Assembly: GCF_964204865.1 (NCBI RefSeq)
Contig: NC_135252.1
Span: 16,761,383-16,825,382, forward strand
Source of the DNA: Styela clava
Lineage: Eukaryota > Chordata > Ascidiacea > Stolidobranchia > Styelidae
Length of the DNA: 64,000 nucleotides
Reading direction: 5' to 3'
Shown here: piece by piece, positions 1 through 64,000 of the stretch
Position numbering within the stretch: the stretch's first letter is position 1
Layout: every line of letters begins with the position of its first letter
Position numbers and translations under genes: made by a program
Notes under the pieces: generated by a model
Databases searched by the model: none
Seen by the model: the letters and a program-made list of their open reading frames with translations, nothing else
What the model was told of the DNA's origin: nothing

Positions 1-1323
1 TGCTATATGATTAAGCCGTCCTATCGGCTTTCGACTTCTCAAAATAAATATGAAATTCCTATCTTTTCCAAGTCAGTAAGTCACATGCCATGAGTACCGG
101 AGTACTTGTACCTTGTAGCAGTAGAACAATATAAAATGTACGCACGTGGGATTTTATCGCACTTTACTATACTATTTTTGTATATACTACATATATACAA
201 AAATATGGTCATTTTCGGCAAACTGAAACCCTTTGTCAGACATGAACTTCATAAACAAACAACAAGGGCAATCGCCGCGCGTCCATGCTGCCATGGAAAT
301 CTCGTGCTTGACTCAACAGTGACACCTTGTGTTCATTTGTTAGTGGCTCTCCACAAAAAAACTCCTTTTGTAAAAATGCATATAATATTTTAATTTTGCT
401 TGTTTGCTTTTTGTTATTAGGCGTGGAGAATAAAATATTCGTTGTAAAGCCGTTAGAAACAAAACCTAGTTTTTTTTATCGGAGAGCAGGGGCTATGAAT
501 CGCTGATTTGAAGTTTAATACCTGTGACGTCACAAGCTTATGTTGTCAGTAAAAAAGTGTCTATGGAGCGCATGACCTGTTTTTGGTTTTTCCTGAACTA
601 CGTTCGCGGTTTTTGCTCCTGCTTAAAATTTACTATTTGTGAGGTTTTCGTAATCAGATCGAATTTCAAATAGATTTTGAGAATTACTGAGAGACGCGTT
701 AGACTTTTGCTTTCGATATTCCCCGTGAGAGTACCGGTATTTTCAGGAGAAATTGAGCATTCCGTTAAACTTTAAGATAAGATTTTCATATATCGATGAG
801 TTGAAAAAATTATATGGCGACTCAGAACATCTCGGCCAGATTGGGAATGTTAGTAGTATCTCAGCAAATCGATCCAGATATATGGATTTGTAGAAGCCAA
901 AGCCGGCCAGCAAATAAGCCAATCAATGCAGTAATGCCAATCCGACCATCCTATCGCACTCTATTTTACGGATTAGCCATTCATTCTTGTTCAAGAGATA
1001 AGTTTGGTTTATTTTGGAGTTTGTTTTCTCGTAACCGGTATCTTGCCAGTGTCTAGTTCATTATTTTTATGTTGTAAGTCACAATCGCGCTATCACAAAC
1101 TATGCTTTTTGAGGAAAGCGTCTGTGCCATGAGTTCATGAGCACCGTAAATGGCATCCAATCTACAAGTCTGGTCGATAGTATTAACTAGATGTTGTATA
1201 TATTTCTGCCCTGAGTCGGTATTTCTGGTTACAGTTATATACATGGTGCTTTAGCATCATAAGTGAATGTGACATAGCTCGGAACATAGACGCGACTTTT
1301 TTCCAGTCCAAAATAAAACTGAC
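1..1323. other. upstream region without recognised gene
   Basis: No exon with coding character was recognised on either strand; the short open frames here are uncorrelated and lack family similarity. A perfect palindromic CRE-type site (TGACGTCA) lies at 525-532, about 800 bases before the coiled-coil ORF; its function is unknown. The last 100 bases before 1324 presumably hold the 5' UTR of that ORF. Confidence 0.5.
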
Positions 1324-2022
1324 ATGGCCGAAGACGGCGAGAGTACCTCCTTAGAAAGCATGAATGCAAACCTCGTTCTGGAGTCAATAAGACAACTGAA
1401 GTCACAGCAGCAGGAATTAATTCAACAGCTTTCGGATTACAAAAAAGTTGCAAATAATTTACAAACAAAAGTAAAACAAGAAAGTTTAAAACTCAGTCAC
1501 GTTGAACACATTCATTCTTCAATGCTGGAAACGTTGAAATTGTCACAGAGAAAGGTTGATGGTTTGTGTGAGGAGGCCGCAGCAGTTCAACAGAACTGTG
1601 AATTCAAGGAAAAGGGATTCGAGAAAATGGAGGAAGCAATGGTAACTGAACGAAAGAAATACCGTGCCTGGCAATATGAATGGGAAGAACAGTGTCGAAA
1701 ACTTGCAAATGGGTTCAAATTATGTTATGATATGTATGGTAGCGAGAGTGGGATTCAGACGGAACTAGAAATTGTGCGCAATATCAAATCTGACAATGAT
1801 AAACAGCTTTCAATACTTATATCCAAACTGGAAAACCAACAGATGAAGAAAGCTGAATTACAAAATGAAGTTTCGTGCATTAGCCAAATAACTCAATTTC
1901 TGTCTAGCGCTCCTTCGTTCGATGCTTTAACAATCATGGATGAAGATTTCGAGTGTTATGAAATGCTTCACAGAGATCTAGAAAGTCTCAGTGAAGAAAA
2001 ACGAAATTTAACCTCCAATTGA
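1324..2022 (+). CDS. intronless coiled-coil protein, 232 aa
   Basis: The ORF starts at an ATG in the context TGACATGGCCG and ends at TGA, with no splice sites needed. Residues about 15-75, 85-130 and 140-180 are heptad-rich, Gln/Glu/Lys-rich coiled coil. Two aromatic or cysteine-bearing breaks (around YRAWQYEWEEQC and KLCYDMYGSESG) separate them, and the acidic C-terminus is again helical. There is no signal peptide or membrane segment, so an intracellular structural role is likely. The layout loosely recalls small coiled-coil proteins of the synaptonemal complex central element or kinetochore type. I cannot assign a family, and coiled-coil similarity is not specific. Composition and length make it a probable real gene rather than a chance ORF. 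No AATAAA was found between the stop and the transposon at 2656. Confidence 0.75.
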   Translation: MAEDGESTSLESMNANLVLESIRQLKSQQQELIQQLSDYKKVANNLQTKVKQESLKLSHVEHIHSSMLETLKLSQRKVDGLCEEAAAVQQNCEFKEKGFEKMEEAMVTERKKYRAWQYEWEEQCRKLANGFKLCYDMYGSESGIQTELEIVRNIKSDNDKQLSILISKLENQQMKKAELQNEVSCISQITQFLSSAPSFDALTIMDEDFECYEMLHRDLESLSEEKRNLTSN

Positions 2023-2339
2023 TTTTAGACTACTACAATATACTAATTTACTGAACATTGATTACTGTACCAATCTGGATCTAACAAACGAATCTGTGTT
2101 GAAATCTATTTCAAATTCATAACTTTCTATCCTAAATTTTGGTTTTGTTAGCTTTTTCGTCAGTATAATCTTATGTTTGCATATCATTTACTACTCGTTT
2201 CTTGAGTTTGGCAATGATAATACCACCAATTAAAATGCCCAATATAATGTTAGACAATAATGGTTGTGCCAATTTGTTTCTCCACGTGAATATTTGGAGG
2301 GTGGGCCTGTCTGCGATTCCTATTTTCTCTCGTACTGAC

Positions 2340-2390
2340 GCTATTGGTGTCCGCCATCTTGGTTCACATACTTCGGGAGTACCCGAAAAT
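2340..2390. repeat. partial copy of palindromic GCGCCATCTTGG repeat
   Basis: It carries the half-palindrome CCGCCATCTTGGTTCACA followed by TACTTCGGGAGTACCC. The same module recurs at 4251, 31419, 34666 and 37117. Only one arm is recognisable here. Confidence 0.5.
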
Positions 2391-2655
2391 TTCCGTATCT
2401 TTGTTCGGATTTGTTATTTATTATTATTATTGCTTTTCGGTTTCTAGTTGTCCAGATATCTCTACTTCTACCTTTTAATTGATTGTTCTTTATTTCATTT
2501 CCAGTTACTAATATGTTATATCTTCAGCTTGCCGTCCAAGAAAAGAACCTATACTTATCAAAGAAATGGGTAAATTTAGTTCATTTTTTAGTGAAATAGC
2601 AAGTTAGTTATCTAGTGTAACTTTTGAAGGTGTTATAAAAATAGTGTAGTTATTA

Positions 2656-3334
2656 GTGCTGGGAATGGTTAATCGGTTAACCGATTTTAGATGGTTGACG
2701 GTTACGATTTTTTACGACCGTTAACTGACATCTCAGGTACAAATCTTTAAAAAATCTTTATAATGTACAATTTTTTCAAAAATGATTACGTCATCGCAAA
2801 TTAATCTCCTGTGGCGTCAATTCAAAAGAATATCACTAACTGTATTGATAAGTAAGGACCCAATAAATGTGAAAAATAATTAGTACCAAAAATAATAAGT
2901 ACCAAAATTGCTAATTATGAAAATTTGACAATGATAAATTCAAAATCAGTTTTCGGTCGAATATTTTGTTCACGATTTTATTGCGAAATCGTATATTCAA
3001 TGTCATCCAACAAGTGCGCAGTTGCTGCCGTTTTTCTTTATGATATCTCAGTAGAGTTTGCACGTCGAACACTGAAAATTTGTGACATAAATGACGTTTA
3101 ATAATGGATTCCTAAGCACGCTGCATATCTCTTGCAGCAGAGCGATCATGAAACTATCTCCAATCGTGAAAAATTTTGAGCGATACCGGGATGAGATCGC
3201 GCGAAATTGCTTTGTAACCATTGTGGCGTAACAAGCTAAAATTATAAATTATTACGTCAAACGTCACGCTGCTGTTAACCGGTTAATTTTGCCCGGAAAA
3301 CGGTTAAAGTGTTTCCCCTGAAATTCCCAGCCCT
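2656..3334. mobile_element. hAT-like non-autonomous DNA transposon, about 0.68 kb
   Basis: The left end (GTGCTGGGAATGGTTAATCG) and the reverse complement of the right end (AGGGCTGGGAATTTC) share the GCTGGGAAT terminal motif. Both ends carry subterminal GGTTAACCG-type palindromes. Flanking octamers (AGTTATTA and AGTATTTA) match in 6 of 8 positions, as expected of an aged 8-bp hAT target duplication. No transposase ORF is present. Confidence 0.55.
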
Positions 3335-4805
3335 AGTATTTATAGTTAGTTATGGCACCAAATGAATTTATGCTGAACTCAAGTCATAAGCTTAACTGCA
3401 CCTAACCTATGTATCCCAAGTCGGCGAGAACTAGGGAGGGAGGCACTTGTGCTTATTCTCGCAATAAAATGACGAAACCCTTTTTTCACTCGTCAGGTTG
3501 TCCTTCATAATTAAAAAAAATGGTATTTTTTTTTTCAAATTTTGAAGCGACCATATGGTCGCCAGTATTTTTCAATTTTAGTAGTGTTGAACTGAAGCTA
3601 CGTTTTTTCCAGGATGTTCGCTCTAGGTGCTGTATCAAAAAGCTGTCTCGGATTTAGTGAAGATTTGCATTCAAAAACTAAATTCACACCACCGATAACA
3701 AAATTTTAACTATCAAAAACTCTCATATGTAAATGTCAGTTGATTTTGGGACTTTGACTCTAAGACCAGCAAACATCGCTATGGTCCACTGTGACTTCAC
3801 AGAAATAAAATTAAGATATGACTTAGATATTCATATAACCAAAGATCATAAAAATAGGCGGCAAAACAAGCGAGAGAGCGTTGCGTATATATAGTTTTAC
3901 TAAAAATGACAAAAAGTCGATAAATATTTATATTAACCCTAATATAACCCCTATTTTATCGTCCGGGAAACGTCTGAACGAAGCATCTAAATGTTTTCAG
4001 TCTGGTGTCCTCTCTGAAGATCCCAAAGATAATATAACGTCTGTCGTCTGTGGCTCAAAAAGCGTTAATGAAAGTTAGATATCTTAGCCGTGCTCCTCGA
4101 TATGTTTCCCGTCGGTGCATATTTCACTTGAACGAACCGGTGATAATTCTTTTCACGGAATATTACTGTTACACTCGGTCCGGTACCTTTGTGACTTGTC
4201 TAAATTTTCTCTGTCGAATGCAAAAAAAAATATTATTTATGATTGGCCCGCGTTTGGTGCGCATACTTCAGGAGTACCCTTTCCACTGACAAATGTTACC
4301 CCGGTGTGTTTATTTTACATATATTATAACAGACTCTGTTTTGCACATCCGTGCCCAGTAGGCTATGTAACTGTATAAAATGATGGTATAGGAAAAATGA
4401 CATCGTACGCCCTATGGCAATATCGTTAGAAACGGTAGCACCAACTAGGAACATAAAACACTCTAACATAAGCACTGATCAATATTGATAATTCGACTAG
4501 CAATGCGCTTCCAAGCGTTCACTAACCCGCAACTTTCTCCGTCGGCTAACTATATATATATATATATATAGCGTAACTAATATATACATATAATAAAGCA
4601 AGTAAGGTATGAGTATTCATGATATCAATTTTGAAATAAAATATTGAGATATTGTAATAAAAATTAGAAATGAAATAAGTTTTAAAATAATTAATGTTAC
4701 GATTGTACATAAAAAAAATGTAGTGCATTTGACTTCATAAAAGTAAAATGGAACAAATTTTCGAAAGACAAAATACCTTTAATAAAACTATCTAGGTCTT
4801 CTAGT
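3335..4805. other. intergenic stretch, no recognised gene
   Basis: AT-rich sequence with no supported exon. It contains a partial palindromic repeat arm (4251-4280, GTGCGCATACTTCAGGAG) and a TA microsatellite near 4551-4570. Confidence 0.5.
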
Positions 4806-4996
4806 GCAAACCATCGTAGGCGGTGACAGCACATTTGAACCCACGTACATTTGAACCCATACATTTGCATCCGCGGGTTCAATCTATATGCGGGTGCTAA
4901 AATCCATGGGTTAGGGTTAGTGTGGGTTCAAATATCCGTAGGTGCAATAGTATGCATGTGCAATTGTCGTGGGTTCGAATGTATTGGAACCATCGT
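4806..4996. mobile_element. hairpin MITE-like repeat with flanking direct repeats
   Basis: The interval is bounded on both sides by the direct repeat AACCATCGTAG, a candidate target-site duplication. Inside are several copies of ACATTTGAACCCA on one arm and the complementary TGGGTTC(A/G)AAT motif on the other, so the strand can fold back. The centre holds GGGTTAGGGTTAG, which is telomere-like only by chance length. No coding capacity. The intergenic sequence from 4997 to 5794 shows nothing further. Confidence 0.5.
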
Positions 4997-5794
4997 AGCC
5001 AATTTAATTCAAACATGTTAATCAATCAGAGGTTGAATAAAACAGATAAAAACATTGTGTCAATTTCATTTAGGTCGCTACGCCTGCGAGTGAAGTTGAA
5101 AGGCGACACCTATGTTCCGTGGCCTGCCACAGCGACTACATAGCCATCTTTGATTTCATCGTAAGTCCGAAGTTCAGACTACATCGATTAGTTATTTCTT
5201 ATTTACAGTAAATATTACAAAAGGCGGGAACGGGAATTTGTGAAAAAAATAATATTTATGCATGTTGGAAAATTATGTCAGTAATTTCAATTAACATGAA
5301 ACTATTTGTTATCATCATCTTTTAATTATGAAATTCAAAATTACACTCCAAGGAAAATAAACAAACGAAAATTTAACATTGTGGTTAGGTTGAAAATAAT
5401 CCTGATAATCGGCTTGACAAGCGCTTGAATTCAAATTTTTATTTCACAAATATATATATACGATAGGTGTTGACTTTTTACTATGAATGGGAAGTCTTTC
5501 ATAGGCTTTCTAATAATTATAAACGTATTTGAACACAATAACAGTCTTGTGTTAACACATAATACGGTGAATATTTGTAAAACCTTCCGAAGTACAATTA
5601 ACCGACTTTAATAACGAGTGTTTGTGGTTTATCGATTGTCAGAATTGTGACATAGCGATGAGACTTGCTGTAATTCGCAACACTTGATATAAGTTTGTGA
5701 TATATGAAGACAAACGATGATCTGAAAAACCACTTGCGGTGCGAATCGTAATCTACAACCTTTGTTGGCATCTCGTTTTTGCAACTTGCACCAT

Positions 5795-8700
5795 TTAGTA
5801 GAAGTTTAGTAGATCTTGTTCTGAAAAAATAATAAAAAAATAAATAAAACTTAACCCACAAAACTAGTTTTTGGGCTTAATGCTATTCATAAATCTTTTT
5901 GATGCGTTGTGTTTTTCTTATATTAAAATTTTAAAGTTGTTTAAAAACAATAAAAACTGCATGCTAATAAACAGAGAGTGGTCTTATTAATTCTCTCACT
6001 TGATAGATACTCATCTTTTTGTGGGCTTTGTGAGATTTTAAACAATGAATCAACTGTCAAAAAATCCACATTGTTTTTTCTTATCGCAAACTTATCGTTT
6101 CATCACGATGAAGGGCTTTATAAAAGCTAATTCCGGACGATGTGATTGGCATCAATAAAGGATCATGTAAGCTCAACAAACGAGCATTCTATCATCGCAT
6201 ACGTATTATTCTATTTATAAATACTGATAATATAGATATTATATACATGCTAAAATCAAAACGACTCAAAGTATAAAAAAAATTACCGGTCAAGTCAAAA
6301 GGCCATTTTCCAGGGTAATCAATGGTTGGCAACGGTTTTCCGCTTTCTGCAATGTGTGGAATATTTTCCCAATAATTGTCGCCGTCCATTCCTCCTTCAG
6401 ATGGGTTGAACGGGTTGATTCCTGTCAATGGGGTAGAAACATCGACAACTGGTGCTACTGTCGTCGTCCTCGTAGGCGCCACAATCGGATTCAATTCGAA
6501 AAGGAGTGAAAGATCATATTCCCCGAAACGTTCCAGCAGTCTTTGAATCGAGCTCCATCTTGAATTCTGGGCCTGTCCTTCGGCAAGAATAGCCCCGTCT
6601 TCAAGTTGTTTTTGTCTAAAAAGTATTATTAATGTGTCAATCCGAGTACAATATCTTCATCACCTGGAATATCGCTAATAAATGTTTGATATAAATTTTC
6701 GTCACACTTATTACGTTGTGTTGGGCGTTATAAATTTATCATCTTTTCGAGTACTCAAACAGCGATGAGATCGAATTACTTGAATAAGTTAGATTGAATT
6801 GATAATATTGTGTCTGTCAATCACCTGTCAGCAATGCAAACTTCTTCCACCATTTCTTCTACAGTTGCTTTAACTTGTTTAAATTTGAAATCTGTGTTAA
6901 TTAATCTGTTCGGTACGGTGTTGAACTTCTTACTGCTAGTAGGAATTTCAAGCGCTGAGGGTCCAACAAACACTACGTGTACGTTCCTGAAAACAAATTA
7001 TGTTACAGCATGAATAGATATTACATTTACTTAAGTACATTAATATTGTATAATTTACCTGTCTTTCAGTAATTGTAAACTTTGAATTACAGAATCAGAA
7101 CTGGGTCCCGTTGTTAACACAAATGCAACAGCAGTGTTGTGAGGTCTTTGTCCGGACTTCCAGGTTTTTTTCAAAAGAACATCGCCATCCTTGTTTGGTG
7201 AAAAGGTTCCTCTTGCTAGCGATGACAAGGATCTCCCAGTCATTCGCCTTATCTTATTTTTTGACGTAGTTGAAGTGCGGCGCATCGCCTGGATCTTTCT
7301 TTGAATGAGAAGCTTTGTTGGTGACCTGTTTCGTTATGAAAGAAACATTTGTTTTGGTTTTCTTTGGCGTCATAAGTCACTTGTAGTACTCTTGTTACGC
7401 GCCATTTTGAAATGCAATACTGTCATCTCAGCGATTGTGGAAAATAATCACACAATCGTACTGTTATGGTTCATTTTATGGGTTCGAAAAATTGTTTTTA
7501 CTAATTTGAAACTTAACTTTAGTACTACATTTGTTGGAGACAACAGGGTTTGTATGTAATCGTACAATTTATCTCAAAATCGATTATTATACCTTTCATT
7601 TAATGTAATTGCTAGGTTTGTTTACTTGCATCACTTTAAGAGAACAAAAAGAATTCAAGTGTTGATGATATAATAAAAAATATATAACTGGAATTTTTTT
7701 TAGGGGGCGTGGCGCAAAAAAAATAGAAAGGAAATTAAAAGACAAAATATTTTAGTGCAAACATCTGGGATTCTCGTCGGATAAGCATTGCGTTGTTCAA
7801 TCGTTTTGAAATTGTAGGTAACAGACCATCTGAACCTCAAAAGAATTTTTCAGTCATTTGCAAATACCTTCCAAACTTTATTGCCGTTCGTAGTTGGAGA
7901 TCAAATTGAAAAACTGAGGCGTGAATTCCATTCCAACCGTAATTCATTCTAAAGAAAATTGAAAAACAATAAGTTGCTGAATATTTAAAACCGCAATCTA
8001 AATCTTTGTAGAATTCGAACGTTATTTCCACCTTTTTATTAGTCCTCCGACCATACGTTTCATTGATATAAATTGTCTCCTTGTAGTTCCGTTCGTAACG
8101 TCCAATGCAAATGCTATATCGGCAAGAGAGTGGGGTGGGCAGGTTTCTAAAAAAAGATTCATTTGTATAACATAGAGATATCTCTCACATTAATAGTTTT
8201 AAACCCACTGTTATATTACAGAAATACTATCAGAATATTTCTATGATTTTACATATAGTGTGCTTACTTTCCAAAAATAGATCTTCAAATTTTAATCGCT
8301 CTTCTTCGGGTGTTATCTTACAGAACGGCTGGAAGTCAGCTGTGAATTCAATCATGATCTCCAACATTTGAAATAACATTCTACTAAAAGAACAGTGCTG
8401 AAATATTGTCTGCAGAAAACATTTCTTCGCTTTTTTGTATTCTCTGAAAAATATTGATAGATAATAAATGTGAATTAGACATGGTATTTTGCAAATATTC
8501 AATGCTTCAGATAAACCTATATATTATGAAAATAATAGTGCTTCAACTTTCCACGAATCGGGTTTGTATTTTCCAGTGATCCAAGTTTCTTGTTAGTCTC
8601 TTTAAAACCGTGCATCGGTTTAATACAAATTTTCCAATGTAAATGGTATGCTTTCGTTGGATGCAGTTTCACAAACATAACCCAACGAGCAATGTTTACT

Positions 8701-10614
8701 TGGCGCAAATTTCTATCTAGTATCGTGTGATATGTTGCCTCTGAACATTTTCAACGCCATAAGATTAAGTTTTCTACCTGCATAATTTTTGATCTGAGGC
8801 TGTTGAATTAAACAATCTGCTGTAAGTAGACGTACATCCTTCGCTAACTTGATAAAAGACTGGGTCGCACATTGACCCGGAAGGAAGAAAATCGCTTGCT
8901 ATTCCCAAGCCTCCTTTATCGCACCAAAATTTCTCATCACCTAAACGTAATCGACATATTCATTGTTTGCTGTTTATTATTAACACATTCAATAACGTAA
9001 CAATGCATCGTTACCTAAAAAGACGAGAAAATTGCGTGTTATCTCCTTTTCGTCTGCCTCGTTAAGACGTGTGGCCAGTCTTGAATCTTTGATACAATTG
9101 GTTATAGTAGCAAGCATACATTTCCGCAATTTGGTATATTCTTTTCTAAAAGTAACAGATTCATTAGATTAGGTAGATTCGTAAATTTCTCAAATTTACG
9201 TTAATGTTAATGGCATATGAAAAAAGACAAATTTCATGTTTTCTCGCCACTATATAAATATGGTTTAAGTGCAATCGGTACTTTCCTGGATGTGGTATTC
9301 ATTTTACTGGTCGTTTGATACTTTTGATGAAATTGAAAGTCTAATGGGAAAATAATTACCTATCACTATTTTGTCATTTTGTTCTATATTAAGATTTCGT
9401 TTTGTTCCAATTTCCGCTTCTGTATCAATTTTACGCCTGAAGCAATTATTTTGTTCTCAAATAAAAGTTTCCCACAAATTGTATTACAAAAGTCTAGTTT
9501 CATGTCTCACATTTCTGAACACCTGCCTATTCTTAGAAATGTTTGATTAAATTATAATGGTGTTTTGTTTAAACCATTTTCAGAAACTTGGAATTGTGAG
9601 TTCGCTATGGATAGCCCGTCCCTTTCATACAAACTATATCAATTGAAATATTGTTAATTAAATATAATTAAATTAAAGCTTTTGAATCTGTATTTGCACC
9701 TACCCACAATCAGTTCGAGATGACTCACTGTTCCTTACAGAAGAGTAAAATACTCGAGAACAATTTTGAGCATTTTCTAAGAAATCTTCAATCGCGCATG
9801 CCCCGACTTTGAATTTCATTCCTGCCGTTGTGGGCAACGATTGAACGTTGGCTGATCGACGCAATCGCGTCATGTGATCATTGTATTGAATCTGTAGATT
9901 TTGGCTTAATTTTTGAGAGAAGAAATTGGCATTCAGATGTTTCATTTGCGTGGTCGAACATTGTGCTATAAAATATAATAATTGAAGTGTATAAGATATG
10001 AATAAGAATCCGTGATATTTGCATTCATGCAGTGTAGAAGGTATGCCATTAAATGTCAATTGTTTTTACATGATGGCTAGAGTATTTCATCATACTGGTT
10101 CATCGCCGTTGGACGACGCCATTTTGATTTGTAGTATAGTTCTAATAACAGTCGATCGTTCAAAAGAAACCTATCGAATATCAATTTTACTTATTTCATT
10201 TGAAGAAAAATTATGGCGATTTCTGTCACTTAATCTATATAATTCGATGGATTACTCTCTATAAATTTCAAAACATCTGGTAGTAATAAATGCGTATTAA
10301 ACCCACCCAAGTTGCCTTTCTATGAAACTATGTAATTTAATGTCGACATTGCCTGATAAATTATAAATAGAAATTACGTCAATACGTGAAATTTAAAACC
10401 TTTTATTCATATATTTGACAACATATATGATATACAATACCGTTAGTGGCCTGAATCGCCCTTTTGTACTTTTTTGAACACAGCACCTCTTTTTATTGGA
10501 TACTAAGTACCTAACTCCCAAATCTTATACTGCCTATGGCATGTATAAAATTGACTTACCGATTAATAATGTCACAAATAAACTGATAGACAGTACTTTA
10601 TTTTCTTTCAGCAT
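5795..10614 (-). CDS. secreted Cys-rich protein with vWA domain, 12 exons, 634 aa
   Basis: Exons, in transcription order: 10614-10560, 9965-9704, 9145-9015, 8940-8778, 8712-8548, 8443-8268, 8146-8032, 7948-7868, 7298-7059, 6986-6825, 6615-6287 and 5820-5795. All junctions are GT-AG and phase-compatible. Exon 1 encodes a hydrophobic leader (VLSISLFVTLLI), so the product is probably secreted. Residues about 80-310 are a helical region with roughly a dozen cysteines (CMLATITNC, KKAKKCFLQTIFQHC, FTADFQPFCK) that I do not recognise as a named family. Residues about 320-515 form a vWA fold: start DIAFALDVTNGT, central TAVAFVLTTGPSSDSV, then NVHVVFVGPSALEIPT. The metal site is degenerate: the DxSxS position reads DVTNG. 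The tail is Thr/Pro/Gly-rich. An extracellular matrix or humoral role is inferred. The weakest boundary is the exon 5 donor (GTTGAA). A candidate AATAAA on this strand lies at 5443-5438. Confidence 0.78.
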
Positions 10615-13600
10615 TTTGGTTGAAACCGTAGTAGACTTGATTTGATAAGTATAAAATAGATACAAACAGTTGAAAATATATAAACTTTGAACTTTACGTA
10701 GTTAACCAAAAATAAAAAGTCGAAATTTTATTATTTAATATATATATATCGACTTCGTAAGGAATACGTGAACAAATATGGAACGCGTAGTTGAGCGCGC
10801 TCGATTTCTGAATTCAATTCCCGAACTTTTAAAGTAGGTTGGAAGTTTCAAAAGGCTGACTGGAGTACTGAAACCAAAAATAAAACCTTTCCAAATCAAC
10901 CCACCGCACGCAATTTCAATAATAATATTCGGGATGTGTACCAGGTTAGGGTTGGGCCACAATTTTATTCTGATTTTCCTTATTTTAGTTCTATAACGAG
11001 TTCGGGGACTGTTTGTGTTAGCCAAGTGAATATACCCACTGCTCATGGGCTTCCGTCCCTTTACACAACTTGATGTAGAGTAGTCAAACAAAATTAGTTA
11101 CCTCTATATTGATACACATACTTCTGGAGCGCCCCCAACTTATGCATCCGCTGTTCACCCGTATTGATGAATAAGATATCTCTTAACTCGTAAAAAATAC
11201 TACTCTTTTGATTATAATCACGAACTAAAATTTCTGTAAACTCATATTCGTAAATTTGAGTTATTATTTGGCATATGTTAACGAAGTAAAAAACTTGTAA
11301 TTAAGAATGTAATTAAGTAAAATCCGATCGTAGTGAAATTACAATTCCTGAATCTAAAATCTCAAAGTCTCATCCTTCCGACGAACGCCGACGTGTTGTG
11401 GCGAGTCTCATATTTTGTCCTGTTTTCTTCGCTTTAGCTTAGGACAGCATTTTTTTCTTGATTTTCGTCATCCACAAGATTACAATTTATTCGTCGCGAA
11501 ACCAGATACGTCATACGAACAGTATTTCAAGAAAAAAAGATTTTTACATCGATCTCAAAAGTAAATTATATGTTTTTTTTATAATTTCCATTTGAACGAA
11601 TAACCAAACTAGTATAGCGAATAATGACAGCCCCAAGTAATGTGTAATTAAAGTATAAAAATCAATTATTATAAAATTATTTAAAGGCTTATTATTATTG
11701 GACTGAATATATAATAGTACGCGCCAATACGATGGTTTCGTTTTAAAATCATGAATTTCAACTTTTGGGGAATAAAATTTTTTCAAGTTTTCGAAATTTT
11801 AATGTAGCGTTCTTAGAAATTGAAAACTTGTATCCAAACACTTATCGCATACGAGACTTGATACGGGATACGCTATTTTATTGATTGTGTAGATACGTGT
11901 TCTGATTGGTTAGGTTGTTCTCTTAGACTGTACACATCAACGGATTAAAAGTTGTCACTTAACCCGAAGTTTCTTGTAATCTCGTTTGAAGGTCACAGAA
12001 AAGATATCAGCCAGCATCTTTTATTGTTTTCATTAAATTAATCGTATTAACAGCAACTAAGTGAACAATAGGAAACGATGAATACAAAAGCGATCGCATA
12101 AACATGAAAATAAACATTTCGTGAGTCGACAAGAGAACCTCGATCACGATGTTGCCACAAATAATAAAAGAGCCGAGACAGCGATAATGTCGAGGCATGA
12201 ATACATAACAACTCACCGCAACCACTTTCAGTACAGAGCATATCAATCCCGTGAAATCGTTTCGATGGCAATCAAAAATTCCGACCGTACTTTGAATAGA
12301 AAATTTATCACGGCTGCAGTGAACCGATATTCTTTTAAGTATATATATTGTTTTGTATTTCATTAAATGTGCATATACCATTATCCACTGAATGACCGAT
12401 GACGTATAGCATTATGAGCTTCAAACTGATGTTTTTACAGACATTTGTGTCTCAGATTAAGATGAAAAAATCAGCTGCAGCGTAAAAGGATTTTATTTTA
12501 TTGAACATTGACTTCTGCGATGATCACTTAAATTAAAGCGGTAATGAGATATTGGCCACATAAGCGTTCATTTTTCTCTCACAAGTCTGTCTGAGCTCTG
12601 ACGAATAAACATGCAGCTGCTCACTAATTTCGCAAACACCGCAATTAAGCGATTTGGTTTCCTTTTAAGTATGAATGAAGCGACGTCATTGATGCACTAG
12701 ACTTCATCAAAGGTTTTAGATTGGGCATATTTAGACAAACCTTACGTCATAGGCCACATCCATTTTATTATGATCATACGGTCAGACAACTTCACTGGAA
12801 CACAACGAAACAATTTATAAAGGAGTGACTCTTGATAAGGCATCGTTTCGTGAGAAATACCTTTGGTGTTTCGTTATACTTCGCCCCAACCACGGACCAA
12901 ATACATTTTTCATAGACGTCTAAACGAAATGGGAGCGCCCGCTAGGTGTTTCCATTAAAAATAAATATTCTCAAGCTTACTTGCGTACTTGTTCAATATT
13001 TCATCGCATGCCGGACGTTCAGTGCAGGATGTCTTACACCTAATCAGTTCGCGTTCCTCGTCTTAAGCTGCTAACCACGGTTTCAACTCTGCTGGAAGTA
13101 CGAAATAACTCACATAAAGATGATTGATGGTTATCTGATTGCGTAATAAAACTTGTAAGTCCATGAGCAACTTTTATGGAAAGTTATTACTATACGAATG
13201 TATGGCTTTATTTTTAACCACTCATCTGCATCGTTGCGATACATGTCTTTTTTCACACTATATTTGGACATTTGGAATAAGATGAAAGAATTTTTCGTCG
13301 CGCTAAATCCAGCCATGAAATGAGGAATTCCATTATTTGAAAAAATGTTAATGTAAAAAAAAATCGGCTAATCCGAAAGTCAAAATTTACTATTTGATAT
13401 AATTGTTCAACCAAATGAGTTCATATTATATTCTCTTGCACGAACCTCACATCTGTCCATTGAAGTTAAAAGGATAGTACACGCGCCGCCGTGGTGAAAA
13501 TGCGTTAACAACTGTGCATATTTCAAATAATATAAACCACAAAACAGCGTTTTCGTCAAGAAAATTGATTTCCGTTTATCTACTTAAATTATAACAAAAA

Positions 13601-15839
13601 GCAAGTAAAAACAATTCCTAGAATAAACTCGGTAGGGGATAACAATGCCCGATGAAATATACCAACAATGCAGATTAAGGTATTTTATACTGCGACCGAG
13701 AAAATTGTTTGTTTCGCGAAATTATTCCGTTTTTGAACACCTGTCCAAAACCTTGTTTACATTCCCCGAATAATAGTTTGATGTTATCTACTGAATTGAA
13801 TTGAACTCTAATATGTACTTTTATGTTGTTTAAATGGAGCATGATATCAAATTACATAAACCGAAATACGTACGTCGTTATCCCACTAAAACGACTTTCT
13901 ATCCTGATTCCACTCACAATTACTAAGTGAACAGAACATTGTCGTGTGAAAAAAAAAAAAAAAACTAGGGAGTCAAATCCAGGCACAATGCAATTGTTTT
14001 ACAGTTTTTAGATAAATTGCACATATTTTTGTTCAATATATATTTTATAGTTACTTTGTGATCCGAATCGATTATAGAGACGTACGAATCCCGCCATTTC
14101 TTCATTGTTTGTTGGAGAACCAAATATGTAATGATTTAATGTGCAAAACTTTATATTTTCAACTTTAATCATTTTGAAAAAGTTACAAACAATCGAGCAG
14201 GTGTGCAGAAGATATCATTTGATAAGAGTATACATAAGGAGAGTATAATTCTGTTTTCAAATGAGCCTTTGATCTTAAATTTAAATTGAGATAATAGCAA
14301 TATCAATACGACTTTATACAATGTGCACGCATGCTTTTATTGTTTCAGATTGAAGGGTTTCAGAATTACCCGATGAGTAATTGTATGAAAGCAGATGTTG
14401 CTGTCCGGGAGTGGCCAATTAGAAAAAAACACCCACTCGCGGGATAGTCGCCCAAATATTATTATAATCAGACGCCATTTTGCGTTAACACGGCGGTGTA
14501 GCAATTTTGCGGTAATATAAATGTCTTGTGCCGATTTGCTGTATTTCTTCATTCAAAGTCATTTTTAATCAAAGTCACTGTAACTACGAGAATAAGCTAT
14601 ATCAAAAACAAATATTGTTTTTCAAAAACGTATCTAATTTTTTCGCGAATGCAATGAGCACGTAAGCTTTCTCCCGACCTGAATGAATATCTCTTATACG
14701 GAGGTTAAATATAATTTCACTTTAATTATAATTATCGTGTGCGGGCCTGTTTCCCATTGTGTATTGTCGCAAAAAAGGGAATTATGTATATATATGACTC
14801 AGGACCAGATACCGGATCAGCTCTATTGTTTCATCTACAATTGCATCTTCGGATTTTCTAGTTAATATATTTTTCACGATAAAGTAATAAAAATTTTAAT
14901 TGCAGATAGCGCAACTACCTACGAGAAAGAATATATCCATACAAATGTATTCTTACTTGCATCAATAAAGAGTGACAAGCTTTTTGAAACGAGAATAGGT
15001 TTAAAAAAATCGCTTTCTTTATTCGCTTATGACGCATATTGAATGAGGTTGGATACGTAACCACATACTAGCCATAAACAAAAGTAAACAATATTTCAAC
15101 TATGATGCTCGCACAAATTTTATCTAGATTTCTAAAAACCAGCGATGAAGATATTTTCCTAAAATACTGTTCAACGCGATTTTCGCTTAACTATTACAAG
15201 GATAAGACAAGATCCTTTCCGACCTGTTCAGTGAATCGTGATTTGCCGGCACTCCGGGATTTAATTTTAAGAGTAATGTGTGACGTGTAACGGAGATTTG
15301 AAAAAATAAACTGGGTCTATTCCTAACTATGCTTTCAAGTTTATTGTTATAGGTTATGCTGAAAGTAGTTAGGTATAAGACATTGTGTAATTTCACAAAG
15401 ATTGGTCAAGCAGGGCGGTACAACCCAATATTTCACAACTTGATCCAACTTGTAAATATACAATTTTTCATCCCGGAAGACGAAAGTCAGTAAGACAGAT
15501 TAACCATGTGGCGAGTCATGGCATCTCGGTTACCAGCACATGACGGGTAGAAGAATGGGTAATTAATCATTCGCGCCATGTGCTTGGACTTGGAAGAAGA
15601 AAAGGCCCCTTTCAACCAATTTTGTTGCTCACTGTAGCCGTTTTAGAAATCAACACTAAAACACTGCCCTGTTACGAATTGAAGGAGTTTTTGATAATGA
15701 GAACAAAAGATTTTAAATGGGAAAGAAATGTACTTATGTATATATACAAAGCTTAAATAAAAACCTGAACTCCTAGTTATGATCCCATTAAAACAAGAGT
15801 AACATGTGGGAAAATAAAACGATCACATGGTAACAGTGG
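10615..15839. other. gene-poor intergenic region (apart from the repeat at 10870)
   Basis: No exon with family similarity or coding character was recognised. Around 12.0-12.4 kb ORFs overlap on both strands without resembling any protein. A poly-A tract lies near 13950-13966. Exons of an unrecognised gene cannot be excluded by eye. Confidence 0.45.
10870..11150 (-). repeat. interspersed repeat, partner of 22905-23180
   Basis: Read on the minus strand, this stretch matches the plus strand at about 22905-23180 over some 230 bases. It begins GGGGGCGCTCCAGAAGTATG, and shared blocks include ACTTGATGTAAAG-type and AGTCCCCGAACTCG-type sequence. The 118-residue minus ORF here is repeat-derived and is not annotated as a gene. 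Confidence 0.7.
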
Positions 15840-16110
15840 GGTTTACTAGCAAAATTCAGGAGGGATCTCCCAGCCAAAGCAATTGGTCATCGTATGAGAG
15901 TGATGTTGTACCCATCGAGAGTGTGAAAGTCTAATACCTTTCCCCTCTCGGGCCCAGCGTTAATTACCCCCGGCGACCCAGTTATATTATCGCGCATAAT
16001 CATTCCCTATACAGGATTCGGACCTAACGCAGATAGCTGCTACATTGACTTATTCCCATACTCCACATGGACTGACAACCTAGGGAAGACTTCCCATGGA
16101 CCCATGGTTA
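15840..16110. repeat. possible repeat or SINE-like block of higher GC
   Basis: The composition changes sharply from flanking AT-rich DNA (blocks such as CCCCTCTCGGGCCCAGCG and CCCCCGGCGACCCAG). No open frame of note is present. No second copy was found in the window, so the identity is open. Confidence 0.25.
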
Positions 16111-16529
16111 ACTCTTCCCACTTATATATTATAAATATGAAAATCCTATCCTGTGTATAGATTAGCATCTTATTTTACGAGTATATTCCTAATGCGCTGA
16201 AATAATCAATCAAATTAACGATCATCTTATTGATTGACCTGATTGTAACATATATATATTCATTCCACTTAGTCGCAGCTCGAACGAGATGCTTCTCCGA
16301 AAATCCCCTTTTATCTGCGGTACATGAGATCATAGGCGTAGCGACATTGCGGCATTTATAGTTACACACACGCTCGTTCGTCGTTTTCAGCACCATTTTG
16401 CTCTATTGGTCTAACATTCCTTTCTCCATATGTTGCTGTTTAGTTTTATGCTAGCTAGAGCGACCAAAATAAAATTGGTTTATTAATAGGAACCAACCGA
16501 GATAGATGAAATTGTACGCTTGTATATAG

Positions 16530-17040
16530 GGATTTGTTCAAAAAGAATTGTTTTAAAACAATTGTTTTAAATCAAGTTTTTTTGCCTGTATTGTTCAAAA
16601 TGGCTGTACGATTTAATTTTTTTGCATTAAATAGGTTGAAGGAAAATGGACGTAAAAACTTTCCAAGCGCTTCTTATTAGCAATAAATCCTCCGAAACGC
16701 CACAAATATCGACACACACCTTCTCAAGCTGTAGTTCAGTCTTGAAATACTATCTTAAAATCTTATGACTTTGGTGTAGATACCACCGTGGCGATAAATG
16801 TACGCAAGGGAAATAAAAGTCAAAACAAGAATTTTTACTTACATTTTTGAAAGTATAATTCCAGCAGCGTATGCAGCTGCCAGAACGCAACGTTTTGGCG
16901 TAGTTTAGCGGCGATGCAAGGGGTATTTCAATAAAAAATACAGAAAAAAATTTATGTAAAACAAGCCCTTGTTTTAAAAGCCGATGTTTTTTTAGAATTG
17001 ATAACAAACAAAACCCTACTTGTATAACTTCGACAACGGA
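16530..17040 (+). repeat. about 0.5 kb dispersed repeat, copy 1
   Basis: It matches 38667-39070 in direct orientation. Both begin near TTTGTTCAAAAAGAATTGTT and share GTGGCGATAAATGTACGCAA, CAACGTTTTGGCGTAGTTT and AAAACAAGCCCTTGTTTTAAAA. The last block is an internal palindrome near the 3' end. No protein is encoded; probably a non-autonomous transposon. Confidence 0.75.
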
Positions 17041-17699
17041 ATAAGTCTGTGGGAAACATATTCGTTATATCATTAGATATCAGTTGCTGCTTGTACCTGG
17101 CTTTTTCGGGGCGGAAGGCTGGAATAGGCTTCGTCTTGAAGAAAATTTTTTTTGCCTCAAATAAAATAAATTTCGTCTGCTGGCTACGCTTTTGTCGGTG
17201 ATACTTGTGGCATAATATCAATGTTCTGTCATGTTTACTGTGATCACCGCCGAATTTAATATTATTTACCGGGAATGCTGTGTCAACACCCGAATTTTCA
17301 CTGGAAATGAGTGATTTATTTTGCCTGTTGCCTGTTGCCTTTAGTTACGCTAAATACAATGTTTATTTTGATTATCACACCCATTCAGCAAAACCTCAGT
17401 TAGTGCGCGTTAGTTAGTTTGCTGAATTACTGAAAAGATATTTACGTTAAATTATTTCGGGTCATCTTTTTGTTGATAGACTATTTAGTGTGAATGTAGA
17501 TATGCCAGCGTCAAAACAAAAACAAAAAAACGTGAGTCACGCTGAAGTCACAAATATTAGAATTCAAATTTGATAGGATAGGATTTACATATTTATCCCG
17601 GGGGAGAAGAAACCCGATTCGACGACTTAATTTACCATTGAACCATTACCATGCACGATTAATTAAATGAAGTTATATTAAACGACAATAGAGGGTGGC

Positions 17700-18060
17700 C
17701 CACAGATACCAGCACTTGTTTCAGATGCATTAACTTGAGGGTAGAGGAGCAGTAACCGACCAGCGGTCACATGAGCCACAATACTGCCGCGAGGAGTCCA
17801 GCAATCTTTTCACACATAATTCTCCCCCATGGGATTCGAACCTGCGAACTCACGCAGGGTAATCAGAGGTGCAGCGGTGAGCGTATTCCAAACGTTTAGC
17901 GCGACGCGCCACAACGCGAGTTGAGAAATGAGAATCTCCCAACGCTGGCGAATATTTACATACGGTAAGTGTTTCCTGATCATGGTGCAATATGTAGAAC
18001 TCGTTCGTAGCGTAATCTGTCGGCCGTGCATGTGGCGTTTCACATTCCCGACATTAGACT
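17700..18060 (-). mobile_element. tRNA-derived SINE-like element
   Basis: On the minus strand a B-box-like GGTTCGAATCCC lies near 17830. About 60-70 bases upstream is an A-box-like TGGCGCGTCGCG, the spacing of a tRNA-type pol III promoter. The cloverleaf is not intact, so this is not called a tRNA gene. The rest of the element runs about 120 bases past the B box towards 17700. Confidence 0.5.
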
Positions 18061-19058
18061 ATCAATGGAAAACATGTTGTTCAATTTATAATAAATTTGA
18101 GTGACATATGTTAGCAAGGTAGATATGCAGATAGATGACTTGGTACGGCAGATCCCGAATTGTAAGATAAGATTGTAATAATTCTGAAATTTCATGGGTC
18201 AATCATTCAGTCAGGCATGCCTGCATGTATACACGTGCAGCATGAAGCTTGTAAATTTAAACAAGACGATTGTATTGTAGTAAACTGTTAAAACAGGAAT
18301 ATTCAGATTGGAAAATTGTGTCGGTTTGATATACTGATCATACTAGTCTAGTAAACCCAAAATTACTACAGCAATATGTTCAACCATAAATGCATAACAA
18401 TAATAGGCTGTGTTTCAAGTCTTAGTGTCAATTGCATTGTTATTACTGAAATCTACTATGACTTGACTAACATATGACTAAGGACTCAAACTGTAAAATT
18501 TGTTAAAACTTCGACTTGACTCAATATACCAAATGTCCGCGACTCAACTTGACCAACTACTCAAGGTTTTTAGACTTTTGCCCAACACTGACTGTGCACA
18601 ATTTTTGTTCTTTTATATATCACCTTCTTGGTGACAAGTCAGTGGGTCAAATTAATATCATACTAATAGCCTGCCGCAGGGGGAAACATATTCACTCTTT
18701 CAGAAAACATGAAGCAAAATTCCTACAAGGAGTGAAAGCATTTTTAGAGTTTGACTTTTTTTGCTTTTTGTCCGGGATGAAATTGTCAAAGTGGACCCAA
18801 TAAAAGAATCACTGGGGTTTGAGAACTTATATGGCCTGTTTGAAATAAAACAACTAGGCCTACCAATCGTCAGTGCTTTACTGATTCCTATTCATAAAAG
18901 AGTGGAAATGACATTAAAGTAGTGAAATTTCATCAAGAATCCTTCAATGTACTTAACTATAATATTTTAAATTTCATTAACAGTTTAAACGGCTACATAT
19001 TTCAATATAGTTTGGACATAACTTCATTCATTAAAATATCTGAGCATCGCATACCACA
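18061..19058. other. region upstream of the ABC transporter start
   Basis: No coding exon recognised. It presumably contains promoter and 5' UTR sequence of the transporter gene; no clear TATA box could be assigned. Confidence 0.4.
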
Positions 19059-22000
19059 ATGGGATTAGGAGTATTGTTATTGACTGGGGTATTTTCATTG
19101 GTTGATCTTGCCGCCACGAGTGTCATACTTGCTCATGGAAATGACTGGGATTTGCTTCTCCAACAATTGAGAGATAAATCTGTTGCAACAACTGGATTGG
19201 ATTTTATTATTTTTGCAGTTGTACGCAGTTCTCTACTTATCGGAGCACTCATTGGAATAATTCGAAATCCTACTGAAGGAGCGAACAAAATTGAGGCAGC
19301 TGGAAACTATGTTTTCAGCATTTCAATTGCAATAGTTTTGTATATTTTTGCGAAACTGCTGGTGTATTCAGAAACGCAGGATTTCTTGAATGGTTATGGT
19401 ACAATGTGGTTTTGGATTATATTTGGATGGTCAATTCTTGCATTCGGTATAACCATTATTTTATTCGGAAAGTTGTCTAAACATATACCAAACACAATTG
19501 AAGTTGATGCCAATGATACAAACGTTTCTGAAGCTGATGAAAATACTCCATTGCTCAAAAGTGCTATCAACTTGCCTACCAATGAATCAGAACAGCAAGG
19601 GCCAAGTTCCAGCGATACTTCAACATCTGGATATAGTGATAACGAGGATAATGATGCAGATGATAATAAGAAAGATAAAGATGAAAAAGAAAAGAAAAAA
19701 AGTTTTAAAGAACTTGTAAGCAAAGTCACAATTACGAAAATGTTATCGTACTCAAAAAAAGATGTGCATCTTATCTTCACTGCGATTGTATTCTTACTTG
19801 GTGCAGCATTGGCTGAAACTTTTATTCCACTTTTTACTGGGAGAGTTATATCAGGTAGATATGTTTTCAATATACAACCGTATGACCAAGGAAAATTTTC
19901 TATTCCATTTTTTTCTGTATAGCTGATTTTAATGAGTCTAACCTAAAATAAAATGTTGAAAATTTTCTTTGTATATTGCTTTGCTTGGTGTATTTTGCTT
20001 TTGCTTTGTCCAAGGCTCTGTACAAGCTGTCGCTGCTAGGTAATGCACTATTATTGTTGGAAACAATTGGCACTGCCTCCCCAATTTATTCTAACGTTTT
20101 ATCCACTGGGCCAACATAAAACTGATTTAGAGACTATCACCACTGGGTCGTGCAATTATTCTCAATTGCTCAAAAATAAACAATTACCGGTAGCAATGGA
20201 ATTGCAATATTTAATCTGGCTTTGTAGTTTACGGTTCTAGGATATCTCGCCACAGGAAATTTCACCTCGTAGGAAATATCAGCACAAGAGCATTTTGCTG
20301 TAAAACAAGTATTCGGAATAAAAACAGTTACCGTAGGTTTTTTAAGTACCGGTACCTTTTTTGTTTAAAAAAGATTCATTATTTTAAAGCATACCCTAAA
20401 CCTAAAATATTCCAAGCATCCTATAAATCGAACTGTTTTTATCACAAATACTTGTTTCACAGCACTATGCTCTTGCGGCGATTTTTACTATGTGGCGATT
20501 TTCCGGACACAGAAGTTTACCTCCAGAACTGTCTTTTCATTATTTTTCATTACCGTTTTTATTTTGCATCGCCTCTTGGTTCTAGTTATTATTGCAATTT
20601 GTCTATCAGTAAAGTAAAATCTCTTCTACCAAGAAAGAGATGTTCGTGATACCAGCACTAACCGGCAGAAATCAATTTTTATTTACACAGGTATTGCCAT
20701 TGATCAAGATACGCAAAAATTCACAAAGAATATCATTATAATGTCTTTAATTACAATTGCTGCATCTATATGTGCTGGTTCTCGAGGTGGACTTATGTCA
20801 TTGGCAATTGCCAGATTCAATATGAGGATCCGGAATCATTTGTTTGAATCACTGACAAAACAGGAAATTGGATTTTTCGACACAACTAAAACTGGTATAT
20901 GAATATGTTTTATTCAAAAATGACCTATGAAAGTTTTTATTTTATTTTTTACTTTGCTAATTGAACTAAAATATATTTGAGCTAAAATAAATTTGAGTTA
21001 CCATGGCTTGTGACATATATTTGTGTTGTGCTCACTATTAGCCAAATCTTGGAAGAGCATTTAATCTTATTCAATGTATATTTTTATAAAAAAATTTGCT
21101 CAAAGCAAAGTCGCTCACACTAACTCAAAAGTAAAATGGAATAAAAATTTTAATATAAAAGTTTTTTGGTAAGCACAGTAATCCAGCCCATATATAGGTC
21201 TACTTGGAGAAATGTGCCCTTTTTTGTGGTATTCGAGTCTTATGTCTATACTCTTCACAAAAAAGGTGTAAAATGCCGTAGATACAATAGAACTCAACCC
21301 ACCCTATATGAATAATATGAAGTTATATATTGGTATTGTTTGCAACTGTCGAGTCATACTGTTACATAAAAGCATATCTAATTCTTATTACACAGGTGAT
21401 ATGCTGTCACGCTTGACTTCTGATACGAGTACAATGAGTGACATGATTGGACTTAATTGTAATATATTCTTACGAAGTGTTGTAAAAGCTGTCGGAACTT
21501 GTGTTTTTATGTTTTCATTATCTTGGCGACTTACTGTTGTCACATTCATGGGTTTGCCACTGGTTCTTGGTGTTTCAAAGTTATATGGGAATTATTACAA
21601 GGTACTTTAAATGAGTAAAGAAACATACATAGCATTATACACTACTATATTTGTTGAAATAGATGCATTTCAATGGTTTAAAATAAACGTTTGCATTCCC
21701 TAATTTGTCTATTTGTCTGTGGTTTTATATCTTTTGTTTGAACCTCTGAAAGCCTATTTTGCATAACTCCACTACCTCAACCAATACATTGACTAAGTTA
21801 TTCTGAAAATAAATAATTATGGTGTTTCCAAACCCTCCGAAGTTGCATGTGCTGAGCCTTTTTTAGAGGCACATCAGAAAATTTAAAATATATACAAAGC
21901 CATTACCTATTTATTAAGTAGTATTATTTGTTTATAATTTCTGTGTAAGAATACCAAATATCAGTTCAAAAAAAATTTGAGCTTCTAAGATTTTTATTTA

Positions 22001-25000
22001 TAGTTGCATAAGAATTTTGAAAAAGAGATGTGATGTGAAAAATTATGGTGGTTCATATTTATGGAAAAAAATAATGGTCTTGTGTTTCTAGCATATTTTG
22101 CAATGTCACTAACTTCATCAACATTATACAATGTTCATTCATGATTATTTTCAGAAATTACAAACACAAGTACAAGATGCATACGCATCGGCAAATGAAG
22201 TTGCAGAAGAGGTTGTATCCTCCATGCGAACTGTTCGAAGTTTTGCAAACGAATCTGGTGAAAACAGCCGTTATGAGGAGAAAATGCTTTCAGTTTACAA
22301 GGTTCAGAAAAAGCAAGCTATTGCTTATGCTGGTTTCATGTGGTCGACAGAGGTTTGTTTTAATATATCTCACCTTATTAGACTTTTCTTATATTAGTAA
22401 AGATCATTGCACCACTAAGTTTGTATCTTGACAATGACTGTGCTAATTTTATGTGAGTGTGATGGCCATCTGTTTGATGATTTTGCAGTTTTATCAGATA
22501 TTGGTTCATTGGCTGATTTGCCATATTCGGGTGCTTGTAATGCATCACACATTTATATATATCCCTATATACATTTGAAGTTCTCAACAGAGAAATTTGG
22601 ACAAATCTTTGTATATCTATAAAAATTGAAGTTTGCAAATGGTCAACACGAAACTGATTAGATAAACATTCTCTTTTGATTCATTTCAAAAATGTTTCAA
22701 TATTCAAAAGTTTTATGATGAAGTGTGTTTTTGTCTGACCGTCATATCTTTTATGATGATAAAGATGGGTAAAATTCTTCCTGAAATCAACAATTTATCA
22801 TATTTAACTTGTTTTGGACATCCTTGATTCCACTATACACTAAAATGGCAAGAATTGAGTCCTTGTTGGTTGTTAAAATGCTTGTATGTGTGGTGGATAT
22901 ATAGTTGAGGGCGCTCCAGAAGTGTGTGTACCAATATGTAGGTAACTAATTTTGTTTGCCTACTTTACATCAAGTTGTGTGAAAGCCTAAAGGGACTGAA
23001 ACCTATTGGCAATATTATATTCCTATATTCACTTGGCTAACACAGACAGTCCCCGAACTCGTAATAGAACAAAAATAAGGAAAATCGTAATAAAATTATT
23101 GCCTAACCCTAATCTGGTACATGCACTACAGCAGTACCCAGTCAAGACATATGAAACCCCTCTAATATAATTCTTAATGAATTCCATCTTTATAGACCTT
23201 TGAATGGATTTTTTTTGTTGTAACATTGTGGTATGGTGGACACCTGCTATTCAATAACATCCTCTCAGCAGAACACTTCATTTCAATTATGTTTTACCAA
23301 GAGGAATTGGGTCAGATAATGGAAGAGTTAGGGGAAGTTTATACAGGTTGATTATCCCAAAACTTTCAGTAGCATGTCGATTTGCTGTATGCTTTATTTT
23401 TGCTTGCACCTTTAGTTTTTAATTATTTAATTGGACACGTTTAGTGGCCATAACGATCGTTTCAATATCATGTTGTTGTTGTTGTTCTTGTTCTTTGACA
23501 CGTTTTTAAAAAATCACTTTTCTCTTCGAATACTGGACCAATTGCTTTGAAATTTTCAGTGGTTAAAGATTAATTTCTTCGCTAGAAGGCTATTACTTTT
23601 ATTTATTTCAAAATTTTGCGTGAATTCTATGAAATTTGATATTTCGTCTAAGATTTTGCTGTATTATTTTTTATCCATGGGAACACGGATTTTAGTCAGT
23701 GTCATGACTGGCTGTACGTTTTGATTCTGCAAAATTCTGCTACTGGAAATTCAGAACTTTTTTGAGGGTACCGGTAGCGTCAAAGGTACCGGTAAAGACT
23801 GATTCGCATTGGTCTAACGTGTCCATATATTTGTGCATAGCTCTCTTGTTTGTTATAAAACTGCCATTAACTTCTAATAATAATTATTACCCATTGCCAG
23901 ATTGAAGTTCTTGCGCTGGTCACCTTGACATTGTGGTATGGCGGCCATCTTGTCTTAGGCCATCTAATGAAAAGTGAAAACCTGATCTCGTTCATTCTTT
24001 ATCAAATTACGCTCGGTGGTTCTATGATGGAAATAGGAAGTGTCTATACAGGTAGGAAAATTTCCCTAAAAATGAATTTTCATTAATTACCAGATCACAA
24101 CACTTGCGCTCGTCACTGGAACTTTATGGTATGGTGGCCATCTTGTTTTGAATCATCTCATGAAAAGTGAAAACCTGATCGCATTCATACTTTACCAAAT
24201 AACGCTTGGTGATTGTATGTCAAATGTAGGAAGTGTTTACACAGGTACAAAAGTCACCAAAATTCACCATCTTCAAATGCATGGCTTCGGTGCAAAAATA
24301 ATTTTTTCATAAAAGAAATTGAATGTGTACTAATTTTACTTCATTACGAATTACTAACATTACTGTCTCCATGCAATTAATGCATCACAAAATCACTAGA
24401 TTCAAGATGCTGTGACACATATAAACTGTGCTGAGCTCAGACTCTCAGTACATTTGAAAAATGTGGTCTAAATATATAAACATTCTTTTATACCCCTAAT
24501 TTTATGGTGACTCGCTAACGCTTTTGAATATTCAGTACCTGCTGCATATTTTGTAATTTGTATGTCACATGACATCCAGCAGTTTAATTAATAACATAAG
24601 CATTTAGTATGTCAGTCTGCATTTTTTTCATCGATAATGACTGACTATTGATTATAAATGTCCTCTCTTGCAAGTTCTAATAATATAATATGCATCAAAA
24701 AAGACAACAATTGGCAAATCAACGCTTTCAGAACAGTATCAAATATTACAGACATTGCTAGTTTCAGAAAATATAATGAATAAATAATATCATACCACCT
24801 TTTTACGTTGTTATCCTAATTTCAAGTTAGGTCATATAAGTTTCATGTTTCCATTGATATTATGATTAATTCTGATTCTCATTTGGCATTTCTTGGTGTT
24901 ACTGTAGATACTCCATTACATGTGTCATGTGTATTATTTAATTTTGTCATGCAGATATTTTTGTCAGTGCACTATTTCATCTTTATGTAACTTTGTTTGC

Positions 25001-28000
25001 TCATACCCTTGCATAACCTCATTATTGATTGCTATACTCGTTAATTTCATGCATCTTGTCATTTTATTCCAATCTTGCTTGGATTTACATAATAATCACT
25101 AACATAACACCCAATATCATTTACTTCTATCTATAATGTCTCTTCGATGTTCTAATCTCTTTTGAATATTTGGTGAAATTTAGACTTTTCAACAAAGTTT
25201 GTTTCATTAGCCTTACTATTATATATTCTACTTGATTTAGTTTGATTTTTTAACTTAGGAATAAATTATGTGTAAAAAATAACTTATACATAGCCTTGTT
25301 CAGGATAATATGGGAATTAAAATACCTAAATGACGTGTTTATGGAGTTATTTCATGAAGTAATATATTGCATTATTACCAGTAAAATTAATAACATTTAT
25401 ATATATATAGGTTGGAAGTTTTTTACAGAATGCATAAAATTTTTAATTTCATCATAAATATATACTGGTAATGCAATTCTGATTCATTCCAATTTCCAAT
25501 GCTATAACATTGAAGAATTTAGGATTTGCGTCATTTTACCTTTCAATTCCTAGTTTATGGCTCGATTTTATGAAGTAATAGATTTCATTATTAACAGTGA
25601 AAATAATATATACAAATAGATACAAAATTTCACATCATAAAATATGATCCAATTTCACAGAATGCACAATTCAGTAATATCCATTTGATAATGGAAATGA
25701 AGTTCATAATAATTTATACCTACTTTCATCTATATCTGTACACGTAGCATGGCATTGTTACAAGCTATGAAGCATATATCTGAATTCATTTTATTTATTA
25801 AAATACTTGTGTGTGTCTAACAAACTTCTTTGCGCCACCAGTGTGCAAAATGTTACGCATATCATGGCCTACATATGGATTATAATGGTCATAAATATTT
25901 GTAGTCTATTCATATAAATGCTGATTAGGCCTTTTGCATCAATATCTTTTCTTTATGTATTGTTACTCTGCATGATTATTTCCATATCTCATTCATTTTA
26001 ACATATGCTAACTTGTTTTGCATGCACTTGTTTCAGATATGAAATTTTATTTTTGAAATGAAATTGTTTAAAACTTTAAAGGTGTTGAAAGGAGAAAAAT
26101 GCAATAAATAAAATAACTGAATAATTTTTAGGTCTCATGCAAGCGTTAGGAGCTGCAGAAAAAGTTTTTAAACTGATTGATCGTGAACCAGAAATAGAAT
26201 TGAAATCTGGAGAACATAAGCCTGAACAATTTGAAGGACAAGTTTCATTTGATGATGTTACTTTTGCGTATCCATCAAGACCAAAGCAACCGGTTTTAAA
26301 GGTAAAAAGACTTGGCAATTTTTTTATACAAATTTTATCAGCACAAAGTCTAGTACCCTTGTACAAAAGTGGAAAAATCCCTGTTAGAAATTTTACACTA
26401 AGAACTTTATATAAATATATATATATATTCAGACATCCAGTTAGCGCATCATTTTCACCAACTATTAAATTCAATGTTACATCTATGCATAATATAATCA
26501 TTACATTTAAGTTCAACTTTTTGGCAACTGCTTGATTTTGGCACCCTTGCCTTTGTCTGATTTGCATATTTACCATTTATGCATATTAGTCTCCTTGCAA
26601 TTATGATTTGATGCCGATTGGATTTGATTTGATGCCGATTCTCATCATTTTTCTGCGATTTGAGAGTCTTGCTGTACGGTGACGCATATATTTCTGTTCT
26701 GTTTCGTCTGACTAAATATTACAGAAAGTAAAGAAATACATTTGCGTTAGTGTACACAAGACTCCTAAATCAAAACTCTTCATCTTCACTTTCGCTACAG
26801 CAACCTTGTATTTTTACCTATAAAGCTCGCCACCGCTAAGCATGGAAGAAGGATAAGTAATTGCTCTAACAGGCTCCCCAATCCAGTGGTTCAGATTTTT
26901 TTTAAACATCCTCTCTTTGTCTGTTTTAATTCTCTTTATTCCTCCCTCGCTATGTATAGAAACCCTGCTCCCTATATTTGTTCAATATTTGAAGGATACT
27001 TGACTTGTGTTACTCATACTCTTTTTTTTTTGCATAATTGGATATTTAAAACAACAATACTCTTACCCATATCGATAGCAATATTGTCATCTCGTAGGCC
27101 GTAGCCAATATGTAGCCTGGTATGAAATCTTTCTTAACCAGTTCGTTTTTTTTTTTTTCAGAAAGTATCTTTCATTGCTCCTCCTGGTCAAGTGACTGCA
27201 TTAGTTGGGCCAAGTGGTGGAGGGAAATCGTCTTGTGTCAACTTACTTCAACATTTCTATGAATGTGTGTCGGGATCTATCAAAATTGATGGAAATCCTG
27301 TTGAAAAGTATTGTCACAAGTACCTACATCAAAAGGTATGATAAAATTGTTCTTTTTTTGTGAGTATTACCTAATTAAAGTTAAGATTTAATAAAGGGTG
27401 GGTTAAATAATATGTGTTCAGGCAACACTTCATGCTTCATTCTATCATTTGTTTAGCAGAAAAAAAGCTCGATTTTGGCGTATGATTTTTATAAAAGATA
27501 CTTTTTCTTTAAAATATGAACATTTTTTGAGCGTTTCAATACAACTGGACGATTGTTAAAATTTAAAAGTTTCATTTGAAAAATTGAAATAATCACAAAC
27601 GAAATAGGTAGCCTACTCTTATTTGAAGCAATGTTCACCATCGTATTTGAAGAAAGGGGACAGGAGTTGAAAAATCAAAAATATATTTTTACTCATTTCC
27701 CTAAAAAGTTTTTTTTTTCAAGTTCCACCCTTTTGGGTAAAACCTTCAATTTGTGTTTCTGTTACTCTAATGGGCACATTATTGTCGTAGGTTACCATGT
27801 CCAATTAAAAGTGACCACAACATATCTTCCCTTGTTAATATTTCCGGTAATTTGAGTTAGGTGATAATTAATCTTGTATGATTTCTCACTTGTTTCCTAC
27901 TTGTATTTATCATTCGGGTAATAGAGTTATAACATATAGAATTGAATATGCTGGAAATGGTGCCCGCTTCCTTCGCAGGAAACAATAATGTGCCTGATTC

Positions 28001-30876
28001 ATATATACAATTTGTATTGCTGCCTCGATAAATTCTCTGAATAATTTGGCATTTTTATTTAATGATCTATAGATATCATTGGTGGGTCAAGAACCTGTGT
28101 TATATGCTCGTTCTATAAAAGAAAATATTGCATATGGGATGGATGATAGTGAATATGCAATGGAGGATGTTGTTGCAGCAGCTAGAAAAGCAAATGCTCA
28201 TTCATTTATTACTGAATTGACTGAACAATATCAGACAGGTAACTGTTTCGCGTCGCAAAATGGCTGCATTGCTTTTCTCTGACTTAAGTTGGTTTAGTTA
28301 AGGATATTGAAATACCGAGTTGAACATCCTAAGACTCTTCCTTTTGCCATATATTTTGTTTCGAATAGCCTTCGTGGGTAATATATTTTGGCACTAAAAG
28401 TACACCTCATATGACCACTAAGGTGAAGCTGCTGGTATCGGAAGGCCAGCAAACATTGCAGAGTTTTCTAAAAAGATCAGCAGACAAGCAACACGGAGGC
28501 TATCAAGCCATGAAACAAAAATTCTCCACAATATAAAAATGGCAAAATTTTGGGGTTTTATAGGATCTATAGAAAATTTGAAAAAAATGTAACAGCCTTC
28601 TAGTGATTTCTTCCTTCAAGTACTGAAAAATTTGGGATTGGTTTATTATTTGCAGGGAACAGTGATTCTTTCCCAACAACGATAGCAAGAATTTCACAAC
28701 ACCCAAAGTCACTTCATCCCTATAAAAATCATACTTTTACATAGAATATGACAAATTGTTTGACAAAAAAATGTCATTTCAGTTGATGAATTTTGATTGT
28801 ACAATTGTAATTATCTCTATCTTTACATTTCCATCTTGTTTTGTATAATGGAGTTAGATCATAAGTTCATATACTTGCTATTTCATGGAAAAGGATCGTT
28901 ATTCCTATTTATCATTGAAATGTGTTATTTAATATTTTTAGAAACTGGTGAAAAAGGGACCCAATTATCAGGAGGTCAAAAACAAAGAGTTGCGATAGCT
29001 CGTGCATTGATTAGGAATCCAAGAATCTTAATTCTTGATGAAGCAACAAGTGCTTTAGATACGGAGAGTGAATATTTGGTATGGAATTGGTACTATATCT
29101 TGTCTGTTGTTAGAAATAGTGACTTTTGTTAGTAGTTACTTATATCTGATTGTGGTGTGAACCTTCCACTTGCCACAAGCTAAAATCTATTCAGTTTTGA
29201 ACTCTATCAACCACACTTTTACCCTTTTTTTATATAAAAAATATTGTGGAGTGGGTTTGAAATAAAAAGATGTTCTATTAAGAAATAATATTCAATTATT
29301 TTTAATTTATTAACTTATTTTTACCAAGGATCCTATTTTTGTGTATGCTTTGCCTTTCAGCATTAAAAAAACAGTGGTGTCCATTTTTCTTATTATTGTT
29401 TATTTATGCTATTTCTTTGAAAGGTTCAACAAGCATTGCAAGAAACAATGAAAGATAGAACAGTTATTGTTATAGCTCACAGGTATGGTGAAATTCACTG
29501 TCTCTACTATGATCAATGTGTAGGTAGATTAGTGAAGTTGGAACGGTCGATCAAAATTAGGTATTGTGTACAATGATGCATGTTTTCTAAATAACCCGCT
29601 GGGGTTCTACGATTCATAATGGGCCTTGTGGTTAACTATTATGGCATCACAGGTTAAAATCTCTCAAATCCCATGCCCACCAACCGTTCCAAGATGTAAT
29701 AAATTGATTCAGTTCATTCAGTTGATGCATACCGCCAACCTAGCTCCTTACCTAGCAGTTGGGGCTCGTGCGAAGCCTTGGTTCAGAATATATGCCGTAG
29801 AAATATCTCCATAAAAAAATATGTGAGATGATCCACCGTTTGCATGCAACAAGCCACTTATATACAGCTAACAAAACAGCTATGTACAAAAGATACAGAA
29901 CCTTATTGGGCAAACCAAGCCTCTCATTACATACAAGATGATAAGCACAAGATGTATGAACGTGTAGACATTTTTATCCATTGATTGATACATGTTCTCT
30001 TATTCAGACTTAGTACTGTTGAATCTGCAGATAAAATTGTGGTCATCGATAAAGGTGAAGTCGTGGAACAGGGGAATCATGCAGAACTTATGAAAAGTTC
30101 AGGAATGTATTATAAACTAGTGCACAGGTGTGTAAAAGCCTTAAGTTCATAACAAAACATTTGGAAAATATCAATATCAAAATACTTTTGTGCAGGGTAG
30201 TGCTATGTAGTGGGATATTCACGCCCCACTTCGACACCCCTTGGTTGACAGAAAATTTGATACCTGCCCCAGGTTGAAGGAAATTTTAACTCCATCTCTC
30301 TATTTTGAAAAAAAAAATTTATTTTGACCGAAAAAACTTTGGCGTCTTCAATTTTATGCTGAGAATTTGAAGTATGAATTAAATACTTTTTCTGTTTCTG
30401 TCAAACATTTTAACTTCAATTGTGATTATCAAACGTCTGAAATTTCTAACCTTAATTAAGGAACTTCATCTTTACTTCAACTCTGGATAGTTTTTAAATA
30501 CGACTTCTGTTCTGACTTGAATGTCAATAAATAAATGCCAGACTCTGTCTCTACCCTACTTCAAGCTCTTAGCAGTACCTATTAGATCTTCGTGACACAT
30601 ACTTTTTATTTCAAATACAGACAACTTCACACCAAACACGGCCATAAAAAGCGAGAAAGATCCAGGACTGGTTCGAGTGCCAGTGCCAAACCAGCTAGTC
30701 GAAGTTCTTCTGTTAGCAAAAGTTTAACTATTGCTCATGATACAATCATGCCTCGTTCTGTTAGTATATCATCATCAGTTGTGTCAGAAAAAAGTGCATT
30801 GTCATCTTCGCCTGTGTCAGCAAAAAGCTTCAGTTCTGATTCTGAAGACGAAAATTCACGGCTCAGAAGAATTTAA
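19059..30876 (+). CDS. ABCB9: ABCB9/TAPL-like half ABC transporter, 12 coding exons, 878 aa
   Basis: Exons: 19059-19854, 20691-20894, 21396-21601, 22155-22352, one of three alternative exons 5, 26132-26301, 27162-27335, 28073-28238, 28942-29078, 29424-29482, 30008-30127 and 30621-30876; all GT-AG and in phase. The family exports peptides from cytosol into lysosomes as a homodimer. Residues 1-150 are a four-helix TMD0 with the ABCB9-type start. Residues 155-225 are an acidic then Lys-rich linker, longer than in the human protein. The core membrane domain follows (about 235-530), then the nucleotide-binding domain: Walker [10 protein letters not shown] (591-599), Q-loop Q639, signature LSGGQ (697-701), Walker B ILILDE with catalytic E722, and H-loop H753. 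All ATPase residues are intact. The last exon adds a Ser-rich tail. The blocks [20 protein letters not shown] and [16 protein letters not shown] place it with ABCB9 more than with TAP1/TAP2. The first ATG was chosen because it starts the TMD0 helix. Confidence 0.93.
22905..23180 (+). repeat. interspersed repeat in intron 4 of the ABC transporter
   Basis: It starts GAGGGCGCTCCAGAAGTGTG and matches the reverse complement of 10870-11150. It ends about 15 bases before alternative exon 5a. The terminal GCGCTCC-GAAGTNTGTG module is shared with the palindromic repeats at 31419 and 37117. Confidence 0.7.
23196..23346 (+). other. ABCB9: alternative exon 5a of ABCB9-like gene (divergent version)
   Basis: 151 nt, entering in phase 0 and leaving in phase 1, open throughout. 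It encodes residues 469-518 with the conserved core TLWYGGHLL and the end VYT. By eye it is about 40% identical to version 5c, with an acidic second half ([17 protein letters not shown]). The acceptor is CTTTATAG. The donor (ACAG/GTTGAT) is weak, so it may be rarely used or decaying. Confidence 0.65.
23901..24051 (+). other. ABCB9: alternative exon 5b of ABCB9-like gene
   Basis: 151 nt, same phases as 5a and 5c, with acceptor ATTGCCAG and donor GTAGGA. It encodes a membrane segment with [19 protein letters not shown] and [19 protein letters not shown]. It is about 80% identical in protein to 5c. Only 42 nt separate it from 5c. Confidence 0.85.
24094..24244 (+). other. ABCB9: alternative exon 5c of ABCB9-like gene (closest to vertebrate form)
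   Basis: 151 nt, phase 0 to phase 1, with acceptor TTACCAG and donor GTACAA. It encodes [19 protein letters not shown] and [17 protein letters not shown]. The LGDCM-VGSVY block matches the single version remembered from vertebrate ABCB9, so this is the likely ancestral copy. Joining 5b to 5c would shift the frame and reach a TGA after about 25 codons. Confidence 0.85.
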
Positions 30877-31198
30877 ATTTTGAATCTATCTTGGAACCTG
30901 TGCACCTAGCCTGCCTTGGAGAATTAACGCTTTGTATGATTTTAGATTCAAATAGCAGCAGTTTTAATTACTTAACTTTAATTAATTGACTTTATAATTA
31001 TTCTTTTACTTGGTTGGAGTAGCTGTTGTAAAGCAACCGACCTTTTTCATGTTATACATATTCCTATATGGTAATATGAACTTCAGTATTGTTGCATATT
31101 CAAATTGCCATTTCTTATGCAAATACATCAGTATTTATAGGCGTCACTGACACCTTGGCCTTTGCTATATTTTTCACTTTAGCATTTTACTTGTAAGC

Positions 31199-31204
31199 AA
31201 TAAA
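31199..31204 (+). terminator. candidate polyadenylation signal of the ABC transporter
   Basis: AATAAA about 320 bases after the stop codon at 30876, the first canonical signal downstream on this strand. Confidence 0.5.
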
Positions 31205-33342
31205 TCAACATATACCGGTATATGCATTCAGTAAAATGAAATAGGCAATTTATAAGTATACACTACTCTGATTTTGTTTAGAATATTTTTATGTGAAGAA
31301 CCTTTGTTTTTTTCTTGCTCTTGTTTTTTATGAGTTTTGGTACTAAAAGCTAAAACATTCTTAATATTCGTGAGAATATTATTCTAATTGGCTGATTATA
31401 TTTAGTTGAAAAATGGGTTCTCCTGAAGTCTGTGCACCAAGATGTCGCTCAACCTGAACCCTAACCTGGTACACAACCTGAGTTCAGGTGGTGCGCCATC
31501 TTGGTGCGCATACTTCAGGAGGTCCGAAAAATGAATACCATTGTTGTTCGTAGTTAGCAAATATTACAGTCATTGGCTGATTTCCGAAGTATGATTGTTT
31601 ATATGGAGATATTTGTTTGGTAATTTAACATTGACCGTCATCTTGCTAAAATTATATCGCTTGGTATTTTGAATGTGATATTATCAGACTGCCATCCATA
31701 TGTGTTAGCGGGGAATCTTTGGATTTGGTAAAGGACAGTGACAATATCAACTTTCTCTATATATAGTGAATTGAGGTTTTGGATGATTCTTTATTTAAAA
31801 CTACCCTAAGTTGTTTTCTACATTTTCTTAATGAAAATTTTCTAGTAATTAAATCTGTAGTATATTTCAATTTCTCGAATCTTCTGTAAATGTAGAAAAT
31901 TTGCAAAATGCTTTGTCATAGCCATAGTTTGACGGTTGAAAACCATGACAAGAAATTTTTCATTCATTCTCCCTTTCTGAAGCTGGTCCCCATAGTTATC
32001 AAGTGGAAATGGCATTGTATTTTCGGAGTATCTTGCTTGAATATATTTTAGCATTCACAGCTGTATATAACAGTAGTTTTAACCCGGGTATATGTAAATT
32101 GCTTAGACAAATCCTCATTAGGTTTGCCATGATAATATACCTTGCTACACTTTAAAGATAATTTTGTTGTGCCAGTATCAGGTTGTTGACCACTGGTACA
32201 CAGTATACCTTTTGGGCTAAATTTTCCGCTACCTCACACAAGGTAACACATCCTGATATTTAATTATGCACTATGATCATTTCATGTTATAATATATTAT
32301 ATTCATTGTGTATCATCACAAGTTTCGGTTGAAAAAAGTATAGTGGACGATTTTCTATGCATGATATATAACTTCACTATTTATGATAAATAACTTAGCT
32401 TGACTAGTTTGTGACCAAAATTCATCCCAGCAACCAGGTACTTTTAAATTACTCTTACCTTGTTTTATGAATTGTTTAATTTTCATCTTCTCTTACATTA
32501 GGTGTTGTTTATGAGTGTGTGTTATGTGTTGTAAAATGTTTGATTTTAAAGTGGAATACATGGATAACATGTAACAGTTCTGTGTAATGTCTTAATTTGA
32601 AGTTAACATGCGGGTTATGGGCTTGAGAAATTCCACATGGTGAATATATTGTTTTTTGGGCACAAACCAATAAATTTTCCTATCCTAGAAAATTGTCATT
32701 ATAATAACACTTTTACTTCGGCTCTAGAATTAAGATGATAAAAACGATGAAAAAATATGAATGAAGATTTTTGAAAATGTAATAAATTAGCATTGGAAAT
32801 CATTATACAGATTCCCTATCCTGGTTGTGGAACATTCCGTTGAAGTGCAAACAACACGCTTGCGATGTGACTTCAACGATAACGACTTTCCGTGGATTAG
32901 CGGATTTGTACCGGTATATTGCGGGATTTGATGGGTTCTAAGTTTATTTCGACTCCCTAATAAGCATATTAGAGTTAGACGATAAGTAATTGATAAAAAC
33001 AAAATAAATAAAACTGATCATAGGATCGGAAAATCAAACAAAACCTCAAGTAAGGTTTGAAACGTACAGATTTTAGATGGAAAGGTATTGATAAAAGAAG
33101 TAGTTCGTGTTCGCTCACCCAAAAGTATTAAAACTTATTAAGGCACACACACACAATCACCGAGATATGATAAGATCAATTACTCAGTAAAAAAGAAAAA
33201 TGTGCAAACGCATAAATAAAAATTTTGCAACACCATATTAATAACTTTATGCGGATTGCCAAATTGGATACCGAATTAGCCAACAGGAGTTATATACTGT
33301 GGAAAAAAAACATTCCCCAAAAGATTGGGTCAAGCTGATTAT
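31205..33342. other. intergenic region, no recognised gene
   Basis: AT-rich sequence without supported exons. It contains the full palindromic repeat at 31419-31521, listed separately. Confidence 0.45.
31419..31521. repeat. complete palindromic repeat (about 103 bp)
   Basis: The outer arms CTCCTGAAGTCTGTGCACCA and the reverse complement of TGGTGCGCATACTTCAGGAG form a long imperfect inverted repeat. Inner arms are AACCTGAACC and GGTTCAGGTTGT-like sequence around a central CCTGGTACACAACC. This is the best-preserved member of the family also seen at 2340, 4251, 34666 and 37117. MITE-like; each arm carries a CCAAGATG(G/T)CGC core. Confidence 0.7.
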
Positions 33343-33651
33343 ACCGTGTTTTCTTGAAAATAAGACCGAGTCTTATTTAAATTTTCTTCCGAAAAATAAC
33401 ACTAGGACTCATTTTCGGGGGATTTCTCATATTTCCATTTATCAAAAAAAAATTATAAAGTAGAAAATTACGAGATTTTCAAATATACAAAATATGAAAA
33501 CCGATATCCATTAACTTATAAATAACACGTTTTAGTCAAAATAACTACAAAACATAGATTATCAATCATTTATTCAATCATCTCAAGGGGAGGGCTTATA
33601 TTGAAATCATTTTTAAAATTCAGGCCAAGTCTTATTTTTGGGGAAACACGG
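33343..33651. mobile_element. MITE with CCGTGTTT terminal inverted repeats, 309 bp
   Basis: The left end (ACCGTGTTTTCTTGAAAATA) and the reverse complement of the right end (CCGTGTTTCCCCAAAAATAA) are matching inverted repeats that continue into AAGAC-GTCTTA motifs. The interior is AT-rich and non-coding. The left flank offers TA, but no clear duplication was seen. Confidence 0.75.
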
Positions 33652-33877
33652 AAGTTGGAGTCATCTAATACCAAATTGCCCAAATAGAATTGCCAAGTTG
33701 GATGCATGAAGAGGTGGGCTAGACCTGCTTCACTCACCAAATTGAAACCAAAACTAGCCAAAGTTAAAGTCCAAATTACTTCAAATACCATTAATCACCG
33801 GTAGTTATAATTAAAATTACTGAAGGCAGTATGATATCGAGGAAGGAAAATCGGTTACAGGAATATATGGTTATTAT

Positions 33878-33911
<34 letters not shown>
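33878..33911. repeat. (GA)n microsatellite
   Basis: About 17 GA units with one interruption (AAAGAGAGAG). Confidence 0.9.
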
Positions 33912-34224
33912 TTTCCACACAAAAAAGTAGAGTACAGGTGAGGTTTTTGAATTCGTGGATTATTGGCAAGGAAATTTAATTGATGTTGTTGATCACTGGG
34001 GTCAGTTCAGATTCATCACGGATGATCCATCAGTCAGCAAGTTTTGTTGATGTATACACATTTTATGTCGAATTAGTAAGCTTATAAATTGATCATCACG
34101 ACGTCCTGAAAAATATATATATGACAATTCATATTATTTTGACTGCTCCACTTGTTCTGATGCACAACCTATTTCCTAAAGCTAGACAACCCCTCTAATC
34201 ATGCTGAAAGCTTATAGTCCGGCA

Positions 34225-34488
34225 CAATGTTCCCTCTAATTTTTTGTAGTATGTGTGCGCAGAAATTATGGTGTGTGCGCACTTTTTTGGAAATGAATAA
34301 CATTTGTGCAAAAACCAATAAAGAAATTTTGGAGTTCTAACCGGGTAATAAGTGGGTCAACAAAAAACTTATAACCTGCCAACCGAGCACATTGTTACAT
34401 TACGTCTGTGCGCAGTAAATCTATGCGTGTGCGCAGCCTCTGAAAGCTGTGTGCGCGCGCACACGCGCACACCTTAGAGGGAACACTG
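34225..34488. mobile_element. hAT-family MITE with intact 8-bp target duplication
   Basis: Terminal inverted repeats are CAATGTTCCCTCTAA and TTAGAGGGAACACTG (one mismatch). They are flanked by perfect 8-bp direct repeats GTCCGGCA at 34217-34224 and 34489-34496. The interior has GTGTGCGC runs on both sides, forming the subterminal repeats typical of this hAT group. It encodes nothing. The perfect duplication indicates a relatively recent insertion. Confidence 0.9.
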
Positions 34489-34499
34489 GTCCGGCAGAT

Positions 34500-34750
34500 A
34501 AGGGGCCTTTTTCGGCCCAACCTTGTTTTCAGACATAAAGTTTTTTTTATTTGTGATTATTCATCTTATTGGGGTTATTGCCCATCATTTCTACATGGGT
34601 GTGGAGTTTGCAGCCTTGAGCAATTTTTTTTACGGCTTGATATTTGTATTAGTGTTTTTCATCAAATCTGTGCACCATAATGGCGCACAACCTGAACCAT
34701 AACCTGTTACAATACTATGTTCATGTTGTGCGCCATCTTGGTGCACAAAC
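34500..34750 (+). repeat. composite repeat, inverted partner of 37117-37320
   Basis: The first half (GACATAAAGTTTTTTTTATT through GGGTGTGGAGTTTGCAGCC to TTGAGCAATT) matches the reverse complement of 37205-37320. The second half (34666-34750) is a palindromic repeat with GTGCACCATAATGGCGCACA and TTGTGCGCCATCTTGGTGCA. The two units appear to move as one element. Confidence 0.65.
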
Positions 34751-37116
34751 AACGGAAGCACCAAATTTACTATGAAATAAAAATCAATAACTTTTAGGTA
34801 TTTTTTGAACCCAGCTTTGGTTCGCGACCCATATATATGGAAATACTGTTGAAACATACGCGTAAAATAAAGAGTACTATTTCAAAATACCCGCTCTTGT
34901 TGCAATTAACAATACAAGCCCGCTAATGCAGCCGGCAGTGGTTCAAGTGGATATAGACCCGGTGGAAAACAGTCAATTATTTGCTAGCAAGGATTGTTAT
35001 GCAGCGGGATGATCACGACGATGCAGTGAAAGAAAGATAATGCTATCACGAGAACAAGAATGAGAAAATTGCTGCATTTTATAGTATATCCCTGGGAAAG
35101 AATGTAGTTCATTCTTATGTTCCATGCCAATGCTTTTCAAACTACCACAGACTTTCAACACATTTGCTTCTCTTCTATAAAAATACATTGTTATTATATA
35201 TTCGCATTTCCATCTGTTTGTTCGTGCTCCCAGATAACCGATCAGTGGCCTCCAAGGAGGCTGGGGTCCCCTTCAGGAAACCCTGTCATAAACTATAAGA
35301 GGCTACCGTGCTTCTCTTGCCTGTTGTCATGCTTTCCCTCGAATTCAGCTACAACAAAAACTTCACGAAAACAGGTTTTAGATTTTATGATTTCCTTATT
35401 ATTCTCGACAATGAATGATATATATACGGGTGATAAAATGCCGAGTTATTCCAACAACATGATCATGTTTTGCAACTTACAACCAATATTTTATATGTAA
35501 CTTTGTTTGACAGAGCCCCAAGGCCAAGAGATCTGAATACAAATATCAAAAATGTGAGGCCAAAAAAGTTACACTACTACAACATAGTCAAATGTGCTGT
35601 ATTAACGATAGATAACAGGTTTACCAACAAGCATTACATGAAAAATGGTAAAATAAAGAACAATTTAGCAATATCTACTTAGGACTTGGTGATATGCATC
35701 TGTTGATGATTTTATCTGTGTGTTTTGGAAGTTTAATGACAGAATTAATTGTGGTTGTTGGGGATGTTTCAAAAAAAAGGTTAAATGGAAAAAAGATTTG
35801 ACAAAATGTCAAGGTCTGAGAGTAGTAGAGAAGTGGAAAAAATACTCCCATGTGTTCTTCATTTGATAACCACGCCACAGAACTTCTCCAATAAATATAC
35901 GCAGCAATTGCGAGAGGCAGAAATGCCAAGATGGGATTTCATCGCATTGCAAACCAATATTAGCGATTCTCAGATATATTCGCGCATTCCCATCTGAACA
36001 GCGTGGAAAGGATTATACCTATCTACACACTTGAAAAACAATGTCAGATGAGCGTCATATTATTGAATATCAGTAAAGGAATAGTGCAATGGGAAGAGAC
36101 ATATAAGGCGTAACTTTCAGTAATATGCATCAAATAATCGTATTGTGGAATATATATTCAAAAACATTTCGTCACGCCAACCGCAGTCCGAAACTTTTTG
36201 TCTCTGGCTGAGCCTAGGCACTCATGTAAACTGGTAAGAGGCACGCGATGGAGCAGATAATATGAGTATCCATCCCCCAGCTGTCATTTGAGTAGGTGCT
36301 GCTGTTTTTATTGCAGATGATACTGATTTTTTTGTATTAAAGATTTACTGGCATCACCGATTTAAGGATGTCAAGTGATGAATATAAATAAACCACTTGA
36401 AATCCAACACGCAGTATTACAAAACTTACTTCCAACACGCGGTTTGAATGAATAAGAAAGCTGAAACTAGTATTCTTTAAAACAGCATACAAATTCTATG
36501 GAATGAAATCATACACAAAAGCTCGTCAAAAACCTATAGCTCAATAAACAAGTGGAATTTGATGCATGTTCGCAAAAATGTGCGCGTTACTACGTACAAC
36601 CGAAGCACGCAGGTAAATGTGTGTGATGTACTAGTGATCAAAATGTTTGACTCAACTATGTTGGCATAACAGGTGCAAATCTCGGTTTCGCATACGCATA
36701 CCTTCTATCTCCACAAGGATATATTAATTAGGCCAAAGTCGATGCTGCACCTGAAAGGTTCCGGTTCTTCCAAAAGAAAATACGTTACACATCGTTAGAT
36801 ACCAGTGGATGGTTTTACATAGCCTTGTTCGGAGTGAAAGACGAGGTCGAATATTCCAATCCATTCCAACTAATAAAATATTTCCCAGGTCCCTAAGCTT
36901 TAAGCAGGAAAACGAAATGCCCACAGCAACACAAATGTAGTTTGACGAGCGCAAAAAAGTGGCTAGATGCTGTCGATGTATTTAGGCTTATATTAGTGAA
37001 ATAAACTACCATTTAGTCTACTAAAATTGAATTTCTGACATTGTAAGGAGATGCAATGTTACTATGTATTCAAAACTAACCCATGTAGTTATGAAATAAT
37101 TGTTTTTACCGAAAAG
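34751..37116. other. intergenic region between inverted repeats, no recognised gene
   Basis: Short open frames on both strands show no coding character or family similarity. No RNA gene was recognised. Confidence 0.45.
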
Positions 37117-37320
37117 GTGCTCCCGAAGTATTCGTACCAAGATGGCGCACATCCTGAACATTGCATGTGTACCAGGTTATGATTCAGGCTGTGCGTCATC
37201 ATCAATTGCTCAACATTATATACTCCACACCCACCTGGGTATCATTATTTATGTCATCGACATTATATCTAAACAATAAAAAAAACTTTATGTCCCAAAA
37301 CAATGTTAAGGCCCGATTCT
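37117..37320 (-). repeat. composite repeat, inverted copy of 34500-34750
   Basis: It begins GTGCTCCCGAAGTATTCGTA followed by the CCAAGATGGCGCAC core, a central loop, and GGCTGTGCGTCATC. It then runs into sequence matching the reverse complement of 34505-34625 (CCACACCCACCTGGGT, ACTTTATGTCCCAAAACAAT). Confidence 0.65.
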
Positions 37321-37694
37321 GCAGGACTCTTAATTGATTTACTATTTCCATGCCCGATATGGACTGGCTACCAGATAAGAGGTCGTGGTCCGCCGTATGA
37401 ATAGGTCGTCTTGTCAGCGTTGGATTTTACTTGTCAATTATTCCACCAGTCTTCATTGTCTGCGAATGTATTATATTGACATCCATAAAATGTCGTAATT
37501 CTGCAATCAGGCGTAATTAACAGGGCAATTAATGGAATTGTGCAATCAGCCTTTTCATCTATCGTGTGATCGTGAATGGTGTCAACAAACAAACAACGGC
37601 CTACATTGGTCAAAGAGAAGAAGATGACTAAGGTTTGTCTCGCGCTTTCGTGACTCGACTCAAATAATGCATCATTACACAACCATAGTTTAGC

Positions 37695-38276
37695 ATGGTG
37701 TCTCTGGGATTATGCTGCTGTAGAGTGATTCTTCCAGCTGCTGTTATTTCTATTTTGCTGTCCAGTCTTACGTACCTGACATTGTTGAGAAAAACGCAAG
37801 CAAGGAGAGGCTATCCACAAAGAGAATTGAATGAAGAGGCAGATTTACAAACGCACATGATTACGGCTCGCGATACATACGAAACACGGAATAAAACGTT
37901 GTTGAATTTGGGCTACAGCACTCGTGGGCCGAAGTTAAATACCACGAACATCAAAAAATCTAAGCAAAAAATTAAAAGCACTTTTATTCAAAACCTTCTG
38001 AAAGAGGATTACTTGATTTTGCCGTCTTTGCGCGAAGAAAAAGTGAAAGACGAACCAATAAAAACCGAAGCCACTGGTCATGGTGAGACTGACGAAAAGT
38101 CGAAGAACCAGGAATCATCCCAATCTGAGTCATTCAAAACCAGGCAGAACATGGAAATAGAACTAGCCAATCTTCAAATTTTGGATACAACTAAAACCGG
38201 GGACAAGAAAAAGAAAGTACGAAGTAAATTCCAAGTTAAGGTTGATATTGACAGTGATGAAAGCGAAGATGGATAA
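37695..38276 (+). CDS. single-exon, membrane-anchored acidic protein, 193 aa, unknown
   Basis: The ORF opens with a short cytosolic or leader part and a strongly hydrophobic stretch at residues about 9-31 (VILPAAVISILLSSLTYLTL), followed by RKTQARR. This is typical of a signal anchor or single-pass membrane protein with basic flank. The rest (40-193) is soluble and charged, with Ser/Glu/Lys-rich segments and an acidic end (DIDSDESEDG). No domain is recognised. ATG context and codon use look genuine, and a canonical AATAAA lies 133 bases after the stop. It could be a lineage-restricted membrane protein, or the sole coding exon of a gene with upstream non-coding exons. Confidence 0.65.
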   Translation: MVSLGLCCCRVILPAAVISILLSSLTYLTLLRKTQARRGYPQRELNEEADLQTHMITARDTYETRNKTLLNLGYSTRGPKLNTTNIKKSKQKIKSTFIQNLLKEDYLILPSLREEKVKDEPIKTEATGHGETDEKSKNQESSQSESFKTRQNMEIELANLQILDTTKTGDKKKKVRSKFQVKVDIDSDESEDG

Positions 38277-38408
38277 AATCATGAAGGCAATTTTTGAGAG
38301 AGCAAAGTTTTACATTTGTGATATAAACATGTATACCAACCGAAATATGTGTTTAAAATCCACAATAACTGATTTTCTTCAAAAATATTTATAGATCAGC
38401 AATTAAAA

Positions 38409-38414
38409 AATAAA
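38409..38414 (+). terminator. candidate polyadenylation signal for the 193-aa ORF
   Basis: AATAAA 133 bases downstream of the stop codon. Confidence 0.5.
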
Positions 38415-38666
38415 GACAGTGAGTGACCAGCCAGGGATTGCCTAGTAGATACTTACTGTAACTGCTTCCAACAAGTACGCTGATTCAATTTACTGATCTA
38501 CTGCTGCTCTTGCCTGACTTCGGCTTACTTGATATTATATATACATATATTCTTAATCTACTATTCAAAATAATGATTTTTGAACGTGTTTTGTATTGTA
38601 GTAAACTATTTTCTGAAAACTTATTGTCTCAGTGTGGCAAGGGCTTAGCGACTAAGGCTATTGGTA

Positions 38667-39070
38667 GCAATTTGTTCAAAAAGAATTGTTTTTAACCGTA
38701 ACAATGTCTTACAACCCTTGATCTAATTGCTTTTGTAGAAGGCTCGTGAGCTAAGTTTCATGATTTTTCTTACTCAAAACGTCTCTCTGGTATCTCGGAT
38801 AAACATTTCGGTTAAAATCTTACGACTTTAGTGGAGATACTAACGTGGCGATAAATGTACGCAATAGAAGTAAAAGTCAAAATAAGAATTTTTACTTACA
38901 TTTTTGAAATTATAATTTCGGCTGCGTGTGCAGCTGCCAGAATGCAACGTTTTGGCGTAGTTTCGCGGCGATGCAAGGGGTATTTAAAAAAAAAGTGGAT
39001 TTAAAACAAGCCCTTGTTTTAAAACACGATGTTTTTTAGAATTGAAGAAAAACAAAACCCTAGCTGTTGG
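38667..39070 (+). repeat. about 0.4-0.5 kb dispersed repeat, copy 2
   Basis: Direct repeat of 16530-17040; see that entry. This copy also retains the AAACAAGCCCTTGTTTTAAA palindrome near its end. Small indels separate the copies. Confidence 0.75.
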
Positions 39071-40470
39071 GAAAGACTTGCGGGGGGCGTTACCCATTTG
39101 CTTCCATCGTATGAAACAAAAACGCGTGCGCTGATTACTGAACACTGATTTGTTCACTAACCATCTGTCGTGAATTTTATACCAGAACAGAAAATTAATT
39201 AAGATCGAGACATTCTTGGCGTTTGGCAGCGGACACATACAAGACAATGCCGAAATTAGTACAACTGTCAGATCTCCGTTTTTATAAATATGTATAAGCA
39301 GCGTAATCCTAATAAATGAATTTGGCTTGGCTTATTATACTATTTGTTGAAATTAACGAATCTACAATGAAAAAAGATCGGAAATGTAGGTGTAGTTATT
39401 GCCCGATCCTCCCGAACCAGAAGAGAAAATATTTGATCAGCACACAATTGAAATATATATAGTAACTGCGAAAGTTGATTATTGAATTCTTAGTTCCATC
39501 CATTTCAAATAAACGGTTCTACGATAATAAAATAATATGAAAGCACTACTCACACAGTCGTTGTATCCCGTTACGGCATTCGCAATATTCTGCTCGCGGA
39601 ATTAGTCCAGTTGTTTGAGAAAAATCAGTGAGAAGTTTGACCTATTGCTTCTTGTTTCATTGTGCATCCGTTTGGTTGTTATACAACACCCAGAATTGTT
39701 AAAAAATGACTTACAGTCAGTCCTCTTTGACCGTTCAAATCATATGTACAATAGTAATATTTCATGAGAAACTTTCACCTCTATAGCATTATTTAAACCA
39801 ATAATCGCTAATTGAATCTTCATACAACTGTGTATTGAGCATAACTTTCTTCCAAACAAATTTCGGTACAATTTTTATTTCAAGCACAACCTTTTCTGAT
39901 ACTTCGCTCTCATTTTTTTTTATTCATATTTCGAAATCAGCATGGCGATTAGTATTAGGTGGTAACAGACTCTGACGACCTTATCGGTCGTATCGTTACC
40001 ACCCAGTCATATACCGAAAAATTTGAATTCATATTTTGCATATATATATATATTTACATGTGTGTATGGTCGCTTTCTGGTTTGACAAAAACAATAAATT
40101 CTCGCTCTCATGTGTTGTCTGCTGATGTCCATTTTCCTGACAACAAAGTGTATAAATATTGGCAGTTTATTCAATTGGAGAAATTGATTAACATGATTAG
40201 AATTTGCTCAACTACACAAGTCCGTATCTAAGGCAATAAAGCTGGACACAGTAAATGTCCAACAAGCAATTACTATCGGACAAATACTTCGAGCTAGACG
40301 TTGAACGGGAATTCAATTTCGATGCAAACTCAATTATAGTAGATGTGAGAATGCTGCATCCATCTCTCCCACACCACGTGTTATATCGATTTTGCAATTA
40401 ACAACACAATACCTAGTATGGTGTATCCCACATCCAAAGGGTAAAGGACAAAGCGAAAGAAGCTCGACTT
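39071..40470. other. intergenic region, no recognised gene
   Basis: No supported exon on either strand; a TA microsatellite lies near 40040-40052. The 3' UTR of the minus-strand NAXE gene probably reaches into the right end of this stretch. Confidence 0.45.
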
Positions 40471-40476
40471 TTTATT
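40471..40476 (-). terminator. candidate polyadenylation signal of NAXE
   Basis: TTTATT on the plus strand reads AATAAA on the minus strand, about 400 bases after the NAXE stop. No nearer canonical signal was seen. Confidence 0.35.
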
Positions 40477-40873
40477 GGTTTTATCGTTATATTAGAGATT
40501 TATCGCCGTTGCTAAGTCATAATTTATAATATATATATAATAATAATATATAATAAATAAGTTCTCAATAAAAAAGATCCAAAATACGGTTTCTTTGTTT
40601 ACCAGCAATTTTCTGTATAACCTAAGGAAATCAGAAGTCGACATTCCAAATCGGATACCACGTATGTTCTTGTTTGAAGCATTGCTCCAAATTATGATCC
40701 GAACATATCAGATGAATTGTTGGGACACCCAGCTGCTGTAAATTCATAAATTCAGTAGCGCAATCAAACAACTTACAATTGATATGATGTAATTAGTGAT
40801 ATTGCAGTAAAAAAATTATATTGGAAAAGTATATTAAAAAGCATATGGTAATTGATTCCGTTTCTCGGTCATA

Positions 40874-41761
40874 CTAAAGAGAACATTTCAAGTCCAGTAT
40901 GCAATCTGTGGAAGGATATTTTGGCAAATTTAACGAGTATTTATTTTCCAAGGACTCTGGTACGAATCGCCCTCCCAAAAAGTGATGGCGGCCTTTAAAA
41001 AATTTTGCACATAATTTAGGTGCTGTGAGCGAAATTAAACAATCTGCTTCGAATGTTAGGTTGGGATCCATAGCAGCAGGTCCTTGCTCAACATCCCATC
41101 CAGATGGAACATCAATACTACAAATAGGCACTTTTGTTTCATGTAAAGTTTTCAAGATCTCGTCAAACGGAGGCCTCACCCCAGATCCAGGTTTGAAACT
41201 AAAGCCAAATATGCCATCTACAATGAAATCATATTTTTCAAGATTGCCGATAGATTGCATAGAATCTACAAATTCTAAATTCATCTTTTCACACTGAGTC
41301 ACAAGATTTTCAAACAAGGTTTTCTTCGGCCTTTTAGGATAATAAATAACTGGTTCATAACCAAAAAGTTTCAAATGTCTTGCACAAACTAATCCATCTC
41401 CTCCATTATTACCAGGTCCACATATCACCAATGTATTCAAAGATTTTTTATCATCAGTAATAGGATATGCTCTTGTGATTGCATGTGCACAACTCAATCC
41501 TGCTAATTCCATGAGCTGGTCAACACTGAATTTATAGTCGTTAAAAAGCTCATTATCAATATCTTGTGCCTCCTTCTGTCCAAGCAATTTCACTCCAGAA
41601 CAAGATTCATTTGACATCTTTTTTTTGCAAATGGGATTGATTCTCTTCAAGTTGTAATTTCCCCAGTGTAGAAAACTCTGCCTCGGTCCACAAACAACTA
41701 GTGTTGCACACTGCGCAAAGGATACCACATACAAAGATCTAAAGAAACATCTAGTCAGCAT
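40874..41761 (-). CDS. NAXE: NAD(P)H-hydrate epimerase, intronless, 295 aa
   Basis: The enzyme interconverts the R and S epimers of hydrated NADH/NADPH so that the partner dehydratase can repair them. Residues 1-48 are basic and aromatic with no acidic residue before the family-like start, a probable mitochondrial presequence. An internal Met49 (MSNESCSG) could start a cytosolic form. The YjeF_N Rossmann-like fold runs about 55-290: [13 protein letters not shown] (111-123) is the nucleotide loop, VDGIFGF (181-187) holds the catalytic-site aspartate, and [10 protein letters not shown] (215-224), LISLTAPK and [12 protein letters not shown] are family signatures. Length equals the vertebrate protein (about 288 aa) and all key motifs are present. 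The gene lies 312 bases downstream of BRAT1 on the same strand. The absence of introns is notable, since vertebrate NAXE is split. Confidence 0.96.
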
Positions 41762-41834
41762 AATACACTAAATAGACATAACCTGGAATCAAATAAGAAC
41801 TAGTAATAAATAGCACAAATTAAGATCCGATAAG

Positions 41835-41922
41835 TGGAGGCAAAAAGAAGAAGCGTACAACGATGGGCACTGCGACCCACCGGGCAGGTCCGGAGTCGGG
41901 ACCCCAGTTTGAAGAACCCTGG
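41835..41922 (-). mobile_element. fragment of a hAT-type transposon end
   Basis: On the minus strand the sequence begins CCAGGGTTCTTCAAACTGGG and continues with GTCCCGACTCC and GGTGGGTCGCAGTG. This resembles the CAGGGGT-CTCAAACTGGGGTCGCGACC ends of many hAT elements. Only one end is visible. It lies in the BRAT1-NAXE spacer. Confidence 0.45.
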
Positions 41923-42073
41923 TCTAGAATATTCCCAGTTTAGCATTGAGGCATAAATTTGAACGCCATAAGAATGATTCATACAATTCAAATCTTATAT
42001 GCTAATTGATAGTGGGTAAGGCTATGTTATTTTTTAAGGCAAAACACGCAGAAAATTTTTAAATGATTATCAA

Positions 42074-44488
42074 TCAATAACAATCTAAAACCACAGAATC
42101 ATCATATTCAAGATCATTATCAATGGATGGTCCATGACATCCATGAGTAAGACGCTTCTGTTGCTCTTGTCTCAATGAACCTAAAACATCTTCCAATAAA
42201 CTATCAAGTTCGGCCAAACACACTTTATCAACTGGTGTTGCAGTGTGATGTTGTTCACTTAATTCGGATGATTGGGGAAATAACTCATGACATAGATTTT
42301 TAGCTTTTTCACCTACCACAGTATCACAATCTTCAAACATGTATTCTAATAATTTTTTCAAGTATTGACATGTTTCATCACTTTCTACCCTAGTGACTGA
42401 TGGCATGTTACTACTGACAAATCGTATGAAATATTCAAGTATGTCTATGGCATTGAATTTAACCTCCCAATCTAAATCACCATATAAGCAATGAAACACT
42501 GCATTCAATACTTCTATATGCAGAGTTTCGTCTTTATTCTGAAGTTCAAGTTTGTTTAACAATTCTCTACTTGTAATTCCTCCTTTCATATTCTTCCTGC
42601 GAAATGAAAGATGCAGGAAGCTTTCAACAAGAGAGTCTTTTTTCTTGAGGCATTCCAAGAAAGCGAATACTGCAGCACGACGAGGAGCAGCTTCTCTCTC
42701 ATTAGTCAAAATATTCAACAGAGATGGTAAAACTACAGTATCAATACAATCATCAAAAAGGTTTGTTTTAATTAAAATGTCCTTTAATAGCAACAATGCA
42801 GTTGCTTTTACAAAACTGTTGGAATCATTTACAAGATGTAAAATTACTTCGTCCAAATAATGCTTTTTCAAATTTGAACTGATTGTCATATTGTTTGATT
42901 CTAGAAGCAAAAGTTGAGACAAAAACTCCAAAGCTGAATCTCTGATTTCCCATCTTCGATCGTGTAATTTCAACTTCTTAATTTCTAAGCATGTGTTCAG
43001 AAAAGGAATATCATCACCTATGCTTAAAATTTTAATGACGAGTCTTTGACAAAGGCAGCAAACGCTGTTAGTGGCATTCCGATTCCCCATAACAGACAAT
43101 AGAGTAATTTTGAATTGCTTTTGTACGTTGCTGCTCCCAAATTTATCAAAACACTCTACCATTAAATTCATCAAAACATCCATAATATTCCAATTTTCAG
43201 CAATGATTGAGGAGTCATCTTTGAGTGCATAGGTGCTTTCCATATTGCCTATATAATCAAACATTTTTAACAGTCGTTCCATCATTTCAACAGAATAAAC
43301 TTTACTGTTCGTTTTCCAAAGTTTTGAAATTGATTCCAGAGAATTGCGAAATATTGCTGTCATTTTCGTCCTATTTACATGCATTGACATCACTTTTTCA
43401 GTGTACTTTTTATAAATACCAATGTCTTTGAAAATGACATTTTTATCTCCAAAAAGCATGTCAATTGGATATGATATAATTGCCTTACCACAAATCAAAC
43501 TGTCATTTTCCAAATAAGGACAATGCATTAAGACTGAGGTCAACATATTCCAACCCACACTTTTTGTGGGATTGCTAACTATTGCATTTACAGAATATTG
43601 AAATGCTGTAGAACATGAAATTACATTTTCCGTAACATCCGGAATTTCATTATCTGTATGTTCATTGAACAGAGCATGGAATAAATGGCACAACATGGCA
43701 TTACTGGAAACACATAACTCTAGTATTTGATCATTGTGCGAGTCAATATATTCATTAAAATGCTCAGATGACAAAAACATCACAGCAGCATGATAATGGT
43801 TTAACAACATTTTGGTGATTATTTCCAGAGTTGAATTCACAGGCAAACTTTTGGTAATCGCATTATATACCTTTGTTTTAAATTGCTGCACCATTGCAGA
43901 TGGTTTATCTGCTGAGTGTGAAACCACAAATTCAGCTAAGCACTTACATGCCTCTTTGTGCACAAAGATAGATGGAACTTCACAAAGATGAATTACATGA
44001 TCAATGTTTATTTGTGAACATACTTCCTTATAACCATACTTTGGTGAAATTAAGATTCTTATAGAATTTATCCAAGAATACCCAATTGAAGGAGAGAACG
44101 AGTTATTACAATTTGTTGATCCTGGAGACAAAAATAGCAATGGAAATTCCGCGATAAATTTCACTGAGGACTTCCAGCAGTTTGAATCTAAATAAACACT
44201 TGAAAGAAATATTGCATTCAGTTTTAACAAATAATTGATACTCGCTGGGCAGTATTTGACAACATCAATTTTTATTAATTCCCAATTCTCTTCAAGTTTT
44301 CTTAGAAAATCTTCAATTTCTGGCAACAATATTTCAGAGGTATAAGACTTTAAAATTTTTTCCAACGTAGTTAGAATTCGTTCCATGCAGGTGTCATCTT
44401 CCACAACTTTTCTGGGATTAGACAGCGATCTAGCCACTTCAATACAATCATTCAAACGATGCAAGTTGGAAGAATCCATCTGCATCAA
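42074..44488 (-). CDS. BRAT1: BRAT1-like HEAT-repeat protein, intronless, 804 aa
   Basis: The product is an all-helical, HEAT-like repeat protein without signal or membrane segments. Length is close to human BRAT1 (821 aa). Two features support the assignment: the central repeat block around DRRWEIRDSALEFLSQLLLL, and the extreme C-terminus, which ends in Asp-Cys-Tyr. From memory of structural work on the BRAT1-INTS11 complex, the C-terminal Cys-Tyr of BRAT1 reaches the INTS11 active site and the cysteine contacts its zinc. BRAT1 acts in the nucleus and cytoplasm with Integrator subunits INTS9/INTS11 and is linked to ATM signalling. The first ATG gives MMQMDSS; Met2 or Met4 are equally possible starts. 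The gene is a single exon here, although vertebrate copies are multi-exon. The family call rests on architecture and the tail rather than a search. Confidence 0.85.
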   Translation of the reverse strand: MMQMDSSNLHRLNDCIEVARSLSNPRKVVEDDTCMERILTTLEKILKSYTSEILLPEIEDFLRKLEENWELIKIDVVKYCPASINYLLKLNAIFLSSVYLDSNCWKSSVKFIAEFPLLFLSPGSTNCNNSFSPSIGYSWINSIRILISPKYGYKEVCSQINIDHVIHLCEVPSIFVHKEACKCLAEFVVSHSADKPSAMVQQFKTKVYNAITKSLPVNSTLEIITKMLLNHYHAAVMFLSSEHFNEYIDSHNDQILELCVSSNAMLCHLFHALFNEHTDNEIPDVTENVISCSTAFQYSVNAIVSNPTKSVGWNMLTSVLMHCPYLENDSLICGKAIISYPIDMLFGDKNVIFKDIGIYKKYTEKVMSMHVNRTKMTAIFRNSLESISKLWKTNSKVYSVEMMERLLKMFDYIGNMESTYALKDDSSIIAENWNIMDVLMNLMVECFDKFGSSNVQKQFKITLLSVMGNRNATNSVCCLCQRLVIKILSIGDDIPFLNTCLEIKKLKLHDRRWEIRDSALEFLSQLLLLESNNMTISSNLKKHYLDEVILHLVNDSNSFVKATALLLLKDILIKTNLFDDCIDTVVLPSLLNILTNEREAAPRRAAVFAFLECLKKKDSLVESFLHLSFRRKNMKGGITSRELLNKLELQNKDETLHIEVLNAVFHCLYGDLDWEVKFNAIDILEYFIRFVSSNMPSVTRVESDETCQYLKKLLEYMFEDCDTVVGEKAKNLCHELFPQSSELSEQHHTATPVDKVCLAELDSLLEDVLGSLRQEQQKRLTHGCHGPSIDNDLEYDDSVVLDCY

Positions 44489-46493
44489 TGCATACAGAAT
44501 ATTGCAAAAACTGAATGCGGCAACTGAGCAAAGCTTAGGAGTACTCTCAATGAATCATAGTCATTGGATTATAGTTTACTAATATGGTTAACGTCAACAT
44601 TGGCTATTAAAATAAAAAAAATACCCATTAGCATCATACCGACAAAATTGCTACCCAAAATATAATAGCAAAGTAATGCACAGTTCATACCAACCAATGA
44701 TTCGCGGTCTTGCACTTTATGGAAATGTAATAGATACCACCATCGCCCACTAGAGCCGTGGTGATTCCCCTTCTCAGCCTTTTTTTCAAGCCACCCAATT
44801 TTCTAAAAAATCGATTTCTAAAATCTCGCGACCCAAGGATATTATAAAATACCAAATGACATGTTTTACTTTTATGGGCGCAAAAGTAATGACTTACAAG
44901 AGACCATCATTTTGCATAACATTTATTTTCCCCTAAATTACCTCAAAGTTGGAAAGCTGAGCTTGCTTGCTTTCAGTTTTGAAACGTCCCGTAGATTCAC
45001 TTACGCAAAATAAATGCTGCTAAGTTGTTACGCTGTGATACTTCCCATGTAGATAATTACTATTGAGCAGCACCTCAATATCAAATAAGCACAAAAAAAT
45101 TAACCAGGAACTGAAATTAGTAATATGGGTTTTTCCCCTTCCATTGACCCTTTGGAAAATTCTTTTTTTTTACCATTGCAAAATGTTTGGTGCTTGTTTT
45201 AAGAGTAGACTTGCGAGCTGGCTCCTATAAACTGTTTTATGTGTTTCATGTTCAAACCATCAATTTGATTCAAAACATTCAACAACCAGTCATTCAAAAG
45301 TAACAGTAGAAAATTTTAGCCCAGTCTCTCACAGCTTTGACCAGAGTACGGTAACTTTTTATTACTGCAATTAAACTAAAACTACTGAGAAAACAAAATG
45401 ATCAAAGAGTTATTTGATTCATACTTAAATTTCCGAAACACAACCCTGAAAAGAACGCAAAATCGAGGCAATGCTAACAACCATGTCTCAAAATCTGTCC
45501 CAGTGACAAAAGTGTCTGAGCAGCTGCTAAAACGTCTATTGTCACGTCACTTTTTTGCATCTTGCTAATAAGTCAATGCTACGGAAGTTAAAAAGGAAAG
45601 TGATACGCGGTAAGCGACCCAAGAAATTTTAGGCAACCCAGCTTTTGGTTGCGACCATTGATGACATCAATGTTGCGACCCATAGGTCATTTCATACTCC
45701 GCCATACCTTTCACTTTAGTTTAAGTCATTGAACAACGCATAGACTTTATTTGAATGTAACAAATAATTAATAAAACAATTACAGCATAAATACCCAGCT
45801 AATTCATTCAATTCAACTACAAGTTGCTCCACAAGCATAGATGTTAAAACCAATCATGTCAGTCTAATAAGAAAAATTGTATGACATCACCCTACACAAT
45901 ATTGTGAAAACACAATAATATTTTTCAAAACTGTTGACTTGTAAAATATTTAAGCAATGTCAGACAATAGAACATAACAATCCAATCACCATGTGTGTGC
46001 TGTGCGTCTTAATTTTAATGTATTATGACTATGTCTAGCTCAAAACCAATGAATTTCTACTCAGTATAGATATGTGACAAATCATGCACCACATTCAAAA
46101 GACTTCACTAATAGGAGCAAATAAAATAATTATTAATCACAGTTTTTTTTTTCAAACTTCAGCATTAGGCATTAGAATGTCACAGCACATTTTGATTTAA
46201 ATATTGATATTACTAAATTCTATGATAATAATAATAAATAAAAATAAATATTACAATCACTGCATAATACACGAATACATCAGACTACTCGAGACATATG
46301 CGAAAAGTACGATTTCAAATTTATCCTGAGAGGTAAGACAGTGATACCTGATAGGCAAAACCACTTTTACTGGAATCTTTTTTCAAGGTTCCAAATTAAT
46401 AGACATCACATCATTATTTCAAGAATATAAAATTCAATGATGTGTAAAATTAATCCGAATTTGTTTTATAGATACGCCCTGTATATTTAGTAA
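44489..46493. other. intergenic region with possible hAT-like remnants
   Basis: No coding exon recognised. Blocks resembling hAT ends (CTCGCGACCCAAGG near 44825; TTGCGACCCATAGG near 45676; CCCAGCTTTTGGTTGCGACC near 45640) suggest one or two decayed elements between about 44740 and 45710. The promoter of BRAT1 (minus strand) presumably lies at the left end. Confidence 0.35.
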
Positions 46494-46499
46494 TTTATT
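46494..46499 (-). terminator. candidate polyadenylation signal of the PAQR gene
   Basis: Reads AATAAA on the minus strand, about 190 bases after the stop codon at 46687. Confidence 0.5.
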
Positions 46500-46686
46500 T
46501 AAGCGTCGAGTACGGTAATATTTTCAAGTCACAAAGTAAAAAAGTTATCTACAAATAAATTAATTTTTTGGTGTCAATGCAAGGTAAAACAAGCAGCATG
46601 ACAGCAAAATCATGATATAATAATTAGAACCGAATAGTACGCTTTTAAAATGCTTTTGTTAAACAAAAATAGTAAAAAAATTTGTT

Positions 46687-49600
46687 TTAGCGGCAATTTC
46701 CATTCACTGTAGTTTCTTTTTTACTGCTACATGGTAGATTGTATGTCATGATAGATGATGTAGCAAAACAGCACACTGCAGTAGTTGTCATAATCCCGAT
46801 GGTATTCCACCAAGTTATGTGAAGATCCTCAGGTGTTAGTGTGCTGAAAAAAGTTTGGAGGGAATATATAAAATAATCTGACACAAAAATTATAGGTGAG
46901 GTCATGGACTTCACAATTATGTAAGAACAATTGCATCAGCTTTATAGTCATAACAAGATGAACATGATAATATGTTGAATAATCTGGTTTGAGACACAAT
47001 AAATTAACACTGCATTAAGGTTGTAGACATCACAAATATGTGAAAACAGTTCCACCGGATTAATAGGAAAACTTGCATTACTCAAGCTATTCTGATCTAT
47101 AACAGGCAAATTTCAACTCAAATAAGGTCCAAAGAACAACCATGAAAATTCAAAACAATAGGCATCAGTTGTATGAATATCTATCCAAATATATTTGTAA
47201 TAACTTGATATAGCAAAAAAATATTACGGTAATTGTCTAGTACAGCCAGAACAGATTTTGAGTCTAACAACAATATATATATATATACAGAGACATACTT
47301 TGTCGCTCTTCTAGCATCTGCTTCCAACAATGGACCTTCCAAAAGGTATGTTTGAAAATAAAATGCAAGTCCAATGCAGATATGCATCCAGTTGTGTGAA
47401 TGGCCAATGATGTCAAAGGTTCCTGCAAAACCACGAAAGTATTCAAAATCAAAGTGGGATCGGAAAAACCTCATAAAGTTGGGAGGAGTCTTTCTTTTAC
47501 CCAAATCAAGTAAAGAGAACGAAAATAGGTTAATTACTGCGGAACACAAACTAAGAAACCCTTTTCTTTTTTTAAAATGATTCAGCCTCAGAGAAATAGC
47601 TACAGTGAACATATAAAAAAGATTTGTGTATGTACACATGTATTGATAGTTTGTCGAACAAAGTTTCCTCTTAAATTACCTGGAAAATATTTTTCTGGAA
47701 CTTTGGAAACATTGAAGTACATTGTGAGGAAACAAAATATAGTGACTAATGATAACATTGGCATGAAATTAGTTGAATCCAACACACATCTCTTATCATC
47801 ATGTACATCATATGTACTCATCAGAGTAAGGGATTCCGCAGCCCTGAAGATATATCTGCAACAAAAATGAGTCATAAGTTAGGAGTTGTAAAATGGATGT
47901 ATGAATAAATAAGCCATGCCAATCAACTTATATTTTACACAGAAAAAAAATTCATATTGCTCTCTAACTGCATAAATAGGCCACCACAAACACGATGTCA
48001 TTATGTTCTCAGTACATACAGACAAGTCAGTTTGTTAGGTTGAAGGAATTCAATTGAAGGAATTTTCAAGGGGTAAAGGGAAGAATGAGAGTAATTTATA
48101 TTCTTGTAAATAATTTTGGTTCAACAATTTTCAAAACACTGACCCTGGCACTTTTTGGATTCCACGGATGTACTTGTCATGAGAAGCAACCTGAACCAAG
48201 TCACTCATACAACCCCTTGGGACTTGACCCCTGCTTTCAATGCATTGGTCAATTAGATTTTTGTATATTCTATGCCCCACGGACTTGAAACACACGTTCA
48301 TCAGATGTAACCAGAATTTTATTTAGCGAAATTAGACTTACGTATATACTTAATATATAACTATACTCACAAATACGCACACGGCAGAGTGCTTGCGACA
48401 TAAAGAAAAACAAAAACTAAGCTTCTGAAGAGATACCGGATACCTGAAGTCATTCTACGAGAATAACAACATGCTGCATGACCTAAAATGCTTACCACTC
48501 CCAAGGCTTCAATGTAATAATCTGAATATAAAATTTTCAACGGTTGTAACATACCAACAGATTGTTATTATTGCACTTGGTAAAATTTGAGTAAACCAGC
48601 AAGTGTTCGCCACGAAAGAAAGAGAAAGAGGTAATTTCACTTTGGTTACCGGTCTTACCACATTTAGTATTTCCTTTTTAATTAGGTCATGTAGGTATAG
48701 AATAGTCAACTCAAGGGGCACCAGCCCAGCTGTGACATGTGAGATATTTGCTCAGCTGAACTCTGAACTAATTTTCTTGAACGACATATCAGAGACACAC
48801 TTGCTGAGGTCTCCAAGCACAAGAGATAAAGAATGAAGTCATATAAAAAGTAGCTTACCATAGGATACTCCGATACAAGTGTATGGGCAAATAAAATGAT
48901 GATATACAATAGCGCTTGCAAATGTGCTCAATGTTATGCTAACATAATCACAAAACCAGCAAGCTTCTCGTACATTTCGAGAATAACAGTTAAAAAGATG
49001 GGCAAGGCAGCTACCAAATGGCATTCCACAAAACCCTGAAAAATAAAAATGAACCTTGCTATTGTGGTTTGTTTTAGATTCCTGTATTGAAAAATACATA
49101 CAAGTATATTAGGTGAACAGCATAAAAGGACATCAATTGCCTAAAATCCATTAATTAAACAGATTTTTTTTTAATATTCGATTTTTATAATAAGTTGCAC
49201 TTTTCCCTCACAGGGGCTACTTATTATTCAAAAAAACTAAACTGAAATATTTTGGCAAGTTTGTCAATTTCTCAGGGAGTTTGTGGGACTAGAAGAACTG
49301 CTGGAACACGTAAGGTTCTAAAAGAAGATTTCAAGAATACAACCACAGACCATCAGTCCCAACTTAATATTTTTGATGATCAATTAATCGATACATATAT
49401 CATAGCATTTTTGAATGAATGTAAAAATACCAATAACACTGCAGAACAAATGGAAAGATTCATGAGTCCATTCCTTACCAGAAGAGATAATAATAAATTC
49501 AAATAAAGATAATACGTGGGACGGTTCTTACCAAAACAATACACCCATACAGGATAATACAGTGGATCATTCAGTGGCCCCTGAAGTTTATAAGCAAATA

Positions 49601-50754
49601 TTGTATAAAAGCGATAGACAAGAATGACAAAAGCAACAAAATGCGTCCAGAAATTCATCATTTCATTGGTTGGATAGAAAATGCTGCAATAGAGAAAACA
49701 GTTTAGTAGGCTCTGACACAAATTTTAGAGAAAAAAATAAAATTTATATTTTAGCAACAGTTTTGACTATATCAAATTATGATTCAAACATAAAAGACAA
49801 ACCTTGTTTAAATAAGAATGCAAACAAAACAATTACTCATTCAAACTCGCAGATGACTAATTGTGATATCATGCTTCCGTTGTAATTAAGATTAAATGAA
49901 TACAAACAATTGAAAACCGTCCTGAAAATGACAATTTCAATCTGAAATTCTTCAAACCTTTTTAGGATTACCTTTTCAAGCAATAAGAAAATGAAGATGG
50001 ATTCGGTCTGTATCCCACAATGAGGTAAACTTCTTGCAGATTTGATGGAACATCTTTAGATCTGAGTAAAGCGAACGACTGTAGCCAAGCATCTCGGGAC
50101 ACTTCTCTGTGAATTTATACAATTTGATCAAGATTACTTCATATTATGAGATTGAAAACAAGCTGGACATTATATGCAGTCGTACTCTTGGTGGACTATC
50201 TCAGAAAGCCGGTATCTCACACCATATTCCTTTTAGTGTTATAAGTAAAAAAATTTTAGCACAAAATCTTATATGAGACAACACAATGCCTTTTCTGAAA
50301 GATATACAGGGTGTTCGTTCCGTCCTTTTACATCAAATTTTGTTATGAAATCAGTTCTCAATACATCTTAATAACCAGGTTATTTCAATCAGTCCTTATT
50401 CAAGTTTTTTTTACTTCATTCATACAGTTTATATGGTATCAATTAGTTCCCATGTCAATTTAATTTTTTTTTTTTAAATTGAAATATTTACTGACAAAAT
50501 ATCCTGGTACTTAACATCTTGATAAATTTCGTAATTTTTTATCTGAATATACATAAAAGAAAACTAACTCACTTCATTTGTTTCCGTTTTATACAGCTCG
50601 TAGTGTTATGTCTGTCAAATCCAAACAAATGTAAAGCACAGAATGTGAAAAATCTTCCTACAACACTATGTGTCTTAGAAACATTTTCTTCAGCACAACA
50701 GCATTTTTTATGACATTCCATATTTTCCAAAATATTATTGTTTTCCATGACCAT
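46687..50754 (-). CDS. PAQR family membrane progestin receptor (PAQR5/7/8-like), 8 exons, 402 aa
   Basis: Exons, in transcription order: 50754-50573, 50061-49972, 49683-49532, 49035-48859, 48521-48371, 47855-47680, 47422-47299 and 46843-46687; all GT-AG and phase-consistent. PAQR proteins are seven-to-eight-pass membrane receptors or hydrolases, and the class II members bind progestins at the plasma membrane. Diagnostic motifs are in place: LIVGYRP before the first helix, NEMMNFWTH (97-105), S150 and H154 with D171 in the SxxxH...CDY element, PEKYFPG, and HSHNWMH with H319 and H323, forming the presumed zinc site. LLEADARRA after the last motif resembles the ALDYEARR of mPR receptors, which favours class II over adiponectin-receptor types. 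Exon 1 encodes a 60-residue polar, Cys-containing N-terminus longer than in vertebrates; its start codon is the least certain part. Confidence 0.9.
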
Positions 50755-51532
50755 GACGGTAAAGCAACAACGAATTTCTCGCAGAGCACTACATTCTACA
50801 TTATATTATAATTAATCCTACTCGATCTTTGCTACAAAAAATTGGAAGGTCTCATCAGGCACTTAGTTTTTAAAATCCAACTTTGCACGGAAAGATATCG
50901 CCAATAACTCACAATGTGTCTACAATAGTGTGACAGCGTTAATTATTATTAATCAGAGCACAATCTAATTTGATTTGATATTGAATTCCCATTTCAATAA
51001 ATGCAATGTAGCATATGAATTGAACCTATATGATTCAAAATTGAAGAATGAAATAAATTGTTGCAATTCGGTGAACTGCTAAATGCTAGTATTGAGATAC
51101 AAAATTGCCTCACTGAAGCTAAGTGTATTACAAAATATACCAGCTAGATAACTGAGAAATAATTGTCAATACCACGATACAGTCTCACAAAAAGTATCTA
51201 TTTTTTGTCCTGATATAGAGGCAGGCAGTGATAAGAGCGAAGCAGGCAGTAAAAAGACAGATACCATTCCCACATGATTTTCTTCGAAATGTATTTTTTT
51301 GCATTGTAAAATTCAATGCAGTCATGATTGGTATGGACCATGGACTCTTCATAAAATAAAATACCTAACACAGAGAATCATGACAAAATCAATAGTGTTT
51401 CCAAGCTTGAATATAAGCACCAAATCATCAATAATACAAAGTATTGAGTTTTTATAGCACAAGGATATTTTTATATATGCAGTCTGCTATCATTTCAACT
51501 TCAAATTTGAAATTGGTAGTAAAAACTGCTTG
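50755..51532. other. spacer between PAQR gene start and WDR36 end
   Basis: Holds the WDR36 3' UTR and the PAQR promoter by position. No canonical AATAAA for WDR36 and no other gene was seen. Confidence 0.45.
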
Positions 51533-54277
51533 CTAAATAAGGGAAGATTTGACATAATTTGCAAGACAAACACATTGATCAATGTCTTTTCCTAGACAGT
51601 CCCATGCAGCTTTATGTTCCATTTCAATCTCCCTTAGATATGTCAATAGTGTAGAATCACTGGATATCATCTCAGAGTGTACCTTCATAAACAATCCAAG
51701 ATATGATTCAACTAGTTCAAAATCTCTCCTTGATCTCAGCATTGATGAAATAAATGACAAGAAAGCAGACATCAGCTCTACTGAGCCACCACCATCTGGG
51801 GACAAACCACGTATTTCAATATCGATAGCTGATGGCCCTAACTCTTTTAGTTTATTCATTATTGTAAAAGGTGTTTCTGATTTTTGATCTAATAATGCTA
51901 AACCAATGTCTGACAAAGGATTAAGTATAGAGCGTTTGTTGATCTTTGATTCTATCTTTTCTTCTGAAATATCAAAAGTCGGTTCAAGTCCAGCTATGGT
52001 AGGAAGAAAAAATGGTGCAGATTTTGGTAAAGTTGGTGGCTCTTTCGGTTTATTCCTCTGTTTTATGACATCCAAAGACAGCAAATTAGCCCATCTTGAT
52101 TGTGGGAAAAGTGATAAAGTTACCAAACTGTCATCTAATGGTTCGAAAGATCCGTTTTCTAATTGTGATTCGTCTTCAACAATTTCAATCTCATCTGATC
52201 GTTGTTCGGCATCTTTTTCTTGGTCTTGATCCATGACATCGGTTTTGGGTAATTCAACAATATTTGAAGGATGGAAATCAATTGGCAGTGGTTTTAAAGA
52301 TATTCTTGTAAATATTGAACGATTTGACCAGAGATAAATTCCAAGATCATCTACATGACAAGTTGCTAGAAGATCGGAAGTTGGTGACAATGCTAAACTA
52401 ACTGCGGCAGCATGAACTAGAAAGCAATCTATCAAATGTGCTGACGGTAACTCCCAAGTTTTGATAGTACAATCCATGGCTGATGATAAGAGCCATCTTC
52501 CGTCAGTGCTCCACGTCATATCTGTAATGGTACCTTGACAACCAGGGTAATGTCTAACAAGTTTTCTTGTATCTAGGTCATACACATGGATGGAAAAATC
52601 GTCAAGAGCAACAGCAATCATTGAATTACCACCCTGTAAATTCAGTATGGCTGGGAGAGAAGGTAAGTTTATAACATCCAGCAATTGCCTTGACTTGAAT
52701 TTCCAGAACTTGAGATTCTGATCCAAGCCTGCTGACACGACAATTTGGTTAAGAAAATCAACAACAAGGCCAGTGATAGATTTATCATGAGCTGTTCCAT
52801 TATTTTCCTTGTCACCCTCAGCAAAACTGCCTCTGTATATTCCAGACTGAATATTATAAATATCAAGGTCGCCAGTATTATAACCAATTAGACAAAAATT
52901 TCCACATTCAGTCATTGTAACAGCAGTCACAAAGCAATGTGCATTTGATATAGAATTATCGCTTTTATCATTACTTTTTTTGTGCTGATTTTTTTGAAAT
53001 CTTTCATGAAGAAGTTTGAATGATCCCATTCTACAGTTTTGATAATTCCATGTTGTTGCGTGAGAATATCGATGATGAAACGCAATAATATTATCCCATT
53101 CTCTCTCCTTGGCAGTCTTAGAACAAAAATCAACGATTGGTGATAGTTTTCCTTCATCATGCCTGATTCCTACCCTCTTTGCAGCAGATCTATTTCTCGA
53201 AGCTTGGCCTAAGCTTTTGTTTTTTTCTTCATGTACTGTAGAAAAAGAACGCATGGTCGAGTCAAGTCCAACCGTTAGAATATTTTCACCGCTATCTCCA
53301 TAAAATTTTATTTTCGTGGGTGGGGCTGAATGACCATCTCTGTGACGAAGTAGCCTCCCCTTTCCATCACTCTGGTCGAAAGCCCACATTTTTATACTGT
53401 TGTCCGAAGCGTTAGTTAGCAACAAAGGCTGGCCATGAATAAATGTCATGCCAGCAATAGCAGTCGAATGAGAATGCTCCATCATGCCTAACAAGCGTTT
53501 TTCATCCAAATCCCACACAGCAATGTTACCTTGCGGACTAGCAGTAACCATAGTGGATGGTCCATCAGTACGAAAGGCCACACCAATTACAGGACCACCA
53601 CTTTGTCGAAATTTCATAATTTCCTGATTTACCCGAATATTATGCAGCATGATATTACCACTCGAACGCCCTATTGCCACAACATCAACTGCGGGAGCTT
53701 GAACTAAAGACACTATAGATGAGCTGTCTTCAGAATTAGAAAATTCAAACAACATTTCATTTTTTCTTATATTCCACAATTGCATTTTTCCCTGAATTGA
53801 TCCAAATAAAACCTTGTTCATATATGTACTTGGATGTAGAATAGTTGATATTTCAAATGAGTTATTGTTGAATTCCATTTCAGTAAATAGTTCTTGTGAC
53901 TGTATGTGCCATATCTTTACCGTGCTTGATTTATCAACTGATATGATATGTTCCGAATAAGGTAACAGAAGATGAACATCATCATTATGACCTTCATATA
54001 TATATTTCACTTGTCGATTATGTTGAAAAGCTCTGACTGTTTTTCCACAGCCAGTATAAACTAAAAAACGATCAGCCGCAATGCAAGAAATGTCTTCTGG
54101 ATGGGCGTTGCTGACTTGAGTTATACCAAGCTTGGAACAATTGTATGAATGGAATACTTTTCCAACTGCTACAAATACGTAATGTTCTTTTTGTCTCTGG
54201 TGATACCTTGTACAATGCGGTATATGAGTTGAGTATAATCCAAGAGCACGATACGCTTCAAAAATTTTTCCTTCCAT
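51533..54277 (-). CDS. WDR36: WDR36/UTP21, U3 snoRNP component, intronless, 914 aa
   Basis: UTP21 belongs to the UTP-B subcomplex of the small-subunit processome, which acts on 18S pre-rRNA in the nucleolus. The N-terminus (GKIFEAYRALGLYS) and the WD-type repeats over residues about 40-640 match the family: for example VKIWHIQSQ, MQLWNIRKNE, IAVWDLDEKR, IKMWAFD, LKFWKFKSRQ and IKTWELPSAHLID. They form tandem beta-propellers. The C-terminal Utp21 domain (about 690-905) includes LGPSAIDIEIRGLSPDGGG and the helical DFELVESYLGLFMKVH. Length is close to the human protein (951 aa). The whole gene is one uninterrupted exon, unlike the many-exon vertebrate gene. The first ATG fits the conserved N-terminus. 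Confidence 0.97.
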   Translation of the reverse strand: MEGKIFEAYRALGLYSTHIPHCTRYHQRQKEHYVFVAVGKVFHSYNCSKLGITQVSNAHPEDISCIAADRFLVYTGCGKTVRAFQHNRQVKYIYEGHNDDVHLLLPYSEHIISVDKSSTVKIWHIQSQELFTEMEFNNNSFEISTILHPSTYMNKVLFGSIQGKMQLWNIRKNEMLFEFSNSEDSSSIVSLVQAPAVDVVAIGRSSGNIMLHNIRVNQEIMKFRQSGGPVIGVAFRTDGPSTMVTASPQGNIAVWDLDEKRLLGMMEHSHSTAIAGMTFIHGQPLLLTNASDNSIKMWAFDQSDGKGRLLRHRDGHSAPPTKIKFYGDSGENILTVGLDSTMRSFSTVHEEKNKSLGQASRNRSAAKRVGIRHDEGKLSPIVDFCSKTAKEREWDNIIAFHHRYSHATTWNYQNCRMGSFKLLHERFQKNQHKKSNDKSDNSISNAHCFVTAVTMTECGNFCLIGYNTGDLDIYNIQSGIYRGSFAEGDKENNGTAHDKSITGLVVDFLNQIVVSAGLDQNLKFWKFKSRQLLDVINLPSLPAILNLQGGNSMIAVALDDFSIHVYDLDTRKLVRHYPGCQGTITDMTWSTDGRWLLSSAMDCTIKTWELPSAHLIDCFLVHAAAVSLALSPTSDLLATCHVDDLGIYLWSNRSIFTRISLKPLPIDFHPSNIVELPKTDVMDQDQEKDAEQRSDEIEIVEDESQLENGSFEPLDDSLVTLSLFPQSRWANLLSLDVIKQRNKPKEPPTLPKSAPFFLPTIAGLEPTFDISEEKIESKINKRSILNPLSDIGLALLDQKSETPFTIMNKLKELGPSAIDIEIRGLSPDGGGSVELMSAFLSFISSMLRSRRDFELVESYLGLFMKVHSEMISSDSTLLTYLREIEMEHKAAWDCLGKDIDQCVCLANYVKSSLI

Positions 54278-55732
54278 ATTATTATATATAGATTATTGTC
54301 AAGTAGCTGTGTAGTGAGATAGAGTAAAAAATAAAATACTATTTTATATTGATTCATAGGCTTGATTGTAGAGTAGGTATCGAAATATTATTACAATATT
54401 ACTTGGGTTGAACATAATCACTGAATAAAATCATAGATCATTTGGCCGTAAAAATTTTAATATGGAAAATATCCAGAATCTAATGCATCAGAACTTTCAA
54501 GTTCGCCTTACTGTTGTTAATTATAATATTGAAATACTTTAACCTGTTTCAGACGCCCAATCGAGCCCAATTTTGAATACATTTTTATTAATGTCATACG
54601 ACCCCCAAAATTTACCCAATATACAATAATTATATACCATTGGAAAGGTATTTTAGAGTACTATACGCTAGATGTCACTGGAGGACCGTAAACTAAAACA
54701 CCTCTTTCAAGAGGTCTCTCGTAACGTCAAAAAATAACAAAAATATTTACACTCTCTCATTCTATCAGCTGTTGGACGTCTAAAGCTATTGTAAAGCTGA
54801 AATGTGACTATACAGTTGACTGCACATTGGTTTTCTCTTTCATATGATACTAAACGCTTTTCCATAGCGCGCGTTGTTCAAGCGTTTTGGAAATTTTCCG
54901 TTTGAGAAGTCACCACATCGAATCAGGCCAGGCTAAGCTTGATAGATCGATCGGTTGTTTGTTTGTGCTTTATCGCGTTGAAAGCTTTTGTGAGTCATAA
55001 TAAAACATTTATTATGAATCATAAAAGCTTATAATCGTCAGACAAGGAGAATTTGCGAGATAAAACGCCTAACTTTTTTTCGGTGAGGCAGCTGCGATCA
55101 AACGACTCGATATTTTTATAACTTCCTGACGTTGTGAGATGTCCACTCTCCTATGTTATGTAGCATATAAAATGACCTTCAAAATAAGACCTTATCATAC
55201 TAGCTTTTGTTATTGGTTAGCGCGCAACGCCAAGGTTTATGGAATCATTTTCTTGTTGTGCGACGTTTTTATATCGCAGCGGGAAGTACACGCGTGATAT
55301 GTAAGCGAAATTTTATCACTTCTAAATGTCATATAAGGTTCATTCTCATATCGTTGTGTGGGGAATAAGATTTCCTTTCAAGCAAGACCATAACAAACAT
55401 TCCAGACCTCATGGTATACACACAGCATTGCAAAACGTCGTGCATGCGTCAAACCGGGAGGATTAGGTTAAAGAAGTAATAATAATAAAATTACAAATTA
55501 CTTCACTTGCCTTCAAATATTCGATCACAACGAACAAGCATAATTTTTATTTCTTTGATAATGTGAATAACAACAAATACCCGAATAGAGAGCCTCGTTT
55601 TCTATACCATAGCAAATTGTTTATTAAGGTACCGTACTGTACCGTACCTGGCAATCAAGCAGGGGGTACGGTACCGTATCTCTGTATCTACAGATCTTTT
55701 ATTGCTGTTAACGTATGCGTTTCTGGTTTCTC
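54278..55732. other. region upstream of WDR36, no recognised gene
   Basis: It includes the putative WDR36 promoter at its left end. The sequence from about 54540 onward has transposon-like texture (ATACCATTGGAAAGG and repeated CGCG-rich blocks), but no paired ends were identified. Confidence 0.35.
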
Positions 55733-57334
55733 GGGTCTCATGTAGTTTCTTACCTAACATACTTCTAGTGGGCGTAGCATGACAATTTTTTCACCTGTCA
55801 ATACTAACCCCCACCTGACTACACCATCCAAAAATTACGTCATTACTGCATTACGACGTCACAGTGACGTAATAGAGCCCTTTGAAACTATACGAACTGC
55901 CATTCAAGACGCGCAAACGAGCACCCGAAATCGAACAGTTAGTTCTCTCGTGGCAACGATTCCAATAGGAGAGAGACCGATAACGTCAGTCAGTTCTTGG
56001 GTCTGGTATAGTTTAGTACCACATCCACTTCTAGTTGGCCTGGCTCAACAATTTTTGCATATGTCAATCCTAACCCCCACCTGACTACGTCACCGAAAAA
56101 TTACGTCATTCCGACGTCACAGTGGCGTAATAAGGCCACCGAAGTATGCAGATGGTCGTCCAAAACGCGCAGACGATAACCCGAAATCGAGCAAGCTATT
56201 TTTCTCGTTTTTTGTCGCAATGATCACGATAGGAGAGAAATCGTCGGCTTTAGCAAGTTCTTATCGGCGGCGCAGATGCCATTTCGGGCGATCGCAATTA
56301 TACCGTAAAACCGGCTAACTTCGGATGCCTTGTAACTTCGGATGAAATTTTCAATCATTCATATCTCAACTAAATTTCGTCGTATTGCGCTTCTGTCGGT
56401 TTCTATAGTAAGGCCTTACATATCTGAATCTGCCGTAGCCTCCAATCGCTCGATTTGATTTTTTATCATTCAAAAAATCATATTTTACCAAAAAAATGAC
56501 ACCGTTTTTTCGAGCGGCTCAAATCGTGACTTCTACAGACGCTACCTTCGTCAAATCACCGCCAAGCGCTAGAGAGCGAACACAATGTATACAAAAAAAT
56601 ACAGTGATCACAAGGTGTCGTACGAGATTCGAGTGAAATCGATTATTTTGATTTAAAAATTACATCAAAATATCGACGTTTTGATGATTACGTACAGCGT
56701 GACGTCAACGACGCAAATCCCGTTCTCTCTCTTCGTAGCCGACGTCACTTTGCGTAGCTCGTGCGTTACTCGCTGCGACATTTGAACGCCAGACATCGCG
56801 GCGCCCAGTTTTGTGAAATTTAAAAATTATGCTTATCCATGATCCTAGTCACTAAATCCTACAAAAACATCACTATCGTCTCATTCATATGTTGTTTATT
56901 TAAAAATATGGGTATGCATACGCTTAATGCATATGAAATTTGTCGATTTTTGTTTTTGCATACTTCCTCCGACACCGATAGATACCGTAGCAATTGGTAA
57001 TACGTTAGGCCTGAAACATGTATCTATACGATCATAATGATTAGATATGTCTGTAGATTAGATATGTCGGCAGATGATAATAATATCTTTAACAGGTGAG
57101 CGTAGAACTCTACATACATGCACACAGCAGGAGGTTGGACCACATACAGGTGAGGCGCAAAATGAAAAAAAAGTGGCAAAGTTTCTTTTTGCCGTTTTTA
57201 TCCGTTTATTGTCATTTGACTTTATTAAGTGAAACGAAAGCGAGGATCGAAAGTCACACCGGGCAGGAACCTCTGCCGAGCCGATCAACGGGGAGCTCTG
57301 AGAAAATCAGAAAAGTGATAATCAAGACGAAACC

Positions 57335-57487
57335 TGCTCTGCTTGTGGATTATGGAATGATCCAAATGGAAGTACGGAAATTGAGGTGGAATGGGTCGGT
57401 TGCGAAAGCTGCAGCGAAACACATTGGTTCCACAAGAACTGTTGCAAAGACCCGTCTAACCCATGTGGAAATGATTACAATTCTTGA
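57335..57487 (+). CDS. PHD-type zinc finger coding fragment (last exon?), 50 aa
   Basis: In this frame the sequence reads CSACGLWNDPNG...WVGCESCSETHWFHKNCC...SNPCGNDYNS and then a stop. The C-x2-C, C-x2-C, H-x2/4-C pattern with a Trp before the first core histidine is that of a PHD finger. The same frame is open upstream only back to a TGA at about 57299-57301. An acceptor-like AG at 57301-57302 or 57309-57310 could make this a terminal exon. PHD fingers occur in proteins of several eukaryotic DNA transposons, which suits its place inside the inverted-repeat island. The longer 143-aa ORF on the same strand (57096-57527) is in another frame and looks like a shadow. Confidence 0.55.
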   Translation, partial: CSACGLWNDPNGSTEIEVEWVGCESCSETHWFHKNCCKDPSNPCGNDYNS

Positions 57488-57490
57488 TTT

Positions 57491-57710
57491 TGCCAGCGTT
57501 TCCTTCAATTCATCTGTTTATTTTTAACTGTCGAATTTTTGTTCATACCTTACTTGTTCCATATTGCTTTTTGATTTCAATTTTTACTTTTGCCAGTGTT
57601 TCATTCGATTCATCCGTTTATTTTTAATTGTCTAATTTTTGTTCATTCTTTACTTGTTCCATATTGCATTTCAATTTCAACCTACACCAGTGTTAGGTAC
57701 TTTCAATTCT
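57491..57710 (+). repeat. tandem array, about 2.2 units of 102 bp
   Basis: Unit start GCCAGCGTTTCCTTCAATTC at 57491 recurs as GCCAGTGTTTCATTCGATTC at about 57593 and partially as ACCAGTGTT at about 57687. Each unit contains CTTACTTGTTCCATATTGC. It lies directly after the PHD fragment. Confidence 0.75.
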
Positions 57711-58550
57711 TCCGTTTTTTTTGTTTTGTTAATCCTTTTCTTGCATTGAAAATAACGATCATAAAAGAACGAACTAGCATTTTGCAATAAATTAGGAGTA
57801 GTTAGTGAAATATATACGAGTTATAATAAAGGACACAAGAATAAATAGTTAGGCTTCGCGAAGCGGCGAGAGTAACGTCACGTACAAACGTCAGTATTCA
57901 ACACGCAAGACAGGTCGTGGCGGCGTAAGGTCTATTCAGCGACGTTGTCACGCGTCATTGCTTACGCAGACATTTCTCTCTCACGACGAGTTGACGCAAA
58001 GAGAAAAGTGGCCATCCGAAGTTAGATAATTTTAGAATAGACGAATAAAGACAATAATTTCAATGAAAAAAGGCTTTGATGGATATGGAACCGACTTTAT
58101 CAAGACGAGAATAGCCACAATGTATTATATTCCAAATTTGGCTTCAGTTGAACAACATGCGGCGGAGATATTGTTCAAAATATAGTGAAATCATCCGAAG
58201 TTAGCCGGTTTTACGGTACTTTGGCAATCCCTATGACGTGATGGTGACGTCGTAGTGACGTAATTTTTGGATGGCATAGTCAGGTGAGGAATAACATAAT
58301 ATGCAAAAATCGTTATGCTACGCCCACTGGAAGTACTTGTGGTACTAAACTATACTAGACCCCAGTTCTTTATCGTCGGCGCCAATGCCATTTCGGTGCG
58401 TATATTTGGCAAGCTCTATGACGTGATTGTGATGTCGTAATGATTTAATTTTTGGATGGCGTAATCAGATGGGGGTTAGGATTGACATATCAAAAAATTG
58501 TTATGCTACGCCCACTAGAAGTACGTTAGGTACGAAACTACACGAGACCC

Positions 58551-59099
58551 CGTTTCTCTCCCATCTGCCCATTGGTATTACTGGTTTCCCTAGACAGCTT
58601 TGTTTGAATTCAAAAATTTGAACGCTTTTGATTTGCGTGAATCAACAGATGCTCGTATTCTTCAGCAATAAACTAATGTTAAAATAAGCCTCGACACAGT
58701 ATCCTGGTACGGTATCGGTACTGTAATCCGCACACAAGGTCATCAACTTCAAAGTTATACTGTAGTCACTTTGATCAACTTCAGACAGGCGTGGGCGACT
58801 GAATTATCTCGCAAGCCGGCGCATCCTCATCGCCCTCACGCGACAAGCTTAACTTACAAGACTGAAGAGTGGATTGTAAACCTACGATATTCACAAAATT
58901 CATCTCGAATTGAGAGCCTGGTGACGCCAAAGCTTGCAGTGTAAAAATTGTTTCATTATTCCAAAGCTTGCTTGAGTTGAATTTTTTTAATTTGGTAATT
59001 CGTTTCAAGAGAGTAAGTCAAGATTTTGTTTCCAATGGCGTTAATGACCTGGGAATTAAGTACACATTCTATCACAGATCCCGGCTGATACATATATAT
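58551..59099. other. spacer right of the transposon island, no recognised gene
   Basis: No exon recognised; no inverted-repeat partner found. Confidence 0.4.
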
Positions 59100-59733
59100 A
59101 TCTATACTGTATAATCCCATGTATATATCTTTCTAATTAACTAAACACCGCCACACCAAGGTTACCACTTTGAAGACGAAAAATGAAGCAGCATCGGTCA
59201 CAATAATATATGAAGTTGCAAGCAGTATAAAAAAATAAAGTTTCAATATATGATTAACAATTTACAGTACAACCAATATAAAATTCCACGATTCAATGCG
59301 ATAAATTGTGGAAGTTGCTTCAATTACCATATAATCAAATTGGTCTCTTACACAGAACATTTTATCATCGATTAAAAAGTTGATGGCCCCATGATGATTA
59401 AACTTTATTCTCCAATAAAAGTTAATTGGCATTTTCAATACAATGACATATTCAGGACGGCAGAAAAAGGAAAAGTATAATGACAATACTGTAAAGAGAA
59501 AAAATGAATATGCAACAATGCTTGGATGCTGCATTAGTGAATAAAGACAAAGGTTTTACAGATTGTGTAATACAGAAAATTTTAAGAAATACAGTACCAA
59601 AAGTTATGTACCATTCCCTTGACCGTAAATATATACTACTACGACTTGACAAATAAAAGTTATACCGATATCGAGATTCAAATTTAAAAGCAATATTTTC
59701 AATAAGGCAACGTAGACTAAAAAATAATAGCTC
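59100..59733. repeat. duplicated non-coding segment, copy 1
   Basis: Matches 60557-61308 in the same orientation with indels. Both start near TATACTGTATAATCCCATGT and share AATAATATATGAAGTTGCAA, TTCAATATATGATTAACAAT and ACAGTACCAAAAGTTATGTA. Together with the PDZ-related stretch that follows, it forms one unit of a tandem duplication. Confidence 0.85.
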
Positions 59734-60556
59734 ACTGGTTGAGCCGTCATTTGCCGCTGTTCCACCAAATAATGTATCACTTACATATACACCGCTATCA
59801 CTACCTTTGCCAATGGTACTCAATTATGTGGCTTCCGAAGATCATTGTTGTCATTCCCTTAAAATAGTTAACATGACACGACTTGGTGTATTTCTCAACA
59901 CCTCAATAGCTTGATCATGTGTGGCAGATCTTAAATCGTGATCGTTCACCCTCAAAATACGATCTCCGGGCCGGATTCTTTCATCTGTTTCCGCAGTACC
60001 ATCATAAACTCTGTTGACAAATATTGAACCAAGTAACGAATCCGTTCCACCTATAATGTTAACACCTAAACCGGATTTGCCCTTGATAATTTCAATTGTT
60101 GTTTCTTGACCACTGACTATGGGGCGAATCAATGGATCTGGCTGACTGCTGCTTTCAACAGATTTTACGGGTTCTGATGCATTCACTAACTTTACTGTTC
60201 CCCTCGCATTTGTAACAGATTCATAGGACATCCTTTCAAGTGATTTGTCATCAACGGCAAGGATGAAATCGCATTTTTTATTCGTCCGTCTCTACCAGCT
60301 GACTGCACCACTGGGAGTTTCAGAAATAGTAAATCCCAAACATTGAAGATCCTTCACTAGCTTGATCACTTTGGTTTAGGACCGCGTCGCTGAAACTACT
60401 GAACTACGAGAGGAAGTTCTACTACTCCTGTATATTTTTATCGCTGTCGCAATGCTTGTTTTTCTAAATCTCGCTCTCCTGCTTGACGTTGATGATCTTG
60501 ATTTCTAACGGTGCTCTGATGAAATAGATGATGTGCTTTGACTCTTTACTTTTTCA
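59734..60556 (-). pseudogene. decayed partial copy of the neighbouring MPDZ/PATJ gene
   Basis: Read on the minus strand, it is homologous to 63520-62680 of the intact gene: the Ser-rich linker, PDZ2, PDZ3 and the beginning of PDZ4. Damage is clear. The PDZ2 part has frameshifting losses near 60240-60300 and stops near 60370. The linker region has an insertion near 60430-60470. A loss of about 50 bases between PDZ3 and PDZ4 (near 59820) removes the start of PDZ4, and PDZ4 breaks off after GGTAANDGSTS. PDZ3 itself (60231-59851) is still open and near-intact, with GLGVNIIGG and GDRILRVNDHDLRSATHDQA, but the usual alanine-rich DEGAAAKDG turn is altered to DGTAETDER. A one-PDZ peptide could in principle still be made. 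Confidence 0.85.
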
Positions 60557-61308
60557 TGTATACTGTATAATCCCATGTATAGGTCTTTCTAATCAACTTT
60601 CCGCTACCCAACCCAAGTTTAACATTTTGTAGACAAGAAATTAGTGTTGAACCTTTATAATGCATTAAAATATGATCATAACATATTAGTTAATAAAACA
60701 TGTTTGTTAATAAAAATAGCATAAAGTTTGTCATAAAAAGTAAAGAGCTCTCATTCAATAAATGAAGCAGCACCGGTCACAATAATATATGAAGTTGCAA
60801 GCAGTATAGAAAAATAAAGTTTCAATATATGATTAACAATTTACAGGACACAACACTGTACAACCAAGATAAAATTCCATGATTCAATGCAGTATATTGT
60901 AGTCGCCTCAATTACTAATATATTCAAATTGGTCCCCAGCACAGAAAATTTTAACATTGATTAAAAAGTTTCCTGGAGTTGGCCCCTCGATGATTAAATT
61001 TCATTCACCAATAGAATTTGATTAGGATTTTCAATACAATGACAGATTCAGGACAGTAGAAAATAATAAAGGTACCATGACAATAAGGGAAAAAATGAAT
61101 ATATGACAACGTGTAGATGCTACATTGGTAAAGACATGGGTTTTACAGATCATGTGATACAGAAAATTTTGAGAAATACAGTACCAAAAGTTATGTACCA
61201 TTCACTTAGATAAATAAAAAGTTAAACAAATATCAAAATGACAGAATTAAATTTAAAAGCAATATTTTCAACAAGGCAACATAGACTGAAAAATGATAGC
61301 TTACTCAA
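60557..61308. repeat. duplicated non-coding segment, copy 2
   Basis: Direct copy of 59100-59733. The match ends near AATGATAGCTTACTC. On the minus strand this edge reads GAGTAAGC, a donor-like sequence, so the duplicated block may derive from an intron or 3' UTR of the PDZ gene. The following 61309-61726 is single-copy and probably 3' UTR. Confidence 0.8.
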
Positions 61309-61726
61309 ACAAAATATAGAAGAGATCATAACAAACTGAAATGTGGCAAAATACAATACGAATCATATCATGTTTAGTCAGTTTTGCGCTACTACCCAGG
61401 TGAATTAAAATGATTTTGGTCCCATATATCTATGTGGCTTCTTGCCCAAAGCCTCATTAGGAGTGGAGGTATGAAATTACATTAGACTTTTAGTCAACCA
61501 TTTCGACATCATAATTATTCCAACTAAGAATATATTGGATATCCAAAACTTATCAGAAAGCAAATGAAGGATTTCTCGACTATCACACAACATGCATTAA
61601 TATTGTTACATTAAGGAATAATCAATCAATATACTTTTATAGATAAATAGCATTATTACATTTGGGTGTCATGATTATTGTTTTATATGAAGATACACAA
61701 GGTACTGATGGCATGGATTTGGATAA

Positions 61727-64000
61727 TTATGATGGCATCACTCTCAGCACAATTCTTCCTCTTGCTCTTTTTAGAACTGTAACAGCTTCTTCATGAGTAC
61801 ATCCATCCACACTCTGACCATTTACTGCAATAATTCTGTCTCCTCTTTTTAGTCTTCCATCAACAGCAGCGGCTCCTACATCAAACACAGACTTTACAAA
61901 AATAGGCAGATCTCCATGTACGGAACCAATGCCGCCAACTATACTGAAACCAAGACCTTCAGGACCCCTGTCCAGATTAATGTCAATGCATCTTGATTCA
62001 TTATAATTCATATCAGACCCCATACTGGGTGAGAGTGCTTCGTTTGAACCGAAAGACGATGATACAACTCTGCTTGATACAGTGCTAGCGTTATCAGCTA
62101 AATATTCTCCCAATGCTTGCATGTCTTGTCCTCCTTGCCGAACTTTCAATACAACAATTGCATCATCTCCACTTTTTAGCATTCTCACTACATCATCATG
62201 TGTTTTGTTTACGGTTGACTGGCCGTTAATGCTCAATATTTTGTCTCCGACTTTCAGTTTATTGGCCGCAGCACCAGTCGGTTGCACCATAGCAACAAAT
62301 ATCGGAACGTTTCCAAGAGGGGAACCAACGCCTCCTGATATGCTGATTCCCAAAGGTTGTGTTGGTGTTTTCCATATTTCGACCAAGCGTTCGTCACTTT
62401 TCGCTGATCCATTTCCACTCGCCCCAGAATTATTACGCGATGATTTTCTACTCGATTGAGAAGTGACTGAAGTTGCTGAAGGAGAAAAAACAGGATTTGG
62501 ACTAGTCGGTGTTGGAGTATCAGGCGACCTCCCTAACTTGAAGTGAATATTTCCAATAGCATTTTTCAGCATTGCAGCGACATCATTTTGTGTTGCTTTT
62601 TGCACATTTTGTCCATTCACAGCAAGGAGTTGATCACCAGGTCGGATTGAGCCCTCATTTGCCGCTGTCCCACCAGGTACTATATTACTTACATACACAC
62701 CTCCATCATTACCTTTGCCAAGGATACTCAAACCCAAACCCCTATCTGGTCGTTTTTCCAAGAAAACATCAAAAGTATAAATGTCTGGCTTTTGAGGATC
62801 ATTGTTGTCATTTCTCAAAATAGTCAGCATGACTCGACTTGGTGTATTTCTCAACACCTCAATAGCTTGATCATGTGTGGCAGATCTTAAATCATGATCA
62901 TTTACCCTTAAAATACGATCTCCAGGCCAGATTCTTCCATCTTTCGCTGCAGCACCTTCGTCATAAACTGTGTGAACAAATATTGAACCAAGTAAGGAAT
63001 CTGCTCCACCAACAATGCTAACACCTAAACCGGATTTCCCCTTGATGATTTCAATTGATGTTTCATGACCATTGACTATGGGGCAAATCAATGGATCTGG
63101 CTGACTGCTGTTTCTACCAGATTGTTGCTTGCCAGATTTTACAGGTTCCGAGGCAACCACCAACTTTACAGTTCCTCTTGCATCCTTTAATACTTTAACG
63201 GCAGATTCATATGACATTCCCTCAAGTGATTTGTCATCAACGGCAAGGATAAAATCACCCTTTTTTAATCGTCCATCTCTATCAGCTGTACCATCAGCAG
63301 CGATTGACTGCACCACAATACCACTAGAAGTTTCAGATATTGCGAAACCCAATCCTTGAAAATCCTTCACTAGCTTGATCACTCTTGTTTGAGGACGTGG
63401 CGCTGAAACTTCAGAACTACGAGAGGAAGTTCTACTACTCCTGCTTGAAGTTGATGATCTTGATTTTGAACGATGCTCTGATGAAATAGACGATGTGCTT
63501 TGACTCTTTACTTTTTCAGGAGATATGGCCTGTGCAGGAATAAGAGCTTGCTCTTTTTCTAATGTATGTGATGAGGATGCCGGTGAAACTAGCTTTTCTT
63601 TCTTTGCATGCTCCAATGGGGTCACAGATGTATTACTTCGGCATAAAACAATTCCTATTTTTGATTCAGCGGCTTTGATAACAGATAGAGCAACTTGGTG
63701 AGTGTTGGGTCCCGACAGAGGTATGCCGTTTATTTCAAGGAGTTCATCACCAACTTTGACACGTCCATCTTTAGCCGCGGCACCACTAGGATTGATTCCA
63801 ACAACATAAATGCTTTGCTGAGATTTCTCTTTGTTTCCTGCTAGACTTAATCCAAGTCCACTGTTGCCCTTTTCTAACTCTATATAATGTAATTCACCAT
63901 TTGCATGACCATATTTATGATTTATCTCATCTAATTTCCAATTGTGTTTTTTAACTTCTTTCTGCACGTTCGGAGGCTCAAATTTGGATTTGATGGAAGC
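61727..64000 (-). CDS. MPDZ: MPDZ/PATJ-type multi-PDZ scaffold, C-terminal six PDZ domains (partial)
   Basis: The frame is open to the window edge, so the start lies beyond it; 757 residues are visible. Six PDZ domains are seen at about residues 36-120, 204-286, 313-396, 407-491, 539-626 and 670-757. Carboxylate-binding loops are GLGLSLAG, GLGFAIS, GLGVSIVG, GLGLSILG, PLGISISG and GLGFSIVG. Ser/Thr-rich linkers separate PDZ1-2 and PDZ4-5. The last two domains (GGVGSPLGNVPIFVAMVQPTG; GGIGSVHGDLPIFVKSVF) match the C-terminal pair of vertebrate MPDZ and PATJ. The visible part thus corresponds to MPDZ PDZ8-13 or PATJ PDZ5-10; the two paralogues cannot be told apart here. These scaffolds sit at apical junctions and bind Crumbs-complex, claudin and receptor tails. 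All six domains lie in one exon of at least 2.27 kb. The protein ends directly after the last PDZ. Confidence 0.93.
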   Translation of the reverse strand, partial: ASIKSKFEPPNVQKEVKKHNWKLDEINHKYGHANGELHYIELEKGNSGLGLSLAGNKEKSQQSIYVVGINPSGAAAKDGRVKVGDELLEINGIPLSGPNTHQVALSVIKAAESKIGIVLCRSNTSVTPLEHAKKEKLVSPASSSHTLEKEQALIPAQAISPEKVKSQSTSSISSEHRSKSRSSTSSRSSRTSSRSSEVSAPRPQTRVIKLVKDFQGLGFAISETSSGIVVQSIAADGTADRDGRLKKGDFILAVDDKSLEGMSYESAVKVLKDARGTVKLVVASEPVKSGKQQSGRNSSQPDPLICPIVNGHETSIEIIKGKSGLGVSIVGGADSLLGSIFVHTVYDEGAAAKDGRIWPGDRILRVNDHDLRSATHDQAIEVLRNTPSRVMLTILRNDNNDPQKPDIYTFDVFLEKRPDRGLGLSILGKGNDGGVYVSNIVPGGTAANEGSIRPGDQLLAVNGQNVQKATQNDVAAMLKNAIGNIHFKLGRSPDTPTPTSPNPVFSPSATSVTSQSSRKSSRNNSGASGNGSAKSDERLVEIWKTPTQPLGISISGGVGSPLGNVPIFVAMVQPTGAAANKLKVGDKILSINGQSTVNKTHDDVVRMLKSGDDAIVVLKVRQGGQDMQALGEYLADNASTVSSRVVSSSFGSNEALSPSMGSDMNYNESRCIDINLDRGPEGLGFSIVGGIGSVHGDLPIFVKSVFDVGAAAVDGRLKRGDRIIAVNGQSVDGCTHEEAVTVLKRARGRIVLRVMPS

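Follow-up and report, generated by a model that had tools for sequence, protein, structure and literature searches.

Does the ABCB9-like gene in a 64,000-nucleotide stretch of the Styela clava genome (positions 16,761,383 to 16,825,382 of contig NC_135252.1, hereafter the window) place one, and only one, of three tandem copies of its fifth coding exon into each transcript, and would that choice alter what the encoded transporter carries? From the DNA we predict that it does: in our estimate, the probability that the copies are mutually exclusive exons of an ABCB9/TAPL-type half-transporter gene, tuning its substrate choice, is about 0.77.

To describe the host gene of the array, we used a gene model that runs on the plus strand from 19059 to 30152 and encodes 801 amino acids in 11 coding exons. 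Coding exon 1 (19059-19854) contains the ATG and encodes TMD0 and the linker, and it is followed by exon 2 (20691-20894), exon 3 (21396-21601) and exon 4 (22155-22352), the last being the upstream partner common to all copies of exon 5. Downstream of the array, the common partner is exon 6 (26132-26301), which is followed by exon 7 (27162-27335), presumably the site of Walker A, exon 8 (28073-28238), exon 9 (28942-29078), which we take to contain the LSGGQ signature and Walker B, exon 10 (29424-29482) and exon 11 (30008-30152), which ends with the stop codon TAA.

The initial annotation had called this gene ABCB9-like, and the homology searches bear this out. Using phmmer, the top relative with a solved structure was mouse ABCB9/TAPL (7v5c; E 1e-222, 745 bits, query residues 218-797), compared with 465 bits for TAP1 and 459 bits for TAP2 in the same search. 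ABCB1-type full transporters came second (708 bits) only by summing two halves, the best half giving 370 bits. TMD0 was also found, as residues 7-146 aligned with mouse ABCB9 8-144 (i-Evalue 4.9e-11), and the equivalent of mouse TAPL Y405 is kept as Y460 in exon 4. The NCBIfam model TIGR00958 (antigen peptide transporter 2) gave 822 bits, which is under its cut-off of 874.6. Judged by these similarities, the array-bearing gene is an ABCB9/TAPL-like half-transporter, for which lysosomal location and peptide transport are predicted. It shares with ABCB9/TAPL the N-terminal TMD0, the Y405 equivalent and the 11 coding exons that a review, in the excerpts available, gives for TAP-family genes (PMC5937356).

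With regard to the array itself, the intron on its 5' side (22353-23195) is 843 nt long and contains a repeat (22903-23121) with a second copy on the opposite strand of the window (10937-11140, about 82% identical); the copy in the intron ends about 75 nt 5' of the array. Then follow exon 5a (23196-23346), an intron of 554 nt (23347-23900), exon 5b (23901-24051), a spacer of 42 nt (24052-24093), exon 5c (24094-24244) and an intron of 1887 nt (24245-26131) in which no additional exon-5 copy was found. The initial annotation had placed the three copies at exactly these positions, and its description of them stands: each copy is 151 nt long, is entered in phase 0 and left in phase 1, is open, is bordered by AG and GT, and encodes residues 469-518. 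Its estimates of similarity are likewise close to what we obtained. Exons 5b and 5c, said to differ at about 10 of 50 residues, are identical at 40/50 (80%), and 5a, said to keep about 40% identity, matches 5b at 21/50 and 5c at 20/50 residues (40-42%); the motifs TLWYGGHL and YQ, named as conserved, are present in all three.

A tblastn search of the window with 5a as query recovered 5c at E 2e-9 and 5b at E 5e-9. Neither a fourth copy of exon 5 nor a second copy of any other exon of the gene was found within the window by this method (leftover hits E 4.9-9.8). Genome-wide, the 5a and 5b queries each gave at least four matches, namely the three array copies and the single exon 5 of a paralog described below, a count that is a lower bound as only the best candidates were scored. 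Given these low E-values and the genome-wide matches scored, the similarity within the array is not due to chance. At the nucleotide level, 5b and 5c are identical at 115 of 151 positions and differ at 36, and they form the core of an ungapped repeat of 178 nt (75%) that reaches past the exons by 19 nt on the upstream side and by 8 nt on the downstream side. These differences, together with the loss of similarity near the exon borders, argue that 5b and 5c are not one exon assembled twice.

The reading frame sets a strict rule on how the copies can be combined. Each single copy, be it 5a, 5b or 5c, links exon 4 to exon 6 in an open frame, and all five other combinations (none, the three pairs and the triple) lead to a premature stop. 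The frame break on inclusion of two copies or none had been foreseen in the initial annotation, including the stop about 25 codons beyond the junction of 5b and 5c. In the 5a+5b product the stop is met at the second codon beyond the junction, and the triple (453 nt) encounters stops although its length is in frame. We infer that the copies are used in RNA and exclude one another in cells: a transcript would carry a single copy, be it 5a, 5b or 5c, between exon 4 and exon 6, while any other combination would end early and give a truncated protein or a degraded transcript.

How one copy would be chosen is suggested in part by the spacing of the exons. The 42-nt spacer between 5b and 5c is below all other introns measured or estimated. 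The shortest among 18 other introns of the gene and its paralog is 102 nt, a set that is exact for the gene models and leaves out the four introns in or around the array. Among 33 introns of five CCT genes the shortest is about 68 nt; these introns are approximate, being gaps between consecutive exon matches. Four exon pairs whose profile positions jumped and one pair separated by 2 nt were excluded, and very short introns might hide inside matches containing stops. According to the steric model, which stems from work on alpha-tropomyosin, a donor and a branch point at such a short distance are not expected to act together. Because the spacer is too short under this model, it should hinder the joining of 5b to 5c, and these two exons should exclude each other; splicing across the 42 nt would not be easy.

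No such structural bar was found to the joining of 5a to 5b, the intron between them being of 554 nt. Exclusion between 5a and 5b or 5c would have to come from regulated choice of splice sites or from removal of frame-shifted products, and the 5a+5b product, with its early stop, could be cleared by decay. Pairing of RNA between introns was no stronger than in shuffled sequences for all six pairs of intron regions, as judged by comparing the best real duplex with the best of three shuffles, a small control of three single-nucleotide shuffles per pair.

The splice sites of all three copies score within the range of the other sites of the gene and its paralog, 19 donors and 19 acceptors. The donors of 5a, 5b and 5c score above 7, 13 and 9 of the 19 others, respectively, and the acceptors above 13, 6 and 5, so that those of 5b and 5c are in the lower third. 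Membrane-domain pieces containing 5a, 5b or 5c matched Pfam ABC_membrane at 201, 210 and 214 bits, respectively, with a cut-off of 28.

Moreover, the pattern of substitutions is consistent with selection on the encoded protein. The numbers of identical first, second and third codon positions (of 50) are 42, 43 and 29 for 5b/5c, 24, 35 and 14 for 5a/5b, and 23, 36 and 22 for 5a/5c. Third positions are less well conserved than first and second ones, except for 5a/5c, where first and third are nearly equal. Exon 5a is near synonymous saturation, yet it has kept the frame, the exact length, both splice sites, 20-21 of 50 residues and the core residues. The initial annotation had proposed to compute dN/dS among the copies, and this analysis gave a mixed outcome: values below 1 were obtained for the 5a branch and for 5b and 5c jointly, whereas 5b and 5c taken singly were indistinguishable from neutral. 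For the 5a branch, whose length was at the search bound, omega was 0.086 (2dlnL 5.6 against omega 1, p about 0.02), and for the 5b and 5c branches jointly it was 0.19 (2dlnL 17.8). The values for 5b alone and 5c alone were 2dlnL 2.9 and 0.2, and in a free model 5c reached omega 8.6 on a near-zero branch. It should be underlined that these codon-model tests used the tree in which 5b and 5c are sisters, which is not the best of the three.

Neutral simulations point in the same direction. Starting from 5b or 5c and resampling 70-100% of sites, which gives third-position identities of 13-25/50 (observed 14 and 22), none of 1500 sequences in each of six settings remained open with at least 20 identical residues. 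When 50% of sites were resampled, giving 31-32/50 identical third positions and sequences less diverged than those observed, 58 and 53 of 1500 passed. Taken together, these comparisons suggest that the copies are under protein-level constraint, the test for 5a being a modest, single result.

To trace the history of the copies, we compared them with a second ABCB9-like gene of the same assembly (376.6 Mb in 379 contigs). This paralog lies on the minus strand, at a distance of about 10.8 Mb on the same contig (G000:C3:5994000-6013000, near C3:6.00 Mb). Its splice positions match those of the array gene at all ten introns, and its single exon 5 sits between introns of 242 and 115 nt. Identity between the two genes is about 42% for exon 1 and 65-71% for most other exons. 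The paralog's exon 5 is identical to 5b at 35/50, to 5c at 34/50 and to 5a at 17/50 residues, and its exons 4 and 6 (67 and 65% identical) show a similarity comparable to that between its exon 5 and 5b or 5c. Since the paralog has one exon 5, near 5b and 5c and far from 5a, a single exon 5 is probably the ancestral state, 5b and 5c have probably evolved at about the rate of the whole gene, and 5a is probably either fast-evolving or older. Identity to mouse TAPL is 16/50 for 5a, 23/50 for 5b, 28/50 for 5c and 25/50 for the paralog; that 5a is also the furthest from mouse TAPL points to acceleration of this copy.

The codon likelihood cannot order the duplications, as the three quartets of 5a, 5b, 5c and the paralog fall within 0.9 lnL, the best of them grouping 5a with 5b. 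The placement of 5b and 5c as sisters rests on their identity (40/50 against 34-35/50 to the paralog) and on the extension of their repeat into the flanks. According to the available excerpts of the review, tunicates were found to have a single TAP-family gene (PMC5937356), and the present genome appears to have two.

Outside the gene, the window holds further repeats. One pair (16755-17018 and 38812-39062; 264 bases, 85% identical) may belong to a mobile element family, and a cluster of repeats of 125-257 bases in both orientations (73-83% identity) occupies 55728-58557. Larger duplications in 59181-63518 (59181-59736 with 60760-61305, 78%; 59739-60556 with 62647-63518, 73%) may represent the duplication of a gene or of a group of exons. 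Elsewhere in the genome, contig C9 has, at about 16.177-16.180 Mb, open reading frames that by their motifs we take to be cellulose-synthase-like and, just 3' of them, a partial match to the GH6 domain (35.4 bits against a Pfam cut-off of 27); cellulose synthase joined to GH6 is a mark of tunicates. No COX1 match to Pfam PF00115 was obtained in the whole genome, and the mitochondrial genome may be absent from the assembly or its code may hide COX1.

To determine which part of the protein would be exchanged, we mapped exon 5 onto mouse TAPL. Residues 469-518 align without gaps with TAPL 414-463, and all ten TAPL residues that were checked fell at the right numbers. The exon encodes the end of TM9, a loop and TM10, in line with the earlier assignment to the last core transmembrane helices before the ATPase domain. 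Choice of exon would hence swap a segment that lines the peptide and lipid pathway of TAPL, with 5c as the version closest to mouse TAPL, 5b as a close variant and 5a as a strongly diverged one. In the excerpted cryo-EM study of TAPL, F449 in TM10 forms the divide between a hydrophilic cavity for peptide and a hydrophobic one for lipid, a contact with positive residues of bound peptide is proposed for E456, and the residues close to bound lipid or sterol are L416, L424, I442, I445, I446, F449 and V450; the same source equates TAP2 E417 with the F449 position and TAP1 E459 with the E456 position (PMC9532399).

At the F449 plug position, 5a has Glu, and 5b, 5c and the paralog have Ile, so that none of them carries Phe. 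Position 450 is Glu in 5a and Thr in the other three, and the peptide-contact position 456 is Glu in 5a, Met in 5b and Ser in 5c and the paralog. Exon 5a encodes seven acidic residues but neither Lys nor Arg, and its E449, Q453, E456 and E460 share one face of the helix, all within 40 degrees. The mean hydropathy of TM10 is -0.08 for this acidic version, compared with 0.67-0.97 for 5b, 5c, the paralog and mouse TAPL. Exons 5b and 5c are identical at positions 444-452 and differ near the peptide contact, at 453, 454, 456, 457 and 458. From E449, E450, E456, the seven acidic residues and the common face of E449, E456 and E460, we infer that exon choice affects the substrate: 5a should give a more acidic pathway that favours cationic peptides and weakens lipid flopping. 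Because its TM10 is the least hydrophobic and its Pfam score the lowest, 5a may need a partner subunit or fold less well.

These properties of 5a can also be read in another way, namely that 5c only, perhaps with 5b, is used and that 5a is a once-used, now silent relic. Its divergence (16/50 to mouse TAPL against 28/50 for 5c), its TM10, the least hydrophobic of the set, its Pfam score, the lowest of the three, and the repeat ending about 75 nt upstream would all fit such a fate, and if silencing were very recent, no trace of it would be expected. We nevertheless consider it rather unlikely, since an exon near synonymous saturation has retained its frame, exact length, splice sites and 20-21 of 50 residues, and since its changes look patterned, with an acidic pathway face and E456 kept. 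At the other end of the array, 5b and 5c might be redundant and encode equivalent transporters, so that the array would hold at most two functional kinds. The two are 80% identical and alike at positions 444-452, and the 5c branch alone is inseparable from neutral in the codon likelihood. However, 21 of their 50 third positions differ, which shows that the pair is not very recent, and their differences at 453, 454, 456, 457 and 458 surround the peptide contact; redundancy therefore seems to us quite improbable.

A different use of the array would be as a regulated off-switch, in which inclusion of two copies or none yields frame-shifted, degraded transcripts that set the amount of transporter. 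The early stop in all five non-single products is indeed the geometry that splicing-coupled decay requires, but a simple poison exon needs no full homologous reading frame, and the divergence of pathway residues under protein-level constraint would be left unexplained. We regard this as very improbable. As for a misjoining of haplotypes or repeats, which the initial annotation had named as an assembly artefact that would undo its proposal, what speaks for it is the 379 contigs of the assembly and nothing else; the copies differ at 24-51% of their bases and the similarity of 5b and 5c extends past the exons by no more than 19 nt and 8 nt, which makes an artefact a negligible prospect. We accordingly retain three mutually exclusive exons as the preferred reading.

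Compared with known systems, the design proposed here has precedents, though of other kinds. Tandem duplicated, mutually exclusive exons are described for the ABC transporters ABCC9, Drosophila MRP and C. elegans mrp-1, and the available text treats the exon events of the three species as distinct, with mrp and mrp-1 unrelated (PMC9741552); exon clusters of two and eight are reported for MRP (PMC4588896). Those arrays, absent from the initial annotation, belong to the ABCC subfamily, whereas the present one affects TM9-TM10 of an ABCB half-transporter. Nearly the same design is found in NKCC2 (SLC12A1), where one of three adjacent homologous exons (4B, 4A and 4F) enters each transcript and the swap of a transmembrane helix and loop sets the ion affinity (PMC7818487). 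NKCC2, however, is an unrelated transporter with ion substrates, for which expression and kinetics are proven, whereas the exon choice proposed here is predicted from DNA.

Within the TAP family, the variants of TAPL described in the excerpts of the review comprise terminal-exon variants and two isoforms that lack coding exon 6 or 7 (TM9/TM10 and linker) and are probably non-functional, and none of them swaps the TM9/TM10 segment (PMC5937356). The initial annotation knew of no TAP-family precedent, and in our search no such exon choice appeared for ABCB9, TAP1 or TAP2 among the open-literature matches listed, a scope mostly without subscription papers. As far as searched, the mechanism is known and a TAP-family gene is new to it. 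With TAP1 and TAP2 the array shares its location: exon 5 aligns with TAP1 417-466 and overlaps the stretch Q453-R487 cross-linked to peptide, as given in the accessible part of that work (PMC5277011), and 5a resembles both proteins in having Glu at the positions of TAP2 E417 and TAP1 E459 in the excerpted comparison (PMC9532399). In TAP1/TAP2, two pathways arose by gene duplication and meet in a heterodimer, whereas here the pathway would vary by exon choice.

If the exon choice is real, a single gene could yield pumps that differ in their peptide channel, and S. clava would provide a natural set of three chimeras that differ in TM9-TM10 only. Such a set would test which residues of the segment matter for peptide choice, lipid flopping and coupling, as well as whether one gene makes heterodimeric peptide pumps. 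A possible, though doubtful, extension is that a non-vertebrate chordate diversified a TAP-family pump by exon choice, with 5a as an acidic, TAP-like version and dimers of 5a and 5c as heterodimeric pumps from one gene. Exon 5a carries Glu at both TAP positions, and the peptide-contact Glu is missing from 5b and 5c; were the extension true, the mixed 5a/5c dimers would be a splicing-based parallel to TAP1/TAP2.
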